Shown: one piece after another, positions 1 through 64,000 of the stretch
Layout of the letters: each line of letters starts with the position of its first letter
How positions within the stretch are numbered: the first letter of the stretch is position 1
DNA from: a bacterium
GTDB lineage: Bacteria > Vulcanimicrobiota > Vulcanimicrobiia > Vulcanimicrobiales > SCRA01
Assembly: GCA_004298675.1 (NCBI GenBank)
Contig: SCRI01000060.1
Location: forward strand, 1-64,000
Reading direction: 5' to 3'
Length of the DNA: 64,000 nucleotides
The notes under the pieces: generated by a model
Told to the model about the DNA's origin: nothing
The model's database searches: none
Seen by the model: the letters and a program-made list of their open reading frames with translations, nothing else
Program-made: the position numbers and the translations under genes

Positions 1-1615
1 CGCGCGCGAAGATCGTCGCGCGGGCGATAGCGGCGGCGGCCTCCGTATCGTTGAGCGCTTCGAGTTGGGCTCCGGTGACGATCTCGCCACACACACCGAG
101 GTCCGTGCAGAGCTTGCGCGTCACGCGCTCGTTATCGCCGCTCAAGACTTTGACGTCCACGCCCAAATGCCGCAAACGCTCGATCGAAGCGCCGGCGTCG
201 CGCTTGAGCGGATCGCTGAAGAGCAGCAGCCCGATCAGCGTCAAGTCTTGCCGTGCTCCCAGCTCCGCCGTAGCGGCAGCGGCTGCCGCGCACTCGGCCA
301 CCGCCAACGTGCGCACGCCCGCGTCGAAGAGGCGCTCGATGTACGCGCGCGTCGCGGCGTCAACGCCGGCACAGCGCGCCAGGATCGACTCGGGCGCACC
401 CTTGGCCACGAGCATCCGCCCAGCGGGGCCGTCTACCAGTACCGACGTGAGGCGCCGGTCGTAGTCGAAGGGTTCGATCTCAACGCGCCGGTACTCACGC
501 AGTTGCGCGGCCAGCGGCGCGGCAGCGCTCCACAGCGCGCGATCAAGCGTGTTGCCGCCGACCGCGCCTTGTTCCGTCCAAGCGGCTTCGTTGCAGAGCA
601 AGCCGTCCAGCAGCACGCGCAACGCGGGTGCGCCGTGCACGTCCACCGCACCGTCGAAGCCGACCCGGCCTTCGGTCAACGTGCCGGTCTTGTCGGTGAA
701 GAGTACCTGCATATCGCCGAGATCCTCGATCGCGGCCAGGCGCTTGACCACGACCCCCTTCTCGGCTAGCCGCCGCGCGCCCACCGCCATGCTCACCGTG
801 ACGATAGCCGGTAGCAACTGCGGTGCCAGACTCACCGCGATAGCCAGGGCAAAGAGCAGTGACTCCCAGAGCGGCCGCGCCAAGAGCGTGGCGCTGGCGA
901 GAAAGACCACGCCGGTAATCCAGGCCGTGATCGCGAGCAACAGGCCCGAGAAGCCGCGTAGGCCGCGCGCAAACGCGCTCTCCGGCAGCGCCCGCGCCGC
1001 GGCACCCGCGAGGGCGCCGTAGGCGGTGCGCATCCCCGTGGCGGTGACCACCGCCACGCCGGCTCCGGCGCGGACCACGCTCCCCATGACGATGCGATCC
1101 GCCGCGCGCGCCGATTTCTCGACCGGCTCGGACTCGCCGGTCAGCACGGACTCGTCGCACTCCAAGGCGTGGCTCTCCAGCAACACGCCATCGGCGGGCA
1201 CGACGTCGCCGGCCTCCACCCGGATGACGTCGCCGCCGACCAGCTCCTCACTGTCGACTTCGACCACTCGCCCGTCACGCTCGACGACGGCGCGGCGGCG
1301 CATGCGCGCGCGCAGATCCTCGAGCACGCGCTGCGAGCGATACTCGTTGACGAATCCCAAGCCGGTGCTCATGGCGGCAATGGTCAACACGATCGTGGCG
1401 TCGGTATGCTGCCCGAGCGCAATCGAGAGCACCGCCACCCCTGCCAGCAACACCAGCAGCGGATTTTGGAACTGGTGCACGAGGACCGCGGTCCAGCCTG
1501 CGCCGCGGCGCGCGACGCGATTGGGGCCGTCGCGCCGCAGGCGCTCCGCTGCCTGCGCGCTGGAGAGCCCGCGCGCGGCTGGGCTAGCCGGCGCCGGTGC
1601 CAGCCGCTGCTCCAC
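1..1615 (-). CDS. P3B-like (MgtA family) P-type ATPase, C-terminus cut by window edge
   Basis: This gene encodes a membrane cation-pumping P-type ATPase, probably of the Mg2+ (MgtA/MgtB) class. I translated it by hand from a GTG at 1615, preceded by a purine-rich stretch; 538 codons are present before the window edge. The order is an N-terminal cytoplasmic segment, two hydrophobic segments, an actuator domain with LTGES, a helix reading LAPQLLP, then the phosphorylation motif DKTGTLTEG. A KGAPES nucleotide-binding motif and LSGDN follow. The M4 sequence and the segment after it (VVVKRLAAIEDLGDMQ) resemble MgtA rather than SERCA pumps. The start overlaps the end of the preceding ATPase gene by 32 nt, so the two are co-transcribed. 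The ion is inferred from family resemblance only. The hinge GDGxND motif lies outside the window. Confidence 0.8.
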   Translation of the reverse strand, partial: MEQRLAPAPASPAARGLSSAQAAERLRRDGPNRVARRGAGWTAVLVHQFQNPLLVLLAGVAVLSIALGQHTDATIVLTIAAMSTGLGFVNEYRSQRVLEDLRARMRRRAVVERDGRVVEVDSEELVGGDVIRVEAGDVVPADGVLLESHALECDESVLTGESEPVEKSARAADRIVMGSVVRAGAGVAVVTATGMRTAYGALAGAAARALPESAFARGLRGFSGLLLAITAWITGVVFLASATLLARPLWESLLFALAIAVSLAPQLLPAIVTVSMAVGARRLAEKGVVVKRLAAIEDLGDMQVLFTDKTGTLTEGRVGFDGAVDVHGAPALRVLLDGLLCNEAAWTEQGAVGGNTLDRALWSAAAPLAAQLREYRRVEIEPFDYDRRLTSVLVDGPAGRMLVAKGAPESILARCAGVDAATRAYIERLFDAGVRTLAVAECAAAAAATAELGARQDLTLIGLLLFSDPLKRDAGASIERLRHLGVDVKVLSGDNERVTRKLCTDLGVCGEIVTGAQLEALNDTEAAAAIARATIFAR

Positions 1616-4076
1616 GTGCGCCTCTGAAGGCTTTCGCCGGTTCGTGCCACAGCGTCGCGAGCGCCGCCACGGCCAGCCCCACGCCCCAGTCGCCCAGACG
1701 CAAGGGCTCGAACTGCACCGCCGCCGCCGCGAGCGGCACATACACTAGCACGATCAAGCTCGCGACGGCAGCCAGCACCACCACGATCAGCGTCACGTTG
1801 GTGCGCAGCGGCAGGCGCCAGAACGGTTGCTCCGGCGCGCGCTCGACGACCACCAGCAACACCTGCCCCAGCACCAGCGCGCAGAGCGCCTGCGCGCGCG
1901 CATGGTTGACCGGCACGCCCTGGCTCCACTGCCACAGGTATAGCGCCAGCACGCCCACTGCCAACGTCGTGCCCAAGGCGAGCGGACGGGCGAACTCGCC
2001 GCGGCGCAGGATACCCGCGCCTTCACGCCGCGGCGGCCGGCGCATCAAATCGGCGTCCGGCGGATCGGCCTCGAAGACCAGCGAGGAGGTGGGGTGGACG
2101 ATCAGCTCCAGCCACACCAGATGCACCGGCAGCAATAGCAGCGGCGCCCCCGCGATCGGCAGCACCAGCGCAGAGATCAGGAGCGGCACGTGAAAGGCCA
2201 GCAGATACGAGAAGGCGTGCTTGAGGTTGTCGAAGATGCGGCGCCCGTCACGCACGGCGCGCTCGATGGTCGTGAAATCGTCGTCGAGCAGCACCAAATC
2301 CGCCGCCTCGCGCGCCACCTCGGTACCACGCTGCCCCATGGCGATGCCGATGTCGGCTTCGCGCAGCGCCGGCGCGTCGTTGGTGCCGTCGCCCGTCATG
2401 GCAACGACCTCGCCGCGCGCCTGCAGCGCTTTGACGAGCCGGTACTTCTGCTCCGGGCGCGTGCGCGCGAAGACGCTCGCATGCGCTGCGAGATCGGCCA
2501 GCGCCGCGTCGTCGGCCGCGTCGATGCGCTCCCCGCTGGCCACGGCCCCCACGCCTTCGATGTCGAAACCTAGCGCCACGGCGATCGCCGCCGCCGTTTG
2601 CGGATGATCGCCGGTGAGCATGATCACCCGCACACCCGCGCGCCGGCACTCGTCCAGCGCTGCGCGCACACCTGGCCGGATGGGATCGCTGAACGCCAAC
2701 AACCCCACAAACTGCAGGGCGCGCTCGTCGGCGGCGCGATCGGTGCTGCGCGCAATGGAGCCTTGCGCTACGGCGATCACGCGCATGCGGCGGGCGGCGA
2801 AGCGGCGGTTGAGCTCCTCGACACGGGCGCGTTGCGCGGGCGGCGGTGCGGTGAGATCGAGGATACCCTCGACCGAGCCTTTGGCGTAGATGCGCGTCCC
2901 GGCGGCCTCCTCCCGCACGTAGCTGACGTACTTCGCGCGCGGATCGAAGGCATAACTGCGCAGTAACGGCGCGAACGCAAACGCACCGTCCGCCGCGCGT
3001 GCCGCGCGCTCGATCGCCTGCTCCAGCGGGTCGAAGGGCGTCTCCTCCGATGCTAGCAACGCCGCCCGGAGCACGCCACCTTGCGCCGGCTCGACCGCCG
3101 CGACGTCCAGGCGCCCTAGCGTCAACGTGCCGGTCTTGTCGGTACAGATGACGGTCGTGGCACCCAGCGTCTCGGCACTGGGCAACTTGCGGATCAGCGC
3201 CTCGTCGCGCGCCAGACGCCACGCCCCTAGCGCCAGATAGAGCGTGTACACCATGGGAAACTCTTCGGGGATGGCCGCCATCGCCAAGCTCACGCCCGCG
3301 ATGACCGCCGCAGGCCACGCCGTCCCGCGTAGCAGATCCACTGCCACCACCGCCACGCAACTGATCGCGGCGACGACCCCAAGCTGCGTCACGAAGCGGC
3401 GCACGGTGCGCTGCAGCGGCGTCGGCGGCGCCTCGATCGTGCTCAGCAGCGTGCCGATCGCGCCGTGGCGCGTGCGCGCGCCGGTGGCGGTGACGATCAT
3501 GGTTCCACGTCCGGAGCGCAACGTCGTCCCGGCCCAGAGCACCCGCTGCGCACCGTCTTCAACGGCATCCTTGGCAACCGGTTGGGACTCGCCGGTAAGC
3601 GTCGACTCGTCGAGCATCAGCTGCGAGCCGCGCAGCAGCAGACCATCGGCGGGGATGACGTCGCCCTCTTTGACGATCAATACGTCGTCGGGAACGATCT
3701 GCGTGGAGGAGAGCGTGACCTCGCGCCCGTCGCGTAGCGCGATCGCCGTGGGCGCGGTCAAACGTTTGAGCCGGTCGAGCGCGCGGTCGGCACGCCCCTC
3801 CAAGACGAGCGAGACGAGCACGATCGGGGCCAGCGCGAGGCCCGTGACCCAGGCGTCGAAGCGATCGCCGAGGATCAGATAGGTAGCGCTGGCAACCACC
3901 AGCAGCAGCGCCATCGGATCGCCCGCTGCCTTGAGCGCACGGCGCCAGGCAGGGGTGCGCCGTTGCGAGGGCAGCTCATTGGGGCCGTAGATCTCCAGAC
4001 GGCGCGCCGCCTCGGCCGATTCCAACCCGTCGAGCGCCTTCTCTTGACCGCTCGTGGCCGCCCCGGTCTCCACCAT
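1584..4076 (-). CDS. P-type cation-transporting ATPase (P2-like), 830 aa
   Basis: This is a membrane ATPase pumping a cation, of the general P2 (Ca2+-pump-like) plan. It shows an N-terminal cation-ATPase domain (ARRLEIYGPNELP), the actuator motif STLTGES, an M4 helix reading AAIPEEFP, the aspartyl-phosphate motif DKTGTLT, a KGSVEG nucleotide-binding motif, MLTGDHPQT and the hinge MTGDGTNDAP, followed by a C-terminal membrane bundle. No CPx motif is present, so it is not the copper ATPase CcoI that usually accompanies cbb3 oxidases. I chose ATG 4076 because the longer open frame to 4238 would run into the upstream gene. The substrate cannot be read from the sequence; Ca2+ is the usual default for this fold. 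It is the sixth gene counted from proC in a run of minus-strand genes and overlaps the next ATPase by 32 nt. Confidence 0.85.
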   Translation of the reverse strand: MVETGAATSGQEKALDGLESAEAARRLEIYGPNELPSQRRTPAWRRALKAAGDPMALLLVVASATYLILGDRFDAWVTGLALAPIVLVSLVLEGRADRALDRLKRLTAPTAIALRDGREVTLSSTQIVPDDVLIVKEGDVIPADGLLLRGSQLMLDESTLTGESQPVAKDAVEDGAQRVLWAGTTLRSGRGTMIVTATGARTRHGAIGTLLSTIEAPPTPLQRTVRRFVTQLGVVAAISCVAVVAVDLLRGTAWPAAVIAGVSLAMAAIPEEFPMVYTLYLALGAWRLARDEALIRKLPSAETLGATTVICTDKTGTLTLGRLDVAAVEPAQGGVLRAALLASEETPFDPLEQAIERAARAADGAFAFAPLLRSYAFDPRAKYVSYVREEAAGTRIYAKGSVEGILDLTAPPPAQRARVEELNRRFAARRMRVIAVAQGSIARSTDRAADERALQFVGLLAFSDPIRPGVRAALDECRRAGVRVIMLTGDHPQTAAAIAVALGFDIEGVGAVASGERIDAADDAALADLAAHASVFARTRPEQKYRLVKALQARGEVVAMTGDGTNDAPALREADIGIAMGQRGTEVAREAADLVLLDDDFTTIERAVRDGRRIFDNLKHAFSYLLAFHVPLLISALVLPIAGAPLLLLPVHLVWLELIVHPTSSLVFEADPPDADLMRRPPRREGAGILRRGEFARPLALGTTLAVGVLALYLWQWSQGVPVNHARAQALCALVLGQVLLVVVERAPEQPFWRLPLRTNVTLIVVVLAAVASLIVLVYVPLAAAAVQFEPLRLGDWGVGLAVAALATLWHEPAKAFRGARGAAAGTGAG

Positions 4077-4117
4077 GGCGACATGATGAGCGAGAACGGG
4101 GAAGTTCTTGCGAACCC

Positions 4118-4561
4118 CTAGCGCACGCTCGCCGAGTAGTAGGTCGGAGTCTTCGCGAACTCCGGCGGCACGTTCCACATCTCCGCCGCGTACCACGCGG
4201 CCCAGGCTCCGATGAAGACGCACATCACCCAGGTCCATACGGGGATCGGCGAGGGCGACTCCGCGCGGCGGGGCTCGAAGGGCTCCTCACCATGGAACGC
4301 GTTGAGACGCATCTCTACGGTGCCGTGAACCTTACTCCCAGCGCGTAGTCCGGAGACGGTGATACCCGGGCCGTTACGCACTTCGAAGGGAATGCGCCGG
4401 GCGCCGATACGTCCGGTAGCATCCGAAGCCTCGATACGCAGCGTGTGCTCGCCGTCGCTCAAGCGCGTCGTGTCCAGTGAGAAACTCGCCGGCGGCGTGT
4501 ACTCCGCCAGCGGTTGCGCCGCGCCGTCAAGGTAGACGCGGATGCGCGCGGCCTCCTCCAT
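4118..4561 (-). CDS. Ig-like-domain membrane protein of the cbb3 oxidase operon
   Basis: This 147-residue protein has an N-terminal beta-rich domain of about 100 residues that looks like a bacterial Ig/Big fold (pattern SLDTTRLSDGEHTLRIEA). A single transmembrane helix lies near residues 108-128 (VWTWVMCVFIGAWAAWYAA), followed by a short tail. I do not recognise a named family. It is not a FixH/CcoH, which has its helix at the N-terminus. Its ATG overlaps the stop of the 54-residue subunit gene by one base (TGATG), so it belongs to the oxidase operon. An assembly or structural role in the oxidase is inferred from position only. Confidence 0.65.
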   Translation of the reverse strand: MEEAARIRVYLDGAAQPLAEYTPPASFSLDTTRLSDGEHTLRIEASDATGRIGARRIPFEVRNGPGITVSGLRAGSKVHGTVEMRLNAFHGEEPFEPRRAESPSPIPVWTWVMCVFIGAWAAWYAAEMWNVPPEFAKTPTYYSASVR

Positions 4562-4725
4562 CAGCGATCCTCCTTTAGGACGCGGTACTTCGGATGATTG
4601 GGATCCGTCTCACCCGGCGCTACCAGCATACGCACGGCGGCCACGATCACCCAGAGCGTGATGGCGGCGCCGGCTAGCGCCACGAGCGCGTTACCCAGGG
4701 GCGGCCCGCTTAGCATGTGTTCCAC
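4561..4725 (-). CDS. 54-residue single-helix protein, CcoQ-like position
   Basis: This small gene was translated by hand from GTG 4725. The product starts VEHMLSGPPLGNAL, has one transmembrane helix (about residues 13-32, rich in Ala, Val and Ile) and ends in a charged tail DPNHPKYRVLKEDR. A GGAGGG ribosome site lies about 9 nt before the GTG, and the stop overlaps the next ATG as TGATG. Placement directly after the cytochrome c subunit and its size match the small CcoQ subunit of cbb3 oxidases. The sequence itself is too short to prove homology. Confidence 0.7.
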   Translation of the reverse strand: MEHMLSGPPLGNALVALAGAAITLWVIVAAVRMLVAPGETDPNHPKYRVLKEDR

Positions 4726-4728
4726 GGC

Positions 4729-5736
4729 CTACCGCCCTCCCTTGCGGACGCGCGCCACGTCGGCGGGGGTCACCGTCGGCGCGTGGTTTCCCCACGCCGT
4801 GCGCTCGTGATCGACGATCGCGGCGATCTGCTCGTCGCTGAGCTGGCTGGCAAAGGCCGGCATCTGGCCGCCGTAGGCCGTGCCGCCGATCGCCTTGCCG
4901 TGCAGGCCGTCGAGCACGACCTTCAGGTGTTCCGCTGGGTCGGAGGCCGTGACGACCGGATCGTTCACCAGCGGCGGAAACGCACCGGCCACACCGGTGC
5001 CCTGCGCGCCGTGACAGGCCGCGCAGTTCGCGGCGTAGAGATTCGGGCCCGTGGCGGCATAGTCGAAGCCCTTGGCGGCGCCCGCGGAAGCCGGTGCGGC
5101 GGCCTGACCTGCGGCCGGCTTAGCCGGCGCCATGGCCTGCTCGGCCTCCTGCGCCGCTTTCTGCATCTCCGGTGAGAGCGCCGGTTGCTTGAGCGAGAGC
5201 AGATAGGCTACCAGTGCCTTGGCGCGCGCCGTGGGCACCACGACGCCGCTCTTGGGGGCATACGCGGGCGGCAGCGCCACCGCGGTCTCGCCGGGCGGCG
5301 CGCTCGGCACGACCCGGAAGAGCCAACGATACGAGGGCATGATCGATGGCGGGACCACCGCGCGCGGATCGTAGAGGTGAATGTACTGCCAGACCTCGGC
5401 CGGTTGACGCACGCCAACGTTGCTGAGATCGGGGCCGGTACGCTCCGAGCCCAACAGCTCGGGGGTAGCGTAGGCGTAATCGCCGGCGGCCGATGGACGG
5501 CCGAAGACTTTGTCCATCGCGAGCGGACGCACTTGCTGGGTGTGGCAGTAGGAACAGCCCTCCGCCACGTAGACCGCGCGCCCCGCCTCCTGCTCCGGCG
5601 TCAGCGGCGTGACTCCCGGCCCAGGCGCGGTCTTGGAGAGCGCCATGCCCGGCAGCACGCCCATCAGGATCGCCAGCACGAGGTAGACGAGCCCCGCTCC
5701 GCCGGCGATGGCCACCAGGCGGCCGTCGCGGCTCAT
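4729..5736 (-). CDS. CcoO-CcoP fusion, dihaem cytochrome c subunit of cbb3 oxidase
   Basis: This subunit delivers electrons to the cbb3-type oxygen reductase. The 335-residue protein has an N-terminal membrane anchor (about residues 8-32), then a CcoO (FixO) domain with haem motif CSYCH and axial Met in PPSIMPSYRW. A Pro/Ala-rich linker (about 195-220) leads to a second class I cytochrome c domain with CAACH and an axial Met in GGQMPAF. In most bacteria CcoO (one haem) and CcoP (two haems) are separate. Here one polypeptide carries one haem of each type, so one CcoP haem is missing. The ATG overlaps the ccoN stop (TGATG). Confidence 0.9.
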   Translation of the reverse strand: MSRDGRLVAIAGGAGLVYLVLAILMGVLPGMALSKTAPGPGVTPLTPEQEAGRAVYVAEGCSYCHTQQVRPLAMDKVFGRPSAAGDYAYATPELLGSERTGPDLSNVGVRQPAEVWQYIHLYDPRAVVPPSIMPSYRWLFRVVPSAPPGETAVALPPAYAPKSGVVVPTARAKALVAYLLSLKQPALSPEMQKAAQEAEQAMAPAKPAAGQAAAPASAGAAKGFDYAATGPNLYAANCAACHGAQGTGVAGAFPPLVNDPVVTASDPAEHLKVVLDGLHGKAIGGTAYGGQMPAFASQLSDEQIAAIVDHERTAWGNHAPTVTPADVARVRKGGR

Positions 5737-7130
5737 CAGGCCACCTCCGCGATCGGCTCGACGCGGCTAGGCACGCGCTGGCTCCCGCCCAGCATGAGCC
5801 AGACGTTCCACGCGAACAGCAGGTGGCTGGCGAACATCAGCGAGCCGCCGATGGAGCGCCACAGCCAATCCGGCGCGATGGCCGTGACCGAATCGATGAA
5901 CGGAGCACCGCTCATCCACACCAGTCCCTGCACCGTCCCGCCGATCGAGAGCGCCAAAATGTAGATGGCCATCCCGACGGTCGCGAGCCAGAAGTGCAGT
6001 CCCGTCAGCACGAGCGATGGCGCGCGACCGGTGGCGCGCGGGAGCAGCGCGTAGATGCCGCCCCAGATCCCGAAGGTGATGAACGTGTACATCGTCAGGT
6101 GCGAGTGGCCCACCGTGAAGTTCGTGAGATGCCAGACCGCCTGCAGCGAGCGGAACGCTTCGAACGTGCCCTGCGTCGAGCCCAACAGGTAACCCAACAC
6201 GCCCACGAAGACGAACGGCAGCGCGTACGAGCGGCGCACCTGTTCCCAGCGTCCCCGCATCGTCAAGAGAAAGTTTGCGCTGCCCGCCCAGACCGGCACG
6301 AGCATCGCCACGCTGAAGACGATGGCAAGCGTCTGCAGCCACCACGGCAGCGGGCTGAAGATGAAATGGTGCGCGCCGATGATCGGATAGAACACGAGGT
6401 TCGTCCAAAACGCCAGCACGCCCAATGCGTACGAGTAGATGGGACGATTGAGCAGCTTGGGCAGGACGTAGTAGAACAGGCCCAGCGTAAGCGGTGTGAA
6501 CCACATGCCGACCGCGTTGTGCATGAAGAAACCCTGCACCGCCACTTGTCCCAGGCCGTTCTGATACCACGGGATGAAGGCTACCGTCGCCAAGATGAGC
6601 GTCCAGATGATGCCGCCCATTGTGTACCAGTTGGAGAGGTAGACATCGTCGTCACGCCGTCTGGCAACGGTCATGATCAGGTTGTATGCCGCCGTCAGGA
6701 CGGCGACCAGGAAGAGGGCCTCGATCCACCAGACCCACTCGCGATACTCTTGATCGCCGTTGTTGACGCCCAGGTCCAGCGCGATCGTTCCCAACACCGC
6801 CGCCACGTTGAAGAGCGCGAGCGTGACCCAGCCCCAGGTGATGCTGTAGAGGCGCGTCGCGCAGGTCTTGCAGGCGACGTAAAAAGCCAGGCCCACGAGC
6901 GCCATGCTGGCCCACGCGTAAAACGTGTCGTTGGTGTGAATCGGCCGCAGACGGCCGAACGAGAAGTAGGGATTGGTCAGGAACTCGGGATAGGCGAACT
7001 TGTAGGCCACGATGATCCCGACCGCGGTCGAGAGCACGAGCCATCCGGTTGCGAACGCGATGTATGCCCCGAGGAGCCGCGTGAGTTCGCGGTCGTCCGC
7101 GTCGCGTTGGGCAATGGATTCGGATGCCAC
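5736..7130 (-). CDS. ccoN: cbb3-type cytochrome c oxidase subunit I (CcoN)
   Basis: This is the catalytic haem-copper subunit that reduces oxygen to water and pumps protons across the inner membrane. It has 464 residues and about 12 transmembrane helices. Visible metal ligands are the low-spin haem His in RPIHTND (about residue 65), the copper-site His in FMHNAVG, the HH pair in IGAHHF and the two His in VGHSH. The open frame runs far upstream, but that part is the antisense shadow of proC. I therefore chose GTG 7130, which lies 33 nt past the proC stop. No clear Shine-Dalgarno precedes it, so translation may be coupled to proC. The family is usually a high-affinity oxidase for low oxygen. 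Confidence 0.9.
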   Translation of the reverse strand: MASESIAQRDADDRELTRLLGAYIAFATGWLVLSTAVGIIVAYKFAYPEFLTNPYFSFGRLRPIHTNDTFYAWASMALVGLAFYVACKTCATRLYSITWGWVTLALFNVAAVLGTIALDLGVNNGDQEYREWVWWIEALFLVAVLTAAYNLIMTVARRRDDDVYLSNWYTMGGIIWTLILATVAFIPWYQNGLGQVAVQGFFMHNAVGMWFTPLTLGLFYYVLPKLLNRPIYSYALGVLAFWTNLVFYPIIGAHHFIFSPLPWWLQTLAIVFSVAMLVPVWAGSANFLLTMRGRWEQVRRSYALPFVFVGVLGYLLGSTQGTFEAFRSLQAVWHLTNFTVGHSHLTMYTFITFGIWGGIYALLPRATGRAPSLVLTGLHFWLATVGMAIYILALSIGGTVQGLVWMSGAPFIDSVTAIAPDWLWRSIGGSLMFASHLLFAWNVWLMLGGSQRVPSRVEPIAEVA

Positions 7131-7162
7131 TTGCGTATAGTACGCGGGGATTCGATGGTTCC

Positions 7163-7963
7163 CTACAACTTTTGTAGCGCGGAATGCGGGGCCCCGAGCT
7201 CGCGCGCGCGTTGCGCCGTCACCAGCAGCGCGTCGGCCAGCCCCACGGCCGCGCGCGTGCGCTCCAACTCCAGCAGTCCCGCGATGGTGCAGCCGCCCGG
7301 CGTGGTGATGCGCTTGCCCAGCACCGCCGGGTGCTCCCCGCTCTCCATCAGCCAGGCCCCCGTGGAGCGGAAGACCTGCGCCGCCACCGCCAACGCACTG
7401 TCGGCCGGTAGCCCTAGGGCGAGCGCGGCGTCGGCAAAGCCCTCGATCAGCCGCAGAACGAGCGCGGGCGCTGAGGCGGTCAGCGCGGTGAAGACGTCGA
7501 TGCTGGTCTCCGCCACGTCGAGCACGGACCCTAAGGGCGCGAAGAGCGCGCGCACGTGTTCCGGGGCGCCGCTGCTCACCGCGGTCACCCCTTCGTTGAA
7601 CGAGCACAGCACGTTCGGCATCGCGCGCACCACGTTCACGGCCGGCGAGAGATGGCGTGCCAGCGCCTCCCGCTCGACTCCGGCCATGACGCTCACCAGC
7701 GTTCCGCCGCCATCGCCCCAGCCTTCCAAGGCCCCGGCCACGTCCAGCCACTGATGCGGCTTCACCGCCACGACGATCGTGCGCGTTCCAGCGAGGGCCT
7801 CGTGCAGCGAGGTTCCCGCGGGAATGCTGAAGTGCTCGCGCACTCTGCCCGCGCTGGCCTCGCTCTTGGTGACCGCCCGCCCCGGCAGGCGCCCCGCGCG
7901 CTGCCAGCCACGCAGCAGCGCGGAGCCCAACTTTCCCGCGCCCAGCAGCGTGACGTCGTTCAT
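7163..7963 (-). CDS. proC: pyrroline-5-carboxylate reductase
   Basis: This enzyme catalyses the last step of proline synthesis, NAD(P)H reduction of pyrroline-5-carboxylate. The 266-residue protein starts MNDVTLLGAGKLGSALL, a Rossmann GxGxxG motif. It carries AVKPHQ at the end of the nucleotide-binding half and the C-terminal ProC signature region around TTPGGCTIAGL. ATG 7963 was chosen over an ATG six codons upstream because AGAGGAAG sits at the right distance. It precedes ccoN by 32 nt in the same direction, though a functional link is unlikely. Confidence 0.9.
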   Translation of the reverse strand: MNDVTLLGAGKLGSALLRGWQRAGRLPGRAVTKSEASAGRVREHFSIPAGTSLHEALAGTRTIVVAVKPHQWLDVAGALEGWGDGGGTLVSVMAGVEREALARHLSPAVNVVRAMPNVLCSFNEGVTAVSSGAPEHVRALFAPLGSVLDVAETSIDVFTALTASAPALVLRLIEGFADAALALGLPADSALAVAAQVFRSTGAWLMESGEHPAVLGKRITTPGGCTIAGLLELERTRAAVGLADALLVTAQRARELGAPHSALQKL

Positions 7964-7983
7964 GGTGTCTTCCTCTCTCACAC

Positions 7984-8024
7984 AAAAGAAAAGGGACGCG
8001 CCGCTCGACCGAGCGGCGCGTCCC
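7984..8024 (-). terminator. rho-independent terminator, minus strand
   Basis: A perfect 14-bp inverted repeat (7993-8006 with 8011-8024, loop GACC) is followed on the minus strand by TTTTCTTTT. It lies between aceA (ends 8200) and proC (starts 7963), so it most likely ends the aceA transcript. It leaves only about 20 nt before proC, so some read-through or a promoter within the hairpin region must supply proC. Confidence 0.85.
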
Positions 8025-8199
8025 TCGTACCTCTCCCTTCCGGCGAAGGGCTATCCGAGCATGCGCAACCCGATCGGCCTCGCGAAGCGAAGCGGCGGGA
8101 TCGACGGTCGGAAGCTCACCGGATGGAACATTGCCGGCTTAGGATACCACGCGACGCCACAACCTCGCAACGCTGGGATGGGGCTGATCTGGGGCTTTA
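8025..8199. other. non-coding gap between aceA and its terminator
   Basis: This is 175 nt with no gene I can support. On the minus strand it forms the 3-prime untranslated region of aceA. A short segment near 8140-8150 reads TGGTATCCTAAG on the minus strand and could be a weak -10 region for proC. I see no other structure. Confidence 0.4.
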
Positions 8200-9495
8200 C
8201 TACGCCATGACGGCGGCGGTGAACTGTTCCTCCTCCGTCGAGCCGGCGAGCGCCGTGGTCGAGGCCTCACCGCCCGCGATGACCTGCGCCACCTCGTCGA
8301 AGTACCCCGTACCGACCTCGCGCTGGTGGCGCGTGGCCGTGTAGCCGCGAGCCTCGCTGGCGAACTCGGCCTGCTGCAGCTCGGAATAGGCGGCCATGCC
8401 GCGCCGGCCGTACTCGTGCGCGAGATCGAACATGCTATGGTTGAGCGCGTGGAAGCCGGCCAGCGTCACGAACTGGAACTTGTAGCCCATGGCCGCGATC
8501 CGCTGCTGGAACGTGGCGATGGTCTCGTCGTCGAGCTTCTTCTTCCAGTTGAACGACGGCGAACAGTTGTACGCCAGCAACTTACCCGGGAAGCGCGCGT
8601 GGATGGCGTCAGCGAAGCGCTGCGCCTCCTCGAGATTGGGCTCCGACGTCTCGCACCAGATCAGATCGGCGTACGGCGCGTACGCCAAGCCGCGTGCGAT
8701 CGCCGCGTCCAAGCCGCCGCGCATCCGGAAGAACCCCTCCTGCGTGCGCTCGCCGGTGAGGAAACGGTGATCCGCGGGATCGATGTCGGTGGTGATCAGA
8801 TGCGCGCCGTTGGCATCGGTACGCGCCACCAGCAGCGTCGGCACACCCAGCACGTCGGAGGCCAGACGCGCTGAGACCAGGTGACGGATGGCGCTCGAGG
8901 TCGGCACGAGCACCTTGCCGCCCATGTGGCCGCACTTCTTCTCCGAAGCCAACTGGTCTTCAAAGTGCACGCCTGCGGCGCCGGCCTCGATCATCGACTT
9001 CATGAGCTCGAAGACGTTGAGCGGGCCGCCGAAACCCGCCTCGGCGTCGGCTACGATCGGCGCGAACCACTCGGTACCCGCGCGCCCCTCCACGTGATCG
9101 ATCTGATCGGCGCGCTGCAGGGCACGGTTGATGCGCTGCACCACGCTGGGGACGCTGTTGGCGGGATAGAGGCTCTGGTCGGGGTACATCTGTCCGGCTA
9201 GATTGGCGTCGGCGGCAACTTGCCAGCCGCTGAGATAGATCGCCTTCAACCCAGCCTTGACTTGCTGCACCGCCTGGTTACCGGTGAACGCGCCCAGCGC
9301 CGCCACGTATGACTCCCCACGCAGCAGCTCCCAGAGGCGCTCGGCACCCCGGCGCGCCAACGTGTACTCGATCTGCACGGAACCGCGCAGCTTGAGCACG
9401 TCATCCCCATGGTAAGGCCGCTGGATCTGCGCCCAACGTGCATCCGAGGCCCACGTAGCCTCCAGCATCCGGGCAGCCGCGCCTTGCGCCGACAT
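8200..9495 (-). CDS. aceA: isocitrate lyase
   Basis: This enzyme cleaves isocitrate to succinate and glyoxylate, the first step of the glyoxylate bypass that lets cells grow on acetate or fatty acids. The 431-residue length is typical. The active-site signature KKCGHMGGK, with its catalytic Cys, is intact around residue 185, and WYCETSEP-like LIWCETSEP and [10 protein letters not shown] follow. ATG 9495 has a strong upstream GGAGAGGAG site. No malate synthase lies in the window, so the partner must be elsewhere. Confidence 0.95.
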
Positions 9496-9536
9496 CGTCC
9501 TCTCCTCTCCTGTGAAAAACGGGTGGTGTGAGGACG

Positions 9537-9542
9537 ATTGTA
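9537..9542 (-). promoter_or_regulatory. probable -10 box of aceA
   Basis: On the minus strand the hexamer TACAAT lies about 42 nt before the aceA start, giving a leader of about 35 nt that contains the Shine-Dalgarno. No good -35 is visible, which would fit an activator-dependent promoter. Confidence 0.5.
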
Positions 9543-9590
9543 ACGGCTGCCGCTTTAACGCGAATCCCTCGGTTGAGGTATTTTCCGTTT

Positions 9591-9623
9591 TCTGGCACCA
9601 GACAGGAAACTATTTTCCAGACA
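9591..9623. promoter_or_regulatory. candidate operator upstream of aceA
   Basis: This short AT-richer patch in GC-rich DNA holds a palindrome TCTGGCACCAGA (9591-9602) and two copies of CCAGACA (9598-9604 and 9617-9623), as well as two copies of ATTTTCC. It sits about 50-85 nt upstream of the proposed aceA start of transcription. Binding of a regulator is a guess. Confidence 0.35.
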
Positions 9624-10017
9624 CCTGCGCGAGAAAACTGCCGACGAGCGCCGGGGGTGGAGGCAGGCAGCCCTCTGGAGTCGGCTCCATATAGCCCACC
9701 CGGACGTCGTAGCGGCCCCCTGGGAGCAGCGGCGGCAGCACCGCCCCGCGGCGTTCCTCGCCGCCGTTGACGGCACGCAGCGAGCCCGGCGCCGGTGTCG
9801 CCCGTAGCGGCGCGCTGTGCCGGCGCAGCCCCGGGCCGCTCACGATCACGCGCAGGGGCGGCGTCAACAGCGGCACCGTCAGCGAGACCACGCTCTCACG
9901 AGGGTCGAAGCTGAGGCTTTGGGCGGCCACGGCCGGCAGCGGATCGCAACCGTCGCCGTGCTCGATCAGCGGCGCGGCGCCCATGCCCAAGGCCGCCGCC
10001 AACGCCATCGCAAACAT
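9610..10017 (-). CDS. hypothetical secreted protein
   Basis: I do not recognise this 135-residue protein. From ATG 10017 it begins with a hydrophobic stretch (MFAMALAAALGMGAAP) that could be a signal peptide. The rest is Pro-, Leu- and Arg-rich with beta-strand-like alternation (RVIVSGPGLRRH, RYDVRVGYME) and two Cys. The frame could start earlier, at 10164, but that would overlap the divergent LysE gene. Codon use matches neighbouring genes only moderately, so it may not be a true gene. Confidence 0.45.
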   Translation of the reverse strand: MFAMALAAALGMGAAPLIEHGDGCDPLPAVAAQSLSFDPRESVVSLTVPLLTPPLRVIVSGPGLRRHSAPLRATPAPGSLRAVNGGEERRGAVLPPLLPGGRYDVRVGYMEPTPEGCLPPPPALVGSFLAQVSGK

Positions 10018-10090
10018 GCCGCTCTGTTTCGGCACGCGCCTGCGCGGACCCGGGCGGGACGAGCGAGCCCGGCGCGCGAACCGCGGCGGG

Positions 10091-10720
10091 ATGCTCACGC
10101 TCGCCTCGCTCGCGCTCTTTCTCGCCGCCGCCGTGCCGCTGATCCTCGCGCCCGGACCCGACACGCTCTACGTGCTCTCGCGCGCCGTGGGCCAGGGGCG
10201 CCGCTACGGCGTGCTCTCCGCCTTGGGCGTCGGAACGGGACTGTGGGTTCACATCCTGGCGGCCACCGTCGGGCTCTCGGCGCTTCTGCGCGCTTCGGCG
10301 CTGGCGTTCGCCGCCGTGCGCTACGCCGGCGCGGCGTACTTGATCTATCTGGGCATCCGCACGCTGTGGTCGCACGGTCCATCCCTCGCGCGCGACCAGG
10401 GCACGGACGCGGCACCTGCGCGCATCTTCGCCCAGGCCGTCGTAACCAACGTGCTCAATCCGAAGGTGGCGCTCTTCTTCCTCGCGTTCATCCCGCAGTT
10501 CATCGATCCGGCACGCGGCTCCGTCGCATGGCAGATCCTCCAGTACGGCGCCATCTACGACGTGTTGGGCATTGCTTGGCTCACCGCGGTGGCCGCCGGC
10601 TCCGGAACGATCGGCGCGCTGCTGGCGCGCGACCGCCGTGCGCTGCGCGCGCAACGCTGGCTTACCGGCGGTATCATGCTGGCACTGGGTCTGCGCTTGG
10701 CGCTACCGGAGCAGCGCTAA
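10091..10720 (+). CDS. LysE/RhtB family exporter
   Basis: This is a predicted inner-membrane amino acid or metabolite exporter. The 209-residue length and six hydrophobic segments fit the family. The N-terminal motif PGPDTLYVLSRAVGQGRRYG is the LysE signature, and NVLNPKVALFF is the second conserved motif. ATG 10091 was chosen because the family starts just before the first helix; the upstream frame is not hydrophobic. The substrate cannot be assigned. It is divergent from the small secreted protein and convergent with the HtrA-like protease, 9 nt away. Confidence 0.85.
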   Translation: MLTLASLALFLAAAVPLILAPGPDTLYVLSRAVGQGRRYGVLSALGVGTGLWVHILAATVGLSALLRASALAFAAVRYAGAAYLIYLGIRTLWSHGPSLARDQGTDAAPARIFAQAVVTNVLNPKVALFFLAFIPQFIDPARGSVAWQILQYGAIYDVLGIAWLTAVAAGSGTIGALLARDRRALRAQRWLTGGIMLALGLRLALPEQR

Positions 10721-10729
10721 GCGGCGCCG

Positions 10730-11677
10730 CTACTCCGGCAGCTCGGCGGGGACGATCGTCATCTTCACGAGACTCCCGGCGCGCAACAGCTGCATCTCCA
10801 TGCCGGCATCGGGCACGTAGACACCGAGCGCGCGCTGCAGATCGTCGGGGGTGCGGATACGACGGCCGCCGAGGCCGACGATGACATCGCCTGCGCGCAG
10901 TCCCGCGCGCTGCGCGGGGGTGCCGGCATGGACCTCGGTGACCTGTGCGCCGCGCGCATCCTCCAACCCATATCGCGAGACGAAGATGGGCGCGATGCCA
11001 ATGCTCTGCGCCGAGATCCCGAGGTAGGCGCGCCGGACGCGCCCCTCGCGCATGAGCAGGCCGGCCACCCAGCTCACCGTGTTGATGGGAATCGCGAAGC
11101 AGATGCCCTGTGAGCCCGCGATGATCGCCGTGTTGAGGCCCACCACCTGACCGCGCCCGTTCAGCAGCGGTCCGCCGGAGTTGCCGGGGTTGAGCGCGGC
11201 GTCGGTCTGGATGACGTTCTCGATGAGCCGGCCCGTCTGCGCGCGCAGCGAGCGCCCCAGCGCACTGACCACGCCCGCCGTCACCGACGCTTGGAAGCCG
11301 AGCGGATTCCCGATCGCGATTACCAGCTCCCCGACGCGCAACTCCGACGAGTCGCCTAACACCGCCGCGGCCAGCGCACCGGACGCGACGCGGATGATCG
11401 CGGTGTCGCTATGAGGATCCTCACCGATGCGTTGCGCGGGCAGCTCGCGGCCGTCGTGCAGCACGACGTTCACCTCGCCGCCGTGGTGCACGACGTGGCT
11501 GTTCGTCAACACGTAGCCATCGGGCGCGAAGACCACACCGCTGCCGGCACCGGCGTGCTTGACGTGCACGCCGACCACCGCCGGTGCGGCCGTCTCGACG
11601 ACGCCGACGACCGTTTGCGAATACGCGTCCAGGAGGTCAGGAGCGCGTTGCGCGGGAGAGATCGTAGGAGTATCCAT
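10730..11677 (-). CDS. HtrA/DegP-like S1C serine protease with PDZ domain
   Basis: This is a protein-quality-control protease of the HtrA family. The trypsin-like domain shows the catalytic triad in order: His in TNSHVV, Asp in HSDTAI, Ser in NPGNSGGPL. One C-terminal PDZ domain covers about residues 215-310 (GLRAGDVIVGLGG). It has 315 residues from ATG 11677, shorter than DegP, which has two PDZ domains. Unusually there is no signal peptide or membrane anchor at the N-terminus, even if an upstream start at 11728 is used. The protein may therefore be cytoplasmic, or the start may be further upstream at a rare codon. Confidence 0.88.
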   Translation of the reverse strand: MDTPTISPAQRAPDLLDAYSQTVVGVVETAAPAVVGVHVKHAGAGSGVVFAPDGYVLTNSHVVHHGGEVNVVLHDGRELPAQRIGEDPHSDTAIIRVASGALAAAVLGDSSELRVGELVIAIGNPLGFQASVTAGVVSALGRSLRAQTGRLIENVIQTDAALNPGNSGGPLLNGRGQVVGLNTAIIAGSQGICFAIPINTVSWVAGLLMREGRVRRAYLGISAQSIGIAPIFVSRYGLEDARGAQVTEVHAGTPAQRAGLRAGDVIVGLGGRRIRTPDDLQRALGVYVPDAGMEMQLLRAGSLVKMTIVPAELPE

Positions 11678-11787
11678 GGGTGTGCCATGAAACCCGTCGA
11701 TTGCGCCGCCGGTTCCGCCCGTGTCCACCCGGGTACCATACAGGCACGGGCCGGCTTGGCTCGCTTTGCGGAGAGAGGAGTTGATAG

Positions 11788-13011
11788 ATGGAGCACGTGG
11801 CCGTGACGGGCATGGGGATCGTCGCCCCTATCGGTCACGACGTCGAAACGTTCTGGCAGGGGCTGATCGAAGGCAGCTGCGCCGTGGCACCCATTCCAGG
11901 GGGCGACGGGCTCCCGGGGAACCGGCTCTGGGCCGCCGTGCCGGACACGTTTCTCGAGCGCGCGCCGCTGCCGGCCGAGGCACTGCGCAACACCGATCGC
12001 TTCACCCGCTTCGCGCTCGTCGCCGCAGATCAAGCCGTCAGGCAGGCCGCGGCCGAGCCGCTCGACACGCTGCGCACCGCCGTCGTCATCGGCAACACGA
12101 TGGGCGGCTTTCCCTTCGTCACGGCGGCGCAGCAGGAGTACCTCACGCAAGGCTCCCGCAGCGTTCCCCCCAAGCTCATGGCGTTGGTGATTCCCAACAT
12201 GCCGGCCGCCCGCGTCGCGCTGCATTATCGACTCCACGGTCCGCAGCTCGCACTCAGTACGGCCTGCGCCTCCTCACTCGATGCCGTTGGGCTGGCCGCG
12301 CGCATGATCGAGCGCGGAGAAGTCGATCTCGCGCTCGCCGGCGGAACTGAGGATCTCCTGGCCCATCTCGTCTACGAGAGCCTGATGCGCGCCGGAGCGC
12401 TCTCACGCAATCCCGATCCCGCGACCGCCTCACGGCCGTTCGACGCCGCACGCGACGGCTTCGTCATGGGCAACGGCGCCGCATTGCTGCTGCTGGAGCG
12501 CGCGGAGCACGCAGCCGCGCGTGGCGCGCGCGTCCTCGCGCACATCCGCGGCTATGGCCAGGTCGCCGATGCGTACCACATTACCTCGCCCGAGCCTAGT
12601 GGCGAGTGGGAATTATTGGCGATGCGCCATGCGCTCGACGACGCCGCGCTCGACACGCGCCGGACGCCGCCCGTGATCTTCGCGCACGGTACGGCCACGG
12701 TCGTCGGTGACGCCGCCGAGATCGCCGCGATCAACCGCCTGTGCGCGGCGTCCGCGCGTGTTCCCAGCGTGACCTCGCTCAAGGGCCACCTGGGGCACAG
12801 CATGGCCGCCTCCGGCGTCATGTCGCTGATCGCCGGCATCCTCGGTCTGGAACGCGGACTCGTAGTCCAGACGCTAGGCACGCACCGTGTCGATGCAGCG
12901 GCGCACTTCGACGTGGTGGCGGAACGTGCGCGGCCGCTCTCCTTCGATTCGTTTCACGTCAATGCGTTCGGCTTCGGCGGACAGAACTCGTCGCTCGTCG
13001 TAAGCCGCTAG
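11788..13011 (+). CDS. beta-ketoacyl-ACP synthase II-like (FabF family)
   Basis: This condensing enzyme elongates acyl chains on ACP. It has 407 residues. The catalytic Cys is in STACASS (about residue 160), the two active-site His are in FAHGTATVVGD and GHLGHSMAASG, and the Lys is in SLKGH. GAGAGGAG precedes the ATG. It is the first gene of the operon ending at 20088, with 44 nt to the EPSP-synthase-like fusion gene. In that setting it may extend, or be selective for, cyclohexanecarboxyl-primed chains, but this is inference. A general FabF role is the alternative. Confidence 0.88.
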   Translation: MEHVAVTGMGIVAPIGHDVETFWQGLIEGSCAVAPIPGGDGLPGNRLWAAVPDTFLERAPLPAEALRNTDRFTRFALVAADQAVRQAAAEPLDTLRTAVVIGNTMGGFPFVTAAQQEYLTQGSRSVPPKLMALVIPNMPAARVALHYRLHGPQLALSTACASSLDAVGLAARMIERGEVDLALAGGTEDLLAHLVYESLMRAGALSRNPDPATASRPFDAARDGFVMGNGAALLLLERAEHAAARGARVLAHIRGYGQVADAYHITSPEPSGEWELLAMRHALDDAALDTRRTPPVIFAHGTATVVGDAAEIAAINRLCAASARVPSVTSLKGHLGHSMAASGVMSLIAGILGLERGLVVQTLGTHRVDAAAHFDVVAERARPLSFDSFHVNAFGFGGQNSSLVVSR

Positions 13012-13041
13012 GTGCTTGCTCGCCAGATTCCTGGGTACAAG

Positions 13042-13080
13042 TATGAAGTCACGGGGTGTATATGTCCATGCGACTTCATA
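13042..13080 (+). promoter_or_regulatory. inverted repeat enclosing the start region of the fusion gene
   Basis: A perfect 9-bp inverted repeat (TATGAAGTC at 13042-13050, GACTTCATA at 13072-13080) flanks a 21-nt loop that contains all three candidate starts (GTG 13056, ATG 13062, ATG 13068) and the only purine-rich ribosome-site candidate (ACGGGG). In RNA it could present or hide the start. Chance occurrence is not excluded. Confidence 0.4.
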
Positions 13081-16058
13081 TCCAGGGGCCCACTCTTCCC
13101 CTGCGCGGCGAGTTGCTCGTGCCCAACTCCAAGTATCACGCACACCGCGCACTGATCCTCGCCTCGCTCGCACCAGGCACGAGCACGATTCACGGACTCT
13201 CCGATGCGCGCCACGTCCAGTACACCGTCGACGTGCTGCGCGCGCTGGGCACGCGCATCGACATCGAGCACGAGACGTTCGTGGTGCGCGGCGGCGCCTA
13301 TCACCCCTCGCGGCACACGATCTCGGTGGGCAGCTCGGGCACCACGCTCTACTTCATGACCGGCTTGGCGGCGCTGGCGGACGCCCCGCTCACGCTCACC
13401 GCGCAGAAGTACTTCCGCCGCCGCCCCGTCTTGCCGCTGCTGGAGGCACTGCGGCAGCTGGGCCTGCGCATCGACGCGGCAGCGGGCGGCTGTCCGCCCT
13501 TCGCGATCGAGCCGCGGCGCCCGCGCGGCGGGAACGTCCGCGTGGCGGGAACACTCTCGCAGTGGATCTCGGGGTTGCTGCTCGCGGCACCGTTTGCCAC
13601 CTCGCGCACCGTCATCGACGTGGACGGTCCGCTCAACGAGCGGCCGTACATCGACCTCACGCTGACGATGATGGAGCGCTTCGGCCTACGGGTAGAGGCC
13701 TCACCGGATCGGCTGCACTACGAGATCGAGCCCGGTCAGGAGGCGCGCCCGGCCACCGTCTCGCTGCCACCCGACGTGGGCTCCGCCGCGTTCGGTCTGG
13801 CGGCGGCCGCGCTCCATCCATCCGACGTGCTCTTGCGCGGCTTCGGCGACGCCGGCGACCATCCGGAGGCGCGCTTCTTAGACGTCTTGCGCGAGATGGG
13901 TGTCCCGCTGGAGCGCATGGAGGATGAGCGCACGCTGCGCGTGCGTCACGACGGCCCGGCATTGCACGGCGTGCGCGTGGATTGTCGCGAGCTGCCGGAC
14001 ATGCTGCCGATCCTCTGCACGCTCGGCAGCCTCGCGCACGGTGAGACTATTCTCGAGAATGTCGCCCACGTACGGCTCAAGGAGTCGGACCGCGTGGCGG
14101 CGATGCTGCAACTCAACCGTATGGGCGCCGACCTGCGCGTGGAGGGAGAGCGCGTACGCATCCACGGCGTACGCCAGCTGCGCAGCGCCTCGCTTTCGTC
14201 GTACAACGATCATCGCGTGCTGATGTCGCTCGCGATCGCCGCCACGCGCGCCACGGGTGAGAGTACGCTCACCTATCCTAACGCGTACCGCATCTCCTAT
14301 CCGATGTTCCTGGATTCGATGCGCTCGATCGGCCTCTCGATGTCGGTCGGCGCGCTTCCGGGCGAGGCCTTGGCGCACCGCACGGCGGCCGCGCGGCACG
14401 CTACCTCACCCACGCGCGCGGCGGCGCTAGTCATGCCAGATCTCGTGCGGCGCTGGTGCCGGGAGCGGCCAGGCGAGACCGCCGTCATCGACGTGCGCGA
14501 GGAACTGACGACCGCGTGGACCTGGCGGGAGCTGGGGGAGCACGTCGACCGCACGGCCACGCTGCTGCTGCGGTTAGGCGTGCGCCAGGGTGAGGCCGTG
14601 GCCTACCAGCTTCCCAACTGGAGCGAGTTCGTCGTCATCTCCTTGGCGGCGTTACGCATCGGCGCGACCTGCTGTCCACTGATGCCGATCCTGCGCGAGC
14701 GCGAGATGGCATTCATCCTGCAGCGCGCCAAGGCGCGCGTCGCGTTCGTCCCAGCTACGTTCCGCGGACGCAGCTACACTGAATCGATGGCGCAGGTCGC
14801 GCCGTCCGTGGCGACGCTCGAGCACGTCGTCGTGGTCGCGGCGGGGCGCGCGGCCAATCTCCCGGAGACACCGGGCGGACGCGTGCGGTGGCAGCGCTAC
14901 CACGACGCGCTGCGCGCCACGCCCATCGACCAGCGCGCCTTGGAGACGCGCCGTCCGCGTGCCGCTGCCATGGCACAGCTCCTCTTCACTTCAGGAACGT
15001 CGGGCGAACCCAAAGGCGTGCTCCATCGCAACGACGTGCTGATGCGCGCGGCGGCGATGCAGGCGGCGCATTTCGCGCTGAACTCCGCCGACCGCATCTT
15101 CATCCCGTCACCGCTCGCCCATCAAACCGGCTTCCTCTACGGCATGTGGCTGGCGTTGCTGCTGGGGGTACCGCAGATTCTGCAAGACGTCTGGAGGCCT
15201 GGCAACGCGCTCGCGGCGCTGCGTACGTGGGGCGGCACGTTCGTGCAGGCGGCCACGCCCTTCCTAGCCGATCTCGTGAAGGCCGTCGACGCCGGCAGCG
15301 CACCCCCGGCGGTCCTGCGCATCTTCGTCGCCACCGGTGCGGCCGTTCCACGCGTGCTGGCGCAGCACGCCACGAGCGCGCTGGGGACTACCGTCTGCGG
15401 TGCCTGGGGCACCACGGAGTCGTGCTTGGGCACGGCCGCCGCCCCCGGCGATCCGCCGGAAAAGGTCTGGGGCACCGACGGCCGAGCGCTGAACGGCGTG
15501 CGCATCCGCGTGACCGGCGCCGGCGGCACCACCCTGCCCTACGGCAGCGAAGGCAACTTCGAGATCGACAACCCCTGCATGTTCGCCGGGTATCTCGATC
15601 ATCCGGAGTGGACGGCGGCGGCCTACACGCAGGATGGCTGGTTCCGCACGGGCGATCTCGCCGTGATCGACGAGAGCGGCTACATTCGCATCACCGGGCG
15701 CGTCAAGGACGTCATCAATCGCGGCGGCGAGAAGATCCCGGTTGCCGAGATCGAGCAACTCCTCTACGGACATCCGGCCGTGGCGGAGGCGGCCATCGTC
15801 GCCATGCCCGACGAGCGCCTGGGTGAGCGCGCCTGCGCCTTCGTCGTCACCCGGACCAGCGCCGTCTTCAACTTCCGCGGTATGCAGCGCTATCTCGACG
15901 AGCTGCGCGTGGCCAAGCAGTTTTGGCCGGAGCGTCTGGAGCTCGTGCCCGAGCTTCCCAAGACCGCCTCCGGCAAGATCCAGAAGTACATCCTGCGCGA
16001 GCGCGCGCAACATCTTTCACCGCAGAGCGCGGAGGAGCACGTGCGTGGGCGTCGTTGA
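13056..16058 (+). CDS. EPSP-synthase-like / acyl-CoA ligase fusion (AnsJ-AnsK, PlmJK type)
   Basis: This 1000-residue protein joins two enzymes. Residues 1 to about 430 are an EPSP synthase fold (KYHAHR near 26-31, SQ 168-169, Tyr198, Asp315, KESDR 342-346, YNDHR 383-387). Residues about 455-1000 are an adenylate-forming CoA ligase (LLFTSGTSGEPKG 642-654, WGTTES 784-789, FRTGD 863-867, catalytic Lys974 in SGKIQK). The EPSP half keeps shikimate-contact residues but lacks the Lys that binds PEP in E. coli (K411 aligns with Ile413), and Asn94 is replaced by Ser93. In Streptomyces ansatrienin and phoslactomycin clusters an EPSP-synthase homologue and a CoA ligase start the route from shikimate to cyclohexanecarboxyl-CoA. 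I infer the same job: elimination of water from shikimate, then CoA activation. Confidence 0.88.
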   Translation: MYMSMRLHIQGPTLPLRGELLVPNSKYHAHRALILASLAPGTSTIHGLSDARHVQYTVDVLRALGTRIDIEHETFVVRGGAYHPSRHTISVGSSGTTLYFMTGLAALADAPLTLTAQKYFRRRPVLPLLEALRQLGLRIDAAAGGCPPFAIEPRRPRGGNVRVAGTLSQWISGLLLAAPFATSRTVIDVDGPLNERPYIDLTLTMMERFGLRVEASPDRLHYEIEPGQEARPATVSLPPDVGSAAFGLAAAALHPSDVLLRGFGDAGDHPEARFLDVLREMGVPLERMEDERTLRVRHDGPALHGVRVDCRELPDMLPILCTLGSLAHGETILENVAHVRLKESDRVAAMLQLNRMGADLRVEGERVRIHGVRQLRSASLSSYNDHRVLMSLAIAATRATGESTLTYPNAYRISYPMFLDSMRSIGLSMSVGALPGEALAHRTAAARHATSPTRAAALVMPDLVRRWCRERPGETAVIDVREELTTAWTWRELGEHVDRTATLLLRLGVRQGEAVAYQLPNWSEFVVISLAALRIGATCCPLMPILREREMAFILQRAKARVAFVPATFRGRSYTESMAQVAPSVATLEHVVVVAAGRAANLPETPGGRVRWQRYHDALRATPIDQRALETRRPRAAAMAQLLFTSGTSGEPKGVLHRNDVLMRAAAMQAAHFALNSADRIFIPSPLAHQTGFLYGMWLALLLGVPQILQDVWRPGNALAALRTWGGTFVQAATPFLADLVKAVDAGSAPPAVLRIFVATGAAVPRVLAQHATSALGTTVCGAWGTTESCLGTAAAPGDPPEKVWGTDGRALNGVRIRVTGAGGTTLPYGSEGNFEIDNPCMFAGYLDHPEWTAAAYTQDGWFRTGDLAVIDESGYIRITGRVKDVINRGGEKIPVAEIEQLLYGHPAVAEAAIVAMPDERLGERACAFVVTRTSAVFNFRGMQRYLDELRVAKQFWPERLELVPELPKTASGKIQKYILRERAQHLSPQSAEEHVRGRR

Positions 16059-17217
16059 GGATGCGCCGGCGTTCGACGAGCAGCGGTTCGCCGAACTCAA
16101 GGGCGAGGTTGCGGCATGGGTTGAGGGCGCGGGGGAGGAGTACGCGCGGCTCATCGAGCGCGAACACCACGTCCCCCAGGCGCTCTGGGAGGAGTTGCGC
16201 GCGCGCGGTTACCTGGCGCTCGCGGCACCGCGCGCCTATGGCGGCGCCGGACTTCCGTTCAGCCGCTACATGGAGTTGATGGAGCTCTTCGCCATGTCGC
16301 ATGCCTCACTGCGCATGATCGTGCACGTCGTCAACGGGGTCTGGCGCGCCTTGGATCGCTTGGCCGACGCGGAGCAGCGCCGGCGCTTCGTGCTGCCCTC
16401 CATCGCGGGCGAGATCGTCGTCGCCTTCACGCTCACCGAACCCACGGCCGGCAGCGGCGCGGATCTGCACTGCACGCTCGAGCGCGACGGCGACGCCTAT
16501 CTGCTCAGCGGCGAGAAGCACCTCATCACGTTCGGCACCATCTGTGACTACTGGCTGCTCTTCGCGCGCCTGGCTGGAACTTCGGGAGCGCAGGGCGTGA
16601 CGGCGCTGATGGTCGACCGCCGCACAGCGGGCGTGCGGGTGGAGGCGATGCCGGAGACGATGGGCGTGCGCGGCACCGATCACGCGCACCTGGTCTTCGA
16701 ACGCGCGCGCGTGCCGCTGGCCAACCGCCTGGGCGCCGAGGGCCGCGGCCTGGAGGTGGCATTCGATGGCTTTCTCACCCCCAGCCGTATCTCGGTGGCC
16801 ATGAGCTGCGTCGGACTAGCGCGCCGCGCGCACGAGCTGGCCGTCGCCCACGCCGCCCGGCGCATGACGTTCGGCAAGTATCTCGCACAACGGCAGGCCA
16901 TCGCCTTCATGATCGCCGAGAACGCCACCGACGTCGAAGCCGCACGCCAACTCGTGCTGCACGCGGCGCGCGCCTGGGAACGCGGCGCCGCCGACGCGGG
17001 TGCGCTCTCGTCGATGTCGAAGCTGCAAGCCGTCGACATGCTGGGGCGCGTCACCGACAAGGCGCTGCAGATCCACGGCGGCCTCGGCTACTGGCAGCCG
17101 CAGCCCATCGAGCGGGTCTATCGGGACGCGCGCGCCCAGCGCTTCGAAGAGGGTACCAATGAGATTCAGAAGGCGGTCATCGCGCGCGAGATCCTGCGGG
17201 GGCGGGTAGGCGCATGA
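16045..17217 (+). CDS. acyl-CoA dehydrogenase (AnsL-like context)
   Basis: This FAD flavoprotein introduces or isomerises a double bond next to a CoA thioester. The 390-residue protein shows [10 protein letters not shown] in the FAD/substrate region, and the C-terminal catalytic Glu in the family position within [13 protein letters not shown] 16045 follows GGAGGAG by about 8 nt and overlaps the fusion gene by 14 nt, which argues for translational coupling. In cyclohexanecarboxyl-CoA pathways an acyl-CoA dehydrogenase homologue sits in the same place among the genes. Its exact step here is inferred; an ordinary fatty acyl-CoA dehydrogenase would be the alternative reading. Confidence 0.88.
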
Positions 17218-18047
17218 AGTTCGCAGGCAAGATTGCGCTGATCACCGGATCGTCCCGTGGCATCGGCAAGGCGCTGGCGCTGACGTTGGCCGCGCAAGGA
17301 GCGACGCTCGCCGTCAACTACAAGAAGAACGAGGCGGCGGCACACGCTACCGTCGCGGCGATCGAGCGCCTGGGCGCGCGCGCCCTTGCCATCCGCGCCG
17401 ACATGGAGGACCCCGCCGAGATCGAGCGGCTCTTTGCCGAGACGGCAGCCGCCTACGGGCGGCTCGATCTCTTCGTCTCCAACGCCGCGGCCAGTTCGTT
17501 CAAGAGCATCCTCGATCTCAAACCTCACCATCTCGATCGCTCCTTCGATCTCAACGTGCGCGCGTTCGTCCTAGCCGCGCAGCGGGCCGTGCCGCTGATG
17601 AAGGACGGCGGGCGCATCGTGGCGCTCTCGAGTTACGGCAGCATCCGCGCCTACCCCACGTACGCCAATCTCGGCTCTGCCAAGGCCGCCATCGAAGCTT
17701 GGGTGCGCTACATGGCGGTCGAGTTCGCACCCTACGGCATCAACGTCAACGCCGTCAACGGCGGCATCATCGACACGGAGTCGGCGGCCTTCTTCTACAA
17801 CGTGCCTGGCATGGCGCCGCTCTCGAAGGTCCTGCCGAAGATTCCGCAGGGGCGTATGGGAACCGCGCAGGAGGTTGCCGACGCCGTCGCCTTCCTGCTG
17901 GGTCCGGAGTCGACGTACATCACCGGGCAGACGCTCGTCGTCGACGGCGGGCTCACCGTCGTGGCGCCGCCGTTCTTCGACGACGCTACCCCACCGCTCA
18001 CGCTGCCGGAACGCACCAACGCGAAGGCCACCGCTTCACGTGCTTGA
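17214..18047 (+). CDS. SDR enoyl reductase, FabL/ChcA-like
   Basis: This short-chain dehydrogenase/reductase has 277 residues, a TGSSRGIG cofactor motif (11-18) and an active site spaced Tyr150-x6-Lys157, not the usual Tyr-x3-Lys. That spacing is typical of enoyl reductases (FabI, FabL). The block [19 protein letters not shown] closely resembles Bacillus FabL. ChcA, the 1-cyclohexenylcarbonyl-CoA reductase of cyclohexanecarboxyl-CoA synthesis, is a reductase of the same superfamily. Its ATG overlaps the dehydrogenase stop (ATGA). I infer reduction of ring double bonds conjugated to the CoA ester; a FabL role in fatty acid synthesis cannot be excluded. Confidence 0.88.
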
Positions 18048-20088
18048 CGCCGCCCTGCGCGCCGGCCGCATCGGCACGCTCGCTCTTCCCAACCGCATCG
18101 TCATGGGCGCGATGCACCTGGGCTTCGAGTCGCGCGACGACGGCGGCGAGACGCTAGCAGCCTTCTACGCCGAGCGCGCTCGCGGCGGCGCGGGCTTGAT
18201 CGTCACCGGCGGCTGGGCCGTCAACCGCGCCGCTGCCGCCGGGCGCAGCTACGGCCTCGTCAACGAGGACGACGCCGCGCCGCGCCTGCGCCGCGTGGCA
18301 GACGCCGTGCACGCCGCCGGCGGACGCATCGCCTTGCAACTCTTCCACGCCGGCCGCTACGCGCCGCGTGCGTCCTTCGACATTCAGGCCGTAGCGCCGT
18401 CGCCGCTGGCCAGCACGTTGACGCGCGAGGAGCCGCGCGCGATGACGGAGGAGGACATCTGGGAGACCATCGCGCTCTACGCGCGCGGTGCCTTCCGGGC
18501 GCTGCAATTCGGCTTTGACGGCGTCGAGATCATGGCGTCCGAAGGCTACCTGGTCGACCAGTTCCTCTCGCCGCTGACCAATCGGCGCGACGACGACTGG
18601 GGCGGAGACGCCGCGCGGCGGCGGCGCTTCGGCATGGAGATACTGCGCGCCATCCGCAGGATGCTCGGCCCGGACATCCCCGTGATCTTCCGCATCTCCG
18701 GCGTCGACCTCATGCCGGGCGGCACGCCGCAGGACGACGTGCTGGACTTCGCGCGCGCGCTCGCGCACGAGGGCGTCGACGCGATCAACGTGGGCGTGGG
18801 CTGGCACGAGTCCCGCGTGCCCACCGTGCAGTCGCTGGTGCCCGCAGGCGTCTGGATCCGTTACGCCGCGGCGATCAAAGAGGTGGTGGGCGGCGTTCCG
18901 GTGATCGGCGGCAACCGCATCAATACGCTGACGCTGGCGGACGAGATCCTCGCGCGGGGCAGCGTCGACTTCATCTCGATGGCGCGCCCGTTCCTTGCGG
19001 ACCCTGCGCTCGTGTCCAAGGCCGCCGGCGGCCAAGCGCAACTGATCGATACCTGCATCGCGTGTAACCAGGCCTGCATCGATCGCTCGCTGAGCGATGG
19101 CGCCGTCTCTTGCATGGTCAATCCCCGCGCTGGGCGCGAGTTGGAGCTGCGTGAGGATCGCCCGGCCGGCAAGGCGCTGCACGTCGCCGTGATCGGCGGG
19201 GGCCCCGCGGGCATGGAGGCGGCACGCGCGCTCGCTGCGCTGGGCCACCGCGTCGAGCTCTTCGAAGCGCAGGTGCAACTCGGGGGCCAGCTCCGTCTGG
19301 CCGCGCGCGTCCCCGGCAAGGGCGACTACGGCGAAACGATCCGCTATTTCACGCACGAGTTGGCACGCTTGGGCGTCCGGGTCCGGCTGAGCGAGTGCTT
19401 CGGCGCCGCCGACGTCGAGCGCTTGCGCGCGTACGACGCCACCATCGTTGCGACCGGGGTGCGCCCGCGCGCGATCGACCTTCCCGGCGCCGATCTTCCG
19501 CACGTCCGCACCTACGCGCAGGCGCTGCTGGGCGAGCAAGAGATCGGACGGCGCGTTGCCATCGTCGGTGCCGGCGGTATCGCCGTCGACGTCGCGCATC
19601 TGCTCGCCTATGGCGACGCGGAACTCGACTCCGCAACGCGCTTTCTGTGGGAGCAGGGGCTTTGGAACGGCGGCGTGGACGGAGCACTGGTGATCGACCG
19701 CCGCCGCGTTGCCATGCTGCGCCGGGGCACGCGCGTGGGCGAGCACATCGGCAAATCGACGCGCTGGGCGATCCTGCAGGAGCTCCGCAGGCAAGGCGTG
19801 GAGACGCTCACCGGCGTGAGCTACGAGCGCATCGTGCCGGAGGGGCTCTGGATTCGCGACGAGCGCGGAGAGCGCCGGCTGATCGAAGCCGACAACGTCG
19901 TGATTGCAGCCGGCCAAGTGCCGGAGAACGCGCTCGCCGCGGCGCTGGCGCGCGCCTCGATCCGCCATCGCGTCATCGGCGGCGCACGCGAGGCCAAGGA
20001 GCTCGACGCCGTGCGCGCCTTCGACGAAGGCGCACGCGCCGCCCACGAACTGGGAGAGCGGCCGGTGGCCGCTCTCCCGCAGCCTTAG
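18040..20088 (+). CDS. FadH-like 2,4-dienoyl-CoA reductase / 2-enoate reductase (AnsM-like context)
   Basis: This 682-residue multi-cofactor flavoenzyme has an N-terminal old-yellow-enzyme TIM barrel with FMN (1 to about 335), then four Cys for a 4Fe-4S cluster (C339, C342, C346, C358; CIACNQAC). An FAD/NAD(P) domain follows ([15 protein letters not shown] at about 384-398). The dienoyl reductase residues are kept: Tyr in SEGY (about 170) and His in GVGWHESR (about 256). GTG 18040 overlaps the SDR stop by 8 nt. In this operon it is expected to remove ring double bonds from a cyclohexadienyl-carbonyl-CoA. The next gene, aconitase, converges on it. Confidence 0.9.
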
Positions 20089-20092
20089 ACCC

Positions 20093-22825
<2,733 letters not shown>

Positions 22826-22941
22826 GGGCTCCTCTCCTTTGCCAGGGAGCCTTCGCCACGCGCGCCGCGCCTCCCGGGGCTATCGCCCGGAGCGAAATCA
22901 GCATCCGTTCCCGTCGCTATGGCCGCCTCTTCGATCCGTAG

Positions 22942-22970
22942 TGACGGAGGCGGCGCAGCGCGGGTATAAT
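22942..22970 (+). promoter_or_regulatory. promoter of the EgtB-like remnant
   Basis: A consensus -10 TATAAT (22965-22970) has a TGAC-containing -35 candidate (around 22942) with about 18 nt between them. The ATG starts 8 nt after the -10, so the transcript would begin at or next to the start codon. Confidence 0.6.
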
Positions 22971-22978
22971 TGGTCCCT

Positions 22979-23524
22979 ATGCATTTCGATGCAAAGGAGG
23001 CCGTTGTAAGCGTCGCCATTGTGCCGGCCTGCAGACGCGAAACCTTTCTTGCTTGGTACGCGGAGAACCGGCGCCGCAGCGAGCGGATCTTCGATCTTGC
23101 GGTTCCACAGGCGCACCTCTCCCGGCCGATCCCGCTGCGCCACCCCATTGTCTTCTACGAAGGTCACTTGCCGGCGTTCAGTTACATCACGCTCGTGCGC
23201 AAGGCACTTGGCGGTCCGCCCATCGACGCCGACCTCGAACGTCTCTTCCAGCGCGGTATCGACCCCGCCGATACCGTGGGAGCCCAGCGCTCTCAGCCGG
23301 CAGCCTGGCCGCCGCGCGATCGTATCCGCGACGCGGCCGCGCGCTGGCATCGAACTCGTTGTCCCAGCCGAACTCGGTACCGTCGCGACTTCGACGGAGA
23401 GCACTACGTGGTGAAAGGGGCCTCACCGGTCACGGCGCGCAGCCTCATCCGCCGCAGCTTCCGCAACTGGTACCGTACCAACTACCCCTACGTCTACGCG
23501 AAGTTCCGCTGCGCCTACGATTGA
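22979..23524 (+). pseudogene. EgtB-like (DinB_2 + FGE-sulfatase) gene with most of the FGE domain deleted
   Basis: The 181-residue frame begins like iron-dependent EgtB-type enzymes: FLAWYAENRRRSERIFDL, then the DinB_2 signature RHPIVFYEGHLPAFSY and LFQRGIDPADT. It ends like the same family's C-terminus: DGEHYVVKGASPVTARS and FRNWYRTNYPYVYAKFRC. The roughly 250 residues that normally lie between are missing. At the junction (about 23345-23385) the opposite strand reads DGTEFGWDNEF, a motif from the lost middle of the family, so a small piece seems to have been inverted. Normal members are over 400 residues and act in ergothioneine-type sulfoxide formation. This copy lacks the FGE core and should be inactive, unless an assembly error created it. 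Confidence 0.7.
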
Positions 23525-23529
23525 ACGGC

Positions 23530-23558
23530 GGGGCCCCTTTGCGCAGCGCAGGGGCCCC
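23530..23558. terminator. GC-rich hairpin between convergent genes
   Basis: GGGGCCCC at 23530-23537 pairs with GGGGCCCC at 23551-23558, with a smaller TGCG/CGCA stem inside. It sits between two convergent genes, so it could stop both transcripts. Neither side has a U-tract. Confidence 0.45.
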
Positions 23559-23571
23559 CAAACGCGGAACG

Positions 23572-24012
23572 CTACAGGGAGAAGCGAAGCCCCAGGAAGG
23601 CGGACGATCCAACGTCGCTACCGCCGCCGTAGACGCGCAGCTCGAGCGATGTCAGCGGCGCGACGCGCGTTCCGAGGATCCCGGTCAAGACCGTCCCCGA
23701 GCGCCCGTCGCGCTTGAGCTGCCCAACGCCCAAGCCGCCGCCGATGTAGCCGGCGCTGCCGTGGCCCACCAGTTCAGCCGTCGCCGCGTAGCGGCCACCA
23801 CCGTTGGAGAGCGGCGCGCCGACCGAGAGCTGCAGCTGCGCCGGCAGCGCGGGCGCGGAGAGGGAATCGCTGAGGATACCGCCGACGTCGCTCGAGTCAC
23901 CGGTGAAGACACCGCCTGCGATCGACGGTCCGGCTAAGGCCGGGGCCGCCGGCAGACAGGCGGCGGCGGCGAGCACGAGAGCGGGGAACAGTTTGCGTAT
24001 GTTCATGTTCAT
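23572..24012 (-). CDS. small exported Gly-rich protein
   Basis: I do not recognise this 146-residue protein. It has a clear Sec signal peptide (IRKLFPALVLAAAACLP then ALA cleavage site near residue 27). The mature part alternates hydrophobic and polar residues in beta-strand fashion (TSLELRVYGGG) and ends in FLGLRFSL, reminiscent of an outer-membrane beta strand. No Cys or catalytic motif is present. Two in-frame ATGs (24012, 24006) are possible and neither has a strong ribosome site. It is divergent from trpS with only 78 nt between. Confidence 0.6.
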   Translation of the reverse strand: MNMNIRKLFPALVLAAAACLPAAPALAGPSIAGGVFTGDSSDVGGILSDSLSAPALPAQLQLSVGAPLSNGGGRYAATAELVGHGSAGYIGGGLGVGQLKRDGRSGTVLTGILGTRVAPLTSLELRVYGGGSDVGSSAFLGLRFSL

Positions 24013-24090
24013 CGTTCTGCCCTTGTCGCCGCAGCAGTACGAACCCTCGCTCCAGGGAGTGCGTCCGCTCACGCACAACTTAACGTTTCC

Positions 24091-25095
24091 ATGAAGGTCT
24101 CCCTCACCGGCATCAAGCCCAGCGGTACCGTGCACATTGGAAATTATTTGGGCGCGATCGTGCCCGCCATCGAGTTGGCACGGCGCTTCGAGCGCTCGCT
24201 CTATTTCATTGCCGACGAGCATGCGTTGACCAGTGTCGAGGATCCCGCCAAACTGCATGCGCAGATCTACGATCTCGCGGCGACGTGGCTCGCCTGCGGA
24301 CTCGATCCCGAGCGCACGTTCTTCTACCGTCAGTCGGCGATCCCGGAGGTCTTCGAATTGGCGTGGATCCTGGGCTGCGTCGCCCCCAAAGGGTTGCTGG
24401 ACCGTGCCCACGCGTACAAGGCCGCGCTCGCAGCGGGGGAGGCCATCAACGTCGGCGTCTACACCTACCCCGTGCTCATGGCGGCGGACATCCTCCTCTT
24501 CGATACCACCGTGGTGCCCGTCGGTAAGGATCAGAAGCAGCACGTCGAGATCGCGCGCGACGTCGCGGAGAAGTTCAACCGTCTCTACGGCGACGTGCTG
24601 GCATTGCCTGAACCGGAGATCGGCGACCAGAGCATGACGGTGCCGGGTCTGGACGGACGCAAGATGTCGAAGTCGTACGACAACGTCATCCCGCTGTGGG
24701 CACCGGCGGCGCAGCGCCGTAAGCTCGTCATGCGCATCAAGACCAACTCGCAGGCACCCGCAGAACCCAAGGACACGGAGAGCAGCGAGATCTTCCAACT
24801 CTACCGTTTGTTCGCAACGCCGCAGCAGACGGCACAGCTGGAGCGCCGCTATGCCGCCGGCATCGGCTGGGCCGACGCGAAGACGGCTCTGGCCGACGTC
24901 ATGGAAGAACGCCTGGCGCCGCTGCGGGCACGCTACGAGGCGCTGCGTGCCGACGAAGCCGCGCTCGACCGCGTCTTGGAGCAAGGGGCGCAACGGGCGC
25001 GCGCGATCGCGCGCGCGACGCTGGCGCGCGTGCGCGCGGCCGTCGGCATCGCCACGCCGGGCGCCAGCGCTGCGCAGCGGGAAACGGCCACGTAA
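24091..25095 (+). CDS. trpS: tryptophanyl-tRNA synthetase
   Basis: This class I enzyme charges tRNA-Trp. It has 334 residues, with the HIGH-type motif read as HIGN (VHIGNYLGA, about residues 15-18) and KMSKS (about 192-196) intact. GKDQKQHVE is the conserved substrate-binding segment. Length and motifs are typical of bacterial TrpS. No Shine-Dalgarno stands before ATG 24091. Confidence 0.96.
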
Positions 25096-25124
25096 CCCGG
25101 CAGGCGGGTCCTTTGACGGCCCCG

Positions 25125-25133
25125 TGGTATACT
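25125..25133 (+). promoter_or_regulatory. extended -10 promoter of lepA
   Basis: TGGTATACT forms an extended -10 (TGn + TATACT, 25128-25133) 8 nt before the lepA ATG. This predicts a transcript starting at or beside the start codon. A TTGACG at 25113-25118 is only 9 nt away, too close to act as the -35. Confidence 0.55.
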
Positions 25134-25141
25134 ACCGCTCG

Positions 25142-26941
25142 ATGTCAACCACCGCGCGCATCCGGAACTTCTGCATCATCGCCCATATCGACCATGGGAA
25201 GACGACGCTCAGCGACCGCTTGCTGGAGCTGACGCAGACGCTCTCCAAACGCGACTTGACCGAGCAGACTCTGGATGCAATGGATCTGGAGCGCGAGCGC
25301 GGCATCACGATCAAGGCCCATCCAGTCACCTTGACCTACATGGCGCGCGACGGTAAGGCCTACGAGCTCAATCTCATCGACACGCCTGGCCACGTCGACT
25401 TCTCCTACGAGGTGAGCAGAAGCCTCGCCGCCTGCGAGGGGGCGCTGCTGGTCATCGACGCCAGCCAAGGCGTCGAGGCACAGACCCTGGCCAACTACCA
25501 TCTAGCCACCGACCACAATCTCCAGATCATCCCCGTCATCAACAAGATCGATCTTCCCAGCGCCGATCCCGAGCGCGTCAAGGAGCAGATCGAGGAGCTG
25601 CTGGTGATCGAGCGCGACGAGGCCATCCTCTGCAGCGCCAAGGAAGGGATCGGCATCGAGGAGATCCTGGAAGCGATCGTCCAGCGCATTCCACCGCCCA
25701 AAGGGGCGCGCGATCATCTGCGCGGCTTGGTCTTCGACGCCGAGTTCGACACCTATCGCGGCGTCATCTGCTACGCGCGCATCGTCGACGGCACGCTCAA
25801 GCCCGGCATGAAGTTCATGTCGATGGCGCACCAGCACCACTTCGACTGCACGGAAGTAGGCGTCTTCAAGCCGCACATGGTCAAGAGCGAGCAGCTTTCG
25901 GTTGGGGAAGTCGGCTACGTCATCGGAAACATCAAAACGCTGGGTGACATCGACGTCGGCGACACGATCACCTCGGCGGAGAACCCCGCGGGGCATCCGC
26001 TGCCGGGCTATCGGCCCGTCACGCCGATGGTCTACTGCGGCCTCTATCCCAACGAGGGTGTGGAGTACAGCGACCTGCGCGACGCGCTGGAGAAGCTCAA
26101 GCTCAACGACGCCTCGCTGGTCTATGAGCCGGAGACCTCGGTGGCGCTGGGCTTCGGCTTCCGCTGCGGCTTCCTGGGCCTGCTGCACATGGAGATCGTG
26201 CAGGAGCGCCTGGAGCGCAATTACAACCTCGAGCTGATCGCCACCAGCCCCTCCGTGGTCTATCGCGTCACCAAGACCGACGACAGCGTGGAGCTGGTCG
26301 ACAATCCCGCCAAGCTCCCCGCCAAGACGCTGATCCGCGAGATCGAGGAGCCGTACGTCAAAGCCACGATCATCACGCCCAACGAGTACGTGGGCACGAT
26401 CATGGAGCTGGCCCTCAACCGCCGCGGCACCATGGTCGGTATGGAGTATCTCCCGGACACGCGCGTGATCCTCACCTACGACGTACCGCTGGCCGAAGTC
26501 ATCGTCGATTTCTTCGACCAGCTGAAGAGCCGCACCAAAGGCTACGCCAGCCTCGATTACGAGGTCACCGGCTATCGCCCCGGCAAGCTGGAAAAACTGG
26601 AGATCCTGCTCAATGGCGAGCCGGTCGACGCGCTCAGCTTCATCGTGGCTCAGGAGAAAGCCGCGTCTTGGGGGCGCGCGCTGGCGAGCAAGCTCAAAGA
26701 AGTCATTCCACGGCAGATGTTCGACGTACCGATCCAAGCCGCCATCGGCGGGAAGATCGTGGCTCGAGAGACGGTCAGCGCGATGCGCAAGAACGTGCTG
26801 GCGAAGTGTTACGGCGGCGACATCACGCGCAAGCGCAAACTGCTCGAGAAACAGAAGGCCGGCAAGGAACGTATGAAGCGCGTGGGGCGCGTGGAACTAC
26901 CGCAGGAGGCGTTCATGGCGGTGCTGCGTCTGGAGGAGTAA
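25142..26941 (+). CDS. lepA: elongation factor 4 (LepA)
   Basis: This ribosomal GTPase back-translocates or rescues stalled elongation complexes at the membrane-cytosol interface. It has 599 residues, the family's normal length. G-motifs are AHIDHGKTT (about 14-22), DTPGH and NKID. The LepA-specific C-terminal domain ends with [23 protein letters not shown] 25142 is the family start; the longer upstream frame is the antisense or frame shadow of trpS. The next small gene begins one base after the stop. Confidence 0.97.
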
Positions 26942-26942
26942 G

Positions 26943-27251
26943 ATGGCCGACCACGATCCGCTCGAGAAGGCCCTGGGCGATATCCTCAAAGGGATCGAGC
27001 CGCTCCCCAGCCCGCAGCAGCCGGCGCGGCCCCGAACGAGTGCGTCGCGTAAACGCCGCAAGGGCGCGCCCGATCTCGATGCCGATCCCGAGGCCTGGGA
27101 TCGCTACCGGACCTGCGAGCGTAAGCGTGCCTACCCCACGGAGACCGCCGCGCGCCTCGACGCCCTGCGCCAACGGCGCCGGCTCTTCGTCTACCGTTGC
27201 CGCTTCTGCGACAAGTTCCACCTCACCAGCCAAGGCGGCGAGAACGCCTAA
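26943..27251 (+). CDS. small zinc-ribbon-like protein
   Basis: This 102-residue soluble protein has a basic middle (RKRRKGAP) and a C-terminal metal-site pattern: Cys in RTCERKRAY and then YRCRFCDKFHLTS. The CxxC...H arrangement resembles short conserved zinc-ribbon proteins of unknown function. It starts one base after the lepA stop and is probably co-transcribed with it. It overlaps the convergent aminotransferase gene by 4 nt. Confidence 0.7.
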   Translation: MADHDPLEKALGDILKGIEPLPSPQQPARPRTSASRKRRKGAPDLDADPEAWDRYRTCERKRAYPTETAARLDALRQRRRLFVYRCRFCDKFHLTSQGGENA

Positions 27252-28408
27252 CCGAAGGCGCGCCGCATCCGCTCGCCCAACAGCGCCAGGCGCTCCAGCG
27301 GCTCGTTGCTGAAGACCAGGCGCACGTAGCGGTCACCGCTCAGCGTACCCCAGCCTGCCATCGGCGCGACCGCAACCTTGCCGCGCTCCAGGAGTTGGCG
27401 TGCCATCCCGGCACCGTCCAGGCCCAGCGGCGTCGCGTCGATCAGCAGCGACCATCCACCCGCAGGGCGCACCGGCGCATAGCCCTCCAACTGTTCGAGC
27501 ACCGCGTCGCGCCGCCGCTCCCACTCCGCCAGCACGTCGGCATACTCTTGCGCGGGTGCCTCCAAGGCAGCGACGGCGGCACCCTGCGCGATGCCCACGG
27601 GCGTGACCACGTTGGCCATGCGCACCGCCTCGAGCGCATGCACGAGCGCCGGCGGCGCAGCGATCCAGCCCACGCGCCAGCCGATCATGCGCTGCTCCTT
27701 GGAGACCGAGCCCACTACGATCGTGCGCTCGGCCATCCCCGGCAGCGAGGCCGGATGCACGAGCGCGCGCCGGTCAAAGAGGATGCGCTCCATCGCCGCA
27801 TCGTCGATGAGCCACAGATCGTGCTCCCGGCAGAGCGCAGCCACGGCCTCCCACTCACCCTCGTCGAAGACGGCACCGGACGGCATCGACGGGCTCATCA
27901 TCAAACAGGCTTTCGTCTTGTCCGTCACCGCCGCGCGCAGGGCGGCGCAGTCCAGGCGCCACTCGCCGGCGCGGACGCGCAGCGGCACCGGCACGGGCAC
28001 CGCGCCGGCGAGGCGAACGCGGTTGAGCAACCCGATGTAGGTGGGATCGGTGACGATGACTTCGTCGCCGGGATCGACCGTCGCCAGCAGCACGTCGAAG
28101 ATGCCCTCCAATCCGCCCGCGGTGATCAACACCTGTCCGGCGTCGTAGGCGTGATCGGTCTGACGGCTCAAGCGCGCGGCGACGGCGCGGCGCAACTCCA
28201 AACTGCCGGTGAACGGAAGATAACTGTTGGCGGCATCGCTGAGCAGAGCCGTGCGCGTTGCCGCCAGCGCCCAGGTCCAAGGGCGCAGATCGGTATCGAG
28301 ATTCTCCAGGCGCAGGATCTCCACGTCGTCCGGCACTGCCGCGGCCACGCGGTGGATCGTCAACTCCTCGATGGCGCGCACGCGACGCGCGGGAACGAGC
28401 TCTGCCAT
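27248..28408 (-). CDS. class I/II pyridoxal-phosphate aminotransferase
   Basis: This 386-residue fold-type I aminotransferase has the PLP Lys in SVSKEQRMIGWRVGW (about residue 232), preceded by the Asp in LIDDAAM and the N-terminal SYLPFTGS substrate segment. It resembles AspC/DAT-type enzymes acting on amino acids and 2-oxo acids. The exact substrate cannot be told. It stands alone between convergent and downstream-facing neighbours. Confidence 0.85.
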   Translation of the reverse strand: MAELVPARRVRAIEELTIHRVAAAVPDDVEILRLENLDTDLRPWTWALAATRTALLSDAANSYLPFTGSLELRRAVAARLSRQTDHAYDAGQVLITAGGLEGIFDVLLATVDPGDEVIVTDPTYIGLLNRVRLAGAVPVPVPLRVRAGEWRLDCAALRAAVTDKTKACLMMSPSMPSGAVFDEGEWEAVAALCREHDLWLIDDAAMERILFDRRALVHPASLPGMAERTIVVGSVSKEQRMIGWRVGWIAAPPALVHALEAVRMANVVTPVGIAQGAAVAALEAPAQEYADVLAEWERRRDAVLEQLEGYAPVRPAGGWSLLIDATPLGLDGAGMARQLLERGKVAVAPMAGWGTLSGDRYVRLVFSNEPLERLALLGERMRRAFG

Positions 28409-28442
28409 GGCGTCCCCTTAGCAGCAGGCGCGTGATTCCCTC

Positions 28443-30638
28443 TCAGGGCGCAAAGGCGTAGAGCGTGCCTTGGCCTCCCGTTCCGATGCCGAAGGACACG
28501 ACGTAGAGGCGGCCGTTGACGACCGTGGGTGCGGTGAAGAGATAGCCGCCGAGCTTCGTCGTCCATAGCTGCGCGCCGCTCTGCGGGTTGAAGGCGAAGA
28601 CGTCGTTATTGGGACCGTCGGCATAGTAGACGACATTACCGGCAACGCTGGGTGGTGCGGGCGGGCTGTCGTAGACTTTATTCGGGCCGACGGTACGCTG
28701 CCACTGCAGCGCGATGTTACACTGAGAGTCGACGGCAAAGGCCAACAGGCCGTGCAGAATGCCCGTCGTCGTGAGCGAAGAGTCGGAGCCGTTCTCGACG
28801 TAGAACAGGCCGGTCTGCGGCGAGTACGCCGGCACGCCGACGTTGTAGCCCGAGATGCTGGACGTGCCGATCTGCAGCGTGTCATTGGGCAGCGGGCCCG
28901 ACCCGATCGCATCGGCATCCCAGACGAACAGTTGCCCGTTCTTAGCCTTACCCACCGCGAGCGTGCGCGTGCAACCATTGGCCGGCGAGAACAAGAGCGG
29001 CGTAGCACCGAAGTCCAGATCGGCGGAGGAGTAGTTGGGTGCATTGGCGGCCACCACACTTAAGGCGGCATTGACGCGCACCAAACTCTCGGGAAACGCC
29101 GTCGCGCTGGGCGGAGTGCCGGCGTTGCCGGTGAGCGCGTAGATATCGCTGTACGCGGAGGGGTTGGCGGCGTTACGCGGATCCAGCGCGACTCCTCCGG
29201 CCCCCCAGATTCCGCCGCCGCTCCCACCCGTTGCCCCCATCGTGTAAAAGAACGCCGCCCCGCCGGGACTGCTGGTGCTGACCTCCGCGATGCCGCCGCG
29301 CCACGGTGAGATGTCGCAATGGCTGCCGAAGGCGGCGTAGATGCGGTGGTCTGCTTGATCCAGCGTGAGCGCGCCGTAGATGTGCTCGTTTTGATCGGGA
29401 AGCATCGCCACGCCACCCGCGGGCCAACCCGCCGCGACAGTACCGGTACCCATGTCGAAGGCGTAGAGTTGGCCGGTGCCGTCGGCGACGTAGACGCGAT
29501 TGGTCGCGCGCTCGATCACCGCGGAGCCGCTGATCCCGAAGATGCCTCCGGGCATGTCGCTGCACGTTGGAACGCTCTGCGAGTTCAACTGCTTCTTCCA
29601 CAGCAGCGCGCCCGTCGCGGCATTCAGCGCGAAGAACGCCGATCTCTCGTCGCCGACGAAGAGCACGTCGGCAGGCCCCGCCGCGACGTTCTGCACGTTG
29701 CCCGCCACCACGGGCTGATCGTCGGCTGCGCCGCTGAGCACGAACTGCCAACTCAGGTGGAGCTGCGCCACCGACGCCTGCGTCAGCAGGATCTCTTTGG
29801 GATTGTAGCCATGGCGCGCGCTGTCGTATCCGAAGGTGGGCCAGTCGTCGTGCGGCGGTGCCGGGGCGAAGAGCGCGCCCGTCACCGCGCTCGCGGGCAC
29901 GCCCGCTGCGGCGGCGCCGATCGATGCTGCAGCCCCCGCGGTCGTCAATGGCATTCCGTTGTATGCGAGCGTCGGCGCGGCCGACGGCGCGACCACGTTT
30001 GTCGCGGAGAGCGCCGTCGTGCCCTGCGGATCGGTGTCGGTCAGCACGATCGAATTCGCGTAGCTGCCGGGGCCGACGATGGCGTAGCCGTCCGCGTCCA
30101 GCGCCTTCACCAACACGGGCACCGTCGTTGCCACGCCCTCAGGGGGACTGGGACTCGGGAGCACCACGACGATCTGCGCCACGACGCCGTCGAGGGTCAG
30201 CGCCAGCGCGTTGCTTTGACCCGCGACGATCGTGGCCGGCACGGCGGTATGCGAGAGCGCGCGCGAGGCCTGGTCCAGCGCCGTCACGTCAAACGTGTCC
30301 TGCCCAACGGGAGCGTCGACGGCGATGGTACACTGCAGCCCCAGCGTGGCGGCAACGCAATTGGGCGAGGTTGGCGTCAGCGCGACCGCCAGCGGTGCGC
30401 CGCCGTTGATCGCGATCGAGAGCGCGGCCGTGGCGCTGGAGACGTAGGCCGGCCGGCGCAGGTGGGGCGTACCGCGCGGAACCAAGATCACGACCGTCGC
30501 GCGCGCACTTTTCGCTGCGGGATGCGAGGTGCTCGACGCCGCTGGAGGCAGCGCCGAACTCGAGCCGCGATGGGCGCAACCCACGACGAGAGCGATCAGC
30601 ACCAGCCAAGGTAGGCCCCACGCACCGGCTCCTCGCAT
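28443..30638 (-). CDS. lipoprotein with N-terminal repeat-type domain and PQQ-like beta-propeller
   Basis: This 731-residue surface or periplasmic lipoprotein has a signal peptide ending in the lipobox LVVGC (Cys about residue 21). Residues about 50-245 form a domain also found in the divergent neighbour at 30811 (shared APVGxDTF, TIVAGxxNxLxLxLxxVVA and YANxIxLTDxD patterns). From about residue 260 a PQQ-type beta-propeller follows (DDWPTFGYDSARHGYNP, then repeated GALLWKKQ / GAQLWTTKL strands). It may bind PQQ-like cofactors or simply act as a scaffold; no catalytic Asp/Glu/Ca site of quinoprotein dehydrogenases is evident. ATG 30638 follows AGGGAG. Confidence 0.75.
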   Translation of the reverse strand: MRGAGAWGLPWLVLIALVVGCAHRGSSSALPPAASSTSHPAAKSARATVVILVPRGTPHLRRPAYVSSATAALSIAINGGAPLAVALTPTSPNCVAATLGLQCTIAVDAPVGQDTFDVTALDQASRALSHTAVPATIVAGQSNALALTLDGVVAQIVVVLPSPSPPEGVATTVPVLVKALDADGYAIVGPGSYANSIVLTDTDPQGTTALSATNVVAPSAAPTLAYNGMPLTTAGAAASIGAAAAGVPASAVTGALFAPAPPHDDWPTFGYDSARHGYNPKEILLTQASVAQLHLSWQFVLSGAADDQPVVAGNVQNVAAGPADVLFVGDERSAFFALNAATGALLWKKQLNSQSVPTCSDMPGGIFGISGSAVIERATNRVYVADGTGQLYAFDMGTGTVAAGWPAGGVAMLPDQNEHIYGALTLDQADHRIYAAFGSHCDISPWRGGIAEVSTSSPGGAAFFYTMGATGGSGGGIWGAGGVALDPRNAANPSAYSDIYALTGNAGTPPSATAFPESLVRVNAALSVVAANAPNYSSADLDFGATPLLFSPANGCTRTLAVGKAKNGQLFVWDADAIGSGPLPNDTLQIGTSSISGYNVGVPAYSPQTGLFYVENGSDSSLTTTGILHGLLAFAVDSQCNIALQWQRTVGPNKVYDSPPAPPSVAGNVVYYADGPNNDVFAFNPQSGAQLWTTKLGGYLFTAPTVVNGRLYVVSFGIGTGGQGTLYAFAP

Positions 30639-30810
30639 GCATCTCCCTCTCGTCCTTAGTCTAGGGGCGACGCGCGCGCTTGGAGATGAGCCCATGCGCC
30701 TACGAGCGGGGCATGGCTAGCGCTCGTTGCGGTGAGACTTTCCGCCTACGGCAGCGTGCTGGTCGGTCCTTCCCTCGCAGTGGGCTCCGCAGCCTACACT
30801 TACGGTAGCG
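30639..30810. other. divergent promoter region between two lipoprotein genes
   Basis: This 172-nt gap lies between the divergent starts at 30638 and 30811. The only site I can name is TACACT (30795-30800) for the plus-strand gene. Shared regulation of the two genes is plausible because they share a domain, but no operator is visible. Confidence 0.4.
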
Positions 30811-31926
30811 ATGACCACGCGACGCACGTCCATCAACGTCCTCGCACTCCTCACACTCGGGGTTGGCCTATTCGCGGGTTGCGGCGGCGGAGGGGGAGGC
30901 GGCTCCACGCCACCCGCTGGAGGCGGGCCGCAGTCCACGCCCACGGCACCGACGCAGCCCGTCGCGATCTCGATCCTCTTCCCGGCGGTCACGGCCGGCG
31001 CAGCGCGACGGCCCGCGTATGCGCCCTCCACGAGCGTGACGCTCACCGTCGCCGTCAACAACGCCGCGGCCGATACGTACGACGTTTCGCCGACCTCCAC
31101 GTCGTGCCAACTCGTGAGCGGCGGGCGCAGCTGTACCTTTACCGTGAACGCCCCCGTCGGCAGCGACACCTTCGCGCTGACCATCTGGGATGCGCCCAAC
31201 GCAACCGGCAACAAGCTCGCCACCGGCAGCGCCACCCAAACGATCGTCGCGGGCACGGCCAACACGCTTACGATCCCGCTGAACGCCGTCGTCGCGAAGA
31301 TCGTTCTGACGTTGGCAAACCCCAATCCACCGCAGGGCACCGCCACGAGCATCCCGCTCACCGTCGCCGTCAGCGACGCCGACGGTAACCCGATCTCCAC
31401 GTGCGGCGGATGCGTCGCCGGCGCCAACCAATACGCGAATCCCATCACGCTCACCGACAGCGACTCGACGTATACGAAGATCTCGGTGAACGGCGGCAGC
31501 GGCAGCGTGGTCAACGCCACCACCGACGCGGTGAGCGTGGCCTACAACGGCGGCAACTTGAGCAGCGCGCAACTCTCCGCCACGGCCACGGCCATCAACG
31601 CCGCGCCGGTGAGCGTCACCCAAGCCACACTCACGCCGTACGGATCGATCGTCATGTCACCATCGAGCGTCGCGTTCACGAGTACCGGGGCGTCACCTCA
31701 GACGGTACAGGCCTCGCAGGCGGGCTATAGCGGCGCGCTCTCCGCCAACTTCGCGTCCTGCTCCTCGATCGCTAGCGTCAACCAGGTCGGCACGGGAACT
31801 AATCCGCTGACACTGTCCGTGGCGCCCGTTGGCGCCGGCACGTGCAGCGTCACCATCAGCGGCGGCTTCTCAAAGACGGCCACGCTCACGATCACCGTCA
31901 CCACCACCACCATCACGGTGCAGTAG
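30811..31926 (+). CDS. lipoprotein sharing a domain with the divergent beta-propeller protein
   Basis: This 371-residue lipoprotein has signal peptide NVLALLTLGVGLFAGC, lipobox Cys about residue 24, then a Gly run and a Pro/Thr-rich linker. Residues about 60-240 match the N-terminal domain of the neighbouring propeller protein (FTVNAPVGSDTF, QTIVAGTANTLTIPLNAVVAK, QYANPITLTDSDS). The remainder is Ser/Thr/Ala-rich and beta-like, ending in a Thr run (TITVTTTTITVQ). No enzyme motif is visible. A -10-like TACACT (30795-30800) lies 10 nt before the ATG. An adhesive or envelope role is only a guess. Confidence 0.7.
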   Translation: MTTRRTSINVLALLTLGVGLFAGCGGGGGGGSTPPAGGGPQSTPTAPTQPVAISILFPAVTAGAARRPAYAPSTSVTLTVAVNNAAADTYDVSPTSTSCQLVSGGRSCTFTVNAPVGSDTFALTIWDAPNATGNKLATGSATQTIVAGTANTLTIPLNAVVAKIVLTLANPNPPQGTATSIPLTVAVSDADGNPISTCGGCVAGANQYANPITLTDSDSTYTKISVNGGSGSVVNATTDAVSVAYNGGNLSSAQLSATATAINAAPVSVTQATLTPYGSIVMSPSSVAFTSTGASPQTVQASQAGYSGALSANFASCSSIASVNQVGTGTNPLTLSVAPVGAGTCSVTISGGFSKTATLTITVTTTTITVQ

Positions 31927-31977
31927 GCCCACCTCCGCCGTTGTCCGCAACGTAGCGGTCATGGTATCGTTGGCCTC

Positions 31978-32874
31978 GTGGGCACCGCAACGCGAGCGCA
32001 AGCGGCCGGCCGGGCCAAGCGCTTCGGCGTCGTGCTCGCGCTGCTCTACGTCTTCCTTTGGGCGTCGGCATTCGTGCCCAGCAAGATACTCTCCACCGAA
32101 GGGCAGCCGCTATGGATGCTGGTCGCACGCTTCCTGCTGGCCGGCGGCGTGCTCGTGGTCATTGCGCTGGCGGCGCACCGCCCCTTCCCTACCCAGCTGC
32201 GCGAGTGGCTGGAGCTGCTCTTGCTCGGCTTGCTCACCAACGCACTGTACTTAGGGCTGGCGTACATCTCGCTCGAGCACCTCTCGTCCGGCATGGGTGC
32301 CATCCTGTCCAGCACCAACCCGCTCATTCTCGCCTTGCTCGCGCCGCGTCTGCTGGGCGAACCGCTTAGCCTGCGCAAGGGCGCGGGACTGCTGCTGGGA
32401 TTCGGCGGGGTCGTGGCAATCATGCTCGAGCGTGCCGGGACGGGCACGGCACGCCCCCTGGACGTAGCCACCATGACCTTGGGCGTCATCGCCGGCGTGC
32501 TCTCGACGGTGCTCTTCAAGCGCATCCAGCACCGCCACGACTTGGTCGCCGCCATGGCCACGCAGCTCACCTGCGCGGGCCTCGTGCTGATCCCCGCGGC
32601 GTTTCTGCTGGAAGGGCCGCTGCTGATCACGCCCACGCCCGAGCTGCTGGCGTCGCTGGCGTACCTCGTGGTCATCGTCAGCGTAGCCGCCTCACTGCTG
32701 TGGTTCTGGCTGCTCACCCACGGCGAGGCCAGCCGCGTGAGCGCCTTCTACTTTCTCACCCCCGCCTTCGGGCTGGCCCTGGGCGCGCTGCTCTTGGGGG
32801 AGCACCTCGTCGTGCGCGATCTTTTCGGTCTGACCGCGATCGCGCTGGGGATCTCGCTGGTGCAGCGCGGCTGA
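31978..32874 (+). CDS. EamA/DMT superfamily transporter
   Basis: This 298-residue inner-membrane transporter of the drug/metabolite family has about ten hydrophobic helices in two repeated EamA halves (first half ends near ERAGTG, second near ISLVQRG). It shows the family pattern FLWASAFVPSKILS at the first helix and LGEPLSLRKGAGLLLGFGGV at the end of repeat one. GTG 31978 is 7 nt after a -10-like TATCGT. The substrate is unknown. Confidence 0.88.
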   Translation: MGTATRAQAAGRAKRFGVVLALLYVFLWASAFVPSKILSTEGQPLWMLVARFLLAGGVLVVIALAAHRPFPTQLREWLELLLLGLLTNALYLGLAYISLEHLSSGMGAILSSTNPLILALLAPRLLGEPLSLRKGAGLLLGFGGVVAIMLERAGTGTARPLDVATMTLGVIAGVLSTVLFKRIQHRHDLVAAMATQLTCAGLVLIPAAFLLEGPLLITPTPELLASLAYLVVIVSVAASLLWFWLLTHGEASRVSAFYFLTPAFGLALGALLLGEHLVVRDLFGLTAIALGISLVQRG

Positions 32875-32918
32875 CGCCGCACCGTGCACCGCGGGAGCGC
32901 CGTGCTACACTTGGAGCC

Positions 32919-33299
32919 ATGAACAACTCCATCCGTCTCGCACGCACATGCTACCGCCATCTCGCGGGACGGCTGGGTGTTGAGCTGGCGGAGGCGCTCG
33001 TCGCGCGCGGCCTGCTGGATGCTCAGAGCGAGGGCTTCGCGCTGACCGCGGCCGGCGCACGCGCCTTCGCGGAACTCGGCCTCTGCCTTCCGCCGGCGCG
33101 CGGGCGGCGGACGATTCTCGCGCGGCGCTGCCTCGACTGCACGGAGCGCCGTCCCCATGTGGGTGGAGCACTCGGTGCGGCGCTTGCCCGCCACTGCTTC
33201 GAGCAGGGTTGGCTCGTGCGCGTCGAGGATAGCCGCGCCCTGCGCGTGACCCCGCATGGCCGCGAGGAACTGCGCCGAGTCTTCGGAGTCGGCGCGTAG
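32919..33299 (+). CDS. ArsR-type regulator C-terminal domain without the HTH
   Basis: This 126-residue protein matches the C-terminal effector half of a large ArsR subfamily (RLARTCYRHLAGRLGVELAEALVARGLL, RRCLDCTERRPHVGGALGAALAR, LRVTPHGREELRRVFG). Full-length members carry an N-terminal winged helix-turn-helix that is absent here. Only 44 nt separate it from the transporter gene, so there is no room for the missing part. Conserved Cys residues (CLDCTERR) remain. It begins 7 nt after TACACT. It could be a stand-alone binding protein or a truncated gene. Confidence 0.65.
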   Translation: MNNSIRLARTCYRHLAGRLGVELAEALVARGLLDAQSEGFALTAAGARAFAELGLCLPPARGRRTILARRCLDCTERRPHVGGALGAALARHCFEQGWLVRVEDSRALRVTPHGREELRRVFGVGA

Positions 33300-33300
33300 T

Positions 33301-33873
33301 CTATCTCCCTAGCGCATAGAACTCCGCGTTCGGCCGCATGTCCATCGTACTGGCCATGCGGTTGCTGAAGCCGAAGAAACCTGCGATCGCGGCGATGTCC
33401 CAGATGTCGTCGTCGCTGAAGCCGGCCTCATGCAAGCGCGCCACGCGCGCGTCGTCGACCGTGGAGCCCTGCGCGTTGAGCTCCGTAGCAAAAGCAAGCA
33501 GCTCGTATTCGCGCGCGCTGAGGTCCGCGGTACGCCAATTCGTGGCGATCTGATCCGCCAACAGCGGGCGCTTGGAGAGGATGCGCAGCGCCGCGCCGTG
33601 GGCCACGACGCAGTAGAGACAGTCATTCTCGCCGGAGACCGCAACCACGATCATCTCACGCTCGGCGCGCGAGAGGCCGCTCTCGCCACGCATCAACACG
33701 TCATGGTACTGCATGAACGCGCGAAAATGCTCCGGACGCTTGGCGTACGCCAGGAAGACGTTCGGCACGAAGCCGAGCTTCGCGGAGTTCTTCTCGATCG
33801 TTTCGCGCACGTCGGCGGGCAGTGTTGAGAGCTCCGCGGGCACGCCGAAGCGGGAGATGCGTTCTTCTTGCAT
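33301..33873 (-). CDS. AhpD-like / peroxidase-related alkylhydroperoxidase family protein
   Basis: This 190-residue all-helical protein is of the carboxymuconolactone decarboxylase/AhpD superfamily. The redox motif CLYCVVAHG (two Cys and His, about residues 84-92) is intact. AEREMIVVAVSGENDCLYC and the C-terminal NRMASTMDMRPN are typical of the group called peroxidase-related enzymes. It starts 14 nt after the alpha/beta hydrolase gene and is probably co-transcribed with hydrolase and DoxX. A role in peroxide detoxification is likely but not proven. Confidence 0.82.
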   Translation of the reverse strand: MQEERISRFGVPAELSTLPADVRETIEKNSAKLGFVPNVFLAYAKRPEHFRAFMQYHDVLMRGESGLSRAEREMIVVAVSGENDCLYCVVAHGAALRILSKRPLLADQIATNWRTADLSAREYELLAFATELNAQGSTVDDARVARLHEAGFSDDDIWDIAAIAGFFGFSNRMASTMDMRPNAEFYALGR

Positions 33874-33887
33874 GAGGCGCAGGTTCG

Positions 33888-34769
33888 TTACCGTCCCTGG
33901 TGTACCTCGCGCTCCCGCCGGCGCTCCGACTCCTCGAAGAAGCGCAGCACCTCGGCCGTGAACTCGCGCTCGCACTCCGCATGCGGCACGTGGCCGGCGC
34001 GCGCAAACAGCCGCAGACGCGCGCGCGGCAGCGTACGCGCGAGCCGCTCCGCCTGCGCCGCCGGTACGTTTGGATCGCGCTCGCCGGCGATGACCAGGGC
34101 CGGTGCTTCGACCGACGCGTAGCGCTCCTCGAACGGATGCTCGCGCTGCAGCGCGATGCCGCGTGCGAGGTGCATCCAGCCGGCTACCATGGCGCGCGGA
34201 TCGGGCTCGTCCACCGGCAGGCGCCGGTGGCGTTCTGGCGTCCAGGTGCGGCTCTCGGGATGCACCATGCGTAGAAATGCTCGATGGGTCGCTAGCCGCA
34301 CGCTCCACGGCGTCGCACAGGCCGCGAGCGCCTCTCCCAGCAGCGGCGTGGTGAGCAGGCGCAGCTCCCACGGGAGGTCCAGGGCAAACGCCGGCGTGGC
34401 CTCTAACACCAGCGCACGCACGCGCTCGGGTGCCAAGACGGCCGCCGCCAGCGCCACCTTCGCGCCGAGGCTGTGCCCCACCAGGTGGGCCCGCTCGATG
34501 CCAACGGCATCGAGCACCCCTACGGCCTGACGCGCCAACTCCCCGATCCGGTAATCGCCGGGACCCTTCTCCGAGCCGCCGCAGCCGTGCAGGTCGTAGG
34601 CGACGCAACGGTAGCGCCCGGCCAGCGCCGGCAACGCGCGCCACCACGTCCCCAGCGTGTCGGCGAAGCCGTGGATGAACAGCACCGCCGGCCCGCGTCC
34701 AGCCTCGCGCACGCGCGTACGGACACCGCCGGCCACGACCACGCGATCGCAAGCGCGCGGCTGCGTCAC
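33888..34769 (-). CDS. alpha/beta-hydrolase
   Basis: This 293-residue alpha/beta hydrolase has oxyanion-loop HGFAD (about residues 33-37), nucleophile elbow GHSLGAK (Ser about 98), an Asp in GERDPNVPAAQ and a His in GHVPHAE. The triad is therefore complete. The substrate is unknown; similar proteins are esterases, epoxide hydrolases or haloperoxidase-like enzymes. GTG 34769 overlaps the DoxX stop (34766) by 4 nt. Confidence 0.85.
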   Translation of the reverse strand: MTQPRACDRVVVAGGVRTRVREAGRGPAVLFIHGFADTLGTWWRALPALAGRYRCVAYDLHGCGGSEKGPGDYRIGELARQAVGVLDAVGIERAHLVGHSLGAKVALAAAVLAPERVRALVLEATPAFALDLPWELRLLTTPLLGEALAACATPWSVRLATHRAFLRMVHPESRTWTPERHRRLPVDEPDPRAMVAGWMHLARGIALQREHPFEERYASVEAPALVIAGERDPNVPAAQAERLARTLPRARLRLFARAGHVPHAECEREFTAEVLRFFEESERRREREVHQGR

Positions 34770-35281
34770 TCGCTGCGCATCCCGAGGCCCGTGGAGAGCA
34801 GCGAGCCCACCGTCAGCGCGAGGACGGTGGCAACGAGCACCACGATCGCCGCCAAGATCCCCGCCTCAGGCTCCGGCAGCACGAGATTCCAAGCCGCGTC
34901 GACCGAGGCGGAGCCCGGTCCTGCTGAGATCAGCGCAACGCACACCGCGATCAGCACCAGATTGTACTCTAGCCCCCCACGCGCGATCCAGAGTCCGTTC
35001 TTCAAGTGCACGGCGGCGATGGCAGTGATCATGACGCCGATGAGAACGATCGGGCCGATCGGCGAGAGCAGGCCGGCGAGCACGAGCCCCCCGCCCAAGA
35101 ACTCGGCCAGGCCGGCGAGAACGGCAAAGGGGCGCCCCGGCCGGATGCCGACCGACTCGAAAAAGGCCGCGGTCCCGGGTATCCCGGCCCCGCTCTGGGC
35201 GCTGCCGAATAGCTTCTGAAGGCCGTGCAGCACGAAGAGCACGCCCACGACGATACGGATCACGAGCAACGCAAAATCCAT
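34766..35281 (-). CDS. DoxX family membrane protein
   Basis: This 171-residue inner-membrane protein has about four helices and opens with the DoxX pattern LLVIRIVVGVLFVLHGLQKLFG. The loop after it (FFESVGIRPGRPFAVLAGLAEFLGG) is also typical. DoxX proteins often partner thiol- or redox-stress enzymes, which fits the AhpD-like protein two genes on. ATG 35281 is chosen over a GTG at 35302, because the family starts at the first helix and GGAGG precedes it. Confidence 0.85.
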   Translation of the reverse strand: MDFALLVIRIVVGVLFVLHGLQKLFGSAQSGAGIPGTAAFFESVGIRPGRPFAVLAGLAEFLGGGLVLAGLLSPIGPIVLIGVMITAIAAVHLKNGLWIARGGLEYNLVLIAVCVALISAGPGSASVDAAWNLVLPEPEAGILAAIVVLVATVLALTVGSLLSTGLGMRSE

Positions 35282-35376
35282 GCCAGATCGTACCTCCCTC
35301 ACTCCCTCTTACCGCAACTAGACGCTCTTTCCGCGCGCCGGAGGATGCTCCCAGGCTCCTACCGTATGGAGGCGCG

Positions 35377-35610
35377 ATGATCACAGAGCAGGAGATCGCC
35401 GATCTCATTCGCCGGCAGATGCCCGATGCCGTCGTGGAGGCCCACGAGTGGGGGAGCGCCACGGGCGACCACTATGACATCCGCGTCGTCTCCCAGAGCT
35501 TCGAGGGCGTCACGCTGATCGACCGCCACCGCATGGTCTACGCCGCACTCGACGCGGCGCTCAAGGATGGCCGGCTCCATGCGGCGCAACTCAAGACCGA
35601 GACGCCGTAG
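35377..35610 (+). CDS. bolA: BolA family protein
   Basis: This 77-residue protein has the BolA fold signature: ITEQEIADLIRRQMPDA at the start, the Fe-S ligand-bearing loop around HEWGSATGDHYDIRVVS, and the conserved RHRMVYAAL helix. BolA proteins bind monothiol glutaredoxins and help hand over Fe-S clusters. The partner glutaredoxin gene starts 30 nt downstream. GGAGG precedes ATG 35377. Confidence 0.93.
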   Translation: MITEQEIADLIRRQMPDAVVEAHEWGSATGDHYDIRVVSQSFEGVTLIDRHRMVYAALDAALKDGRLHAAQLKTETP

Positions 35611-35640
35611 TTTTCCCCTCGAAAGGAACGTTCACGCACC

Positions 35641-35967
35641 ATGGCAACGACGATCGACGAGGAGATCCAGCAAGAGATCTCCCAGCACAAGATTCTGGTC
35701 TACGGCAAGGGCACGAAATTCCAGCCGCTGTGCGGCTTCACGATGGAGACGATCGAGTTCTTCCGCAAGCTGGGTTATCCGTTCGAAGTGGTCAACGCCC
35801 TGGAGAACCCGCCCAAGCGCGAGGCACTCTCGCGCATGACCAACTGGCCGACGCTACCGAAGGTCTTCATCAACGGGAAGTTCTACGGCGACACCGACAT
35901 CCTGGGACCGATGGCCGAGAGCGGCGAGCTGCAGAAACTGCTCGAGGAGGCTTTCGCCGCCAAGTAG
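35641..35967 (+). CDS. grxD: monothiol glutaredoxin (Grx4 type)
   Basis: This 108-residue monothiol glutaredoxin carries Fe-S clusters between scaffold and targets. The active site reads CGFT where most family members have CGFS. GKGTKFQPLCGFT, the TLPKVFING cis-Pro loop and GDTDILGPM for glutathione binding are intact. The Ser-to-Thr change keeps a hydroxyl. GAAAGGAA lies upstream of the ATG. Placed directly after bolA, it very likely forms the BolA-Grx complex. Confidence 0.93.
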   Translation: MATTIDEEIQQEISQHKILVYGKGTKFQPLCGFTMETIEFFRKLGYPFEVVNALENPPKREALSRMTNWPTLPKVFINGKFYGDTDILGPMAESGELQKLLEEAFAAK

Positions 35968-35979
35968 CGCGCGCAGCCG

Positions 35980-38643
35980 CTACGGCGGCGCAGGTCCGAT
36001 GACCACCCGGACGAAGCCGTCCGGGCGCAGCCACGCGGCGGCCGCGGCCCGCACTTGAGCGGGCGTGACGGCGAGCGCACGCGTGGCCTCGATGACGTCT
36101 TCGTCGAGCGGCTGCCCTTCCGCGGCATACCCGAGAAGCTGCTCCGCCACACCCTGATAACTGCCCGCGTTCAAGGTCACGCCGTTCAAGAGCGTGGCCT
36201 TCGCGTGTGTCAGACGCTGCTCGCTCACCACCTGCTCTTGAATGCGGCGCAAGGTTGCCAGGGCCAGCCGTTGCGCCGCACCGGCGCTAGCCGGCATGGC
36301 GCCGAACGCGATGGTGAACTGCGAGCGGGTCTTTCCCAACGTGAGGTCTGAGCCCACGAAGTAGACCAGCGACGAGGAGACGCGCAGATTCTGGTAGAGA
36401 TCCGAGGCGAAGGTGCCGCCTCCCAGAATCGCGTCGGCCAGGCGCAACGCCGGTGCCTGCGGCTCGCCCCGCAGCAACCCGAGCGTCTCCACCAGGTAGA
36501 CTTCATCCTGAAGGCGCCCGGTCGCGGCGATCTGAAGATCCTTGGCCGCGTTCTGCGGCACCGGCGGATCATCGACGACGGGCTTGGGTCCCTGTGCGCG
36601 CCACGCGCCGAACCACTTCTCCACTTCCGCTCGCGCCTGCTCCGGCGTCACGTCACCGGTCACGACGATCGTCGTCATGTCCGGGCGATAGGCGGCATGA
36701 TACCAGGCGCGGACGTCGTCGAGCGTGAGGCCGCCGACGCTTTGCGGCGTGGCCGTGCGCGTACCGGGATCCCCCTGCGGCAACAGCGCGCGCCGCAGCG
36801 CCTCACCGGCCAGATGGCTGGGCGCATGCTGCCGGGCCACCACATCCTGGTACTCTTGCTGCTTGACCGTGGCGAAAGCGGCAGCGTGCAGGGCCGGGTG
36901 CAACTCGTCGTCGGCGAGGAGCTGCATGCCGCGGTCGAACGCGGCAGCGAGCACGTCGAGCGAGAACGAGGTCCCCGTCGCGACGCTCGCCGCGATGGCG
37001 TCGAGTTGCGCCTGGTACTGCAGGCGATCGTAGGTGGCCGTCCCGTACGGCAGCAGCGTGGCCGTTAACGTGGCCACGCCTTCCTTGTGCGGGGCTTCCT
37101 GCAGTCCAGGGTTGGTTTTGATCAGCCCACGCACGACGACGGTCGGCGAGACCGTCTCACGCTGCACCACGAGCTTGATCCCGTTGGCAAGCGTCATCTC
37201 GACCGGCGCGAGCAGCGCGTGCGGCGTGCTCGTGCGCGCGAGAGCGCCCTCGGCCCAGTCCGGTAGCGGTTCCGTCTTGCTGGGCACCAGCGCGTTCTGC
37301 TCCGCGGCCTTGCCGGCCCCAGGCGCCGCCTCATGCACGCCTCCGGCACTCTTGGGTACGGCGTAGGCGACGAGCGCGGTGGCGTTGTCGAGGTAGGTGC
37401 GCGCAACGCGATTCACGTCGGCGACGCTGACCGCCGAGATCGCGGCGACGTCGTCATCGGGCGAGGAGCGGCCCTCGATGGCGACCGCCTGGCTCCATTG
37501 CTGCGCCAAGCCCTCGATGGAGTTACGCTTGAAATGCGCCTGCGCCAACTCCGCGCGCTTGGCGGCCTCGACCAGCGCGGCGGGAACGCCATGCGCGCGA
37601 TAGTCGCCGGCCACCGCTTTGATCCACGTAATCGCCTGTTGTGGCCGCACGCTGGGAGCAACATGCAACTCGGCGGCGCCCATGCCCGCCTCCATGAACG
37701 TCTGCTGCCCGAAGTCGGCTTCGAAGGCCCGCCCCGACGCCACCAACGCGTAGAGCGCGCCGCGCTGACTGTTGAGCACGTCGTTCAACACCACGGCCGC
37801 CGCGTAGTCGCGGCTGCGGTAGCCCGGCATACGGTAGTAGACTTGCGCGAGGGTGTAGGGTTGATCGCTGGTGTCCTTCAGCACGGCCGGCACGAGCTTG
37901 CGCAGGTGCACGCTGCGGCGCGCGGGCAGCGGCGCGGCGGGTATGCCGGCAAAGAGCCGCTCGACCTCGGCCACGACTGCCGCTGGTTCCACGTCGCCCG
38001 CGACGATCAGCGTGGCGTTGTTGGGATGGTACCAGGCGCGATAAAACGCCTGCAATTGCCGCGCTTGGATGTGCTTGCCGAAGCTCTCGAGCGTGCCCAG
38101 CCCCGGATCGGCGTAGGGCGTGCCGGCGAAGAGCAGCGCTTGCGCCTGCGCCTGCAAGCGGTAGTCGGCGTGGCTATTGTCTTGCGTGACCTCCTGCTCG
38201 ATCGCACCACGCTCCTCGTTCCAAGCTTGCTGGCTATCGAGCAGACCCTCGGCGCGCGTCGCCTCGACGTGCAGCACCACGTCGAGATCGCGCGCGGGCG
38301 CCGCGTAGAAATACTGCGTCACGCGATCCTGCGTGTCGGCATCGTAGTCGCCGCCCAAGAGGGCACCGATCTCCGCCAGCTGGTTGGCGGAGAGGCTCGC
38401 GCTGCCGCGGAACATCATGTGCTCCTGGGCGTGCGCCAGGCCCGTGATGCTCTCGTCGTTGGAACCGACCTCGTAGTTCAGCATCGACGTGACCACCGGC
38501 GCCAAGCGGTCGCGTACCACGATCACGCGCAGGCCGTTGTGCAGGGTGGCGCGCAGCACGTCACTCTGGGCGTGCGCTGGAGCGACACCGGCCATGCTCC
38601 CCATGCACGCCGCCAACAGCAGCGTCAGACACACCCGTCTCAT
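35980..38643 (-). CDS. M16 family zinc metallopeptidase, secreted, two-domain
   Basis: This 887-residue protein has a Sec signal peptide (cleavage near APAHA-Q, residue 25) and two M16 halves. The first half holds the inverted zinc motif H71-AQ-EH (AHAQEHMMF) and the downstream Glu in NEERGAIEQE. The second half (from about residue 450) repeats the fold without the motif, as usual. Peptidases of this family degrade peptides in the periplasm or outside. ATG 38643 and GTG 38652 are both possible starts; GGGAGGG precedes the GTG. Confidence 0.9.
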   Translation of the reverse strand: MRRVCLTLLLAACMGSMAGVAPAHAQSDVLRATLHNGLRVIVVRDRLAPVVTSMLNYEVGSNDESITGLAHAQEHMMFRGSASLSANQLAEIGALLGGDYDADTQDRVTQYFYAAPARDLDVVLHVEATRAEGLLDSQQAWNEERGAIEQEVTQDNSHADYRLQAQAQALLFAGTPYADPGLGTLESFGKHIQARQLQAFYRAWYHPNNATLIVAGDVEPAAVVAEVERLFAGIPAAPLPARRSVHLRKLVPAVLKDTSDQPYTLAQVYYRMPGYRSRDYAAAVVLNDVLNSQRGALYALVASGRAFEADFGQQTFMEAGMGAAELHVAPSVRPQQAITWIKAVAGDYRAHGVPAALVEAAKRAELAQAHFKRNSIEGLAQQWSQAVAIEGRSSPDDDVAAISAVSVADVNRVARTYLDNATALVAYAVPKSAGGVHEAAPGAGKAAEQNALVPSKTEPLPDWAEGALARTSTPHALLAPVEMTLANGIKLVVQRETVSPTVVVRGLIKTNPGLQEAPHKEGVATLTATLLPYGTATYDRLQYQAQLDAIAASVATGTSFSLDVLAAAFDRGMQLLADDELHPALHAAAFATVKQQEYQDVVARQHAPSHLAGEALRRALLPQGDPGTRTATPQSVGGLTLDDVRAWYHAAYRPDMTTIVVTGDVTPEQARAEVEKWFGAWRAQGPKPVVDDPPVPQNAAKDLQIAATGRLQDEVYLVETLGLLRGEPQAPALRLADAILGGGTFASDLYQNLRVSSSLVYFVGSDLTLGKTRSQFTIAFGAMPASAGAAQRLALATLRRIQEQVVSEQRLTHAKATLLNGVTLNAGSYQGVAEQLLGYAAEGQPLDEDVIEATRALAVTPAQVRAAAAAWLRPDGFVRVVIGPAPP

Positions 38644-38765
38644 CCTCTCCACGTTCCCTCCCGCCCGCTCCGGCACCGCCGCGCGCCTCTTTCGCAGCGG
38701 CCGCCGCCGCGCCTTCGCGCGCAGCGAAAGGTAGCGCCGGCCCCGTGACGAGAAACGCAAGCGCC

Positions 38766-39866
38766 ATGTCCGATGCGCGTCCGTTCACGACCCTGCTCTC
38801 CGCTCTGCCCGCGAGCGTCCCCTTCGTCGCACCCGAGGCGCTCGAACGCCGCCGTGGCGAGCTGTTCGAGCTACGCTTGGGCGCCAACGAGAGCACCTTC
38901 GGACCATCGCCGCGCGCGCTAGCGGCGATGCGCAACGAGCTCGAGCGCGCCAGCCTCTACGGAGACCCCGAGAGCTTCGAGCTGCGGACGGCGCTCTCCG
39001 TGCACTTGGGTCTCACCCGCGAGCATCTGGTGATCGGCTCGGGTATCGACGATCTGCTGGGGTTGGCGGTGCGCGCCTTCTTGGAGCCGGGCAGCTGCGC
39101 GGTCACCTCGCTCGGCGCCTACCCCACGTTCAACTACCACGTCGCCGGATACGGCGGCCGCATCGAGAGCGTGCCCTACCGCGACGACCGCAACGATCTC
39201 GACGCGCTGGTCGATGCGGCACGCCGCCATGCGGCGCGCTTGCTCTACCTCGCCAACCCAGACAACCCAACGGGAAGCTACCACGACGCCGCCGCGATCG
39301 CCGCGCTGCTCGACGCGCTGCCCGAGCAGACGCTGCTGCTGCTGGACGAGGCCTACATCGAATTCGCACCGCCCGCGCTGCCCTTCGACGCGGAGGATCC
39401 GCGCGTGATCCGGCTGCGCACCTTCTCCAAAGCCTATGGGATGGCGGGCATGCGCATCGGCTACGCCATCGCGCCACGGCAGACGATTGCGGCCTTCGAC
39501 AAAGTCCGGCTGCACTTCGGCGTCAATCGTGTGGCGCAAGCGGGAGCGCTTTCGGCCTTGGCCGATCGCGCCTTTCTGGAAGGCGTATTGGCCGAAGTCG
39601 CATGGGGGCGCGAGGAGTATACGCGCTTGGCAACCGCGCTGGGTTTGGCGGCACTCGCGTCGGCAACCAACTTCATGGCCTTCGATCTCGGGTCACCGGA
39701 GCGGGCACGCGCCGTGGCCGAGGGACTGACGGCGCGCCGCGTCTTCGTGCGCGTCCCCGGTGCAACGCCACTCAACCGGCTGGTGCGCGCAACGGTGGGA
39801 ACGCCCTCCGAGCGCCGCCGTTTCGGCCACGCGTTGGAGGGCGTTCTCAAGAGTTCCCGTGTGTAA
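38766..39866 (+). CDS. histidinol-phosphate aminotransferase-like PLP enzyme
   Basis: This 366-residue fold-type I aminotransferase has family motifs LGANESTFGPSP at the N-terminus, NPDNPTGSY in the middle, LDEAYIEF, and the PLP Lys in RTFSKAYGMAGMRIGY. The pattern is that of HisC-type enzymes, acting in histidine, or sometimes phenylalanine/tyrosine, synthesis. No his genes are close, so HisC function is uncertain. ATG 38766 is preferred over GTG 38745. The gene ends 1 nt from the convergent Rieske gene. Confidence 0.85.
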   Translation: MSDARPFTTLLSALPASVPFVAPEALERRRGELFELRLGANESTFGPSPRALAAMRNELERASLYGDPESFELRTALSVHLGLTREHLVIGSGIDDLLGLAVRAFLEPGSCAVTSLGAYPTFNYHVAGYGGRIESVPYRDDRNDLDALVDAARRHAARLLYLANPDNPTGSYHDAAAIAALLDALPEQTLLLLDEAYIEFAPPALPFDAEDPRVIRLRTFSKAYGMAGMRIGYAIAPRQTIAAFDKVRLHFGVNRVAQAGALSALADRAFLEGVLAEVAWGREEYTRLATALGLAALASATNFMAFDLGSPERARAVAEGLTARRVFVRVPGATPLNRLVRATVGTPSERRRFGHALEGVLKSSRV

Positions 39867-39867
39867 C

Positions 39868-40173
39868 TTACGCTTCTAGGAAGAGGTCGTCGCCCTCTCT
39901 GCTGACGCGATACGTGGCCACCGGCATCACGGCGGGGAGTGCCAGCACCTCGCCGCTGCGCACGTCGAAGCGCGCACCGTGGCGCGGGCACTCGATCTCG
40001 CAACCGTCGAGACGCCCTTGATCGAGGTTGCCGCCGTCATGCGTGCAGACGTCGCTGATCGCGTAGACGGTTCCATCTACGTTGCACAGCAGGATCTCTT
40101 CGCGATCGAGGACGACTTGCTTGGTGGTTCCGGGGGCGATGTCGGTGATCTTGGCGACGAGCGTCTTGACCAT
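39868..40173 (-). CDS. Rieske [2Fe-2S] ferredoxin-type protein
   Basis: This 101-residue soluble Rieske protein has its cluster ligands visible as Cys-x-His in DVCTHDGG and Cys-x2-His in ECPRHGARFD. It resembles NirD or dioxygenase ferredoxin components. The ATG follows the sufB stop by one nt, so it is co-transcribed with sufB. That suggests a role tied to Fe-S assembly, such as electron supply or cluster sensing. This is inferred from context. Confidence 0.88.
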   Translation of the reverse strand: MVKTLVAKITDIAPGTTKQVVLDREEILLCNVDGTVYAISDVCTHDGGNLDQGRLDGCEIECPRHGARFDVRSGEVLALPAVMPVATYRVSREGDDLFLEA

Positions 40174-40174
40174 A

Positions 40175-41599
40175 CTATCCGACCGCACCCTCCATCTCCA
40201 TCTTCACCAGGCGATTGAGCTCGACGGCATACTCCATCGGCAGCTCCTTCACGAAGAAGTCGAAGAAGCCGTTGACGATCATGCCGACCGCTTCGTCCTC
40301 CGAGAGGCCGCGCGACATCGCGTAGAAGATCTGCTCTTCGCCCACCTTCGAAACCGAAGCCTCGTGCTCGACGGTGCTGTGCTGCTCGTTGATCTTCATG
40401 ACCGGCAACGTGTCGCTGGCCGACACGTCGTCCATGATCAGCGCGTCGCACTTCACGCGGGTCTTGGTGCCGACGGCTCCCGGCATCACCTCGACCAAGC
40501 CACGGTACGTCGTCTTGCCGCCGTGAGCGGAGACCGACTTGTTGGTGATGATCGACGTGGTGTTGGGGGCGGCGTGGATGACCTTGGCGCCGGCGTCCTG
40601 GTGCTGCCCGGAGCCGCCGAACGCCATCGAGAGCACCTCGCCGCGCGCACCCTCGCCCATCAGGTAGATGGCGGGGTACTTCATCGTCAAACGCGAGCCG
40701 ATGTTCCCGTCCACCCACTGCACGGTCGCATTGCGGTAGGCCTTGGCGCGCTTGGTGACGAGGTTGAAGATGTTGCGATACCAGTTCTGGATCGTCGTGT
40801 AGCGAATGGAGCCGCCGTCCATCGCGATCAGCTCGACCACCGCTGAGTGCAGCGAGCTAGCCGAGAACTTCGGCGCCGTACAGCCTTCGATGTAGTGCAT
40901 CGAGGCGTTTTCCTCGGTGATCAGCAGCGTGCGCTCGAACTGCCCCATGTTCGCGGAGTTGATGCGGAAGTAGGCCTGCAGCGGGGTGTCGACTTTGACG
41001 CCCTTCGGGATCCAAGCAAAGGAGCCACCAGACCAGACGGCCGAGTTGAGTGCCGCGAACTTGTTGTCGCCGGGCGGGATGACCGTGCCGAAATACTTCT
41101 TGACGATCTCAGGGTGATCGCGCACGGCGGTGTCCATATCGCAGAAGAACACGCCGAGATTGTCGAGATCCTTACGGATGTTGTGATAGACGACCTCGGA
41201 GTCGTACTGCGCCGAGACGCCGCCGAGAAACTTACGTTCGGCCTCCGGGATGCCCAGCTTGTCGAATGTCTTCCTGACGTCGTCGGGCACCTTGTCCCAG
41301 TCTTGCTGCTGGACGGCGTCCGTCGCGCGCACGTAGTACTGGATATCGTCGAAGTCGATGTCGCCTAGGGCTTTCTGATCGCCCCACCACGGAATCGGCT
41401 TGCTCACGAAGATCTCGTACGACTTCAGCCGGAAATCGGTCATCCAGCCGGGTTCGTTCTTCATCTCCGAGATCTGGGCCACGATCTCTCGCGTCAGGCC
41501 TTTGCCGGTGCTGAACGCCGGCTTGGCTTCGTCGTGGAAACCGTACTTGTACTCTTCGAAGAGCTCTGTCGTATCGTTCTTGATCAGCTCGGTGGCCAT
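40175..41599 (-). CDS. sufB: Fe-S cluster assembly protein SufB
   Basis: SufB is the scaffold subunit of the SufBCD complex on which Fe-S clusters are built. The 474-residue length is normal. Typical segments include PIPWWGDQKALGDIDFDD, the beta-helix region around GCTAPKFSASSLHSAVVEL and the C-terminal SEDEAVGMIVNGFF. No sufC, sufD or sufS lies next to it; instead a Rieske gene follows. ATG 41599 is preceded by AAAGGCG. Confidence 0.95.
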   Translation of the reverse strand: MATELIKNDTTELFEEYKYGFHDEAKPAFSTGKGLTREIVAQISEMKNEPGWMTDFRLKSYEIFVSKPIPWWGDQKALGDIDFDDIQYYVRATDAVQQQDWDKVPDDVRKTFDKLGIPEAERKFLGGVSAQYDSEVVYHNIRKDLDNLGVFFCDMDTAVRDHPEIVKKYFGTVIPPGDNKFAALNSAVWSGGSFAWIPKGVKVDTPLQAYFRINSANMGQFERTLLITEENASMHYIEGCTAPKFSASSLHSAVVELIAMDGGSIRYTTIQNWYRNIFNLVTKRAKAYRNATVQWVDGNIGSRLTMKYPAIYLMGEGARGEVLSMAFGGSGQHQDAGAKVIHAAPNTTSIITNKSVSAHGGKTTYRGLVEVMPGAVGTKTRVKCDALIMDDVSASDTLPVMKINEQHSTVEHEASVSKVGEEQIFYAMSRGLSEDEAVGMIVNGFFDFFVKELPMEYAVELNRLVKMEMEGAVG

Positions 41600-41705
41600 C
41601 TTGCGCCTTTACCCCCGGGGTCCACTCGGGGAGAATGTGAAGCAACTCCTTTACTTTCTCAAATCGCTCACTCGTAGTCAAGGACTCGTTCGGAGCGGCA
41701 TAGGG

Positions 41706-41735
41706 TTTACATCCATAGATAAGTTACAGTATCAT
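41706..41735 (+). promoter_or_regulatory. promoter of metNIQ
   Basis: This sigma-70-type pair comprises TTTACA (41706-41711) and TATCAT (41730-41735) separated by 18 nt. The ATG at 41743 comes 7 nt after the -10, so transcription should begin at the start codon. The 140-nt region between sufB and metN is AT-rich compared with the rest and probably also holds the sufB promoter. No SAM riboswitch fits between promoter and gene. Confidence 0.65.
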
Positions 41736-41742
41736 AACGCTT

Positions 41743-42543
41743 ATGTATCTCGATGGACGCATCCCGATGATCGAGCTGTCGGGGGTCGAGAAACGCTTCG
41801 CCACGCCCTCCGGGGAGGTGGCGGCCCTGCGCGGCGTGGATCTGCGCATCGGTTCCGGCGAAATCTTCGGCATCATCGGCAAGAGCGGCGCCGGCAAGAG
41901 CACCCTGGTTCGCTGTATCAACCTGCTGGAACGCCCCAGCGCGGGCCGCGTGAACGTGGCCGGGCGCGAGCTGACCACTCTGGGATCCGGGGCACTGCTC
42001 GAGGCCAGGCGCGAGATCGGCATGGTCTTCCAGCATTTCAACTTGCTCGCATCGCGCACCGCCTACCGTAATGTAGCCCTGCCACTGGAGCTAGCGGGCT
42101 GGCGCCCGCGGCGGATCGCCGAGCGCGTGCTCGAGGTGCTGGAGTTCGTCGATCTGCTGGAACAGCGCGACCGCTACCCCGCTCAACTCAGCGGAGGGCA
42201 GAAACAGCGCGTGGGCATCGCCCGCGCCTTGGCCGCCCGCCCCAGCGTGCTGCTCTGCGACGAAGCCACCTCGGCGCTCGACCCGCAGACCACCGCCTCC
42301 ATCCTTGCGCTCCTCAAACGCATCAACCAGGCCATCGGGCTGACCATTCTCGTCATCACGCACGAGATGGGGGTGGTGGCCTCGCTCTGCGACCGGGTGG
42401 CCGTGATCGAGGACGGGCTCGTGGTGGAGCAGGGCCCGGTCGCCGAGCTCTTCGCGCAGCCGCGCTCGGCCACGACGCGCGACTTCGTCACCGCACTGGA
42501 AGGGATGGGAAGTGTCACACGAACTCTTCGCGTTGCTCGCTGA
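41743..42543 (+). CDS. metN: methionine ABC transporter ATP-binding protein MetN
   Basis: This is the cytoplasmic ATPase of the methionine importer MetNIQ. Walker [10 protein letters not shown] (about residues 46-54), signature LSGGQKQR, Walker [13 protein letters not shown] and the H-loop ITHEMGVV are intact. The 266 residues are shorter than E. coli MetN, so the C-terminal ACT/NIL methionine-sensing domain is absent. Start options are ATG 41743 (at the predicted transcription start) and ATG 41767, the usual MIEL start. It overlaps metI by 32 nt. Confidence 0.92.
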
Positions 42544-43165
42544 ATCGCTGCAGCAGACGCTGATCATGGTAAGCGTGGCGCTGGCCATCGCCACGGCCTT
42601 GGGCGTTCCGCTGGGCGTCATCCTCAATGCGGCCGCGCCCGGCCAACTGCTTCCCAACGCCCCCGTGTACCGCGTGCTGGGCGCGATCGTCAACGCCACC
42701 CGTTCGACGCCGTTCATCATTCTCATGGTGGCGTTGATCCCGCTGACGCGCATCATCGTCGGCACCTCGATCGGCACACCGGCCGCCGTCGTGCCGCTGA
42801 CCATCGCCGCGACGCCCTTCATCGCGCGCATCGTCGAAGCCGCACTGCGCGACGTCGACCGCGGCTTGGTGGAGGCCGCCCAGGCCATGGGCGCCACGCC
42901 CTGGCAGATCGTCGTCAAAGTACTGCTGCCGGAGTCTCTGCCTGCGACCGTGGCGGGGCTGACGCTCGCGGCTGTCGCGATGATCGGCTATTCGGCCATG
43001 GCCGGGGCCGTCGGCGGTGGGGGCTTGGGTGACCTTGCCATCCGCTATGGCTACGAACGCTTTCGAGCCGATGTGATGGCCGCGACGGTGGCCATCCTCA
43101 TCGCGCTCGTCCAACTCGTCCAATCCGGCGGCGATGCCTTGGCGCGCCGCCTCAAACACACCTAA
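42512..43165 (+). CDS. metI: methionine ABC transporter permease MetI
   Basis: This is the permease of the methionine importer. It has 217 residues and five hydrophobic helices. The EAA-type coupling loop [23 protein letters not shown] sits between helices 3 and 4. The N-terminal [17 protein letters not shown] is characteristic of MetI. GTG 42512 lies inside the end of metN, implying coupled translation. Confidence 0.93.
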
Positions 43166-43185
43166 AAGAAGGAGTCAACTACCGC

Positions 43186-44004
43186 ATGCCTCATCTCACC
43201 CGCCGGCGCTTCGGCGCCGCCCTCGCGGCCACGGCCGCGGCGCTCGCCTTCTCCCCGGCGGCGCATCCGGCCGGCGCCGCGCAGCCGCAGCAGCTCAAGA
43301 TCGGCGTCACGGCCGGGCCGCACGCGGAGGTCATGGAAGTCGTCAAGCGCATCGCCGCCCGGCGCGGCCTCGAGCTCGACGTCGTCGAGTTCACCGACTA
43401 CGTTCAGCCCAACGCAGCGCTCGACAGCGGCGATCTCGACGCCAATAGTTTCCAGCACCAGCCCTATCTCGACGACCAGGTCAAGAATCGCGGCTACCAC
43501 ATCGTCTCGATCGCCAAGACGCTGGACTTTCCCATGGGTCTCTACTCGCGCAAGCTCAAACGCCTCTCCGAGGTAAAGGCGGGCGCGCGTTTTGGGTTGC
43601 CCAACGACCCCACCAACGAAGGCCGGGCGCTGCTGCTACTGCAGCACGCGGGACTCGTCAAGCTGGCGGCCGGCGTGGGACTCAAAGCGACACCATCCGA
43701 CGTCGCCGTCAATCCCAAGCACCTGCAATTCGTGGAGCTGGACGCCGCGCAGTTGCCGCGAGCACTGGACGACCTGGATTTCGCAGCCATCAACACCAAC
43801 TACGCGCTAAGCGCGAACCTGGTGCCCACGCGCGACTCGCTCGCCATCGAAAGCGTGGACTCGCCCTACGTCAACGTGATCGCCGTACGCACCAAGGATC
43901 GCCACGACGCGCGCGTCAACGAGCTGGTGCAGGCCTACCATTCACCGGAAGTCAAAGCCTTCGTGCTCTCCCACTACAAAGGCTACGTGATTCCCGCGTG
44001 GTAG
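43186..44004 (+). CDS. metQ: methionine ABC transporter substrate-binding protein MetQ (NlpA family)
   Basis: This exported binding protein of the methionine importer has 272 residues. The N-terminus reads TRRRFGAALAATAAALAFS and could be a Tat-type (RRxF) signal. There is no lipobox Cys, although MetQ is often a lipoprotein. Mature-part motifs KIGVTAGPHAEVMEVVK, DANSFQHQPYLDD and PNDPTNEGRALLLLQ are NlpA-family signatures. AGAAGGAG precedes the ATG. It is convergent with yggT (10 nt). Confidence 0.93.
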   Translation: MPHLTRRRFGAALAATAAALAFSPAAHPAGAAQPQQLKIGVTAGPHAEVMEVVKRIAARRGLELDVVEFTDYVQPNAALDSGDLDANSFQHQPYLDDQVKNRGYHIVSIAKTLDFPMGLYSRKLKRLSEVKAGARFGLPNDPTNEGRALLLLQHAGLVKLAAGVGLKATPSDVAVNPKHLQFVELDAAQLPRALDDLDFAAINTNYALSANLVPTRDSLAIESVDSPYVNVIAVRTKDRHDARVNELVQAYHSPEVKAFVLSHYKGYVIPAW

Positions 44005-44014
44005 GCGCCGGGCG

Positions 44015-44272
44015 CTAGAAGCAGACGAAGCTCTGCAGTTTGGAGGCCAGGATCTGCACCAGGATCAGCACGACCAGGAACGCGAGATCCAGGCCTCCCA
44101 GCGGCGGAATCACGCGCCGCACCGGCACCAACAGCGGCTCGATGATCGAGCCGAGCATATCGCTCCAGCGTCCGCGCAATTGCGGTACCCACGACACCAG
44201 CGCGTAGACCAGCATGGCGTAGAAGTACAGTTGCAGGATCTTGCCGATCAGAGGCCAGAGGCACAGGTTCAC
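44015..44272 (-). CDS. YggT family membrane protein
   Basis: This 85-residue protein has two hydrophobic segments and the YggT pattern: YFYAMLVYALVSWVP, then a linker with IIEPLLVPVRRVIPPLGGLDLA before the second helix. YggT proteins are linked with cell division and osmotic or envelope functions in other bacteria. GTG 44272 overlaps the stop of the M23 peptidase gene (GTGA). Confidence 0.85.
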   Translation of the reverse strand: MNLCLWPLIGKILQLYFYAMLVYALVSWVPQLRGRWSDMLGSIIEPLLVPVRRVIPPLGGLDLAFLVVLILVQILASKLQSFVCF

Positions 44273-45201
44273 TTGCTGCTCGCGATCACGTCTTGAGGTG
44301 TGCCGTGCAGGAACGGCGTCGGATCCACGGCGCGGCCGTCAAGCATCAGCTGGTAGTGCAGATGGGGGCCAGTGGCAAAGCCCGTCGCCCCCACGAGACC
44401 AATCGTTTCGCCGCGCTTGACGGCTTGCCCGGCATGGACCAGGGTCCGCTCGAGATGGGCGTACCAACTGTGGTAGCCGTTGCCGTGATCGATGTCGACC
44501 TTGATGCCGTAGCCGCCATCCCAGCCAGCCGCCGCCACGTAGCCGTCGGCGGCCGCCTCTACCGGCGCACCATACCCGGCGGCGATGTCGAGGCCGGCGT
44601 GAAACTCGCGGTCGGGATAGGTGCGGTAGCCGAACCCGGAAACGATGGGGCCGTCCACCGGCATGATGGAGGGGATAGCCGCCAGGGCGCGGGCGCGCGC
44701 TTGCGCCTGCACCGCGCGCTCCGCCGCAGTCCGCAGTGCTTGTACTCGCAGTGTGCGCTGATCGGCACCGACGCTGCCCGCCAGACGCTCGAGCGCGGCT
44801 AGGCGCAGCTGGACCGTCTCGGAACCCCCACGATAGGAGAGCTGATGCGGCGGCATCACAACTCGCGCGCTTGGCGTATGCGCCGGAGCCAAACCCATGA
44901 TGCGCCGGATCTCGGCATTCTGACGTTGGATGTGGAGCAGGGTCCGATCGAGAGCGCGGGCTTGGCGGTCGACGGCGACGAGTTGGCGGCGCTGGACCTC
45001 GGCCGCCGCATGCAGGTGCCGTAGATCCCACCCCAACCAGCCCAGCACGCCGGCCAGCAGCACCGCCAAGACGCCTGCGCCGGCGTACAGGTGACGCCGC
45101 GCCACTTCCAGCCGGTACACGGAATAACCGTGCGGCGGTATGATCTTCACCAAGAACCGATCGCTCAACGCGCTCCACGGTTCGCGTGCGGGAGCGGTCA
45201 T
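44269..45201 (-). CDS. M23 (LytM) family peptidase, membrane-anchored
   Basis: This 310-residue envelope protein has one transmembrane helix (about residues 42-62), then a helical, probably coiled-coil region with many Ala/Arg/Gln (about 65-185). A C-terminal LytM domain has zinc ligands in HAGLDIA and HLHYQL and the conserved DHGNGY. Such proteins cut peptidoglycan cross-links or activate amidases. All zinc ligands look present, so it may be active. ATG 45201 was preferred over an upstream start at 45222. The SRP RNA gene ends about 50 nt upstream on the same strand. Confidence 0.87.
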   Translation of the reverse strand: MTAPAREPWSALSDRFLVKIIPPHGYSVYRLEVARRHLYAGAGVLAVLLAGVLGWLGWDLRHLHAAAEVQRRQLVAVDRQARALDRTLLHIQRQNAEIRRIMGLAPAHTPSARVVMPPHQLSYRGGSETVQLRLAALERLAGSVGADQRTLRVQALRTAAERAVQAQARARALAAIPSIMPVDGPIVSGFGYRTYPDREFHAGLDIAAGYGAPVEAAADGYVAAAGWDGGYGIKVDIDHGNGYHSWYAHLERTLVHAGQAVKRGETIGLVGATGFATGPHLHYQLMLDGRAVDPTPFLHGTPQDVIASSK

Positions 45202-45253
45202 CCTGCTCAGCGAGGGGGCCAACCCCTGCCTTGGGGGCCGGCGGCCGCGTAAC

Positions 45254-45365
45254 GGCCACGCGGTCAGGCGATCCGCGGCACACGGGGAACTTCGCTTACC
45301 GTTGCTTCCTTCCGGACCTGGCGGGGTTCACGACCACCCGTTGCGCGGGACCCGACCGCGTGGCT
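45254..45365 (-). ncRNA. ffs: signal recognition particle RNA, small bacterial type (4.5S)
   Basis: The minus strand carries the conserved SRP apical loop AGGTCCGGAAGGAAGCA (about 45307-45323). The ends pair perfectly over 11 bp (GCCACGCGGTC at the 5-prime end, GACCGCGTGGC at the 3-prime end), giving a 112-nt hairpin RNA that binds Ffh. TGCTACGAT just upstream (about 45375-45384) is a fitting extended -10. Ends are set by pairing and may be off by a few bases. Confidence 0.93.
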
Positions 45366-45472
45366 CAACCTATCGTAGCAGGTCGCCGCAAGCGGGAGCC
45401 AGAGCGAAAACTTTACACGTCCGCGCGAGGGGCCCGGGAGGAGGGCCCCAGGCGCCGCAGAATAGGCCACGC

Positions 45473-45536
45473 GAAGCGATCGTTGTGCGCAATCTCTTGC
45501 GCCCACACCCGGCAACGATCGCTTCCTTATTTTTTT
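45473..45536 (+). terminator. strong plus-strand intrinsic terminator with no gene in front
   Basis: GAAGCGATCGTTG (45473-45485) pairs perfectly with CAACGATCGCTTC (45513-45525). An inner 6-bp stem (GCGCAA/TTGCGC) caps it, and CTTATTTTTTT follows on the plus strand. All annotated genes around it are on the minus strand, so it must end an unannotated plus-strand transcript, or act as a roadblock. A second hairpin, GGGGCCC/GGGCCCC (45429-45449), precedes it. Confidence 0.75.
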
Positions 45537-45548
45537 CAGACCGCGACG

Positions 45549-47252
45549 CTAGCGCTTCCGGCGGCTGGCTGCGGCGAAGGCGGCAAACTGTGCCGCCGAA
45601 AGCGCCGGTGCGTAGAGAAAACCCTGCGCCTTGGTGCACCCGGCCGCGCGCAACGGTTCCACGTGCTCGCGCGTCTCCACACCTTCCGCCACCACGTCGA
45701 TACCCATCTCACGCGCCATCATGACGATGCCGCGCACGATAGCCGCGTCGATCGGGCTCGCCGGCGCACCCTGCACGAAGGCCTTGTCGATCTTCACCCG
45801 GTTGACGGGCAAGTGCTTGAGATACGCCAGCGAGGCGTGTCCCATGCCGAAATCATCGATCGCAAGGCCGATGCCCGCGCTGCGCAGCACGTGCAGCAGG
45901 CGTGTTTCGTACTCTGCCAGACGCACCGCGATCGACTCCGTGATCTCCAAGATCAATCTACCGGGATCCAGATGCGCGGCCTCCAGCACCCACGTCACGA
46001 GATCCGCGAAATGTTCCTCGCGCAGTTGGCGCGCCGAGACGTTCACCGAAAGTTGGATGGCGTCGATGCCTTCCGCACGCCAAGCCGTGACCTGATCGCA
46101 GGCACCGCGCAAGACCCAGGCACCGAGCTCGAGGATCGTCCCCGTCTCCTCGCTGATGTCGAGAAACTCGTCGGGCATGAGCAGGCCGCGCTCCGGATGA
46201 TGCCAGCGCACCAGCGCCTCACAGCCGAGCAGCGACTCGTCTTCGAGCGAGATCACCGGCTGGTAGTAGAGCTCCAGCTCGCCGTTACCGACGGCGTTGC
46301 GTAGCGCCGCATCCAGCAGGAGGCGGCTGGACTTGCGCCCAGGGAGCGCATCGACGAACGCGTGACGATCCCCTTGCGAACGTTTAGCCTGGTGCATCGC
46401 CGCCACGGCACCGTCCAGCAGACGCGAGCGCTCGTTGCCGTCGCGCGGATAGAGCGCGATGCCCACGCTCGCCGTCGAAAAGATCTCATGCTCGCCCACG
46501 CTGACCGGAGAGGCCAGCGCGATGCGGATGTCATGCGCGAGCAACAACGCCTCGTCGGCTCCGCCGGCGGCCCATGCGTACGCGAGAAACTCGTCTCCGT
46601 CGCCGCGCCCGGCCTCGCCATGCCCGGCGAAGACCGCCGCGATACGCCGGCCCTGCTCGCGCAGCACGGCGTCTCCTACGTCACGCCCCAACTCGTCGTT
46701 CACCAGCGCGAAGCGGTCGAGATCGACCACGTAGATGGCTAGCACGAGCTGCTCGCGCCGGGCGCGCGCCAGTGCGCGTTCCAGCCGCTCCAGATGCGCG
46801 CCGCGCAGCGGCAAACCGGTGAGCGCATCGGTCGCGGCGTTTGCTTCCGCAGCAACAGAGCGTGTTGCACGCGCCTCGCGCCCGACGATCAACGTGTCGT
46901 GACCGCTGACTGCGGCTGCAGCCACGAGCTCGAAGCGCCGCCAGCGCCGCTGCGCGATCCGCACTCGAACCACAAAGGAAACCGATGCGCGCGAACGCCG
47001 TACGCGCGCCAGATACTGCCCGACGATCGCGCCATCGCGCGGATGAACCAACGTCGTGAACGGCTGACCTAGCAGATCCTCCGCATGGCAGCCGACGAGC
47101 CGCGCGCACTCTTCAGGACAGAGCACGATCCGGCCATCACGTCCAACACGGATCCGTAGATCGAAAGCCTGATCAACGATCTGCCGGTAAACACGGGCGT
47201 CAGGGTCATCCCCGCCAGCCTGCGGTGCCACGCCTAACGTCGCCCTCCACAC
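45549..47252 (-). CDS. PAS-GGDEF-EAL cyclic-di-GMP protein
   Basis: This 567-residue signalling protein has an N-terminal PAS-like sensor (about 20-130), a GGDEF domain (about 145-305) and an EAL domain (about 320-555). The GGDEF motif reads DGDEF (in GRGDGDEFLAY), so the first Gly is lost and cyclase activity is doubtful. The EAL domain looks active: EALVRWHHP, NVSARQL, LEITES, DDFGMGHASL, KIDKAFV and AEGVET are all present. It is therefore probably a phosphodiesterase that breaks down c-di-GMP, possibly with GTP sensing by GGDEF. No membrane helix is seen. GTG 47252 has a weak ribosome site. Confidence 0.88.
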   Translation of the reverse strand: MWRATLGVAPQAGGDDPDARVYRQIVDQAFDLRIRVGRDGRIVLCPEECARLVGCHAEDLLGQPFTTLVHPRDGAIVGQYLARVRRSRASVSFVVRVRIAQRRWRRFELVAAAAVSGHDTLIVGREARATRSVAAEANAATDALTGLPLRGAHLERLERALARARREQLVLAIYVVDLDRFALVNDELGRDVGDAVLREQGRRIAAVFAGHGEAGRGDGDEFLAYAWAAGGADEALLLAHDIRIALASPVSVGEHEIFSTASVGIALYPRDGNERSRLLDGAVAAMHQAKRSQGDRHAFVDALPGRKSSRLLLDAALRNAVGNGELELYYQPVISLEDESLLGCEALVRWHHPERGLLMPDEFLDISEETGTILELGAWVLRGACDQVTAWRAEGIDAIQLSVNVSARQLREEHFADLVTWVLEAAHLDPGRLILEITESIAVRLAEYETRLLHVLRSAGIGLAIDDFGMGHASLAYLKHLPVNRVKIDKAFVQGAPASPIDAAIVRGIVMMAREMGIDVVAEGVETREHVEPLRAAGCTKAQGFLYAPALSAAQFAAFAAASRRKR

Positions 47253-47305
47253 GACCCATGAGGCTACCCCGGTTCATGAGACCTCGGTGCCTCCTACGCG
47301 GCTAT

Positions 47306-47330
47306 GGGAGCGGATGCCTGCCCCGCTCCC
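47306..47330 (-). terminator. hairpin downstream of the oxoglutarate dehydrogenase gene
   Basis: GGGAGCGG (47306-47313) pairs with CCGCTCCC (47323-47330) in the gap after the odhA stop (47350). There is no U-tract, so termination is uncertain. Confidence 0.4.
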
Positions 47331-47349
47331 CTGGAGTCCGCTCGATCTA

Positions 47350-50300
47350 TCAGGCCTGCCCGTAGTCCTTGGTCGCCAGAGCCTCTCGTACGATGCGCTC
47401 CTGCTCCACCGCGTGTGCGCCGGCGTAGCCTTCGCTGGGTGCGGAGCGATCCGGACGGCCGACGTAGCCCCAACCGATCCCGCGCGGCAGCAAGCGCTCG
47501 CGCAGCCGCCGTGAGACGAAGGCGCGCGCGCCTTGATTGCGCGGCTCTTCCTGCACCCAGGCCACGCTCTTGACGTTGGGGTAGCCTGCGACGATCTCGA
47601 GCACACGCTCGTACGGGAAGGGCTCTAACAGCTCCACGCGCACGATGGCCAAGTCCTGCGCTTGCGCGCGCTCGGCGTTGCCGGTGAGATCGTAGTAGAT
47701 CTTGCCGCTGCAGAGGATCACGCGCGTGATCGCGGCGCGGTCGGCCACGGACGGATCGTCGATCACCGGTTGAAACTCTACCTCCGTCAGATCGCGCAAC
47801 GTAGACGCCGCAGATTTCAGACGCAGCAGGCTCTTCGGAGTCATGATGACCAGCGGGCGCGCCTTGGGATTGAGCGCTTGATCGCGTAGCATGTGGAAGT
47901 ACTGTGCCGGCGTGCTGCAGTTGGCGATCCTGATGCTGCCCTCGGCTGCCAATTGCAGAAAGCGTTCCGGACGCGCGCTGGAGTGCTCGGGGCCCATGCC
48001 CTCGTAGCCATGCGGCAGCAGCAGCGTCAGGCGTGAGGTCTGCCCCCACTTGGAGCGCCCCGCCACGATGAACTGATCGATGACGACTTGCGCATTGTTC
48101 GTGAAGTCTCCGAACTGCGCTTCCCAGAGCACGAGCGCCTCCGGAGCCGCCGTCGAGTAGCCGTACTCGAAGCCCAAGCACGCATTCTCCGAGAGCGGGC
48201 TATTGTGAACTTCGAAGGAGGCGTGGGAGTTCGGCAGATGCTGCATCGGTGAATACACCGCGCCGGTCTTGGCATCGTGCAGCACCACGTGACGATGGCT
48301 GAACGTGCCGCGCCCCGTATCCTGTCCGGTGAGCCGGATCGGTACGCCCTCCTGCAAGAGCGAGGCAAAGGCTAACGCCTCACCCAGCCCCCAATCGAAC
48401 TCGCCACCCTCGTCGAGCGCCTTACGTCTGCGTTCGAGCTGGCGCTGCAGCTTGGGGTGAACCGTGAAATCGCCGGGGACCGTCAACAACTGCTCGTTGA
48501 GCGTGCGCAACGTCTGCGCGGGCACGCGCGTGTCGACGAACGCCCCGGCGGAGCCGTTGAGCCAACCGTTGGGTGTCTCCGTACGCGAAGAGAGTGAGGG
48601 CAGGTCCGCCTTGACGCGCTTATACGCCTCCGCCAGACGCTGCGTCACGCCGTCGTAGATGGCCTTGGCCTCCTGTTCGGTGATGGCCCCCTTGGCCGCG
48701 AGTTCGCGCGCGTAGATCTCGTGCGCGGGCGGGTGCTTGGTAATGAGCGCATACATCTGCGGCTGCGTGTACGCGGGTTCGTCGGCCTCGTTGTGTCCGA
48801 AGCGGCGGTAGCCGATCAGCTCCACCAGCACGCTGCGCTGGAAGCGGCGCCGGTAGGCGAGCGCCAAACGCGCGGCGGCGATGACGCCCTCGGCATCGTC
48901 GGCATTGACGTGGATGATCGGAATGTCGAAGCCCTTGGCGAGGTCGCTGGCATAGCGCGTCGAGCGCCCCTCCGTGGGCTCGGTCGTGAAGCCGATCTGG
49001 TTGTTGGAGATGATGTGCAGGGTTCCGCCCACCGAGTAGCCCTCGAGCATGCCGAGGTTGAGCGTCTCCTCGACCACGCCTTGGCCGGGGAAGGCGGCGT
49101 CGCCGTGCACCAGAATCGTCGTGGCCTTGCGGCGATCCAGCGTCCCCGCACCGGAGGAGCGGTCGGTCTGAGCCGCGCGCGTCTCGCCTTCGACGATCGG
49201 ATCGACGACCTCCAGATGGCTGGGGTTGTTGGAGAGGATGACCTCGATGCTCTTTCCGGAGCTGGTCTGGAAGACGCCCTGGGCACCCAGATGGTACTTG
49301 ACGTCGCCGGTCACGTCGCCCTCGCTGATGTTGGCGAAGTTGACTTCGGCCATCTCGAACTCGGTGAGGATGTCCTCGAACGGACGCTGCGCGATGTGCG
49401 TGATCACCGAGAGGCGTCCGCGATGTGCCATGCCGAGATAGACGCGCTGGATGCCGTCGTCGGCGTATTCGTCGAGCGCCTCCGCCAGCAGCGGAACCAG
49501 CGCGTCGACGCCCTCGATCGAGAACGTCTTCGCGCCCAGGAACGTCCGCCGCAGATAGTGCTCGAACGCCTCGACGCTGGTCAGGCGTTCCAACAGCCGG
49601 CGTTGCTCCTGCGCGGAGAGCGGTTGCCGATAGGTGCCCTCCTCGATCTGCTGACGCAGCCAGGCGCGCTGTTCGTGACTGGAGAGGTGCTCGACCTCGT
49701 ACGCAATCGTCGAACTGTAGATTTCCTTGAAGCGGTCCAGGGCCTCACCCGCGGTGCGCCCCGGAAGATTTCCGCCCAGCGCCGCCACCGGTACGCTGTC
49801 CAACTCGGCGCGCGTGACGCCCAGGCTGGCGGGATCGAGCACGTCGTCGCCCTTGCCGGGGGCGGCGAGCGGGTTGAGGTTGGCGGCGGTATGGCCGTGC
49901 GTGCGGTAGCGCACGATCATCGCCATTGCGGCGGCAGCGGCGCGCAGCATCTGTTCGCTGGCGGCGCCGCCGGCAGCCGGAGCCGCACCGGCGGCCAAGG
50001 CCGACAGCGGCGTGGGCTGCTGTAACTGGACGGGGCCCGGGTGTGGCAGACCCAGCCCCTCGAAGGCGGCTTCATAGAAGCCGTCGCCGCCATCCAAGTA
50101 CGCTTCGATGCGGCGCAGGAACTCGCCGGAGAGCGCACCTTGAATGATGCGGTGATCGTAGGTGCTGGTAAGGGTGACGATCTTCGAGACGCCCAGCGCT
50201 CTCAGCGTGGGCTCCGGAACGGTCGCCAGGCCCGGCGGGAAGCCGATGGCACCAGCGGCGACGATGGTGCCTTGACCGTTCATCAAGCGCGGCACGGAGG

Positions 50301-51627
50301 CGACGGTGCCGATGCCGCCGGGATTGGTGAGGGTCAGCGTGGCGCCGGCTAAATCGTCGGCTTGGAGGCTATTGGTGCGCGCCTTCGCGATCAGGGCCTC
50401 GTAGGCGGCATGGAACTCGCCGAAGCTCTGCTGGTCGGCGGCGCGGATCACCGGGACCATCAGGAACCGGCTGCCGTCCTTGCGCGTCACGTCGACGGCG
50501 ATGCCGAGATTGACGCCCAGCGTGACGCGCTCGGGCGTGCCGGCGGTCGTCCGCCGGAAGCTCTGGGCCATGCTCGGGATGTCGCGGGCGGCGCGCGCGA
50601 TCGCATAGGCGATCAGGTGCGTGTAGGAGACCTTCTCCGGGCGTCCGGCCGACTTCAGCGCGGCGTTCAGCTCGCGCCGGCGCACGTCGAGCACCTCGAC
50701 GCTCACGGTCCTGAAGCTGGTCGCCGTGGGAATCTGAAGGCTCTGCTCCATGTAGCCGGCTAACGTGGCCGCCGGTCCCTTGATGGGAACCACCTGCTCC
50801 ACGGCCGCGGCAGGCGCGCCGCCATCCCGGACCGCCAGCACGTCCTCCGCCAGGATGCGGCCGTGATTGCCACTGCCGCGGACCGCGGTCAGCTCCACCC
50901 CGTGCTCCCGGGCCAGCTTGCGCACCGAAGGCGCGGCGGGTCCGCCCGGCTCGGCGCCTGGAGCAGCCGGCCGTGCAGGGGCCGGGCGAGCGGAGGCCGC
51001 GGCGGCCGGCGCGGCAGCCGTGGGGGCGGCGGCCGGGGCCAGCACCCCTTCTTCGACTTCTGCCAGTACCGCACCGATCGGCGCGGTCTCCCCTTCCTGC
51101 AGGCGCAACGCAGAAATTCGTCCGCTGACTCCGGCGGGCAGTTCGACGTTGACTTTATCCGTCTGGATCTCGGCGATGGTGTCGTCGGCGCCGACGACGT
51201 CGCCGACGTGCTTGCGCCACTCCAGCAGCGTTCCCTCGGTCACCGACTCGCCCATGGGGGGCATCACGACTTCGACCAGCCGCCCAGGCGCGGCGGGCGC
51301 CACCTCGGTCGAGGGGGCGGTGGCGGGGGCGGCGGGAGCGGCGGCAGCGGCGGGAGCGGCGGCAGCTACCGCGGCCCCCGCGCTGTCTATCTCGGCCAGG
51401 ATCGCGCCGACGCTTACGGTGTCGCCCTCAGCGGCCAACAGCCGCACGATGCGTCCGCCGGCGGGCGAGGGCAACTCGACGTCGACCTTGTCGGTCGTGA
51501 TCTCGGCCAAAGGCTCGCCTTCGGTGACGAGGTCGCCGGCCTTTTTTAGCCAGGCCGTAACGGTTCCCTCGCTGACCGACTCGCCCATCTCGGGAAGGGC
51601 GACTTGGACCAGCGTTTGCTCTACCAT
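47350..51627 (-). CDS. odhA: single-chain 2-oxoglutarate dehydrogenase E2-E1 fusion with two lipoyl domains
   Basis: This giant protein of 1425 residues makes succinyl-CoA in the TCA cycle. Domain order: lipoyl 1 (about 4-80, TTDKVDVE, Lys47), Ala/Pro linker, lipoyl 2 (about 117-192, QTDKVNVE, Lys158), Ala/Pro linker, E1/E3-binding domain (about 232-265, SVRKLAREHGVEL), E2 catalytic domain (about 285-515, TYDHRIIQGALSGEFL), then the thiamine-diphosphate E1o (about 560-1425, GMAHRGRLSV, GDAAFPGQGVVEE, NNQIGFTT). The E2 and E1 parts resemble actinobacterial KGD/OdhA, but those lack lipoyl and binding domains. The catalytic HxxxDG of E2 reads HRIIQG, as in OdhA. ATG 51627 follows AGAGGAG. No E3 gene is adjacent. 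Confidence 0.92.
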   Translation of the reverse strand: MVEQTLVQVALPEMGESVSEGTVTAWLKKAGDLVTEGEPLAEITTDKVDVELPSPAGGRIVRLLAAEGDTVSVGAILAEIDSAGAAVAAAAPAAAAAPAAPATAPSTEVAPAAPGRLVEVVMPPMGESVTEGTLLEWRKHVGDVVGADDTIAEIQTDKVNVELPAGVSGRISALRLQEGETAPIGAVLAEVEEGVLAPAAAPTAAAPAAAASARPAPARPAAPGAEPGGPAAPSVRKLAREHGVELTAVRGSGNHGRILAEDVLAVRDGGAPAAAVEQVVPIKGPAATLAGYMEQSLQIPTATSFRTVSVEVLDVRRRELNAALKSAGRPEKVSYTHLIAYAIARAARDIPSMAQSFRRTTAGTPERVTLGVNLGIAVDVTRKDGSRFLMVPVIRAADQQSFGEFHAAYEALIAKARTNSLQADDLAGATLTLTNPGGIGTVASVPRLMNGQGTIVAAGAIGFPPGLATVPEPTLRALGVSKIVTLTSTYDHRIIQGALSGEFLRRIEAYLDGGDGFYEAAFEGLGLPHPGPVQLQQPTPLSALAAGAAPAAGGAASEQMLRAAAAAMAMIVRYRTHGHTAANLNPLAAPGKGDDVLDPASLGVTRAELDSVPVAALGGNLPGRTAGEALDRFKEIYSSTIAYEVEHLSSHEQRAWLRQQIEEGTYRQPLSAQEQRRLLERLTSVEAFEHYLRRTFLGAKTFSIEGVDALVPLLAEALDEYADDGIQRVYLGMAHRGRLSVITHIAQRPFEDILTEFEMAEVNFANISEGDVTGDVKYHLGAQGVFQTSSGKSIEVILSNNPSHLEVVDPIVEGETRAAQTDRSSGAGTLDRRKATTILVHGDAAFPGQGVVEETLNLGMLEGYSVGGTLHIISNNQIGFTTEPTEGRSTRYASDLAKGFDIPIIHVNADDAEGVIAAARLALAYRRRFQRSVLVELIGYRRFGHNEADEPAYTQPQMYALITKHPPAHEIYARELAAKGAITEQEAKAIYDGVTQRLAEAYKRVKADLPSLSSRTETPNGWLNGSAGAFVDTRVPAQTLRTLNEQLLTVPGDFTVHPKLQRQLERRRKALDEGGEFDWGLGEALAFASLLQEGVPIRLTGQDTGRGTFSHRHVVLHDAKTGAVYSPMQHLPNSHASFEVHNSPLSENACLGFEYGYSTAAPEALVLWEAQFGDFTNNAQVVIDQFIVAGRSKWGQTSRLTLLLPHGYEGMGPEHSSARPERFLQLAAEGSIRIANCSTPAQYFHMLRDQALNPKARPLVIMTPKSLLRLKSAASTLRDLTEVEFQPVIDDPSVADRAAITRVILCSGKIYYDLTGNAERAQAQDLAIVRVELLEPFPYERVLEIVAGYPNVKSVAWVQEEPRNQGARAFVSRRLRERLLPRGIGWGYVGRPDRSAPSEGYAGAHAVEQERIVREALATKDYGQA

Positions 51628-51733
51628 GAACTCCTCTACGCGCCGCGACGGACGCTCCACTACGGAAAAAAATGCTAGCGCCGTGGCTTCATCATCGAGG
51701 GCGGCACACCCTTGGTCGCGATGTCAAATGACG

Positions 51734-51764
51734 CGACGAGGCGGCACCGAGTGCCGCCTCGTCG
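51734..51764 (-). terminator. perfect hairpin between the SPW-protein gene and odhA
   Basis: A 14-bp perfect stem (51734-51747 with 51751-51764, loop CGA) lies downstream of the SPW-repeat gene on the minus strand. The sequence after it on that strand (GTCATTTGAC) is only weakly T-rich, so it is a likely but not certain terminator. It also separates odhA's own promoter from upstream transcription. Confidence 0.5.
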
Positions 51765-51788
51765 TACCGCGGAATCGCGACGCCGCGC

Positions 51789-52160
51789 CTACGCGTGCGC
51801 CGCCGTACCGCGTGTCGCCGAACCCAGCTCGCGCTCGTACACTTGCGAGACAATCGCCGTGACGATAGCCAGGATGCCCATAACCACGTTGCTCCAGATC
51901 ATCGCGGCGTCACCGCGCACGAACGACGAGGAGATCAACAGCCAAATACCGGCCAAGATATTGATGATGGGCCACCAGTTGGCGGTGCCCCGCGCCTGCA
52001 TGCTCAACTCGATCAGCGCGACGATACCGATCACGATACCGGTGATCGTCACGTCCCATGCGGCTCCTGAGGAGACGCTCCCCAGTACCCAGGGTGAGAG
52101 TAGCACGAGGATGCCGAGCACGAGATTGATCCACGGCACGTACATATGACCTTTCGCCAT
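51789..52160 (-). CDS. SPW-repeat membrane protein
   Basis: This 123-residue inner-membrane protein has four helices and the SPW motif LSPWVLG early on, with a second half (WWPIINILAGIWLLISS) that repeats the pattern. Proteins with SPW repeats are of unknown function. ATG 52160 overlaps the fahA stop by one base (TAATG), and GGAGG lies upstream, so the two are co-transcribed. Confidence 0.8.
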   Translation of the reverse strand: MAKGHMYVPWINLVLGILVLLSPWVLGSVSSGAAWDVTITGIVIGIVALIELSMQARGTANWWPIINILAGIWLLISSSFVRGDAAMIWSNVVMGILAIVTAIVSQVYERELGSATRGTAAHA

Positions 52161-53491
52161 TATGGATTCACCTCCGTACTCGTTGTACCCAGGTCGGCGG
52201 CGCTGACGCTTCCGCTGACTTCTCCAAATCCGATGCGCGGCGCCGCGCCGCCGCCCGCATGACCGAGCAGACGAACGCTATCGCCGTCCTGCAGAAACGC
52301 CCGCTGCGATCCATCGGGGAGGCGGATCGGATGTGCGCCGCGCCACGTCAACTCGATCAGGCTGCCGAAGTCCGGTTCGACGTCGGAGATGGTCCCGGAG
52401 GCGAAGAGATCGCCCGGACGCGTAACCGCGCCGTTGACGGTGGCATGCGCGAGTTGCTGCGCCATGTTCCAATACATCTTCTTGAAGTTGGGCCGCGAGA
52501 TCGTGAGCGGCGCGGTGCCCGCGCGCGCCATCTGCGCGCTCTGCAGCTCCACGCTCAGTGCGATGTCGTAGTTCCAAGCTTCGGCGGTGCGCAGGTACGG
52601 CAGCGGCTCCGGCTCCTGGACGGGCCCGGCCACGCGGTAGGGTTCCAGCGCAGCGAGCGAGACTACCCAGGGCGAGATCGAGGTCGCGAACGATTTGCCC
52701 AAGAACGGCCCCAGCGGCTGATACTCCCACGCTTGGATGTCGCGCGCGCTCCAGTCGTTGACGAGCACGAGGCCGTAAATGTGCTCGCGCGCCGCAGCGA
52801 TGGAGATGGGGGTACCGAGCGCATTTCCCGGGCCGGTGACGAAGCCGATCTCCAACTCGATGTCGAGTGCCGCGCTGGCACCGAAGACGGGTCCGCGCTG
52901 CGGGTCAGGGCGCCGCTGACCGCATGGCCGCACGATCGGCGTGCCGCTCACCACGATCGTGCTCGAGCGCCCGTGATATCCGATCGGAATATGACGGTAG
53001 TTGGGCAGCAGCGGCTCCGCGCCGGGACGGAAGAGCCTGCCCAGATTGGTGGCGTGCTCGATCGACGAGTAGAAATCCACGTAGTCGCCGACCGCGAACG
53101 GTAACCGCATGCGCGCCTGCGTGCGCGGATAGAGCGCCCGCTCCACCAGCCCCGGAACGTCGCGCAGCGTCTGGTCATCCACCGCCAACAGGCGCGAAAG
53201 CCGCGCACGCAGCGCCGTCCAAGCGCTGCGTCCACGCCCGAGCAGAGCATTCAACGACGCGCCGGAGAGCACCACACGCGATCCCGGCAACGACTCCTCG
53301 AGCAGCCCCGCTTCGGCGACGAGCGCGAGATCGAGCACGTCGGCACCGATCGCCACGCCGACGCGCGGTGACTCCCCCGCGCGCGAGACGATCCCCAGCG
53401 ACAGGTTCTGCACGGGAAAGTCGCACTCGGCGGGCACGGGAACCCACGAGCGCAGCGCGGGATCGGTGGTGGCGTCGAAGACACCGCTCAC
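52160..53491 (-). CDS. fahA: fumarylacetoacetase
   Basis: This enzyme cleaves fumarylacetoacetate to fumarate and acetoacetate, the last step of tyrosine breakdown. The 443 residues match the eukaryotic-type FAH, longer than bacterial FAH-like hydrolases. Visible landmarks include FAVGDYVDFYSSIEHA, NYRHIPIGYHGRSS, LDIELEIGF with metal-binding Glu residues, and NDWSARDIQAWEYQPLGPF. GTG 53491 overlaps the upstream gene's stop (GTGA). Homogentisate dioxygenase is not in the window. Confidence 0.95.
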   Translation of the reverse strand: MSGVFDATTDPALRSWVPVPAECDFPVQNLSLGIVSRAGESPRVGVAIGADVLDLALVAEAGLLEESLPGSRVVLSGASLNALLGRGRSAWTALRARLSRLLAVDDQTLRDVPGLVERALYPRTQARMRLPFAVGDYVDFYSSIEHATNLGRLFRPGAEPLLPNYRHIPIGYHGRSSTIVVSGTPIVRPCGQRRPDPQRGPVFGASAALDIELEIGFVTGPGNALGTPISIAAAREHIYGLVLVNDWSARDIQAWEYQPLGPFLGKSFATSISPWVVSLAALEPYRVAGPVQEPEPLPYLRTAEAWNYDIALSVELQSAQMARAGTAPLTISRPNFKKMYWNMAQQLAHATVNGAVTRPGDLFASGTISDVEPDFGSLIELTWRGAHPIRLPDGSQRAFLQDGDSVRLLGHAGGGAAPRIGFGEVSGSVSAADLGTTSTEVNP

Positions 53492-54372
53492 GGTAATAAC
53501 CCGAGCGCGACCAGGTCGTCCAGCGGCTCACTCGTACTGCAGCTTCCATAAGCGTGGAAGAACTCGGCGCGCGCCGCCGCGACGGCCTGGCGCCCGGCGC
53601 GCAGCTCGCGCCAGCCCAGCAGCGCGGGCGTCAGCGCGAAACTCCCGGGGTCCTCGTCGGCCACGATCTCACGCAGGGTGTCTTCCCCAACCAGCCCGGC
53701 ATGTGCGAAGACGGCCGCCGCACCCACGTTCAAAAAGCCGTGCATCACGCAGCCGCTGTGCGGGTCGAGCCGGCGCACCGGGTGGTGCAGCCCGGCGGTG
53801 GCTTTGAACGGAACGCCGAGCGCCGCCGCCGCCGCAATGAAGTGCGCCACCGCCGCAGGCGTGGGAAAGAGCTCGCTGCGGGGGCCACCGCAGCGCAGCT
53901 TCGCGCATGCCGCGCGTCCGGAGGCGCGTTCCGCGGCGAGGGCATGCAGCCCGGCATCCGGCTCGCCCGGCGGCAACTCGACGTAGAGCGGAACGCGCGC
54001 GCCGAAGGCGTCCACGACGGTGTCGAGCAGCTCGTGCAGCGCACCGGCGTGCGGCGTTTCAAACAACTCCACCTCGACCGCGCCGCCACAGCGCGCGACC
54101 AGATCTCGCGCTTGCGCAACGCCCACGCGGCAGGCCTGCGTATCGGCGCCGGCGAGGATGACGCTGAGCACGAGCGGACGGGTGCGCACGCCGCCGAGGT
54201 ACCGTTCCAGCTCCTGCAGTCGCCCCGCCGGCGCGATGAAGCGTCCCACGATCCACTGAAAAGGGCCGCCGTTGGCGCGATCGTGGGCGCGCAGCGCCTC
54301 GCCCAGCGGCAGCCGCGCGGGTGGAAAGAGACCGGCATCATCGATCAGCTCGGCCAGAAAACGATTGAGCAC
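53488..54372 (-). CDS. conserved hypothetical partner of fumarylacetoacetase
   Basis: I do not recognise a named family for this 294-residue soluble protein. It has alternating beta/alpha pattern and phrases such as GLFPPARLPLGEALRAH, VEVELFETP, PLYVELPP, AKLRCGG and GLHHPVR, which look like strands ending in active-site residues of a TIM-barrel. The C-terminus (GFLNVGAAAVFAH) may be a ligand region. Its stop overlaps the fahA start by four bases, which suggests a shared pathway. Function is unknown. Confidence 0.6.
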   Translation of the reverse strand: MLNRFLAELIDDAGLFPPARLPLGEALRAHDRANGGPFQWIVGRFIAPAGRLQELERYLGGVRTRPLVLSVILAGADTQACRVGVAQARDLVARCGGAVEVELFETPHAGALHELLDTVVDAFGARVPLYVELPPGEPDAGLHALAAERASGRAACAKLRCGGPRSELFPTPAAVAHFIAAAAALGVPFKATAGLHHPVRRLDPHSGCVMHGFLNVGAAAVFAHAGLVGEDTLREIVADEDPGSFALTPALLGWRELRAGRQAVAAARAEFFHAYGSCSTSEPLDDLVALGLLP

Positions 54373-54375
54373 GCC

Positions 54376-55458
54376 TTACGCCACGGGCACCGGACGCGCG
54401 CGCTCGTACTGCACGGGCCAAGCGATCCCGGCGTCCAACTCCTGCGCCGCGTGCAGCGGCCAGAACGGATCCCGCAAGAACTCGCGTGCCAGCGCGACCG
54501 CGTCGGCGCTGCCGGAGGCGACGATCTCTTCGGCCTGCTGGGCCTGCGTGATCATGCCCACCGCGATGGTCTGGATGCCGCTCTCACGCCGGATACGCTC
54601 GGCGAACGGGACCTGATACCCTGGCCCCACCGGGATCTTCTGCGCACGGTCCAAACCGCCGGAGCTGCAGTCGATCGCATCGGCGCCCAGGTGCTTGAGC
54701 ACGCGCGCCAACTCCACGCTCTGATCCGCATCCCAGCCGCCGTCGACCCAATCGGTACACGACAGGCGCACGAAGAGCGGCTTGTGTGCCGGCCACGCGC
54801 GGCGCACCGCCTCCACTACCTCGCGCGCCAGGCGAGTACGGTTCTCGAACGTGCCGCCGTACTCGTCGCGACGCTGATTGGAGAGCGGCGAGAGAAACTG
54901 ATGCAGCAGGTAGCCGTGCGCGGCGTGGATCTCCACCACGTCGAAGCCGGCCTGGTCCGCGCGTTGTGCGGCGGCGACGAACGCCTCCCAGACGCCGGCG
55001 ATCTCCTCCAACGTGAGTGCGTGCGGCAACGGCCACGCCGGATGATACGGAACCGGCGAAGGCGCAACCACTTGCCACCCGCGCTGCCCCGGATCGAGAT
55101 GCCCGCCGCCGCGCCACGGCGCATCCGTGGAGCCTTTGCGTCCGGCGTGCGCCAGTTGAATCCCAGCCACGGCGCCCTGCTCGCGGATGAACGCGGCGAT
55201 CGGCGCCAGAGCGTCGCGCTGCTCGTCGCTCCAGATGCCCAAGTCGTCGGCGGAGATGCGTCCCTCCGGCGTGACCGCCGCCGCCTCCGTGAAGACGATG
55301 CCCGCTCCACCGACCGCGCGCGAGCCTAGATGCACGAGATGCCAGGGCAACGCGAGACCGCTGGGCGTGGAGTATTCGCACATCGGCGAGACGATGGTGC
55401 GGTTGCGCGCGGTGACGCCGCGCAGCGTCCAGGGTGTGAAGAGTCGTGACGCGCTCAC
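54376..55458 (-). CDS. old yellow enzyme family NADH:flavin oxidoreductase (YqjM-like)
   Basis: This 360-residue FMN TIM-barrel enzyme has SPMCEYS at the N-terminus, with the redox-tuning Cys of YqjM-type enzymes, the His pair in HAAHGYLLHQF, QLAHAGRKGS and the phosphate-binding GSADAVALAREFL. Such enzymes reduce activated C=C bonds of enones. The GTG 55458 start was translated by hand; GGAG lies about 11 nt upstream. It ends 3 nt before the conserved hypothetical gene on the same strand and may form an operon with it and fahA. Confidence 0.88.
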   Translation of the reverse strand: MSASRLFTPWTLRGVTARNRTIVSPMCEYSTPSGLALPWHLVHLGSRAVGGAGIVFTEAAAVTPEGRISADDLGIWSDEQRDALAPIAAFIREQGAVAGIQLAHAGRKGSTDAPWRGGGHLDPGQRGWQVVAPSPVPYHPAWPLPHALTLEEIAGVWEAFVAAAQRADQAGFDVVEIHAAHGYLLHQFLSPLSNQRRDEYGGTFENRTRLAREVVEAVRRAWPAHKPLFVRLSCTDWVDGGWDADQSVELARVLKHLGADAIDCSSGGLDRAQKIPVGPGYQVPFAERIRRESGIQTIAVGMITQAQQAEEIVASGSADAVALAREFLRDPFWPLHAAQELDAGIAWPVQYERARPVPVA

Positions 55459-55591
55459 GTTGACGTATGCTCCGTTCCTCTGACACGAAATCGCACGACG
55501 GCCGGGCCGCCTCTCCGGCTGGGACCTTGGCGAACTCCAAAGGGTTTCGCGGCAGGCAGGCGCACCACCGGCCTGGGCGAACCCGAGCCCC

Positions 55592-57661
55592 GTGCGACAT
55601 TCACTCTTCAATGCGCGCGGCCTTTCCGTGCTTACGGCGCTCTCGCTCTTGTGGGCCCCCGCCGTGACGGCATCCGCCGCTGCGATGCCCCAGAGCCTCC
55701 CCGCCGACACCGGCATGGCCTGGAGCAGCACTCCGGCCCAGATCGAACAAAGCTGCGCGGCCGCGATCTCCCAGAGCAAGGCGGCCATCGCCAAGCTGGA
55801 GATCACGCCGCTGGAGCAGCGCACGCTGCAGAACGCGCTACTGCCGCTCGAAGATGCGGAGTCGGAGCTCAACGATCGCACCGCCGTTGACGCCGTCCTC
55901 TATCAGCTTGCTCCGGACAAGGCCGTGCGCGACGCCTCCGCCGGCTGCGCGCAGCGCGTCTCGGACTACGAGACTACCCTCGCCGCCGACCCGCAGATCT
56001 ACGCCACCGCCTTGCGCCTGCAAGACCAGCGCGTTGCGCAGACCGCTGCCGAGCGCGCCCTGCTGCGGCTGTACGTCGTCGCGGGGCGGCGTTCGGGCGC
56101 CGATCTCGACGACGCCAAACGTGCCCAGGTTACCGCGCTCTTCCAGCACCTGAACGATCTCGAGCGCCGCTTCGGCATCAACCTCTCCGAAGATTCGACG
56201 ACGATCGTCGTCAGCAAGGCCGAGGCCGCCGGGCTGCCCGCGTCCTTCGTCGCGACACTGAAGGTTACGCCCAAGGGCTACGCCGTTCCGGTCAACGAGA
56301 GCACCGTCGGCCGCTTCATGGCCAACGCGCGCAGCTCGGCCGTGCGCGAACGCTTCAGCAGCGCCTACGGCAAGCGCGGCGGACTCCAGAACGTCAGACT
56401 GTTGGAACAGGCGGTGGCGCTGCGCGATCGGCTCGCCCATCTGCTAGGCTTCAAGACCTGGGCCGATTACCAGCTGAGCAACAAGATGGCGCGCACGCCC
56501 GCCAACGTCGATCGCTTGCTCTCGCAAGTCGACGTCAAGCTGCTGCCCAAGGCGCATCGCGAGGTGGCCGTGCTGGCCGCGCTCAAGCGTGCGCAGGGTG
56601 AGCGCGCACCGTTCGCGAGCTGGGACTATGCCTATTACGAGAATCAGCTGCTAAAGACGAAGTACGCCGTCGACGACCAGGAGATCCGCCGCTACTTCCC
56701 CATCGATCACGTCATCTCGAGCGTACTAGGCATCTATCAGCACCTGCTCGGCGTGACGTTCACCGAGATCACGCCCGCGCAGGCCTGGGCGCCGGGTGTG
56801 CGTGAGTTCTCGATTGCCGACAGCGCCAGCGGCGGAGCTATCGGCTGGTTCTACCTCGATCTCTTTCCACGTCCTGGCAAGTACGATCACTTCGCCAACT
56901 TCCCACTACGCATCGGACGTCTGCTTCTCGACGGAACGTATCAAAAGCCGGTGGCCGCGATCGTGGGCAACTGGCCCGAGCCGCAGCCTGGAAAGCAGGC
57001 GCTCTTGAGTCACGACGACGTCATCACGTTCTTCCACGAGTTCGGCCATCTCATGCACGCCACGCTCTGCACGGCACCATACGAGACGACCAACAGCATG
57101 GAGGGCGTCGAGCAAGACTTCATCGAGGCGCCTTCGCAGATGCTGGAAAACTGGATGTGGCAGCCCTCGATCCTCAAGGAAGTCTCCTCGAACGTGGACA
57201 CGGGCAAGCCGCTTCCGGACGCCCTGATCGCCAGAATGGTGGCGCTCAAACATCTCGACGACGGCGTGGCGTGGACGACGCAAGTGTTCTACGCGACCTA
57301 CGACATGACGATCCACAGCGCCGGCCCCCGCGTCGACGCCTCGAAGACTTGGCGGCTGCTCAAACGCCGGCTCACCGTCTTTCCGAGCATGCCGGGGACC
57401 TACCCGGAGGCGGGCTTCGGTCATCTCATGGGCGGCTACGACGCCGGCTACTACGGCTATCTCTGGTCCAAAGTGTACGCGCAGGACATGTTCACGGTCT
57501 TCCAGCGCGGTGGTCTGGAGAATCCCGAGATAGGCGCGCGCTATCGTGAGGACATCCTCGAGCCCGGCGCGATCTATCCGGCGCAAGAGCTGGTGGAGAA
57601 GTTCCTCGGGCGGCCGTTGAGCTACGACGCCTTCTACCGCGACCTGGGAATCACGCCCTAG
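55592..57661 (+). CDS. M3 family oligopeptidase, secreted
   Basis: This 689-residue zinc metallopeptidase of the thimet/oligopeptidase F type has an N-terminal hydrophobic signal (SVLTALSLLWAPAVTASA). The zinc motif HEFGHLMH is near residue 482 and the distal Glu lies in SMEGVEQDFIEAPSQ. The catalytic His and Tyr loop is in GYDAGYYGYLWSKVYAQD. Secreted M3 peptidases of this kind digest peptides in the periplasm or outside. The start is GTG 55592; no ATG is close. The 133 nt to the divergent oxidoreductase must hold both promoters. Confidence 0.9.
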   Translation: MRHSLFNARGLSVLTALSLLWAPAVTASAAAMPQSLPADTGMAWSSTPAQIEQSCAAAISQSKAAIAKLEITPLEQRTLQNALLPLEDAESELNDRTAVDAVLYQLAPDKAVRDASAGCAQRVSDYETTLAADPQIYATALRLQDQRVAQTAAERALLRLYVVAGRRSGADLDDAKRAQVTALFQHLNDLERRFGINLSEDSTTIVVSKAEAAGLPASFVATLKVTPKGYAVPVNESTVGRFMANARSSAVRERFSSAYGKRGGLQNVRLLEQAVALRDRLAHLLGFKTWADYQLSNKMARTPANVDRLLSQVDVKLLPKAHREVAVLAALKRAQGERAPFASWDYAYYENQLLKTKYAVDDQEIRRYFPIDHVISSVLGIYQHLLGVTFTEITPAQAWAPGVREFSIADSASGGAIGWFYLDLFPRPGKYDHFANFPLRIGRLLLDGTYQKPVAAIVGNWPEPQPGKQALLSHDDVITFFHEFGHLMHATLCTAPYETTNSMEGVEQDFIEAPSQMLENWMWQPSILKEVSSNVDTGKPLPDALIARMVALKHLDDGVAWTTQVFYATYDMTIHSAGPRVDASKTWRLLKRRLTVFPSMPGTYPEAGFGHLMGGYDAGYYGYLWSKVYAQDMFTVFQRGGLENPEIGARYREDILEPGAIYPAQELVEKFLGRPLSYDAFYRDLGITP

Positions 57662-57680
57662 CACGATGGCGGCGCAGCCC

Positions 57681-57709
57681 TTGCTCTGAGCGCCGGGTAC
57701 TGCTACAAT
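57681..57709 (+). promoter_or_regulatory. probable promoter of the tRNA-Ser(GGA) gene
   Basis: A -35-like TTGCTC (57681-57686) and an extended -10 TGCTACAAT (57701-57709) are spaced by 17 nt, about 90 nt upstream of the tRNA. This leaves a GC-rich 5-prime leader of about 80 nt to be trimmed. Confidence 0.6.
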
Positions 57710-57795
57710 CGCGGTCGTGCCGCGCCGCAGAGCGCGCGGGGGCATAAGGATTGGGGCCCTCAAGGCTGGGGCACCCCGGGGGTAGCCCGCATTGG

Positions 57796-57888
57796 GGAGA
57801 GGTGTCGGAGCCTGGTTGAACGAGCGCGATTGGAAATCGCGTAGGCGGCAAAACCGTCTCGAGGGTTCGAATCCCTCCCTCTCCGCCA
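57796..57888 (+). tRNA. tRNA-Ser (anticodon GGA)
   Basis: Acceptor GGAGAGG pairs with CCTCTCC. Anticodon loop TTGGAAA sits on stem CGCGA/TCGCG. The long variable arm and TTCGAAT T-loop are typical of tRNA-Ser. The CCA end is encoded (57886-57888). It reads UCC/UCU codons. Confidence 0.96.
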
Positions 57889-57893
57889 GTCAC

Positions 57894-57949
57894 GTTGCGG
57901 CGCGACGCCGCCGTGCAGCCCGTTGCGGCGCAACGCCGCCGTGCAGCCC
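57894..57949 (+). repeat. tandem repeat, 2 x 28 bp
   Basis: Two copies of a 28-bp unit (57894-57921 and 57922-57949) differ by one base. Each unit contains a GGCG/CGCC palindrome able to fold. It lies directly after tRNA-Ser(GGA) and precedes a short hairpin CCCCGC/GCGGGG (57986-57999) followed by CAATACTTT, a weak terminator. Confidence 0.8.
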
Positions 57950-58160
57950 GAGCCGAGTGGCCCGGAACCTTTCAAACATCGGGGTCCCCGCGAGCGGGGC
58001 AATACTTTAGATCTTAACCAATTGACGAATGCGGTGAATCCCGGTAGTATATGGTGCTCATGCGGCCTCTTCGGACGACAATGGAATACGCACCATCGCT
58101 ACCGCGACAGTAGGGAGCCCTAGCCGGCCCAACGCTCTCGCCCTGCTCTCCATCACGGTC
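57950..58160. other. non-coding stretch between the repeat and the MFS gene
   Basis: It holds the weak terminator-like hairpin at 57986-57999, an AT-rich patch with possible -10 boxes (TAGTAT 58045-58050 or TATATG 58048-58053), and the 17-codon frame described separately. From about 58130 the MFS reading frame is already open and hydrophobic. Confidence 0.5.
58060..58113 (+). CDS. possible 17-codon leader peptide before the MFS gene
   Basis: ATG 58060, a few bases after a TATATG/TAGTAT box, opens a 17-codon frame (product starts MRPLRTTMEYAPS) ending at TAG 58113. It lies before, and out of frame with, the exporter gene. It could be an attenuating leader peptide, as known for some resistance genes, or the residue of a frameshifted exporter start. 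The evidence is slight. Confidence 0.25.
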   Translation: MRPLRTTMEYAPSLPRQ

Positions 58161-59660
58161 ATGCTGGGCATGATCATGGCGATCATCGACTCGACGATCG
58201 TCAACGTCGCGCTCGATACCATGGCGGGGAATCTGGGCTCCTCCATCGACGAAGTATCGTGGGTGGTGACCGGCTACATCCTCTCCAACGTCGTGGTGAT
58301 GCCGCTCAACGGATTTCTCACCGCGCTCCTGGGGCGCAAGACCTACTACGCGCTCTCCTTGGCCCTCTTTACCGGAGCATCGTTTCTCTGCGGCACCGCG
58401 CACAGCGTGGGAACGCTCCTCATCTACCGCGTGATCCAGGGAATCGGCGGCGGTGCGCTCCAGCCCACCGCGCAATCGATCCTCTTCGAATCGTTTCCGC
58501 TCGAGCGGCGCGGTCAGGCTATGGCGCTCTTCGGCATCGGGGCGATGGTGGGTCCGGCGATCGGACCGACGCTAGGCGGCTACATCATCGACAACTACTC
58601 GTGGCCGCTGATCTTCTTCATCAACGTGCCAATCGGCATCATCGCGCTGCTGATGACGCTGGCCTTCGTCCCCGACCCGCACTACATCAAGCGCCCCGAC
58701 ACCGCGAATTTCGATTGGCTGGGGCTCGGCTCGATGGTCGTGGGTCTGGCATCCCTGCAATACGTGCTGGAACGCGGCCAGCATGACGACTGGTACGCCT
58801 CGAGCACGATCATCCTGCTCACGATAACTTCGATCCTGGGCATCGGCCTCTTCGTCGTGCGCCAGCTCACCGTGAAGAATCCCATCGTGAACTTGCGCGT
58901 CTTCCGGTCGCGCAGCTTCACGGCAGGCAATTTGCTGGGCGTGATCACGGGGTTTGGGCTCTTCGGCACCGCCTTGATCCTGCCGCTCTTCTTCCAATCC
59001 TTATTGGGCTTCAGCGCCTTCGCTACCGGCATGGCACTGATGCCGGGCGCGATCGCCACCGCCATCAGCATGCCCATCGCGGGGCGCCTTGCCGATCGCA
59101 TCGACGAGCGCATCCCTATCCTCTTCGGCATGCTGCTCTTCGGCGGCGCGACGTGGTGGATGGGATCGCTCAATCAAGCTGCGGGATATTGGGACGTCTT
59201 TTGGCCGCGCGTCTTCCAAGGTTTCTCGCTGGGCTTCCTCTTCGTCCCGCTCTCAACGGTGACGATGGCCGCGGTGCCGCGCGCCGAGACGCCCAACGCC
59301 AGCGGACTCTACACGCTGATCCGCCAGCTGGGGGGCAGCCTAGGCATCGCGATCCTGACCACGATCCTGCAGCGCGACCAAACCAGCGCCTACCAGAATC
59401 TTGCGGCCGGCGTCGCCATCTCCCATCCCGCAGTCGCGCAGGCATTGCAGAAGGCGACCCATCTCTTCATGGCTCAAGGGCATACGCTGTGGGAGTCGCA
59501 GCGTCTAGCGCTGCTCTCGATCGCGCAGATGGTGCAGACCAACGCGCTGGCAATTTCCTACGACGATCTCTTCCGTTTCAGCGGCGCCATCTTTTTCTTA
59601 GTGCTGCCGGCGATTCTACTGCTCAAGAATCCCAACGGGTCCAACAAAGCCGCACCTTAG
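58161..59660 (+). CDS. MFS exporter, DHA2 (EmrB/QacA) 14-helix family
   Basis: This is a proton-driven multidrug or metabolite exporter of the inner membrane. From ATG 58161 it has 499 residues. Helix 1 carries the DHA2 motif IDSTIVNVALDTMA, helix 5 motif C reads GPAIGPTLGGYI, and the loop after helix 2 reads LGRKTYYALS. About 14 helices can be counted. The first helix appears to begin upstream of the ATG (NALALLSITV), while no ATG, GTG or TTG exists in frame back to the stop at 58035. The true start may therefore be a rare codon, or a base may be missing. The substrate is unknown. Confidence 0.88.
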   Translation: MLGMIMAIIDSTIVNVALDTMAGNLGSSIDEVSWVVTGYILSNVVVMPLNGFLTALLGRKTYYALSLALFTGASFLCGTAHSVGTLLIYRVIQGIGGGALQPTAQSILFESFPLERRGQAMALFGIGAMVGPAIGPTLGGYIIDNYSWPLIFFINVPIGIIALLMTLAFVPDPHYIKRPDTANFDWLGLGSMVVGLASLQYVLERGQHDDWYASSTIILLTITSILGIGLFVVRQLTVKNPIVNLRVFRSRSFTAGNLLGVITGFGLFGTALILPLFFQSLLGFSAFATGMALMPGAIATAISMPIAGRLADRIDERIPILFGMLLFGGATWWMGSLNQAAGYWDVFWPRVFQGFSLGFLFVPLSTVTMAAVPRAETPNASGLYTLIRQLGGSLGIAILTTILQRDQTSAYQNLAAGVAISHPAVAQALQKATHLFMAQGHTLWESQRLALLSIAQMVQTNALAISYDDLFRFSGAIFFLVLPAILLLKNPNGSNKAAP

Positions 59661-59684
59661 CGTTGGCGTAGCGCGGACAAACCT

Positions 59685-59774
59685 GGCGGAGAGGGTGGGA
59701 TTCGAACCCACGAGACGCTCATCACGTCTGCTCGCTTTCGAGGCGAGTGCCTTCAACCACTCGACCACCTCTCC
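59685..59774 (-). tRNA. tRNA-Ser (anticodon CGA)
   Basis: On the minus strand acceptor GGAGAGG pairs with CCTCTCC, anticodon stem CTCGC/GCGAG carries loop CTCGAAA, and a long variable arm is present. CCA is encoded. It reads UCG. Confidence 0.96.
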
Positions 59775-59792
59775 CCATCGCGGGACGCCTCT

Positions 59793-60257
59793 TCAGTTTT
59801 CCTCGCTCGCTCGCCGCTGCGCGGCGAAGAACGAGCGTAGCTGTTCGGCCGCCTCTTCTTCGAGGACGCCGCCGAGGACGTCCATCCGATGATTGAGCCG
59901 CGGATCCCTCAGGAGATCCATGATCGATCCCGCCGCGCCGCCTTTGGGATCGTAACACCCGAAGACCACGCGATCTACCCGAGCAGCAACCAGAGCCCCC
60001 GCGCACATGACGCACGGCTCCTTCGTCACGTAGAGCGTGCCGCCGGTTAGGCGCCACCGTCCTAAGCGGCGCGCCGCCTCCCGGATGGCCATCATCTCCG
60101 CGTGCGCCGTCGGATCCGGTGCCGTCTCCTTGACGTTCCACGCTTCGATGACTTCCCCGTCGATCACCAACACCGCGCCTACGGGGACCTCTCCGGCGCG
60201 CCGGGCCTCTTCTGCAAGAGCCATCGCGCGGCGGAGAAACGCTTCGTCACTCTCCAT
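59793..60257 (-). CDS. tadA: tRNA adenosine(34) deaminase TadA
   Basis: TadA converts A34 to inosine in tRNA-Arg(ACG). The 154-residue zinc deaminase has HAEMMAIREA with the zinc His and catalytic Glu, and PCVMCAGAL with the two zinc Cys. ATG 60257 was chosen because the longer frame would run into the tRNA-Arg(CCG) gene. Its substrate tRNA gene is at 60915-60991. Confidence 0.95.
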   Translation of the reverse strand: MESDEAFLRRAMALAEEARRAGEVPVGAVLVIDGEVIEAWNVKETAPDPTAHAEMMAIREAARRLGRWRLTGGTLYVTKEPCVMCAGALVAARVDRVVFGCYDPKGGAAGSIMDLLRDPRLNHRMDVLGGVLEEEAAEQLRSFFAAQRRASEEN

Positions 60258-60266
60258 GAAATCACG

Positions 60267-60340
60267 TGCGCCCGAGTGGGCTCGAACCACCAGCCTTCGC
60301 CTTCGGAGGGCGACGCGCTATCCAATTGCGCCACGGGCGC
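60267..60340 (-). tRNA. tRNA-Arg (anticodon CCG)
   Basis: Minus-strand acceptor GCGCCCG pairs with CGGGCGC. D-stem GCGC/GCGC and anticodon stem TCGCC/GGCGA with loop CTCCGAA are present. CCA is not encoded. It reads CGG. Confidence 0.94.
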
Positions 60341-60381
60341 GCAGGGTGATGGAGATTGTCTCCTAGCGAGCGATTACCTCT

Positions 60382-60612
60382 TTACCGCGCATCGTCCGAG
60401 ATGTTGGTTGGGATGTGCTTGAACAGGTCCAGCTTGTGGTCGATCAGGCCGCGATAAAACTTGCGAACGCAATCAGGATGACCGAAGAAATACGTTCGCG
60501 CGTAAGCTAGATCGTCGCCGCTCGAGTCGGGTACGTAGTGCGCGATCTCGACCTCCTCCATCTGGCCCCGGTCGACCGGATGCGGGCAAAAATCGCAAGG
60601 AATCGTCGACAT
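60382..60612 (-). CDS. small Cys/His protein of unknown function
   Basis: This 76-residue soluble protein begins MSTIPCDFCPHPVDRG, with a CxxC and nearby His that could bind zinc together with HPDC further on. The rest is acidic and aromatic (EVEIAHYVPDS, YARTYFFGHPD). I do not recognise the family. A good GGGGGAG ribosome site precedes the ATG, which supports a real gene. It lies alone between tRNA genes. Confidence 0.65.
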   Translation of the reverse strand: MSTIPCDFCPHPVDRGQMEEVEIAHYVPDSSGDDLAYARTYFFGHPDCVRKFYRGLIDHKLDLFKHIPTNISDDAR

Positions 60613-60724
60613 GTTTTCTCCCCCAACCCACTCGGCAACGCCTCGTCGTGAGGGCCTCTCTCTATCTCTGTACCCTGAAGCAAGCCGACGGACGAGTCGC
60701 CTCGCCCGCCGGCGCGCTTTATGC

Positions 60725-60799
60725 TGGTGACTCGGGCAGGATTTGAACCTGCGACCAAGGGCTTATGAGTCCCCTGCTCTACCGCTGAGCTACCGAGCC
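60725..60799 (-). tRNA. tRNA-Met (anticodon CAT, elongator type)
   Basis: Minus-strand acceptor GGCTCGG pairs with CCGAGTC. Anticodon loop CTCATAA sits in GGGGA...GCCCT, a common elongator tRNA-Met arrangement. CCA is encoded. The first pair is G-C, so it is not initiator-like. An Ile(CAU) identity cannot be fully excluded. Confidence 0.92.
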
Positions 60800-60914
60800 A
60801 TCGCGAACGGCGTTGGTGTCCCATCGCGGGTCCTTTTCGACGCCCTCGTATACCTAACCCCTCGAAACGGCGTCAACGGAGACGCCGGCGTTGTCGCCGG
60901 CGTCGATCCCACGA

Positions 60915-60991
60915 TGGCGCGCTCGGAGAGATTCGAACTCCCGACCCCCAAGTTCGTAGCCTGGTGCTCTATCCAGCTGAGCTACGAGCGC
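60915..60991 (-). tRNA. tRNA-Arg (anticodon ACG)
   Basis: Minus-strand acceptor GCGCTCG pairs with CGAGCGC. Anticodon loop CTACGAA gives ACG, whose A34 is the TadA target. CCA is encoded. It reads CGU/CGC/CGA after deamination. Confidence 0.95.
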
Positions 60992-61079
60992 AACCGCTAT
61001 ATGTTGCCAAACAAATACCCGTTCCGTCAAGACCCCCTCGCGAATGCGGGGCGACGAAACCGTCGCCCCGCTCCGGTGT

Positions 61080-61172
61080 TGGCGGAGAGAGAGGGATTCG
61101 AACCCTCGCTACGAGTTGACCCCGTAGGACGGTTTAGCAAACCGCTGCCTTCAGCCGCTCGGCCATCTCTCC
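61080..61172 (-). tRNA. tRNA-Ser (anticodon GCT)
   Basis: Minus-strand acceptor GGAGAGA pairs with TCTCTCC. Anticodon loop TTGCTAA on stem CGGT/ACCG and a long variable arm are present. CCA is encoded. It reads AGC/AGU. Confidence 0.95.
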
Positions 61173-61218
61173 AAGCCCACTCGCCGTACTCGCTGACGCG
61201 CTGGGCAAACTGCCAGGT

Positions 61219-62391
61219 TCACCCCGTTTGGCCGTTCTCCTCCGCGACGCTCACCGGCAGCGCGCGTCTACGCGCCGCCAGCAGCGCTACGACACGCGCA
61301 GCGTCGTAGGCGGCGGCAGGCCGCCGCAAGCGCGTGATGCGCCGGCGCATCGCATCCAGTCGAGCCGGATCGTCGATCAACGCCCCCACCACCTCCGGCA
61401 ACGCGGTAACGCTGCCCACGCGCACGGCAGCCTTGCGCTCGAGCAGGTAGCGCGTGTTACGCTCTTCCTGCCCGGGCAACGGCTTCACCAGCACCATCGG
61501 CAGCTCTGCGCAGAGCGACTCGGAACTGGTCAATCCCCCGGGTTTGGAAAGCAGCAGATCGGCCGCGTGCATGTAGTCGTAGACGTTATCGACGAAGCCG
61601 ACGACGCGCAGCGGATACTCCAGCGTTTGCGCAAGCTCCAGCAACCGCCGCTCGAGCCGCGCGTTCTTGCCTACGATCACGACCGCGGTCAGCGGCGTCT
61701 CGATGCTCTCCAGCGCCCGCATCATCTTGTCGACGGGCCCGATGCCCAAGCCGCCGCCCATGATGAGCACGAGCGCCCGATCGGCGGGCAGACCCAGCGC
61801 GCGCCGGAGCTCCGCCTTCTCCCGTTGCTGACCGAAACAGGGGTTCACGGGGATGCCGGAAACGTGCACACGCTCCGGCACCACGCCTCGCCCAACCAAC
61901 GCCGATCGCATCTCGGGCGTCGCGACGCAGTAGGCGTCGATATTGCGATAGATCCAGAAGGGATGCAGCGCAAAGTCGGTGACGATGCCCATGACCGGAA
62001 CCTCTTCGCCGAACTGACGCTTGTACTCCGACATCACACCGCAGGGGAAGGCGTGGGTGCATATCACGACGTCGGCGCGCGAACGCTCCACCATCGTGCG
62101 CAGCTTGGTCGCGGTGAACTGATTGATCCACGTCTTGAAGCTGCCGACCTTCGTAGCTCGTTCGGCCTGCTCGTACATGTACCGGTAGAGTTGCGGGATG
62201 GTCTTGACCATCCCGATGTAGCCGTTGGAGACGAGCTTGGAGAAGATCGAGGCGGCATACTTGTACGAATCGACGATTTCGCATTCGAACTCACCGGGGT
62301 AGAGCTCATCCAGCGCCGTTCGCACCGCGCCGGCGGCGGCGGTGTGCCCAACGCCGACGCTCGCGGAGAGGAACAGAATGCGTGAGGGCAC
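61219..62391 (-). CDS. processive diacylglycerol glycosyltransferase-like (MGDG synthase/UgtP family, GT28)
   Basis: This 390-residue membrane-associated glycosyltransferase makes glycolipids from diacylglycerol and a UDP-sugar in related bacteria. The N-terminal MGDG-synthase domain shows SASVGVGHTAAAGAV and the typical YIGMVKTIPQLYRYMYE. The C-terminal GT-B half has MGGGLGIGP, VGFVDNVYDYMHAADLLLSKPGGLTSSES and the donor-binding Glu-Glu after LPGQ. GTG 62391 lies very close to AGGAGG, so the start may be slightly further in. It follows the DUF1292 gene by 6 nt. Confidence 0.9.
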   Translation of the reverse strand: MPSRILFLSASVGVGHTAAAGAVRTALDELYPGEFECEIVDSYKYAASIFSKLVSNGYIGMVKTIPQLYRYMYEQAERATKVGSFKTWINQFTATKLRTMVERSRADVVICTHAFPCGVMSEYKRQFGEEVPVMGIVTDFALHPFWIYRNIDAYCVATPEMRSALVGRGVVPERVHVSGIPVNPCFGQQREKAELRRALGLPADRALVLIMGGGLGIGPVDKMMRALESIETPLTAVVIVGKNARLERRLLELAQTLEYPLRVVGFVDNVYDYMHAADLLLSKPGGLTSSESLCAELPMVLVKPLPGQEERNTRYLLERKAAVRVGSVTALPEVVGALIDDPARLDAMRRRITRLRRPAAAYDAARVVALLAARRRALPVSVAEENGQTG

Positions 62392-62397
62392 AGCCTC

Positions 62398-62733
62398 CTA
62401 GTCGCCGTCTCCCGACGGCTCCTCGGCGAGGGTCAGAAAGTGATCCAGCACCTCTTGCGCCAGCTCCTCGTCCTCGAGGATCGTCCCCGCCTCGTCGGTG
62501 ACGATAAACTCGTCGTTGGCTTTGTTATAGCAGATCGCATAGGACTCGTGGCTCTCCTCGTCCTCGAGGAGGCCGACGACCTCGTACTCGAGATGCCGCT
62601 CATCCTCGGTCTCGACGACGAGGATATCTTCGAGCTCCAGCTTCCCTGACGGGGACTGTCCATTGTCGGAAATCGCTGTATCCTCCGAATATGGGTGGCC
62701 GCTGTCCCGCCACGTGGACGAGCCCGGTCGCAC
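62398..62733 (-). CDS. DUF1292 family acidic protein (YrzB-like)
   Basis: This 111-residue, very acidic protein has the DUF1292 core (DILVVETEDERHLEYEVVGLLEDEESHESYAICY and so on, split here across the field) ending in DEELAQEVLDHFL. Function is unknown. In Firmicutes such a gene sits beside ruvX and mltG, exactly as here. Two starts are possible: GTG 62733 after AGGAA, or an ATT at 62673 preceded by GGAGG with 8-nt spacing, which would give a 91-residue protein. Confidence 0.85.
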   Translation of the reverse strand: MRPGSSTWRDSGHPYSEDTAISDNGQSPSGKLELEDILVVETEDERHLEYEVVGLLEDEESHESYAICYNKANDEFIVTDEAGTILEDEELAQEVLDHFLTLAEEPSGDGD

Positions 62734-62760
62734 ACTGTTCCTGGACCGGCTCCACCGCTC

Positions 62761-63759
62761 CTACTTCAGATAGCGCGCGATATTGGCCTGTTGCTCGGCA
62801 AGCGTGCGTGCAAACGCATGGCGCCCCTGGCCGCGATAGACATAGTAGAGATACGGCGAGGACTGAGGATGAAACGCCGCACGCAGACTCGCCGACCCAG
62901 GATTCGCGATCGGCGTCGGAGGCAAGCCCGCACGGCGATACGTATTGTACGGCGAATCGATGGCGAGGTCACGATAGGTCAACACCGCGCGATGCTCCGG
63001 CAGCGCGTACTCGATCGTGGCATCAACTTCTAACGGCATCCCCAGCTCCAGCCTGCGGTAATAGATACCTGCCATCAGGGCCCGCTCGTCGTCCACTTTC
63101 GCCTCGCGCTCGATCAGCGAGGCTACCGTGACGATCTGCGGAAGCGTTAGCCCCAACGCGCGTGCCCGCGCCGCGGCATCAGGCGGCAGCCCACGAAGGA
63201 ACTGCGCGACCATGCGGCCGGCATTTTCGCGCGGCGTGGCGCGCCGGTCGAAGTCGTACGTATCGGGGAAGAGGAACCCTTCCATGTTGACGGTGCGCTG
63301 CCCGTCGATCGTCAACGGCGTTCTAAGAAAGACCTGCTCGTATGCGCGCTCGCTGCCCAGACCCATGGCCGCCAGCCGTTGCGCGATCTGCCGTGCGGTA
63401 AAACCCTCGGGTATCGTCACGCGGACGTAGGGGGCGACGCCCCCGGCCACCAGGCGGTCCAGGATTGCGGCGGCCGACTGATGCGGCGCGAACGTGAACT
63501 CGCCGGCGTGCAGATCGAGCGCAACGCCGCGCAGCCGCGCTAAGAAGCGTAAGGCGAACGGGTATCGCAGCACACGCTCCTGGTACAGTTGCGCGGCGAT
63601 CGCCGCAACACCGTGCCCCTCGCCGATTACGACGGTCGTGGCACGCAGCGGCCATGGCGCGGAGAGGGTCGCAAAGACGAGCCACGCCGCCAGCGCAGCG
63701 GCCACGACCGCCGCGCCGAGAGCGCCCAGCGTCAACGGCCCGCGCGTGCGAAGCCTCAT
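62761..63759 (-). CDS. mltG: endolytic murein transglycosylase MltG
   Basis: This inner-membrane enzyme cuts nascent peptidoglycan glycan strands. The 332-residue protein has one N-terminal helix (about residues 10-32), a LysM-like region, and the YceG/MltG catalytic domain with Glu in ASLIEREAKVDDER, then SPYNTYRRAGLPPTPIANPG. Its start overlaps the ruvX stop (ATGA). Confidence 0.95.
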   Translation of the reverse strand: MRLRTRGPLTLGALGAAVVAAALAAWLVFATLSAPWPLRATTVVIGEGHGVAAIAAQLYQERVLRYPFALRFLARLRGVALDLHAGEFTFAPHQSAAAILDRLVAGGVAPYVRVTIPEGFTARQIAQRLAAMGLGSERAYEQVFLRTPLTIDGQRTVNMEGFLFPDTYDFDRRATPRENAGRMVAQFLRGLPPDAAARARALGLTLPQIVTVASLIEREAKVDDERALMAGIYYRRLELGMPLEVDATIEYALPEHRAVLTYRDLAIDSPYNTYRRAGLPPTPIANPGSASLRAAFHPQSSPYLYYVYRGQGRHAFARTLAEQQANIARYLK

Positions 63760-64000
63760 GGCCTCCCGCGTCGCGCCAGGAACGTCTCGAGGATGAGCGC
63801 GGCGGCCATGCCGTCGACGGCCTGCTTACGCCGCTTGCGCGAAACGTCCGCGGCTATCAACGTCTTCGACGCTTGCGCCGTGGTCAAGCGCTCGTCGACC
63901 AGGTGCACCTGGCCCTCGGGGAATGCGGCACGCAGCACTCCGGCGAACGCCTCGGCCTTACGCGCGGCAGGGCCACGCTCGCCCTGCAGCGTGAGCGGCA
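63756..64000 (-). CDS. ruvX: Holliday junction resolvase-like RuvX/YqgF, N-terminus cut by window edge
   Basis: The visible 81 codons are the C-terminal part of YqgF-type nucleases, which process 16S rRNA ends and may resolve DNA junctions. Landmarks are HLVDERLTTAQA and the final DGMAAALILETFLARR with the catalytic Asp. The start lies beyond the window. Confidence 0.92.
   Translation of the reverse strand, partial: PLTLQGERGPAARKAEAFAGVLRAAFPEGQVHLVDERLTTAQASKTLIAADVSRKRRKQAVDGMAAALILETFLARRGRP

What the first reader, a model, noticed from the sequence alone, without database searches (positions are those of the whole stretch)
11788..20088. Complete candidate cyclohexanecarboxyl-CoA (omega-cyclohexyl lipid) operon outside Streptomyces
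Seen: five plus-strand genes, four of them overlapping, encode a ketoacyl synthase, an EPSP-synthase-like/CoA-ligase fusion, an acyl-CoA dehydrogenase, a Tyr-x6-Lys enoyl reductase and a FadH-like dienoyl-CoA reductase. Known (from memory): the ansatrienin (ansJ, ansK, ansL, ansM, chcA) and phoslactomycin clusters use the same enzyme classes to convert shikimate to cyclohexanecarboxyl-CoA, the starter for cyclohexyl polyketides; Alicyclobacillus makes omega-cyclohexyl fatty acids. Inference: this organism makes cyclohexanecarboxyl-CoA and, given the linked ketoacyl synthase and the absence of polyketide genes, uses it as a fatty-acid primer for membrane lipids.
Basis: partly seen in the sequence, partly recalled or inferred. 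Interest (0 to 1): 0.87.

Follow-up and report, generated by a model that had tools for sequence, protein, structure and literature searches.

The report
Cyclohexane-ring primer operon with dedicated synthase
A soil bacterium of the little-cultured phylum Eremiobacterota carries the complete gene set that Streptomyces uses to turn shikimate into a cyclohexane-ring building block, here travelling with its own chain-building enzyme and no antibiotic genes, which suggests that it makes ring-tipped fatty acids.

Summary
Five plus-strand genes at 11788-20088 encode a FabF-type ketoacyl synthase (KS), a fused EPSP-synthase-like/CoA-ligase (JK), an acyl-CoA dehydrogenase (L), a Tyr-x6-Lys reductase (ChcA) and a FadH-like reductase (M). 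JK-L-chcA-M has the same order as plmJK-plmL-chcA-plmM of the phoslactomycin cluster. JK is about 57-58% identical, over its full length, to the copies in ansatrienin-like and phoslactomycin-like clusters. Four residue changes separate its EPSPS-like half from the AroA of the same genomes. Cyclohexanecarboxyl-CoA synthesis is therefore very likely. The cassette is not confined to antibiotic makers: it occurs across Actinomycetota, in some Bacillota MAGs and in 3 of 70 Eremiobacterota genera. New here is the KS. Related FabF paralogues, distinct from housekeeping FabF, sit beside JK in many actinobacteria. In Micrococcaceae the KS lies elsewhere in the genome, yet co-occurs with JK (10 of 11; p = 6e-12). 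Operon and actinobacterial KS share a Phe-to-Leu change at the acyl pocket. The genome has no modular PKS, so omega-cyclohexyl fatty acids are the likeliest product, but no lipid data exist. Caveat: two sister species lost JK-L-chcA yet keep the KS under purifying selection.

The parts
11788..13011 (+). FabF-type 3-ketoacyl synthase (KS), 407 aa, Cys-His-His with Lys intact, belongs to a KS lineage that travels with JK; acyl-pocket Phe replaced by Leu199
   Evidence: (360 bits to TIGR03150, below its 494 cut-off)
13068..16058 (+). JK: AnsJ-like EPSP-synthase-fold domain (about residues 1-425) fused to an AnsK-like acyl-CoA ligase (about 450-985)
   Evidence: (TIGR03208 cyclohexanecarboxylate-CoA ligase is the best ligase model, 477 bits, below cut-off)
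16045..17217 (+). L: acyl-CoA dehydrogenase family (PlmL/AnsL-like), GTG start, catalytic Glu369
17214..18047 (+). ChcA-like short-chain enoyl-CoA reductase (cyclohexenylcarbonyl-CoA reductase), Tyr150-x6-Lys157, FabL-like
18040..20088 (+). M: FadH-like 2,4-dienoyl-CoA reductase (OYE domain, [4Fe-4S] cysteines, FAD/NAD domain), GTG start; PlmM/AnsM-like
   Evidence: 514 bits to 2,4-dienoyl-CoA reductase 1ps9

Best explanation
The operon makes cyclohexanecarboxyl-CoA from shikimate and feeds it to a dedicated FabF-type ketoacyl synthase, so that the normal fatty-acid machinery builds acyl chains tipped with a cyclohexane ring. Proposed steps, inferred from homology and established knowledge of the ansatrienin/phoslactomycin pathway: the J domain removes the first ring hydroxyl of shikimate; the K domain forms the CoA thioester; L, M and ChcA then dehydrogenate, reduce and isomerise ring double bonds until the ring is saturated. 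ChcA makes the final 1-cyclohexenylcarbonyl-CoA to cyclohexanecarboxyl-CoA reduction. Shown by sequence: gene set, order, orthology, intact catalytic residues, absence of a modular PKS. Inferred: enzyme activities, their order, and the destination of the product. My estimates: 0.88 that the operon makes cyclohexanecarboxyl-CoA or a close cyclohexenyl relative; 0.6 that the destination is an omega-cyclohexyl fatty acid.
For: Gene order JK-L-chcA-M equals plmJK-plmL-chcA-plmM in phoslactomycin/lactomycin clusters (PMC5852498 table). JK is about 57-60% identical over full length to Streptomyces copies, including loci beside an AHBA synthase (631 bits to 1b9i) and a class II DAHP synthase, i.e. 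ansatrienin-like, and one beside a modular PKS. All 52 J domains share Y23, S89, L163 and Y/Q95 at EPSPS positions S23, N94, S169 and R100; 12 housekeeping AroAs of carriers keep S23, R100 and S/T169, and J forms its own clade. A separate AroA is present in all 12 carriers tested. The only other full-length KSs of the 98.5%-complete genome are the housekeeping FabF and one further KS, so there is no modular PKS; a FabH-FabD-FabG-ACP cluster is present. KS is in the operon in every Eremiobacterota carrier whose contig reaches it. A KS of a non-housekeeping clade is adjacent to JK in Streptomyces, Acidothermus, Microbacterium and Solirubrobacterales. In 121 Micrococcaceae genomes JK (11) and this KS (12) share 10 carriers although unlinked, Fisher p = 5.6e-12, and in three of those loci the KS lies beside chcA. 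FabH sits beside M in a Bacillota carrier; FabH pairs plus ACP sit beside JK in Lentzea, Kitasatospora and Streptomyces.
Against: No fatty-acid profile exists for any Eremiobacterota carrier. The cultured relative Vulcanimicrobium alpinum has iso-C14:0 types (PMC9758169); no V. alpinum record appeared among the hits, so it is uninformative. Two sister species lost JK, L and chcA but keep the KS under purifying selection, and two Micrococcaceae have the KS without JK, so the KS can serve something else. The KS is FabF-type, not the FabH type normally used to prime from acyl-CoA. I found no report of omega-cyclohexyl lipids in Arthrobacter carriers.
Confidence: 0.65

Rival explanations
1. The operon makes cyclohexanecarboxyl-CoA, but for a small specialised metabolite (one or a few KS-catalysed condensations), not for bulk membrane lipids.
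For: The pathway is best known from antibiotics. Carriage is patchy (3 of 70 Eremiobacterota genera; 11 of 121 Micrococcaceae), as for secondary metabolism. A dedicated KS with an extra acyl-CoA/ACP ligase occurs in Micrococcaceae. KS is retained after loss of the pathway in sister species.
Against: No ACP, tailoring, transport, resistance or release genes are linked in the window or in the Eremiobacterota neighbourhoods examined. No modular PKS elsewhere in the genome. Antibiotic-linked JKs are nested inside stand-alone ones, so antibiotic use looks derived.
Confidence: 0.2
2. The enzymes run in the degradative direction: CoA activation and dehydrogenation of cyclohexanecarboxylate or hydroaromatic acids for catabolism, with the EPSPS-like domain a relic or shikimate-scavenging enzyme.
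For: The best model for the ligase half is the degradative cyclohexanecarboxylate-CoA ligase AliA (TIGR03208, 477 bits, below its 792 cut-off) and plasmid AliA hits are about 40% identical. In some Arthrobacter the cassette lies near fadAB-like genes.
Against: The EPSPS-like domain is fused and conserved in every locus and has no role in cyclohexanecarboxylate degradation. Gene order equals the biosynthetic phoslactomycin cluster. No ring-cleavage genes are linked. The KS partner is a condensing enzyme.
Confidence: 0.08
3. The cassette stops at, or diverts to, an unsaturated ring product (e.g. cyclohexenylcarbonyl-CoA), giving cyclohexenyl-tipped acyl chains.
For: Sequence cannot distinguish how far ChcA reduces; in several Arthrobacter chcA is absent from the JK-L-M operon.
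Against: In the window chcA is intact and in the operon; in two of the Arthrobacter-type genomes with JK a chcA is found beside the KS elsewhere (L204, L205).
Confidence: 0.07

Closest known systems
Phoslactomycin / lactomycin cyclohexanecarboxyl-CoA gene set (plmJK, plmL, chcA, plmM)
   Same: Same four enzymes, same order, same EPSPS-ligase fusion (PMC5852498; nearest locus here L112)
   Different: Window has no modular PKS; a FabF-type KS precedes JK; phylum Vulcanimicrobiota; JK branches outside Actinomycetota
Ansatrienin-type ansJ/K/L/M + chcA (represented by loci L083, L086, L092, L102, L108 beside AHBA synthase and, in four of them, DAHP synthase genes)
   Same: Orthologous JK (57%), L (63-65%), ChcA (65-67%), M (52-53%) in the same order
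   Different: Those are ansamycin clusters; the window is a stand-alone operon between htrA and aconitase
Omega-cyclohexyl fatty acid producers (Alicyclobacillus, Sulfobacillus, Curtobacterium pusillum, Propionibacterium cyclohexanicum, Herbiconiux)
   Same: Shikimate-derived cyclohexyl primer is the presumed common chemistry (PMC3035248, PMC4378227, PMC5023266, PMC10011130)
   Different: Lipids measured there, not here; their operons could not be fetched by name for comparison. A JK cassette was found in Bacillota MAGs L117-L120; no KS of the special lineage was found in the three Bacillota genomes searched
FabF (KAS II)
   Same: Fold, Cys-His-His with Lys, 264 bits to B. subtilis FabF
   Different: Outside the housekeeping FabF clade; F to L199, S to A393, H to Q399

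Membership tests
Cyclohexanecarboxyl-CoA biosynthetic cassette (AnsJKLM/ChcA, PlmJKLM/ChcA) | All enzyme classes present and orthologous: EPSPS-like, CoA ligase, ACAD, ChcA-type SDR, FadH-type reductase | tested here: met
Cyclohexanecarboxyl-CoA biosynthetic cassette (AnsJKLM/ChcA, PlmJKLM/ChcA) | Gene order JK-L-chcA-M | tested here: met
Cyclohexanecarboxyl-CoA biosynthetic cassette (AnsJKLM/ChcA, PlmJKLM/ChcA) | EPSPS-like protein distinct from, and additional to, housekeeping AroA | tested here: met
   diagnostic Y23/S89/L163/Y95; separate AroA at G000:C74
Cyclohexanecarboxyl-CoA biosynthetic cassette (AnsJKLM/ChcA, PlmJKLM/ChcA) | Catalytic residues intact in ChcA, ACAD and FadH-like enzymes | tested here: met
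Cyclohexanecarboxyl-CoA biosynthetic cassette (AnsJKLM/ChcA, PlmJKLM/ChcA) | Produces cyclohexanecarboxyl-CoA | not testable with these tools
   needs enzyme assay or heterologous expression
Omega-cyclohexyl fatty acid biosynthesis | Omega-cyclohexyl C17/C19 acyl chains in lipids | not testable with these tools
   no lipid data for any Eremiobacterota carrier; related cultured V. alpinum has iso-C14 acids
Omega-cyclohexyl fatty acid biosynthesis | No polyketide synthase to receive the primer | tested here: met
   besides the operon KS only housekeeping FabF (597 bits) and one other stand-alone KS (402 bits, function unknown); no modular PKS
Housekeeping FabF (TIGR03150 equivalog) | Score above curated cut-off 493.75 and placement with FabF | tested here: not met
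   360 bits; outside the FabF clade with support 99/98
Cyclohexanecarboxylate degradation (AliA-type ligase, TIGR03208) | Score above curated cut-off 792 | tested here: not met
   477 bits
Cyclohexyl polyketide cluster | Linked modular PKS | tested here: not met

The most novel reading that the evidence does not exclude
A previously undescribed FabF-like ketoacyl-synthase lineage, marked by a Phe-to-Leu change in the acyl pocket and a NAFGFGGQN loop, is the dedicated condensing enzyme for ring-tipped acyl chains, and evolved with the cyclohexanecarboxyl-CoA cassette across two phyla. Eremiobacterota thereby make omega-cyclohexyl lipids, and the antibiotic use of the pathway is a late offshoot.
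Probability: 0.45. Interest if true: 0.72.

Novelty: new variant of a known kind. Interest (0 to 1): 0.58.

Why it matters
Omega-cyclohexyl fatty acids have been known since the 1970s from acid-loving Bacillota and a few actinobacteria, but which enzyme builds chains on so bulky a primer is, to my knowledge, not settled. The association between the cassette and a distinct ketoacyl-synthase lineage names a candidate that can be tested by heterologous expression. It also gives gene markers for predicting ring-tipped lipids in uncultured soil bacteria, and suggests that a well-known antibiotic starter pathway was borrowed from an older stand-alone (probably lipid) pathway.

Tried and rejected
(1) Ordinary shikimate/beta-oxidation genes: rejected, since J is outside AroA with diagnostic residues. 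(2) Hidden modular polyketide cluster: rejected, no further PKS-like KS domains in the genome. (3) Degradative AliA system: considered; models score below cut-off and the EPSPS domain has no role there. (4) A strict claim that KS is obligate to the pathway: weakened by sister species G002/G003 and two Micrococcaceae. (5) A claim that operon KS and actinobacterial KS are each other's sisters: a tree without the other KSs joined them at 96%, but in the careful tree they and three other KSs (two probably type II PKS) lie together outside FabF with the order among them unresolved; shared residues remain, so common descent or convergence is open. (6) Looking for Alicyclobacillus-like carriers through the phylum of a Bacillota MAG: 1 of 399 genomes, only itself; named Alicyclobacillus genomes could not be fetched. 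(7) Plasmid search for a complete JK: none above 80% coverage. (8) Literature on fatty acids of carriers: only Herbiconiux (cyclohexyl-C17:0 'may be present') near a carrier family; nothing on Eremiobacterota. (9) Promoter/terminator scan gave nothing on the operon strand.
Full report
WHAT IS THERE. Five plus-strand genes occupy 11788-20088 between a divergent htrA-like gene (10730-11728, -) and a convergent aconitase gene (20093-22825, -) (aconitase named from its sequence). They are KS (11788-13011), JK (13068-16058; ORF from 13056), L (16045-17217), chcA (17214-18047) and M (18040-20088). The last four overlap by 14, 4 and 8 nt. Pfam and NCBIfam give FabF-type ketoacyl synthase, EPSP synthase plus AMP-binding ligase in one ORF, acyl-CoA dehydrogenase, FabL-like SDR and FadH-like reductase.

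WHO CARRIES IT. The window lies in a 3.03-Mb genome, 98.5% complete. Relatives of JK from the same genus and order are titled Candidatus Eremiobacterota (NCBI: Vulcanimicrobiota) in public records. Within that phylum 20 of 149 genomes in 3 of 70 genera carry JK; in one genus (g4) almost every genome does. Wherever the contig is long enough the five genes are together, KS first; in one genus (L041/L059) KS stands last. Outside the phylum the JK fusion was found in Streptomyces, Kitasatospora, Lentzea, Micromonospora, Actinocatenispora, Nakamurella, Microlunatus, Acidothermus, Arthrobacter, Sinomonas, Cellulomonas, Microbacteriaceae, Solirubrobacterales and four Bacillota MAGs, nearly always as JK-L-chcA-M or with one gene displaced. 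Inverted (divergent) arrangements occur in Bacillota.

MEMBERSHIP. In phoslactomycin-class clusters the published order is plmJK, plmL, chcA, plmM (PMC5852498), the same as here. Five Streptomyces loci place the cassette near an AHBA synthase (L102: 631 bits to PDB 1b9i), four of them also near a class II DAHP synthase, as expected of ansatrienin-type ansamycin clusters. Locus L112 places it directly after a modular PKS. The window's JK is 57-58% identical to these over its full length. In a tree of 52 JK proteins Vulcanimicrobiota, Actinomycetota and Bacillota separate, and the antibiotic-linked copies (L083, L086, L092, L102, L108, L112) lie inside a group of stand-alone Streptomyces copies. 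So the antibiotic use looks derived; the root is by midpoint only.

THE EPSPS-LIKE DOMAIN. Aligned to E. coli AroA, all 52 J domains keep K22, R27, G96, R124, Q171, D313, E341, R344, H385 and R386, but replace S23 by Tyr, N94 by Ser, S169 by Leu and R100 by Tyr or Gln. The 12 housekeeping AroAs of carrier genomes keep S23, R100 and S/T169. A 13th hit first taken for AroA (L156, Lentzea) proved to be an unfused J paralogue. From established EPSPS structures (my knowledge), S23 and S169 bind shikimate-3-phosphate, so the J domain probably handles a different, perhaps unphosphorylated, shikimate substrate while keeping the PEP/phosphate side; this is inference. Every carrier tested has a separate AroA.

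THE KETOACYL SYNTHASE. The operon KS scores 360 bits to the FabF model (cut-off 494); the genome's true FabF is elsewhere (597 bits), and the only other full-length KS is one at C49 (402 bits), so there is no modular PKS. A FabH (406 bits) and a FabD-FabG-ACP-like cluster are present (the last three named from sequence). FabF-type KSs stand next to JK in 11 Streptomyces loci, Acidothermus, Microbacterium STN6 and three Solirubrobacterales-type loci. These form one clade (100/99), separate from the housekeeping FabFs of the same genomes; the Eremiobacterota operon KSs form another (100/100) on the same side of the tree (99/98), together with three other KSs, two of them probably type II PKS. 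The two cassette-associated clades uniquely share Leu199 (Phe in every other KS compared) and Ala393, and almost uniquely Gln399. Leu199 aligns with a Phe of B. subtilis FabF that corresponds, by my reckoning, to E. coli Phe202 of the acyl pocket. A wider pocket for a ring-tipped chain is a natural, untested reading.

CO-OCCURRENCE. In 121 Micrococcaceae genomes JK occurs in 11 and this KS in 12, with 10 shared, although the two are not linked (Fisher p = 5.6e-12). Relatedness of the genomes is not corrected for, so the p-value is optimistic; the patchiness of both genes still makes the association striking. In the Micrococcaceae KS loci read, the KS sits next to an acyl-CoA-ligase-like gene, and in three of them (L204, L205, L208) next to a chcA as well, which explains the chcA missing from some JK-L-M operons.

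A NATURAL DELETION. In two sister species of the window's genus (G002, G003) the same slot between htrA and aconitase holds an intact KS (77-78% identical) followed by a truncated M (residues 1-314 only; G002 also keeps a scrap of residues 506-540). JK, L and chcA are gone from the slot, and no full-length JK was found elsewhere in those genomes. Between G002 and G003 the KS is under strong purifying selection (dN 0.049, dS 0.467) whereas the M remnant drifts (dN 0.179, dS 0.435). So the full operon is probably ancestral to the genus and was lost once, and the KS has a use that survives loss of the primer pathway. This is the main evidence against reading KS as devoted only to cyclohexyl chains.

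DESTINATION OF THE PRODUCT. There is no modular PKS, no linked ACP or tailoring gene, a FAS II set, and a recurrent condensing enzyme: KS in Eremiobacterota and Actinomycetota, FabH beside M in one Bacillota MAG, FabH pairs plus an ACP-like gene in Lentzea/Kitasatospora/Streptomyces. Together these make fatty-acid chains the most economical destination. Omega-cyclohexyl fatty acids are established in Alicyclobacillus (PMC3035248), Sulfobacillus (PMC4378227), Curtobacterium pusillum and Propionibacterium cyclohexanicum (PMC5023266) and noted in Herbiconiux (PMC10011130). The cultured member of the phylum makes iso-branched acids (PMC9758169), so alpha-branched primers are used in this phylum; it did not appear among the carriers. 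No lipid measurement exists for any carrier Eremiobacterota, so this step remains inference.

VERDICT. A real, complete, conserved cyclohexanecarboxyl-CoA operon in Eremiobacterota: a new variant (with its own KS, without PKS) of a known pathway. The most interesting new point is the KS lineage that travels with the cassette.

Noticed in passing
window 47350-51660 (-): A single 1436-aa ORF fuses two lipoyl domains, an E3-binding domain and an E2 acyltransferase domain to a complete 2-oxoglutarate dehydrogenase E1, resembling but longer than the actinobacterial Kgd/OdhA fusion.
   Followed up: partly
L198 (G002) 9946-12227; L199 (G003) 3312-5557: Shared deletion scar: KS kept, JK-L-chcA lost, M truncated at residue 314 in both sister species.
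   Followed up: yes
L204, L205, L208 (Micrococcaceae): Second operon chcA - acyl-CoA-ligase-like - KS, unlinked to JK-L-M; the role of the extra ligase (28-30% to the K domain) is unknown.
   Followed up: partly
L156 (Lentzea, G109:C2:473763-474977): Unfused J-type EPSPS paralogue besides the JK fusion in the same genome.
   Followed up: no
L062, L070, L072 (Streptomyces, Lentzea, Kitasatospora): Two FabH-like synthases and an ACP-like gene directly upstream of JK, with a DAHP synthase nearby in L070: possibly an undescribed cyclohexyl natural-product cluster.
   Followed up: partly
G000:C49:16092-17297 (L127/L201): A third, very divergent KS in the window's genome (402 bits to FabF, long branch), beside membrane-protein genes; function unknown.
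   Followed up: no

Follow-up and report, generated by a model that had tools for sequence, protein, structure and literature searches.

A PlmJK-type fusion of an EPSP-synthase fold and an acyl-CoA ligase in a Vulcanimicrobiota operon probably making cyclohexanecarboxyl-CoA

The window, by which we mean the whole analysed stretch of 64,000 nucleotides, contains five genes on the same strand. In the 5' to 3' direction these are a FabF-like beta-ketoacyl-ACP synthase (11788..13011, +), a fusion of an EPSP-synthase-fold domain with an acyl-CoA ligase, an acyl-CoA dehydrogenase with a GTG start (16045..17217, +), an SDR (17214..18047, +) and a 2,4-dienoyl-CoA-reductase-like FMN/FAD flavoenzyme (18040..20088, +). 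The ketoacyl synthase is assigned to the operon as its first gene by its domains (PF00109/PF02801), gene order and distribution, while the last three genes occupy the positions of plmL, chcA and plmM and are accordingly termed PlmL-like, ChcA-like and PlmM-like. From the fusion onward neighbouring genes overlap by 4 to 14 bases: the overlap amounts to 14 bases between fusion and dehydrogenase, takes the form ATGA between dehydrogenase and SDR, and measures 8 bases between SDR and flavoenzyme. The SDR (PF13561) finds its top PDB match in the enoyl-ACP reductase 3oic, and the flavoenzyme (PF00724, PF07992) in the 2,4-dienoyl-CoA reductase 1ps9 (E 7e-153). The flanks are housekeeping in character, with cbb3 oxidase, isocitrate lyase and HtrA upstream and aconitase downstream. 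Two further coding candidates were rejected: an antisense gene at 18154-20280 (-), which has no match to an NCBIfam family and overlies the flavoenzyme gene, and the long 5' part of the open reading frame 15742-17217, since the dehydrogenase begins at 16045. The window is attributed to a soil bacterium, and its closest relatives among those compared are MAGs.

The fusion occupies an open frame of 1000 codons (13056-16058, +) in which both enzymes are complete, so that the single frame uniting them, first described in the earlier note, is borne out by the Pfam domains of both halves. Translation probably starts at the ATG at 13068, giving a protein of 996 aa, because relatives begin at that methionine. 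The EPSP-synthase-fold half (the JK family, hereafter J; 13056..14363, +) matches EPSP_synthase (PF00275) over residues 15-422 with an E value of 7.6e-86, an assignment shared by the alignment, the tree, the predicted structure and its PDB fold match to AroA. The ligase half (K; 14364..16058, +) matches AMP-binding (PF00501) at 465-847 and AMP-binding_C (PF13193) at 898-974, and its motifs TSGTSGEPKG (residue 645), GWFRTGD (861) and PKTASGKIQK (968) are intact. Its best curated match is the cyclohexanecarboxylate-CoA ligase model TIGR03208, reached with 477 bits, yet under the cut-off of 792; this ligase family has a role in degradation. The J half passes the NCBIfam aroA equivalog TIGR01356 (330 against a cut-off of 287.25), and automatic annotation would therefore label it AroA.

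Relatives were sought in named genomes by a scan keyed on the motifs KESDRVAA or MLQLNRMG, which gave 378 relatives, the best 80 of which were retained. Many of these belong to Actinomycetota (Streptomyces, Kitasatospora, Kutzneria, Micromonospora, Lentzea and others, as well as Arthrobacter, Cellulomonas, Sinomonas, Curtobacterium and Subtercola), and they are joined by MAGs of Eremiobacterota and by five MAGs that bear the label Gammaproteobacteria. Both domains lie in one frame in 72 of these 80 best loci, and the fusion is thus no accident of assembly. Set against the channelling of the diene acid that the earlier note proposed, the EPSP-type domain is framed without a ligase in L112 and in the five Gammaproteobacteria-labelled MAGs (L046, L047, L048, L050 and L063); the remaining two unfused loci are L075, with no ligase nearby, and L039, where the ligase is broken across frames. 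The order fusion–dehydrogenase–SDR–flavoenzyme, with frames separate or joined, recurs in 43 of the 80 best relatives (rows of 32, 9, 1 and 1).

Is the J half the AroA of its host? At 98.5% completeness, the host genome encodes three members of the EPSP family: besides the fusion, a single AroA (C74) and a single MurA (C3). The second, canonical aroA that would be expected if the fusion serves another purpose is present at G000:C74:157298-158527, and an additional AroA-type protein was found in 25/25 further genomes tested that carry a fusion-type domain. We accordingly reject the identification of the J half with the housekeeping EPSP synthase. A tree computed from 41 fusion-type domains and 10 AroAs, picked from 86 and 28, separates the two kinds by a branch with 100/100 support that is present in all 200 bootstrap trees; the order inside the AroA group is unsure because of several long-branched AroA rows. 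The J half of the fusion lies outside the canonical AroAs, in a clade that takes in Streptomyces and Kutzneria relatives.

The predicted structure nevertheless retains the AroA architecture. An AlphaFold2 model built from an 11-member alignment (mean pLDDT 88.8, pTM 0.88) finds its best PDB matches in AroAs, with TM scores of 0.83-0.85 at about 30% identity; the top match is E. coli AroA with S3P bound (TM 0.85). Comparison with E. coli AroA 1g6s reveals the same fold across the whole domain. A phmmer search brought up no solved member of the JK clade: its matches carry the names of EPSP synthases or of AROM proteins, save one that is titled a designed serine hydrolase.

Four positions of the active site, which we compared in a 114-sequence alignment of 86 JK-type domains, one of them cut at its 5' end, and 28 AroAs, set the two clades apart. 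In E. coli numbering, S23 is Tyr in 85/85 JK-type domains and Ser in 28/28 AroAs (Tyr27 in the present protein), R100 is Tyr in 86/86 and Arg in 28/28 (Tyr99, a swap absent from the earlier note), S169 is Leu in 86/86 and Ser in 28/28 (Leu167), and S197 is Glu in 86/86 and Ser or Thr in 27 and 1 AroAs (Glu195). The clade-specific residues in the J half include Tyr27, Ser93, Tyr99, Leu167, Glu195, His338 and Ile413. Unchanged wherever the rows reach are K22, R27, G96, R124, S170, Q171, Y200, D313, K340, E341, R344, H385 and R386, the conservation of K340, E341 and R344 among the loci from the scan being partly by construction, as its motifs were KESDRVAA or MLQLNRMG. The pairings K411/Ile413, N94/Ser93, S197/Glu195 and S23/Tyr27 that had been proposed beforehand recur in this alignment. 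The shikimate contacts that had been described as kept are indeed retained at R27, Q171, Y200 and D313; Ser169 is not among them, and the serine of the window near that position aligns with Ser170.

A different picture emerges for the PEP site, which the earlier note regarded as altered. The J half has the PEP contacts K22, R124, R344 and R386 together with the catalytic D313 and E341, and the persistence of K22, G96, R124, R344 and R386 in the residue table leads us to reject the PEP site as the main altered one. No lysine is restored at the K411 position, where JK-type domains have Ile (85) or Gly (1) and AroAs have Lys (16), Val (10) or gaps (two). The canonical AroAs of Vulcanimicrobiota have Val there in 10/11 cases, the host's own included, with 1 gap, and the replacement by Ile is therefore uninformative on PEP. 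The serines S169 and S197 presumably face the 3-phosphate of S3P in the E. coli AroA structure. Lys22, Arg124 and Lys411 are named as PEP and glyphosate residues in a passage of PMC3411725, and two of these three are unchanged in JK-type domains. All four diagnostic swaps (S23Y, R100Y, S169L and S197E) lie within residues 21-241, the central domain, where according to a passage of PMC8983318 the S3P carboxylate and phosphate are held, as is the phosphate of glyphosate; the latter role leaves room for some lesser effect at the PEP side. Our reading of these sequences is that the rebuilding of the JK-type domain concerns the PEP site less than the pocket for the S3P phosphate.

The retention of most PEP contacts, together with the score above the aroA cut-off, could suggest that the J half is a second working EPSP synthase, such as a glyphosate-tolerant isozyme, to which the ligase is incidentally fused. 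We regard this as highly improbable in view of the separate AroA in the host and in 25/25 genomes tested, the invariant loss of S23, R100, S169 and S197, and the CHC-type character of the operon partners. A half-site for the S3P carboxylate and phosphate remodelled in this way would fit an unphosphorylated shikimate and its 1,4-elimination. The domain might instead eliminate phosphate from S3P in the manner of chorismate synthase, with no enolpyruvyl group involved, leaving the ligase to activate the resulting diene: S3P is available in any shikimate-pathway cell, phosphate leaves better than hydroxide, and K22, R27, S170, Q171, Y200, D313 and K340 are all retained. The phosphate-side serines S169 and S197, however, are Leu and Glu in 86/86 domains, and the conserved gene set includes neither a kinase nor a phosphatase, which makes the use of S3P quite unlikely.

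What could then be the reactions of this operon? We infer that the J half would bind free shikimate, not S3P, in the remodelled AroA site and strip the 3-hydroxyl and a C6 hydrogen by 1,4-elimination—a plausible step for this domain—to give a dihydroxycyclohexadiene carboxylate, with Glu195, at the place of Ser197 in AroA, as a candidate general acid for the departing hydroxyl. The ligase half would use ATP and CoA to activate the diene acid. The remaining three enzymes, namely the flavoenzyme of dienoyl-CoA-reductase type, the SDR and the acyl-CoA dehydrogenase, would carry out the ring reduction and dehydration that lead to cyclohexanecarboxyl-CoA (CHC-CoA). This would most likely prime omega-cyclohexyl fatty acids, in the extension of which the adjacent ketoacyl synthase would share. 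With both activities in one protein, the sequence leaves their order unfixed, and the ligase might act first, the EPSP-like half then dehydrating shikimoyl-CoA rather than the free acid. We consider this order very unlikely: R27, which we take to be the ligand of the substrate carboxylate in AroA, is conserved in 85/85 domains, as expected with a free carboxylate, and an AroA-like closed cleft would leave little space for CoA. Taken as a whole, the reading of the fusion as a PlmJK-type enzyme that performs 1,4-elimination of shikimate and CoA activation towards CHC-CoA for omega-cyclohexyl fatty acids appears likely to us.

The distribution of the operon is patchy. Within the phylum the fusion occurs in 20/149 genomes and 3/70 genera, and in a related genus the same five-gene order stands between different flanks in 8/8 fully covered neighbourhoods (L024-L031). 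In two sister species (G002 and G003) the locus is again bordered by isocitrate lyase, htrA, the ketoacyl synthase and aconitase, but the fusion, the dehydrogenase and the SDR are missing from it, and the flavoenzyme is shortened to approximately the first 314 residues; this is a natural deletion of the CHC-CoA pathway. The intact ketoacyl synthase in both species implies either another use for it or a recent loss. A gene for this synthase is present without the fusion in G002 and G003 (77-78%), G030 (55%) and G051 (51%), so that we reject the idea that the ketoacyl synthase is strictly bound to the operon, and with it to CHC. Linkage of the synthase to the JK operon is seen in Vulcanimicrobiota and in the MAGs labelled Gammaproteobacteria, and was not found in the actinobacterial loci examined. 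Viral contigs contain no match to the fusion and plasmids none at E 1e-60, and we therefore dismiss spread via phages or plasmids.

The destination of CHC-CoA is suggested by the other synthases of the host. Its ketoacyl synthases comprise three FabF-type frames of 407-430 aa and one FabH, accompanied by five weak thiolase-like matches whose frames measure 409-449 aa. The host genome yielded neither a modular PKS nor any KS-containing frame above 449 aa, and the operon thus stands there together with a fatty-acid type synthase; a modular polyketide is hence unlikely, and CHC-CoA for omega-cyclohexyl fatty acids is the most likely product to be predicted from these genes. That CHC-CoA starts a secondary metabolite here is a thought prompted by some Actinomycetota operons, which adjoin PKS genes (L093) or KAS/FabH-like genes (L053); in Kutzneria L093 a type I PKS protein with AT, ACP and KS domains directly follows the operon, as expected for a CHC starter. 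Given the absence of longer KS frames in the host, the neighbouring isocitrate lyase, HtrA, aconitase and cbb3 oxidase, and the unrelated flanks of the operon in the other genus, we deem a secondary metabolite unlikely in the present case. The operon of Curtobacterium has ffh, rpsP and a gene for a tRNA (m1G) methyltransferase in its vicinity, and that of Arthrobacter adjoins tuf, with no PKS seen in the neighbourhoods examined, surroundings that suit a lipid role. Fusion-type proteins occur in 24/40 sampled genomes of the genus of the Curtobacterium locus L107, and omega-cyclohexyl fatty acids are present in C. pusillum according to passages in reviews citing Suzuki 1981. For V. alpinus, the phylum's cultivated member, passages of PMC9758169 give iso-C14:0 and hydroxy acids as the major fatty acids and report no cyclohexyl acids, which in this comparison of lipids counts against the lipid reading.

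The soil bacterium, a representative of a barely cultivated phylum, thus probably derives from shikimate a ring-shaped unit from which its membrane fatty acids are built. The predicted presence of omega-cyclohexyl fatty acids in Vulcanimicrobiota bears on the membranes of these bacteria and would touch the use of such acids as Alicyclobacillus markers. Tyr, Tyr, Leu and Glu at E. coli positions 23, 100, 169 and 197 would constitute a recognisable marker of CHC-CoA synthesis, making an AroA look-alike a readable sign of this pathway, the first step of which becomes testable on a defined domain. In a broader and more tentative formulation, the EPSP fold may have given rise to a phosphate-independent shikimate 1,4-dehydratase with a Glu acid in the old phosphate pocket, and a group of genera in this phylum may build omega-cyclohexyl membrane lipids with a dedicated ketoacyl synthase. 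Among the open-licence papers searched, a set that did not include the primary gene papers on ansatrienin and asukamycin, we met neither the residue signature nor the operon of this phylum in print, and no paper containing both 'Eremiobacter' and 'cyclohexyl'.

Antibiotic clusters provide known examples of all three, fusion, operon and pathway, and the fusion type, common in Actinomycetota, bears the joint name plmJK in the clusters of phoslactomycin. By its domains, its gene order and its clade, shared with Streptomyces and Kutzneria relatives, the present protein would belong to this known kind of CHC-CoA enzyme. The J part of PlmJK we take to be the EPSP-like half. Table 2 of PMC5852498 lists the phoslactomycin CHC-CoA genes in the order plmJK-plmL-chcA-plmM, with lmP1/pnP1 as homologues of plmJK, and annotates PlmJK as an AMP-dependent synthetase/ligase, the EPSP-like half being unmentioned in that table. 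As far as this table goes, PlmJK opens the CHC-CoA set and is followed by the same classes of genes in the same order as here; the earlier note's guess at the pathway is well supported by this order, by the operon partners and by a J half that is not housekeeping. The ansatrienin counterparts are presumably AnsJ, AnsK, AnsL, AnsM and ChcA, J and K being named there as separate genes. The likeness to AnsJ/AnsK derives from these gene names and from shikimate feeding, not from sequence: a passage of PMC8788734 that cites feeding work has labelled shikimate entering the cyclohexane carboxylic acid moiety of ansatrienin. From E. coli AroA the J half differs by its separate clade and by S23Y, R100Y, S169L, S197E and the non-diagnostic K411I. 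New with respect to the antibiotic systems are the phylum, the linked ketoacyl synthase, the signature of the clade and the deletion that has occurred naturally in two sister species. The host belongs to Vulcanimicrobiota (Eremiobacterota), unlike those of the phoslactomycin clusters, and whereas the phoslactomycin CHC genes supply a modular PKS, of which the host genome has none that we found, the present operon is led by a ketoacyl synthase.

The operon has been reduced in two sister species of the window organism, G002 and G003, where the pathway-deletion loci (L170:6185-7227 and L171:4166-3324) retain the neighbours seen in the window, yet lack the fusion, the acyl-CoA dehydrogenase and the SDR. 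The ketoacyl synthase is whole in each genome, and the flavoenzyme is cut off past residue ~314. Elsewhere, among the best 80 of 378 relatives, the ChcA-like SDR is absent between dehydrogenase and flavoenzyme in 13 loci, from Arthrobacter and Cellulomonas (L079, L080, L089-L092, L095-L100 and L105).

The JK-type EPSP domain itself occurs in other settings. The Lentzea genome of locus L058 (G065) carries a second one (L160) on a different contig. Streptomyces endocoffeicus has a stand-alone domain (L075:8947-10353) with neither ligase nor operon, adjoined by a LysR-type regulator gene; among the 86 JK-type domains aligned, only this one has Gly in place of Ile at the K411 position.

In five MAGs labelled Gammaproteobacteria (L046, L047, L048, L050 and L063), the EPSP-type domain forms its own frame and the ligase, where seen, a separate one. 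The three included in the tree (L046, L048 and L063) form a single clade with support of 100/100. The label of these MAGs may be wrong, because the AroA of one such MAG (L119) obtains its top score with the host AroA.

The window domain at 13056-14363, which is not an AroA, scores 330 with the NCBIfam aroA model against a cut-off of 287, and automatic annotation would therefore name it AroA.

Follow-up and report, generated by a model that had tools for sequence, protein, structure and literature searches.

How does a fused 2-oxoglutarate dehydrogenase of the OdhA type operate when it carries lipoyl arms of its own? Actinobacterial OdhA/KGD is without lipoyl domains and uses those of the pyruvate dehydrogenase (PDH) E2 (PMC10415282); the contrast with this enzyme had been drawn in the first-pass annotation of our locus, and the published work supports it. 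In the window (the whole 64,000-nucleotide stretch analysed), a single uninterrupted frame on the minus strand encodes 1425 amino acids from an ATG start (calculated mass about 152 kDa). A GTG start 11 codons upstream would lengthen it to 1436. The order along the chain is lipoyl, lipoyl, E3/E1-binding, E2 catalytic and E1 (SucA), as first annotated, and it is borne out by the open frame and by Pfam models that each exceed their cut-off (two Biotin_lipoyl, E3_binding, 2-oxoacid_dh, E1_dh, Transket_pyr, OxoGdeHyase_C). The two lipoyl lysines proposed at that stage, Lys47 and Lys158, lie at these places in TDK motifs. The Pfam search of the protein gave no match to 2-oxogl_dehyd_N (PF16078). The features, with the evidence for each, are listed here (LD, lipoyl domain; PSBD, peripheral subunit-binding domain).

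47350..51627, minus strand: whole coding sequence of the LD-LD-PSBD-E2-E1 2-oxoglutarate dehydrogenase, 1425 aa (open frame, Pfam/NCBIfam)
51388..51606, minus strand: lipoyl domain 1, aa 8-80 (PF00364; own-genome match 78.3 bits; TTDKVDVE motif)
51487-51489, minus strand: predicted lipoyl-lysine K47 (TTDKVDVE motif of lipoyl domain 1)
51049..51276, minus strand: lipoyl domain 2, about aa 118-193 (second PF00364 stretch; QTDKVNVE motif)
51154-51156, minus strand: predicted lipoyl-lysine K158 (QTDKVNVE motif of lipoyl domain 2)
50836..50937, minus strand: peripheral subunit (E3/E1) binding domain, aa 231-264 (PF02817 E3_binding, 52.7 bits)
50092..50799, minus strand: E2 succinyltransferase catalytic domain, aa 277-512 (PF00198, 144.6 bits; OdhA-type motif, insertions and clade)
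50137-50154, minus strand: E2 HxxxQG motif with H492 and Q496 (OdhA-type motif)
49948..50091, minus strand: Phe-containing C-terminal segment of E2 and E2-E1 linker, aa 513-560 (alignment against OdhA-type and canonical E2 C-termini)
50077-50079, minus strand: F517 in the E2 C-terminal segment (alignment of E2 C-termini)
47353..49947, minus strand: E1 (SucA) part with E1_dh, Transket_pyr and OxoGdeHyase_C, aa 561-1425 (Pfam, SucA models)

The source is a draft metagenome-assembled genome (MAG) and the gene contains low-complexity linkers, so a chimeric contig, a frameshift or a misjoin was considered as the origin of the fusion. The gene is likewise one frame in two other MAGs, L009 and L010 (84-85% identity), and differences among these sequences are in excess at the third codon position in LD1, LD2, PSBD, E2, the E2-E1 linker and E1 (for E1 against L009, 84/50/321 at codon positions 1/2/3). 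This bias runs through most linkers and across the E2-E1 junction, and it shows the chain to be under selection at the protein level along its whole length. In the class Eremiobacteria (Vulcanimicrobiota), all 80 full-length genes examined (78 surveyed, the window gene and that of G008) encode either one lipoyl domain or two, in frame with E2; G008 is a 3.5-Mb single-contig genome. The fusion in the window is confirmed as a real gene; an artefact is refuted for the family, and the probability that we leave to it here is negligible. The presence of lipoyl domains was scored by sequence. A long open frame by itself was rejected as a mark of fusion: G258 (1478 aa), G545 and G601 are ordinary SucA proteins with open, unrelated sequence upstream.

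The architecture has a narrow distribution. Beyond Eremiobacteria, about 20 genes of a Chloroflexota-like phylum carry in-frame lipoyl domains; genome sampling of five other phyla yielded no lipoyl-bearing fusion, and none of three actinobacterial copies was of this form, the sample of Actinomycetota being three plasmid-labelled replicons and the literature. The earlier suggestion of a distinct architecture thus holds among the phyla sampled, where it is confined to Eremiobacteria and part of the Chloroflexota-like phylum. In most fused E2-E1 proteins (Acidobacteriota, Planctomycetota, Gemmatimonadota, Actinomycetota) an N-terminal helical hairpin stands in place of the lipoyl arm. This PF16078 hairpin is present in the fusions L122, L140 and L170, which are devoid of lipoyl domains, and in E. 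coli SucA, and it is absent from the lipoyl forms tested. The hairpin fusions of Gemmatimonadota and Chloroflexota (L122-L126, L170, L188) have the closest E1 and a close E2 (about 50-60% identity), yet they lack both lipoyl and binding domains. Our literature search found no paper linking Eremiobacterota, Dormibacter or Chloroflexi with a lipoyl-bearing OdhA-type enzyme, and the form is apparently an unreported variant of the actinobacterial two-in-one enzyme.

All domains of the chain are intact. The OdhA/KGD model NF008907 scored 1444.1 bits (cut-off 878) over aa 216-1418, and the SucA models NF006914 and TIGR00239 scored 1088.6 (cut-off 764) and 980.5 (cut-off 770), whereas the SucB models fell below their cut-offs (NF004309, 240 bits against 449; TIGR01347, 226 against 378.65). 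As in OdhA/KGD (PDB 8p5r-8p5x), the E2 catalytic domain precedes E1 in one chain, with the HxxxQG motif (here HRIIQG) and with both insertions described for OdhA E2 (PMC10415282), a Phe-containing one at the C-terminus and another at the three-fold axis. The E2 falls in one clade with the OdhA/KGD type (support 100/100). Where OdhA/KGD has its N-terminal hairpin, however, the window protein has a pair of lipoyl domains followed by a binding domain. Classical SucA and SucB together hold all of these functional domains, and the N-terminal half of our protein follows the SucB-like order LD-PSBD-E2. The window protein differs in being one chain, with two lipoyl domains and without the SucA hairpin. 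Its E2 has diverged far from SucB (identity about 25-36%): Q takes the place of the conserved D of HxxxDG, and the C-terminal knob for the 24-mer is missing; the alignment showed no LLL-type C-terminal end.

The E1 part has a different ancestry. It groups with SucA of the Bacillota/Chloroflexota type, apart from the E1 of KGD, and a single clade of all fused E1s was rejected by AU tests (dlnL 171 and 254, p about 1e-67). From about residue 621 onward most sliding windows are nearer to the Bacillota/Chloroflexota type than to KGD; they revealed no clear recombination breakpoint inside the E1 of the lipoyl forms, and the first of them fails to separate the lineages. Of the initial proposal that the locus holds the same E2-E1 fusion as OdhA/KGD, the shared E2 family stands and the shared E1 does not. 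The conflict between the E1 and E2 trees shows that these fused enzymes of central metabolism have been reshuffled between lineages.

Which arm is the older depends on the sampling of the E2 tree. With all rows and canonical E2 as outgroup, the root falls inside the lipoyl forms and the hairpin forms are a derived clade (92/99), as expected if LD-PSBD-E2-E1 were the ancestral intermediate through which actinobacterial KGD arose from split SucA and SucB. When the long-branch rows are omitted, the root shifts to the hairpin forms and the lipoyl forms become one clade (100/99). The root position varies because the choice of long branches differs, and every grouping that we tried withstood the AU tests (p 0.15-0.54). 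Moreover, the E1 of KGD comes from another SucA lineage, and the present lipoyl form is therefore no direct ancestor of the whole KGD. We consider the ancestral intermediate possible but doubtful. That a hairpin arm was replaced once by LD-PSBD in the ancestor of the lipoyl lineage, the lipoyl arms being regained, is held tentatively, at a little short of even odds. The lipoyl forms appear to be a single lineage and make one clade in the E1 tree (support 99, with L110/L111 apart) as well as in the reduced E2 tree, and their outside relatives, hairpin fusions and split SucA, bear the hairpin on this chain; the instability of the E2 root counts against this order of events also. A claim of hairpin ancestry from a small first tree was dropped, since wider sampling leaves the root without a firm position.

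Collectively, the domains suggest, with a probability of about 0.78, a single-chain 2-oxoglutarate dehydrogenase with its own lipoyl groups and E3 dock, which would assemble as an OdhA-like hexamer without need of the PDH E2. The fused gene would encode the 2-oxoglutarate dehydrogenase of its genome. The E1 part would decarboxylate 2-oxoglutarate on ThDP and succinylate in cis the lipoyl group on K47 or K158; the arm would swing to the E2 domain, where the succinyl group would pass to CoA, and the reduced arm would be reoxidised by the single canonical E3 of the genome, docked on the binding domain of the chain. Given the parts that the chain contains, it is plausible that the enzyme is nearly self-contained, as first described, with E3 as its sole outside requirement.

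We infer 2-oxoglutarate as the substrate from the family models. Such models are no proof of substrate, and another 2-oxoacid, for example 2-oxoadipate, could be preferred. We consider this very improbable: the SucA/KGD equivalog models are exceeded by hundreds of bits, H260, H298 and H729 of E. coli SucA are conserved as H735, H779 and H1215, and among the genome matches listed there is no second strong SucA/KGD (NF008907 has four, of which the fused gene alone appears in the list of strong ones).

The hexamer (about 0.9 MDa, 12 lipoyl domains), which in OdhA is a homomeric assembly built from E2 trimers and E1 dimers, is expected because the E2 retains the features through which the E2 of OdhA forms trimers and not a 24-mer. 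The best solved-structure relatives over E2 and E1 are OdhA/KGD, whose chains are also the best matches of the predicted E2-E1 model across both domains. The AlphaFold monomer models reach a modest confidence, with a mean pLDDT of 65-67, and superpose poorly as whole chains (TM about 0.38), so that the case for the hexamer is made from sequence motifs only. That the enzyme forms a class of its own among 2-oxoacid dehydrogenases, with lipoyl arms, E3 dock, E2 and E1 all on the single chain of a hexamer and with no separate E2 core, seems to us slightly better than an even proposition.

Independence from PDH has to be weighed against a mixed PDH/ODH supercomplex, in which the chain, its own arms notwithstanding, would share lipoyl groups with a separate E2 and E3. 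Actinobacterial OdhA operates in such an assembly, and the co-occurrence of OdhA-like enzymes with a reduced PDH E2 core has been proposed as a signature of Actinobacteria that reflects it (PMC10415282). In our genome the only canonical lipoamide dehydrogenase (E3) lies at C43, beside separate E1a/E1b/E2 genes and an LplA/LipB-family protein. However, the lipoyl and binding domains are under clear constraint, every full-length class member examined has a lipoyl domain, the hairpin of the other fusions is missing, and the E2 of C43 keeps a canonical C-terminal knob instead of the actinobacterial insertion. We judge the supercomplex unlikely, and favor the self-sufficient chain.

The bacteria in which this OdhA-type E2-E1 with its own arms and E3 dock occurs possess a separate canonical E1-E2-E3 cluster as well. 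The lipoyl-bearing form offers a natural comparison for why OdhA borrows its lipoyl groups, and a compact single-chain dehydrogenase would be of use for structural work. The same genome encodes two further E2s with lipoyl domains, so that some sharing of arms in trans may still take place.

The gene at 47350-51627 on the minus strand encodes 1425 residues without interruption. Pfam gives the following domains in one chain.

aa 8-80 (-), lipoyl domain (LD) 1
aa about 118-193 (-), lipoyl domain 2
aa 231-264 (-), E3-binding domain
aa 277-512 (-), 2-oxoacid dehydrogenase acyltransferase catalytic domain (E2)
aa 709-1417 (-), three E1/SucA domains

This is the order read by the first-pass annotation, and the lysines that it named for the two lipoyl domains, K47 and K158, both lie in TDKV motifs. 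Among NCBIfam models, NF008907 (OdhA/KGD) scored 1444 bits and SucA models also exceeded their cut-offs; those for classical SucB remained below theirs. The closest solved structures come from Corynebacterium glutamicum (OdhA) and Mycobacterium smegmatis (KGD), with alignments that start at aa 272-293 and run to the C-terminal end. H735, H779 and H1215 of the fused E1 are the counterparts of H260, H298 and H729 of E. coli SucA, which we take to be the catalytic histidines.

The fused gene is real and conserved. The genome (3.03 Mb, 98.5% complete) has relatives labelled Candidatus Eremiobacterota (Vulcanimicrobiota), and two further MAGs carry the same single frame at 84-85% identity. Differences from both fall mostly at third codon positions in LD1, LD2, the binding domain, E2, the E2-E1 linker and E1, and thus, from end to end, selection has acted on the protein encoded by a single frame; the short linkers upstream of E2 vary more freely. 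Full-length fused matches were found in 80 of 148 genomes of the phylum (78 genes checked together, the gene in the window, and locus L143 of the single-contig genome G008), and all 80 have one or two LDs in frame with E2. Many other genomes of the class gave a partial or no strong match, which is consistent with draft contigs. In more distant families of the phylum (f13) SucA is of the usual kind, about 925-958 aa long, and loci L148-L150 served as split forms in comparisons.

The domain search across phyla placed LD-bearing fusions in Vulcanimicrobiota and in a Chloroflexota-like phylum (assignment inferred; it takes in a MAG labelled Dormiibacterota and genomes of up to 13.7 Mb). There, E2 and E1 are fused in 39 of 400 genomes; about 20 of those fetched carry LDs (L110, L111, L119-L121, L200-L204, L206, L207, L209, L210, L215-L219), several of them two, and others begin with a helical hairpin (L122-L126, L211). 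Under inferred phylum names, fusions occur in Acidobacteriota (16/80 genomes), Planctomycetota (8/119) and Gemmatimonadota (26/121), and only split SucA was found in the Armatimonadota and Bacillota samples. No LD was detected in the fetched fusions of the former three phyla or in three actinobacterial replicons; most begin with the hairpin, and some N-termini are ambiguous. Two Gemmatimonadota fusions (L177:717-4892, L178:679-4755) have neither an LD nor a clear hairpin. LD-less fusions of the OdhA/KGD type lie at L109, L122-L126, L132-L137, L170-L172, L188 and L189-L197. OdhA-like enzymes have been proposed as a signature of Actinobacteria (PMC10415282); LD-less fusions in Acidobacteriota, Gemmatimonadota, Planctomycetota and Chloroflexota-like genomes mean that they are not.

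The fused E2 domains form a single clade (100/100) on a long branch away from SucB and PDH E2. All 31 inspected have HxxxQG where SucB and PDH E2 have HxxxDG, a Phe-containing segment replaces the C-terminal knob in the alignment, and most share a three-fold-axis insertion that is shorter in Chloroflexota hairpin forms. The last two features have been tied to the OdhA hexamer and the loss of the 24-mer (PMC10415282), and the window E2 resembles OdhA/KGD in all three. In the Chloroflexota hairpin forms L122, L123 and L126, 14 residues are missing at the three-fold-axis insertion, which contacts E1 in OdhA.

The E1 part has a different history. Apart from the long-branched pair L110 and L111, LD forms make one E1 clade (support 99) with the Gemmatimonadota and Chloroflexota hairpin forms, and the SucA proteins beside it are those of Bacillota, Chloroflexota, Armatimonadota and Gemmatimonadota; KGD-type E1 (Actinomycetota, Acidobacteriota, Planctomycetota) lies elsewhere. 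Forcing all fused E1s into one clade lowered the log-likelihood by 171 to 254 units (AU p 2e-35 and 2e-67). Hence the claim that this is the same E2-E1 fusion as in OdhA/KGD holds for E2 but fails for E1: in the window's enzyme a KGD-type E2 is linked to a SucA lineage other than the actinobacterial one. Either E1 was exchanged in one lineage or fusion of E2 with SucA happened twice. In the LD fusions L110 (G149) and L111 (G148), E2 can join the other LD forms, but E1 lies outside them on a very long branch.

The N-terminal hairpin (PF16078), present in hairpin fusions and in E. coli SucA, is missing from the LD forms tested. A single switch of arm suffices, since LD forms make one clade both in the reduced E2 tree (100/99) and, apart from L110/L111, in E1 (99). 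The LD form had been suggested to be an evolutionary intermediate toward actinobacterial KGD, and the E2 root indeed falls inside the LD forms when all rows are kept; it moves inside the hairpin forms, however, once long branches are dropped. AU tests exclude neither rooting; the switch may have gone in either direction, and we consider the intermediate possible, if somewhat doubtful. Two-LD forms (L011, L091, L210, L216-L219, compared with the window) are spread over separate branches, and some have two LD1-like copies; the second LD may therefore have had more than one origin.

Among the strong matches listed for its genome, the fused gene is the only 2-oxoglutarate dehydrogenase E1. By eye, a fumarylacetoacetase-like gene lies upstream of it and one for a GGDEF-EAL protein downstream; neither is a TCA gene. 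The genome has two further 2-oxoacid dehydrogenase clusters, C43 (E1a, E1b, a 452-aa E2, E3 and an LplA/LipB-family protein) and C35 (E1a, E1b and a 493-aa E2); the C43 E3 is the only one above cut-off. In the proposed cycle, the E1 part would decarboxylate 2-oxoglutarate and succinylate the lipoyl arm in cis, the E2 part (H492) would hand succinyl to CoA, and the C43 E3 would dock at aa 231-264 and reoxidise the arm. Judged from sequence, the OdhA-type features of its E2 predict a hexamer with a mass of about 0.9 MDa (151.7 kDa x 6). Predicted models (mean pLDDT 65 for the N-terminal half, 67 for E2-E1) best matched E2 structures and OdhA/KGD, at a confidence too weak for claims about assembly. 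It is plausible from the domain content that the enzyme works independently of PDH E2, and it is a variant of the OdhA/KGD kind that has apparently gone undescribed until now. The C43 E2 keeps the canonical C-terminal knob in the alignment, unlike actinobacterial E2p. The C35 E2 (L199:2806-4287, G000) ends in ...GLEAMGPSGSL; it lacks the LLL knob that is usual in cubic E2 cores and may be a reduced core.
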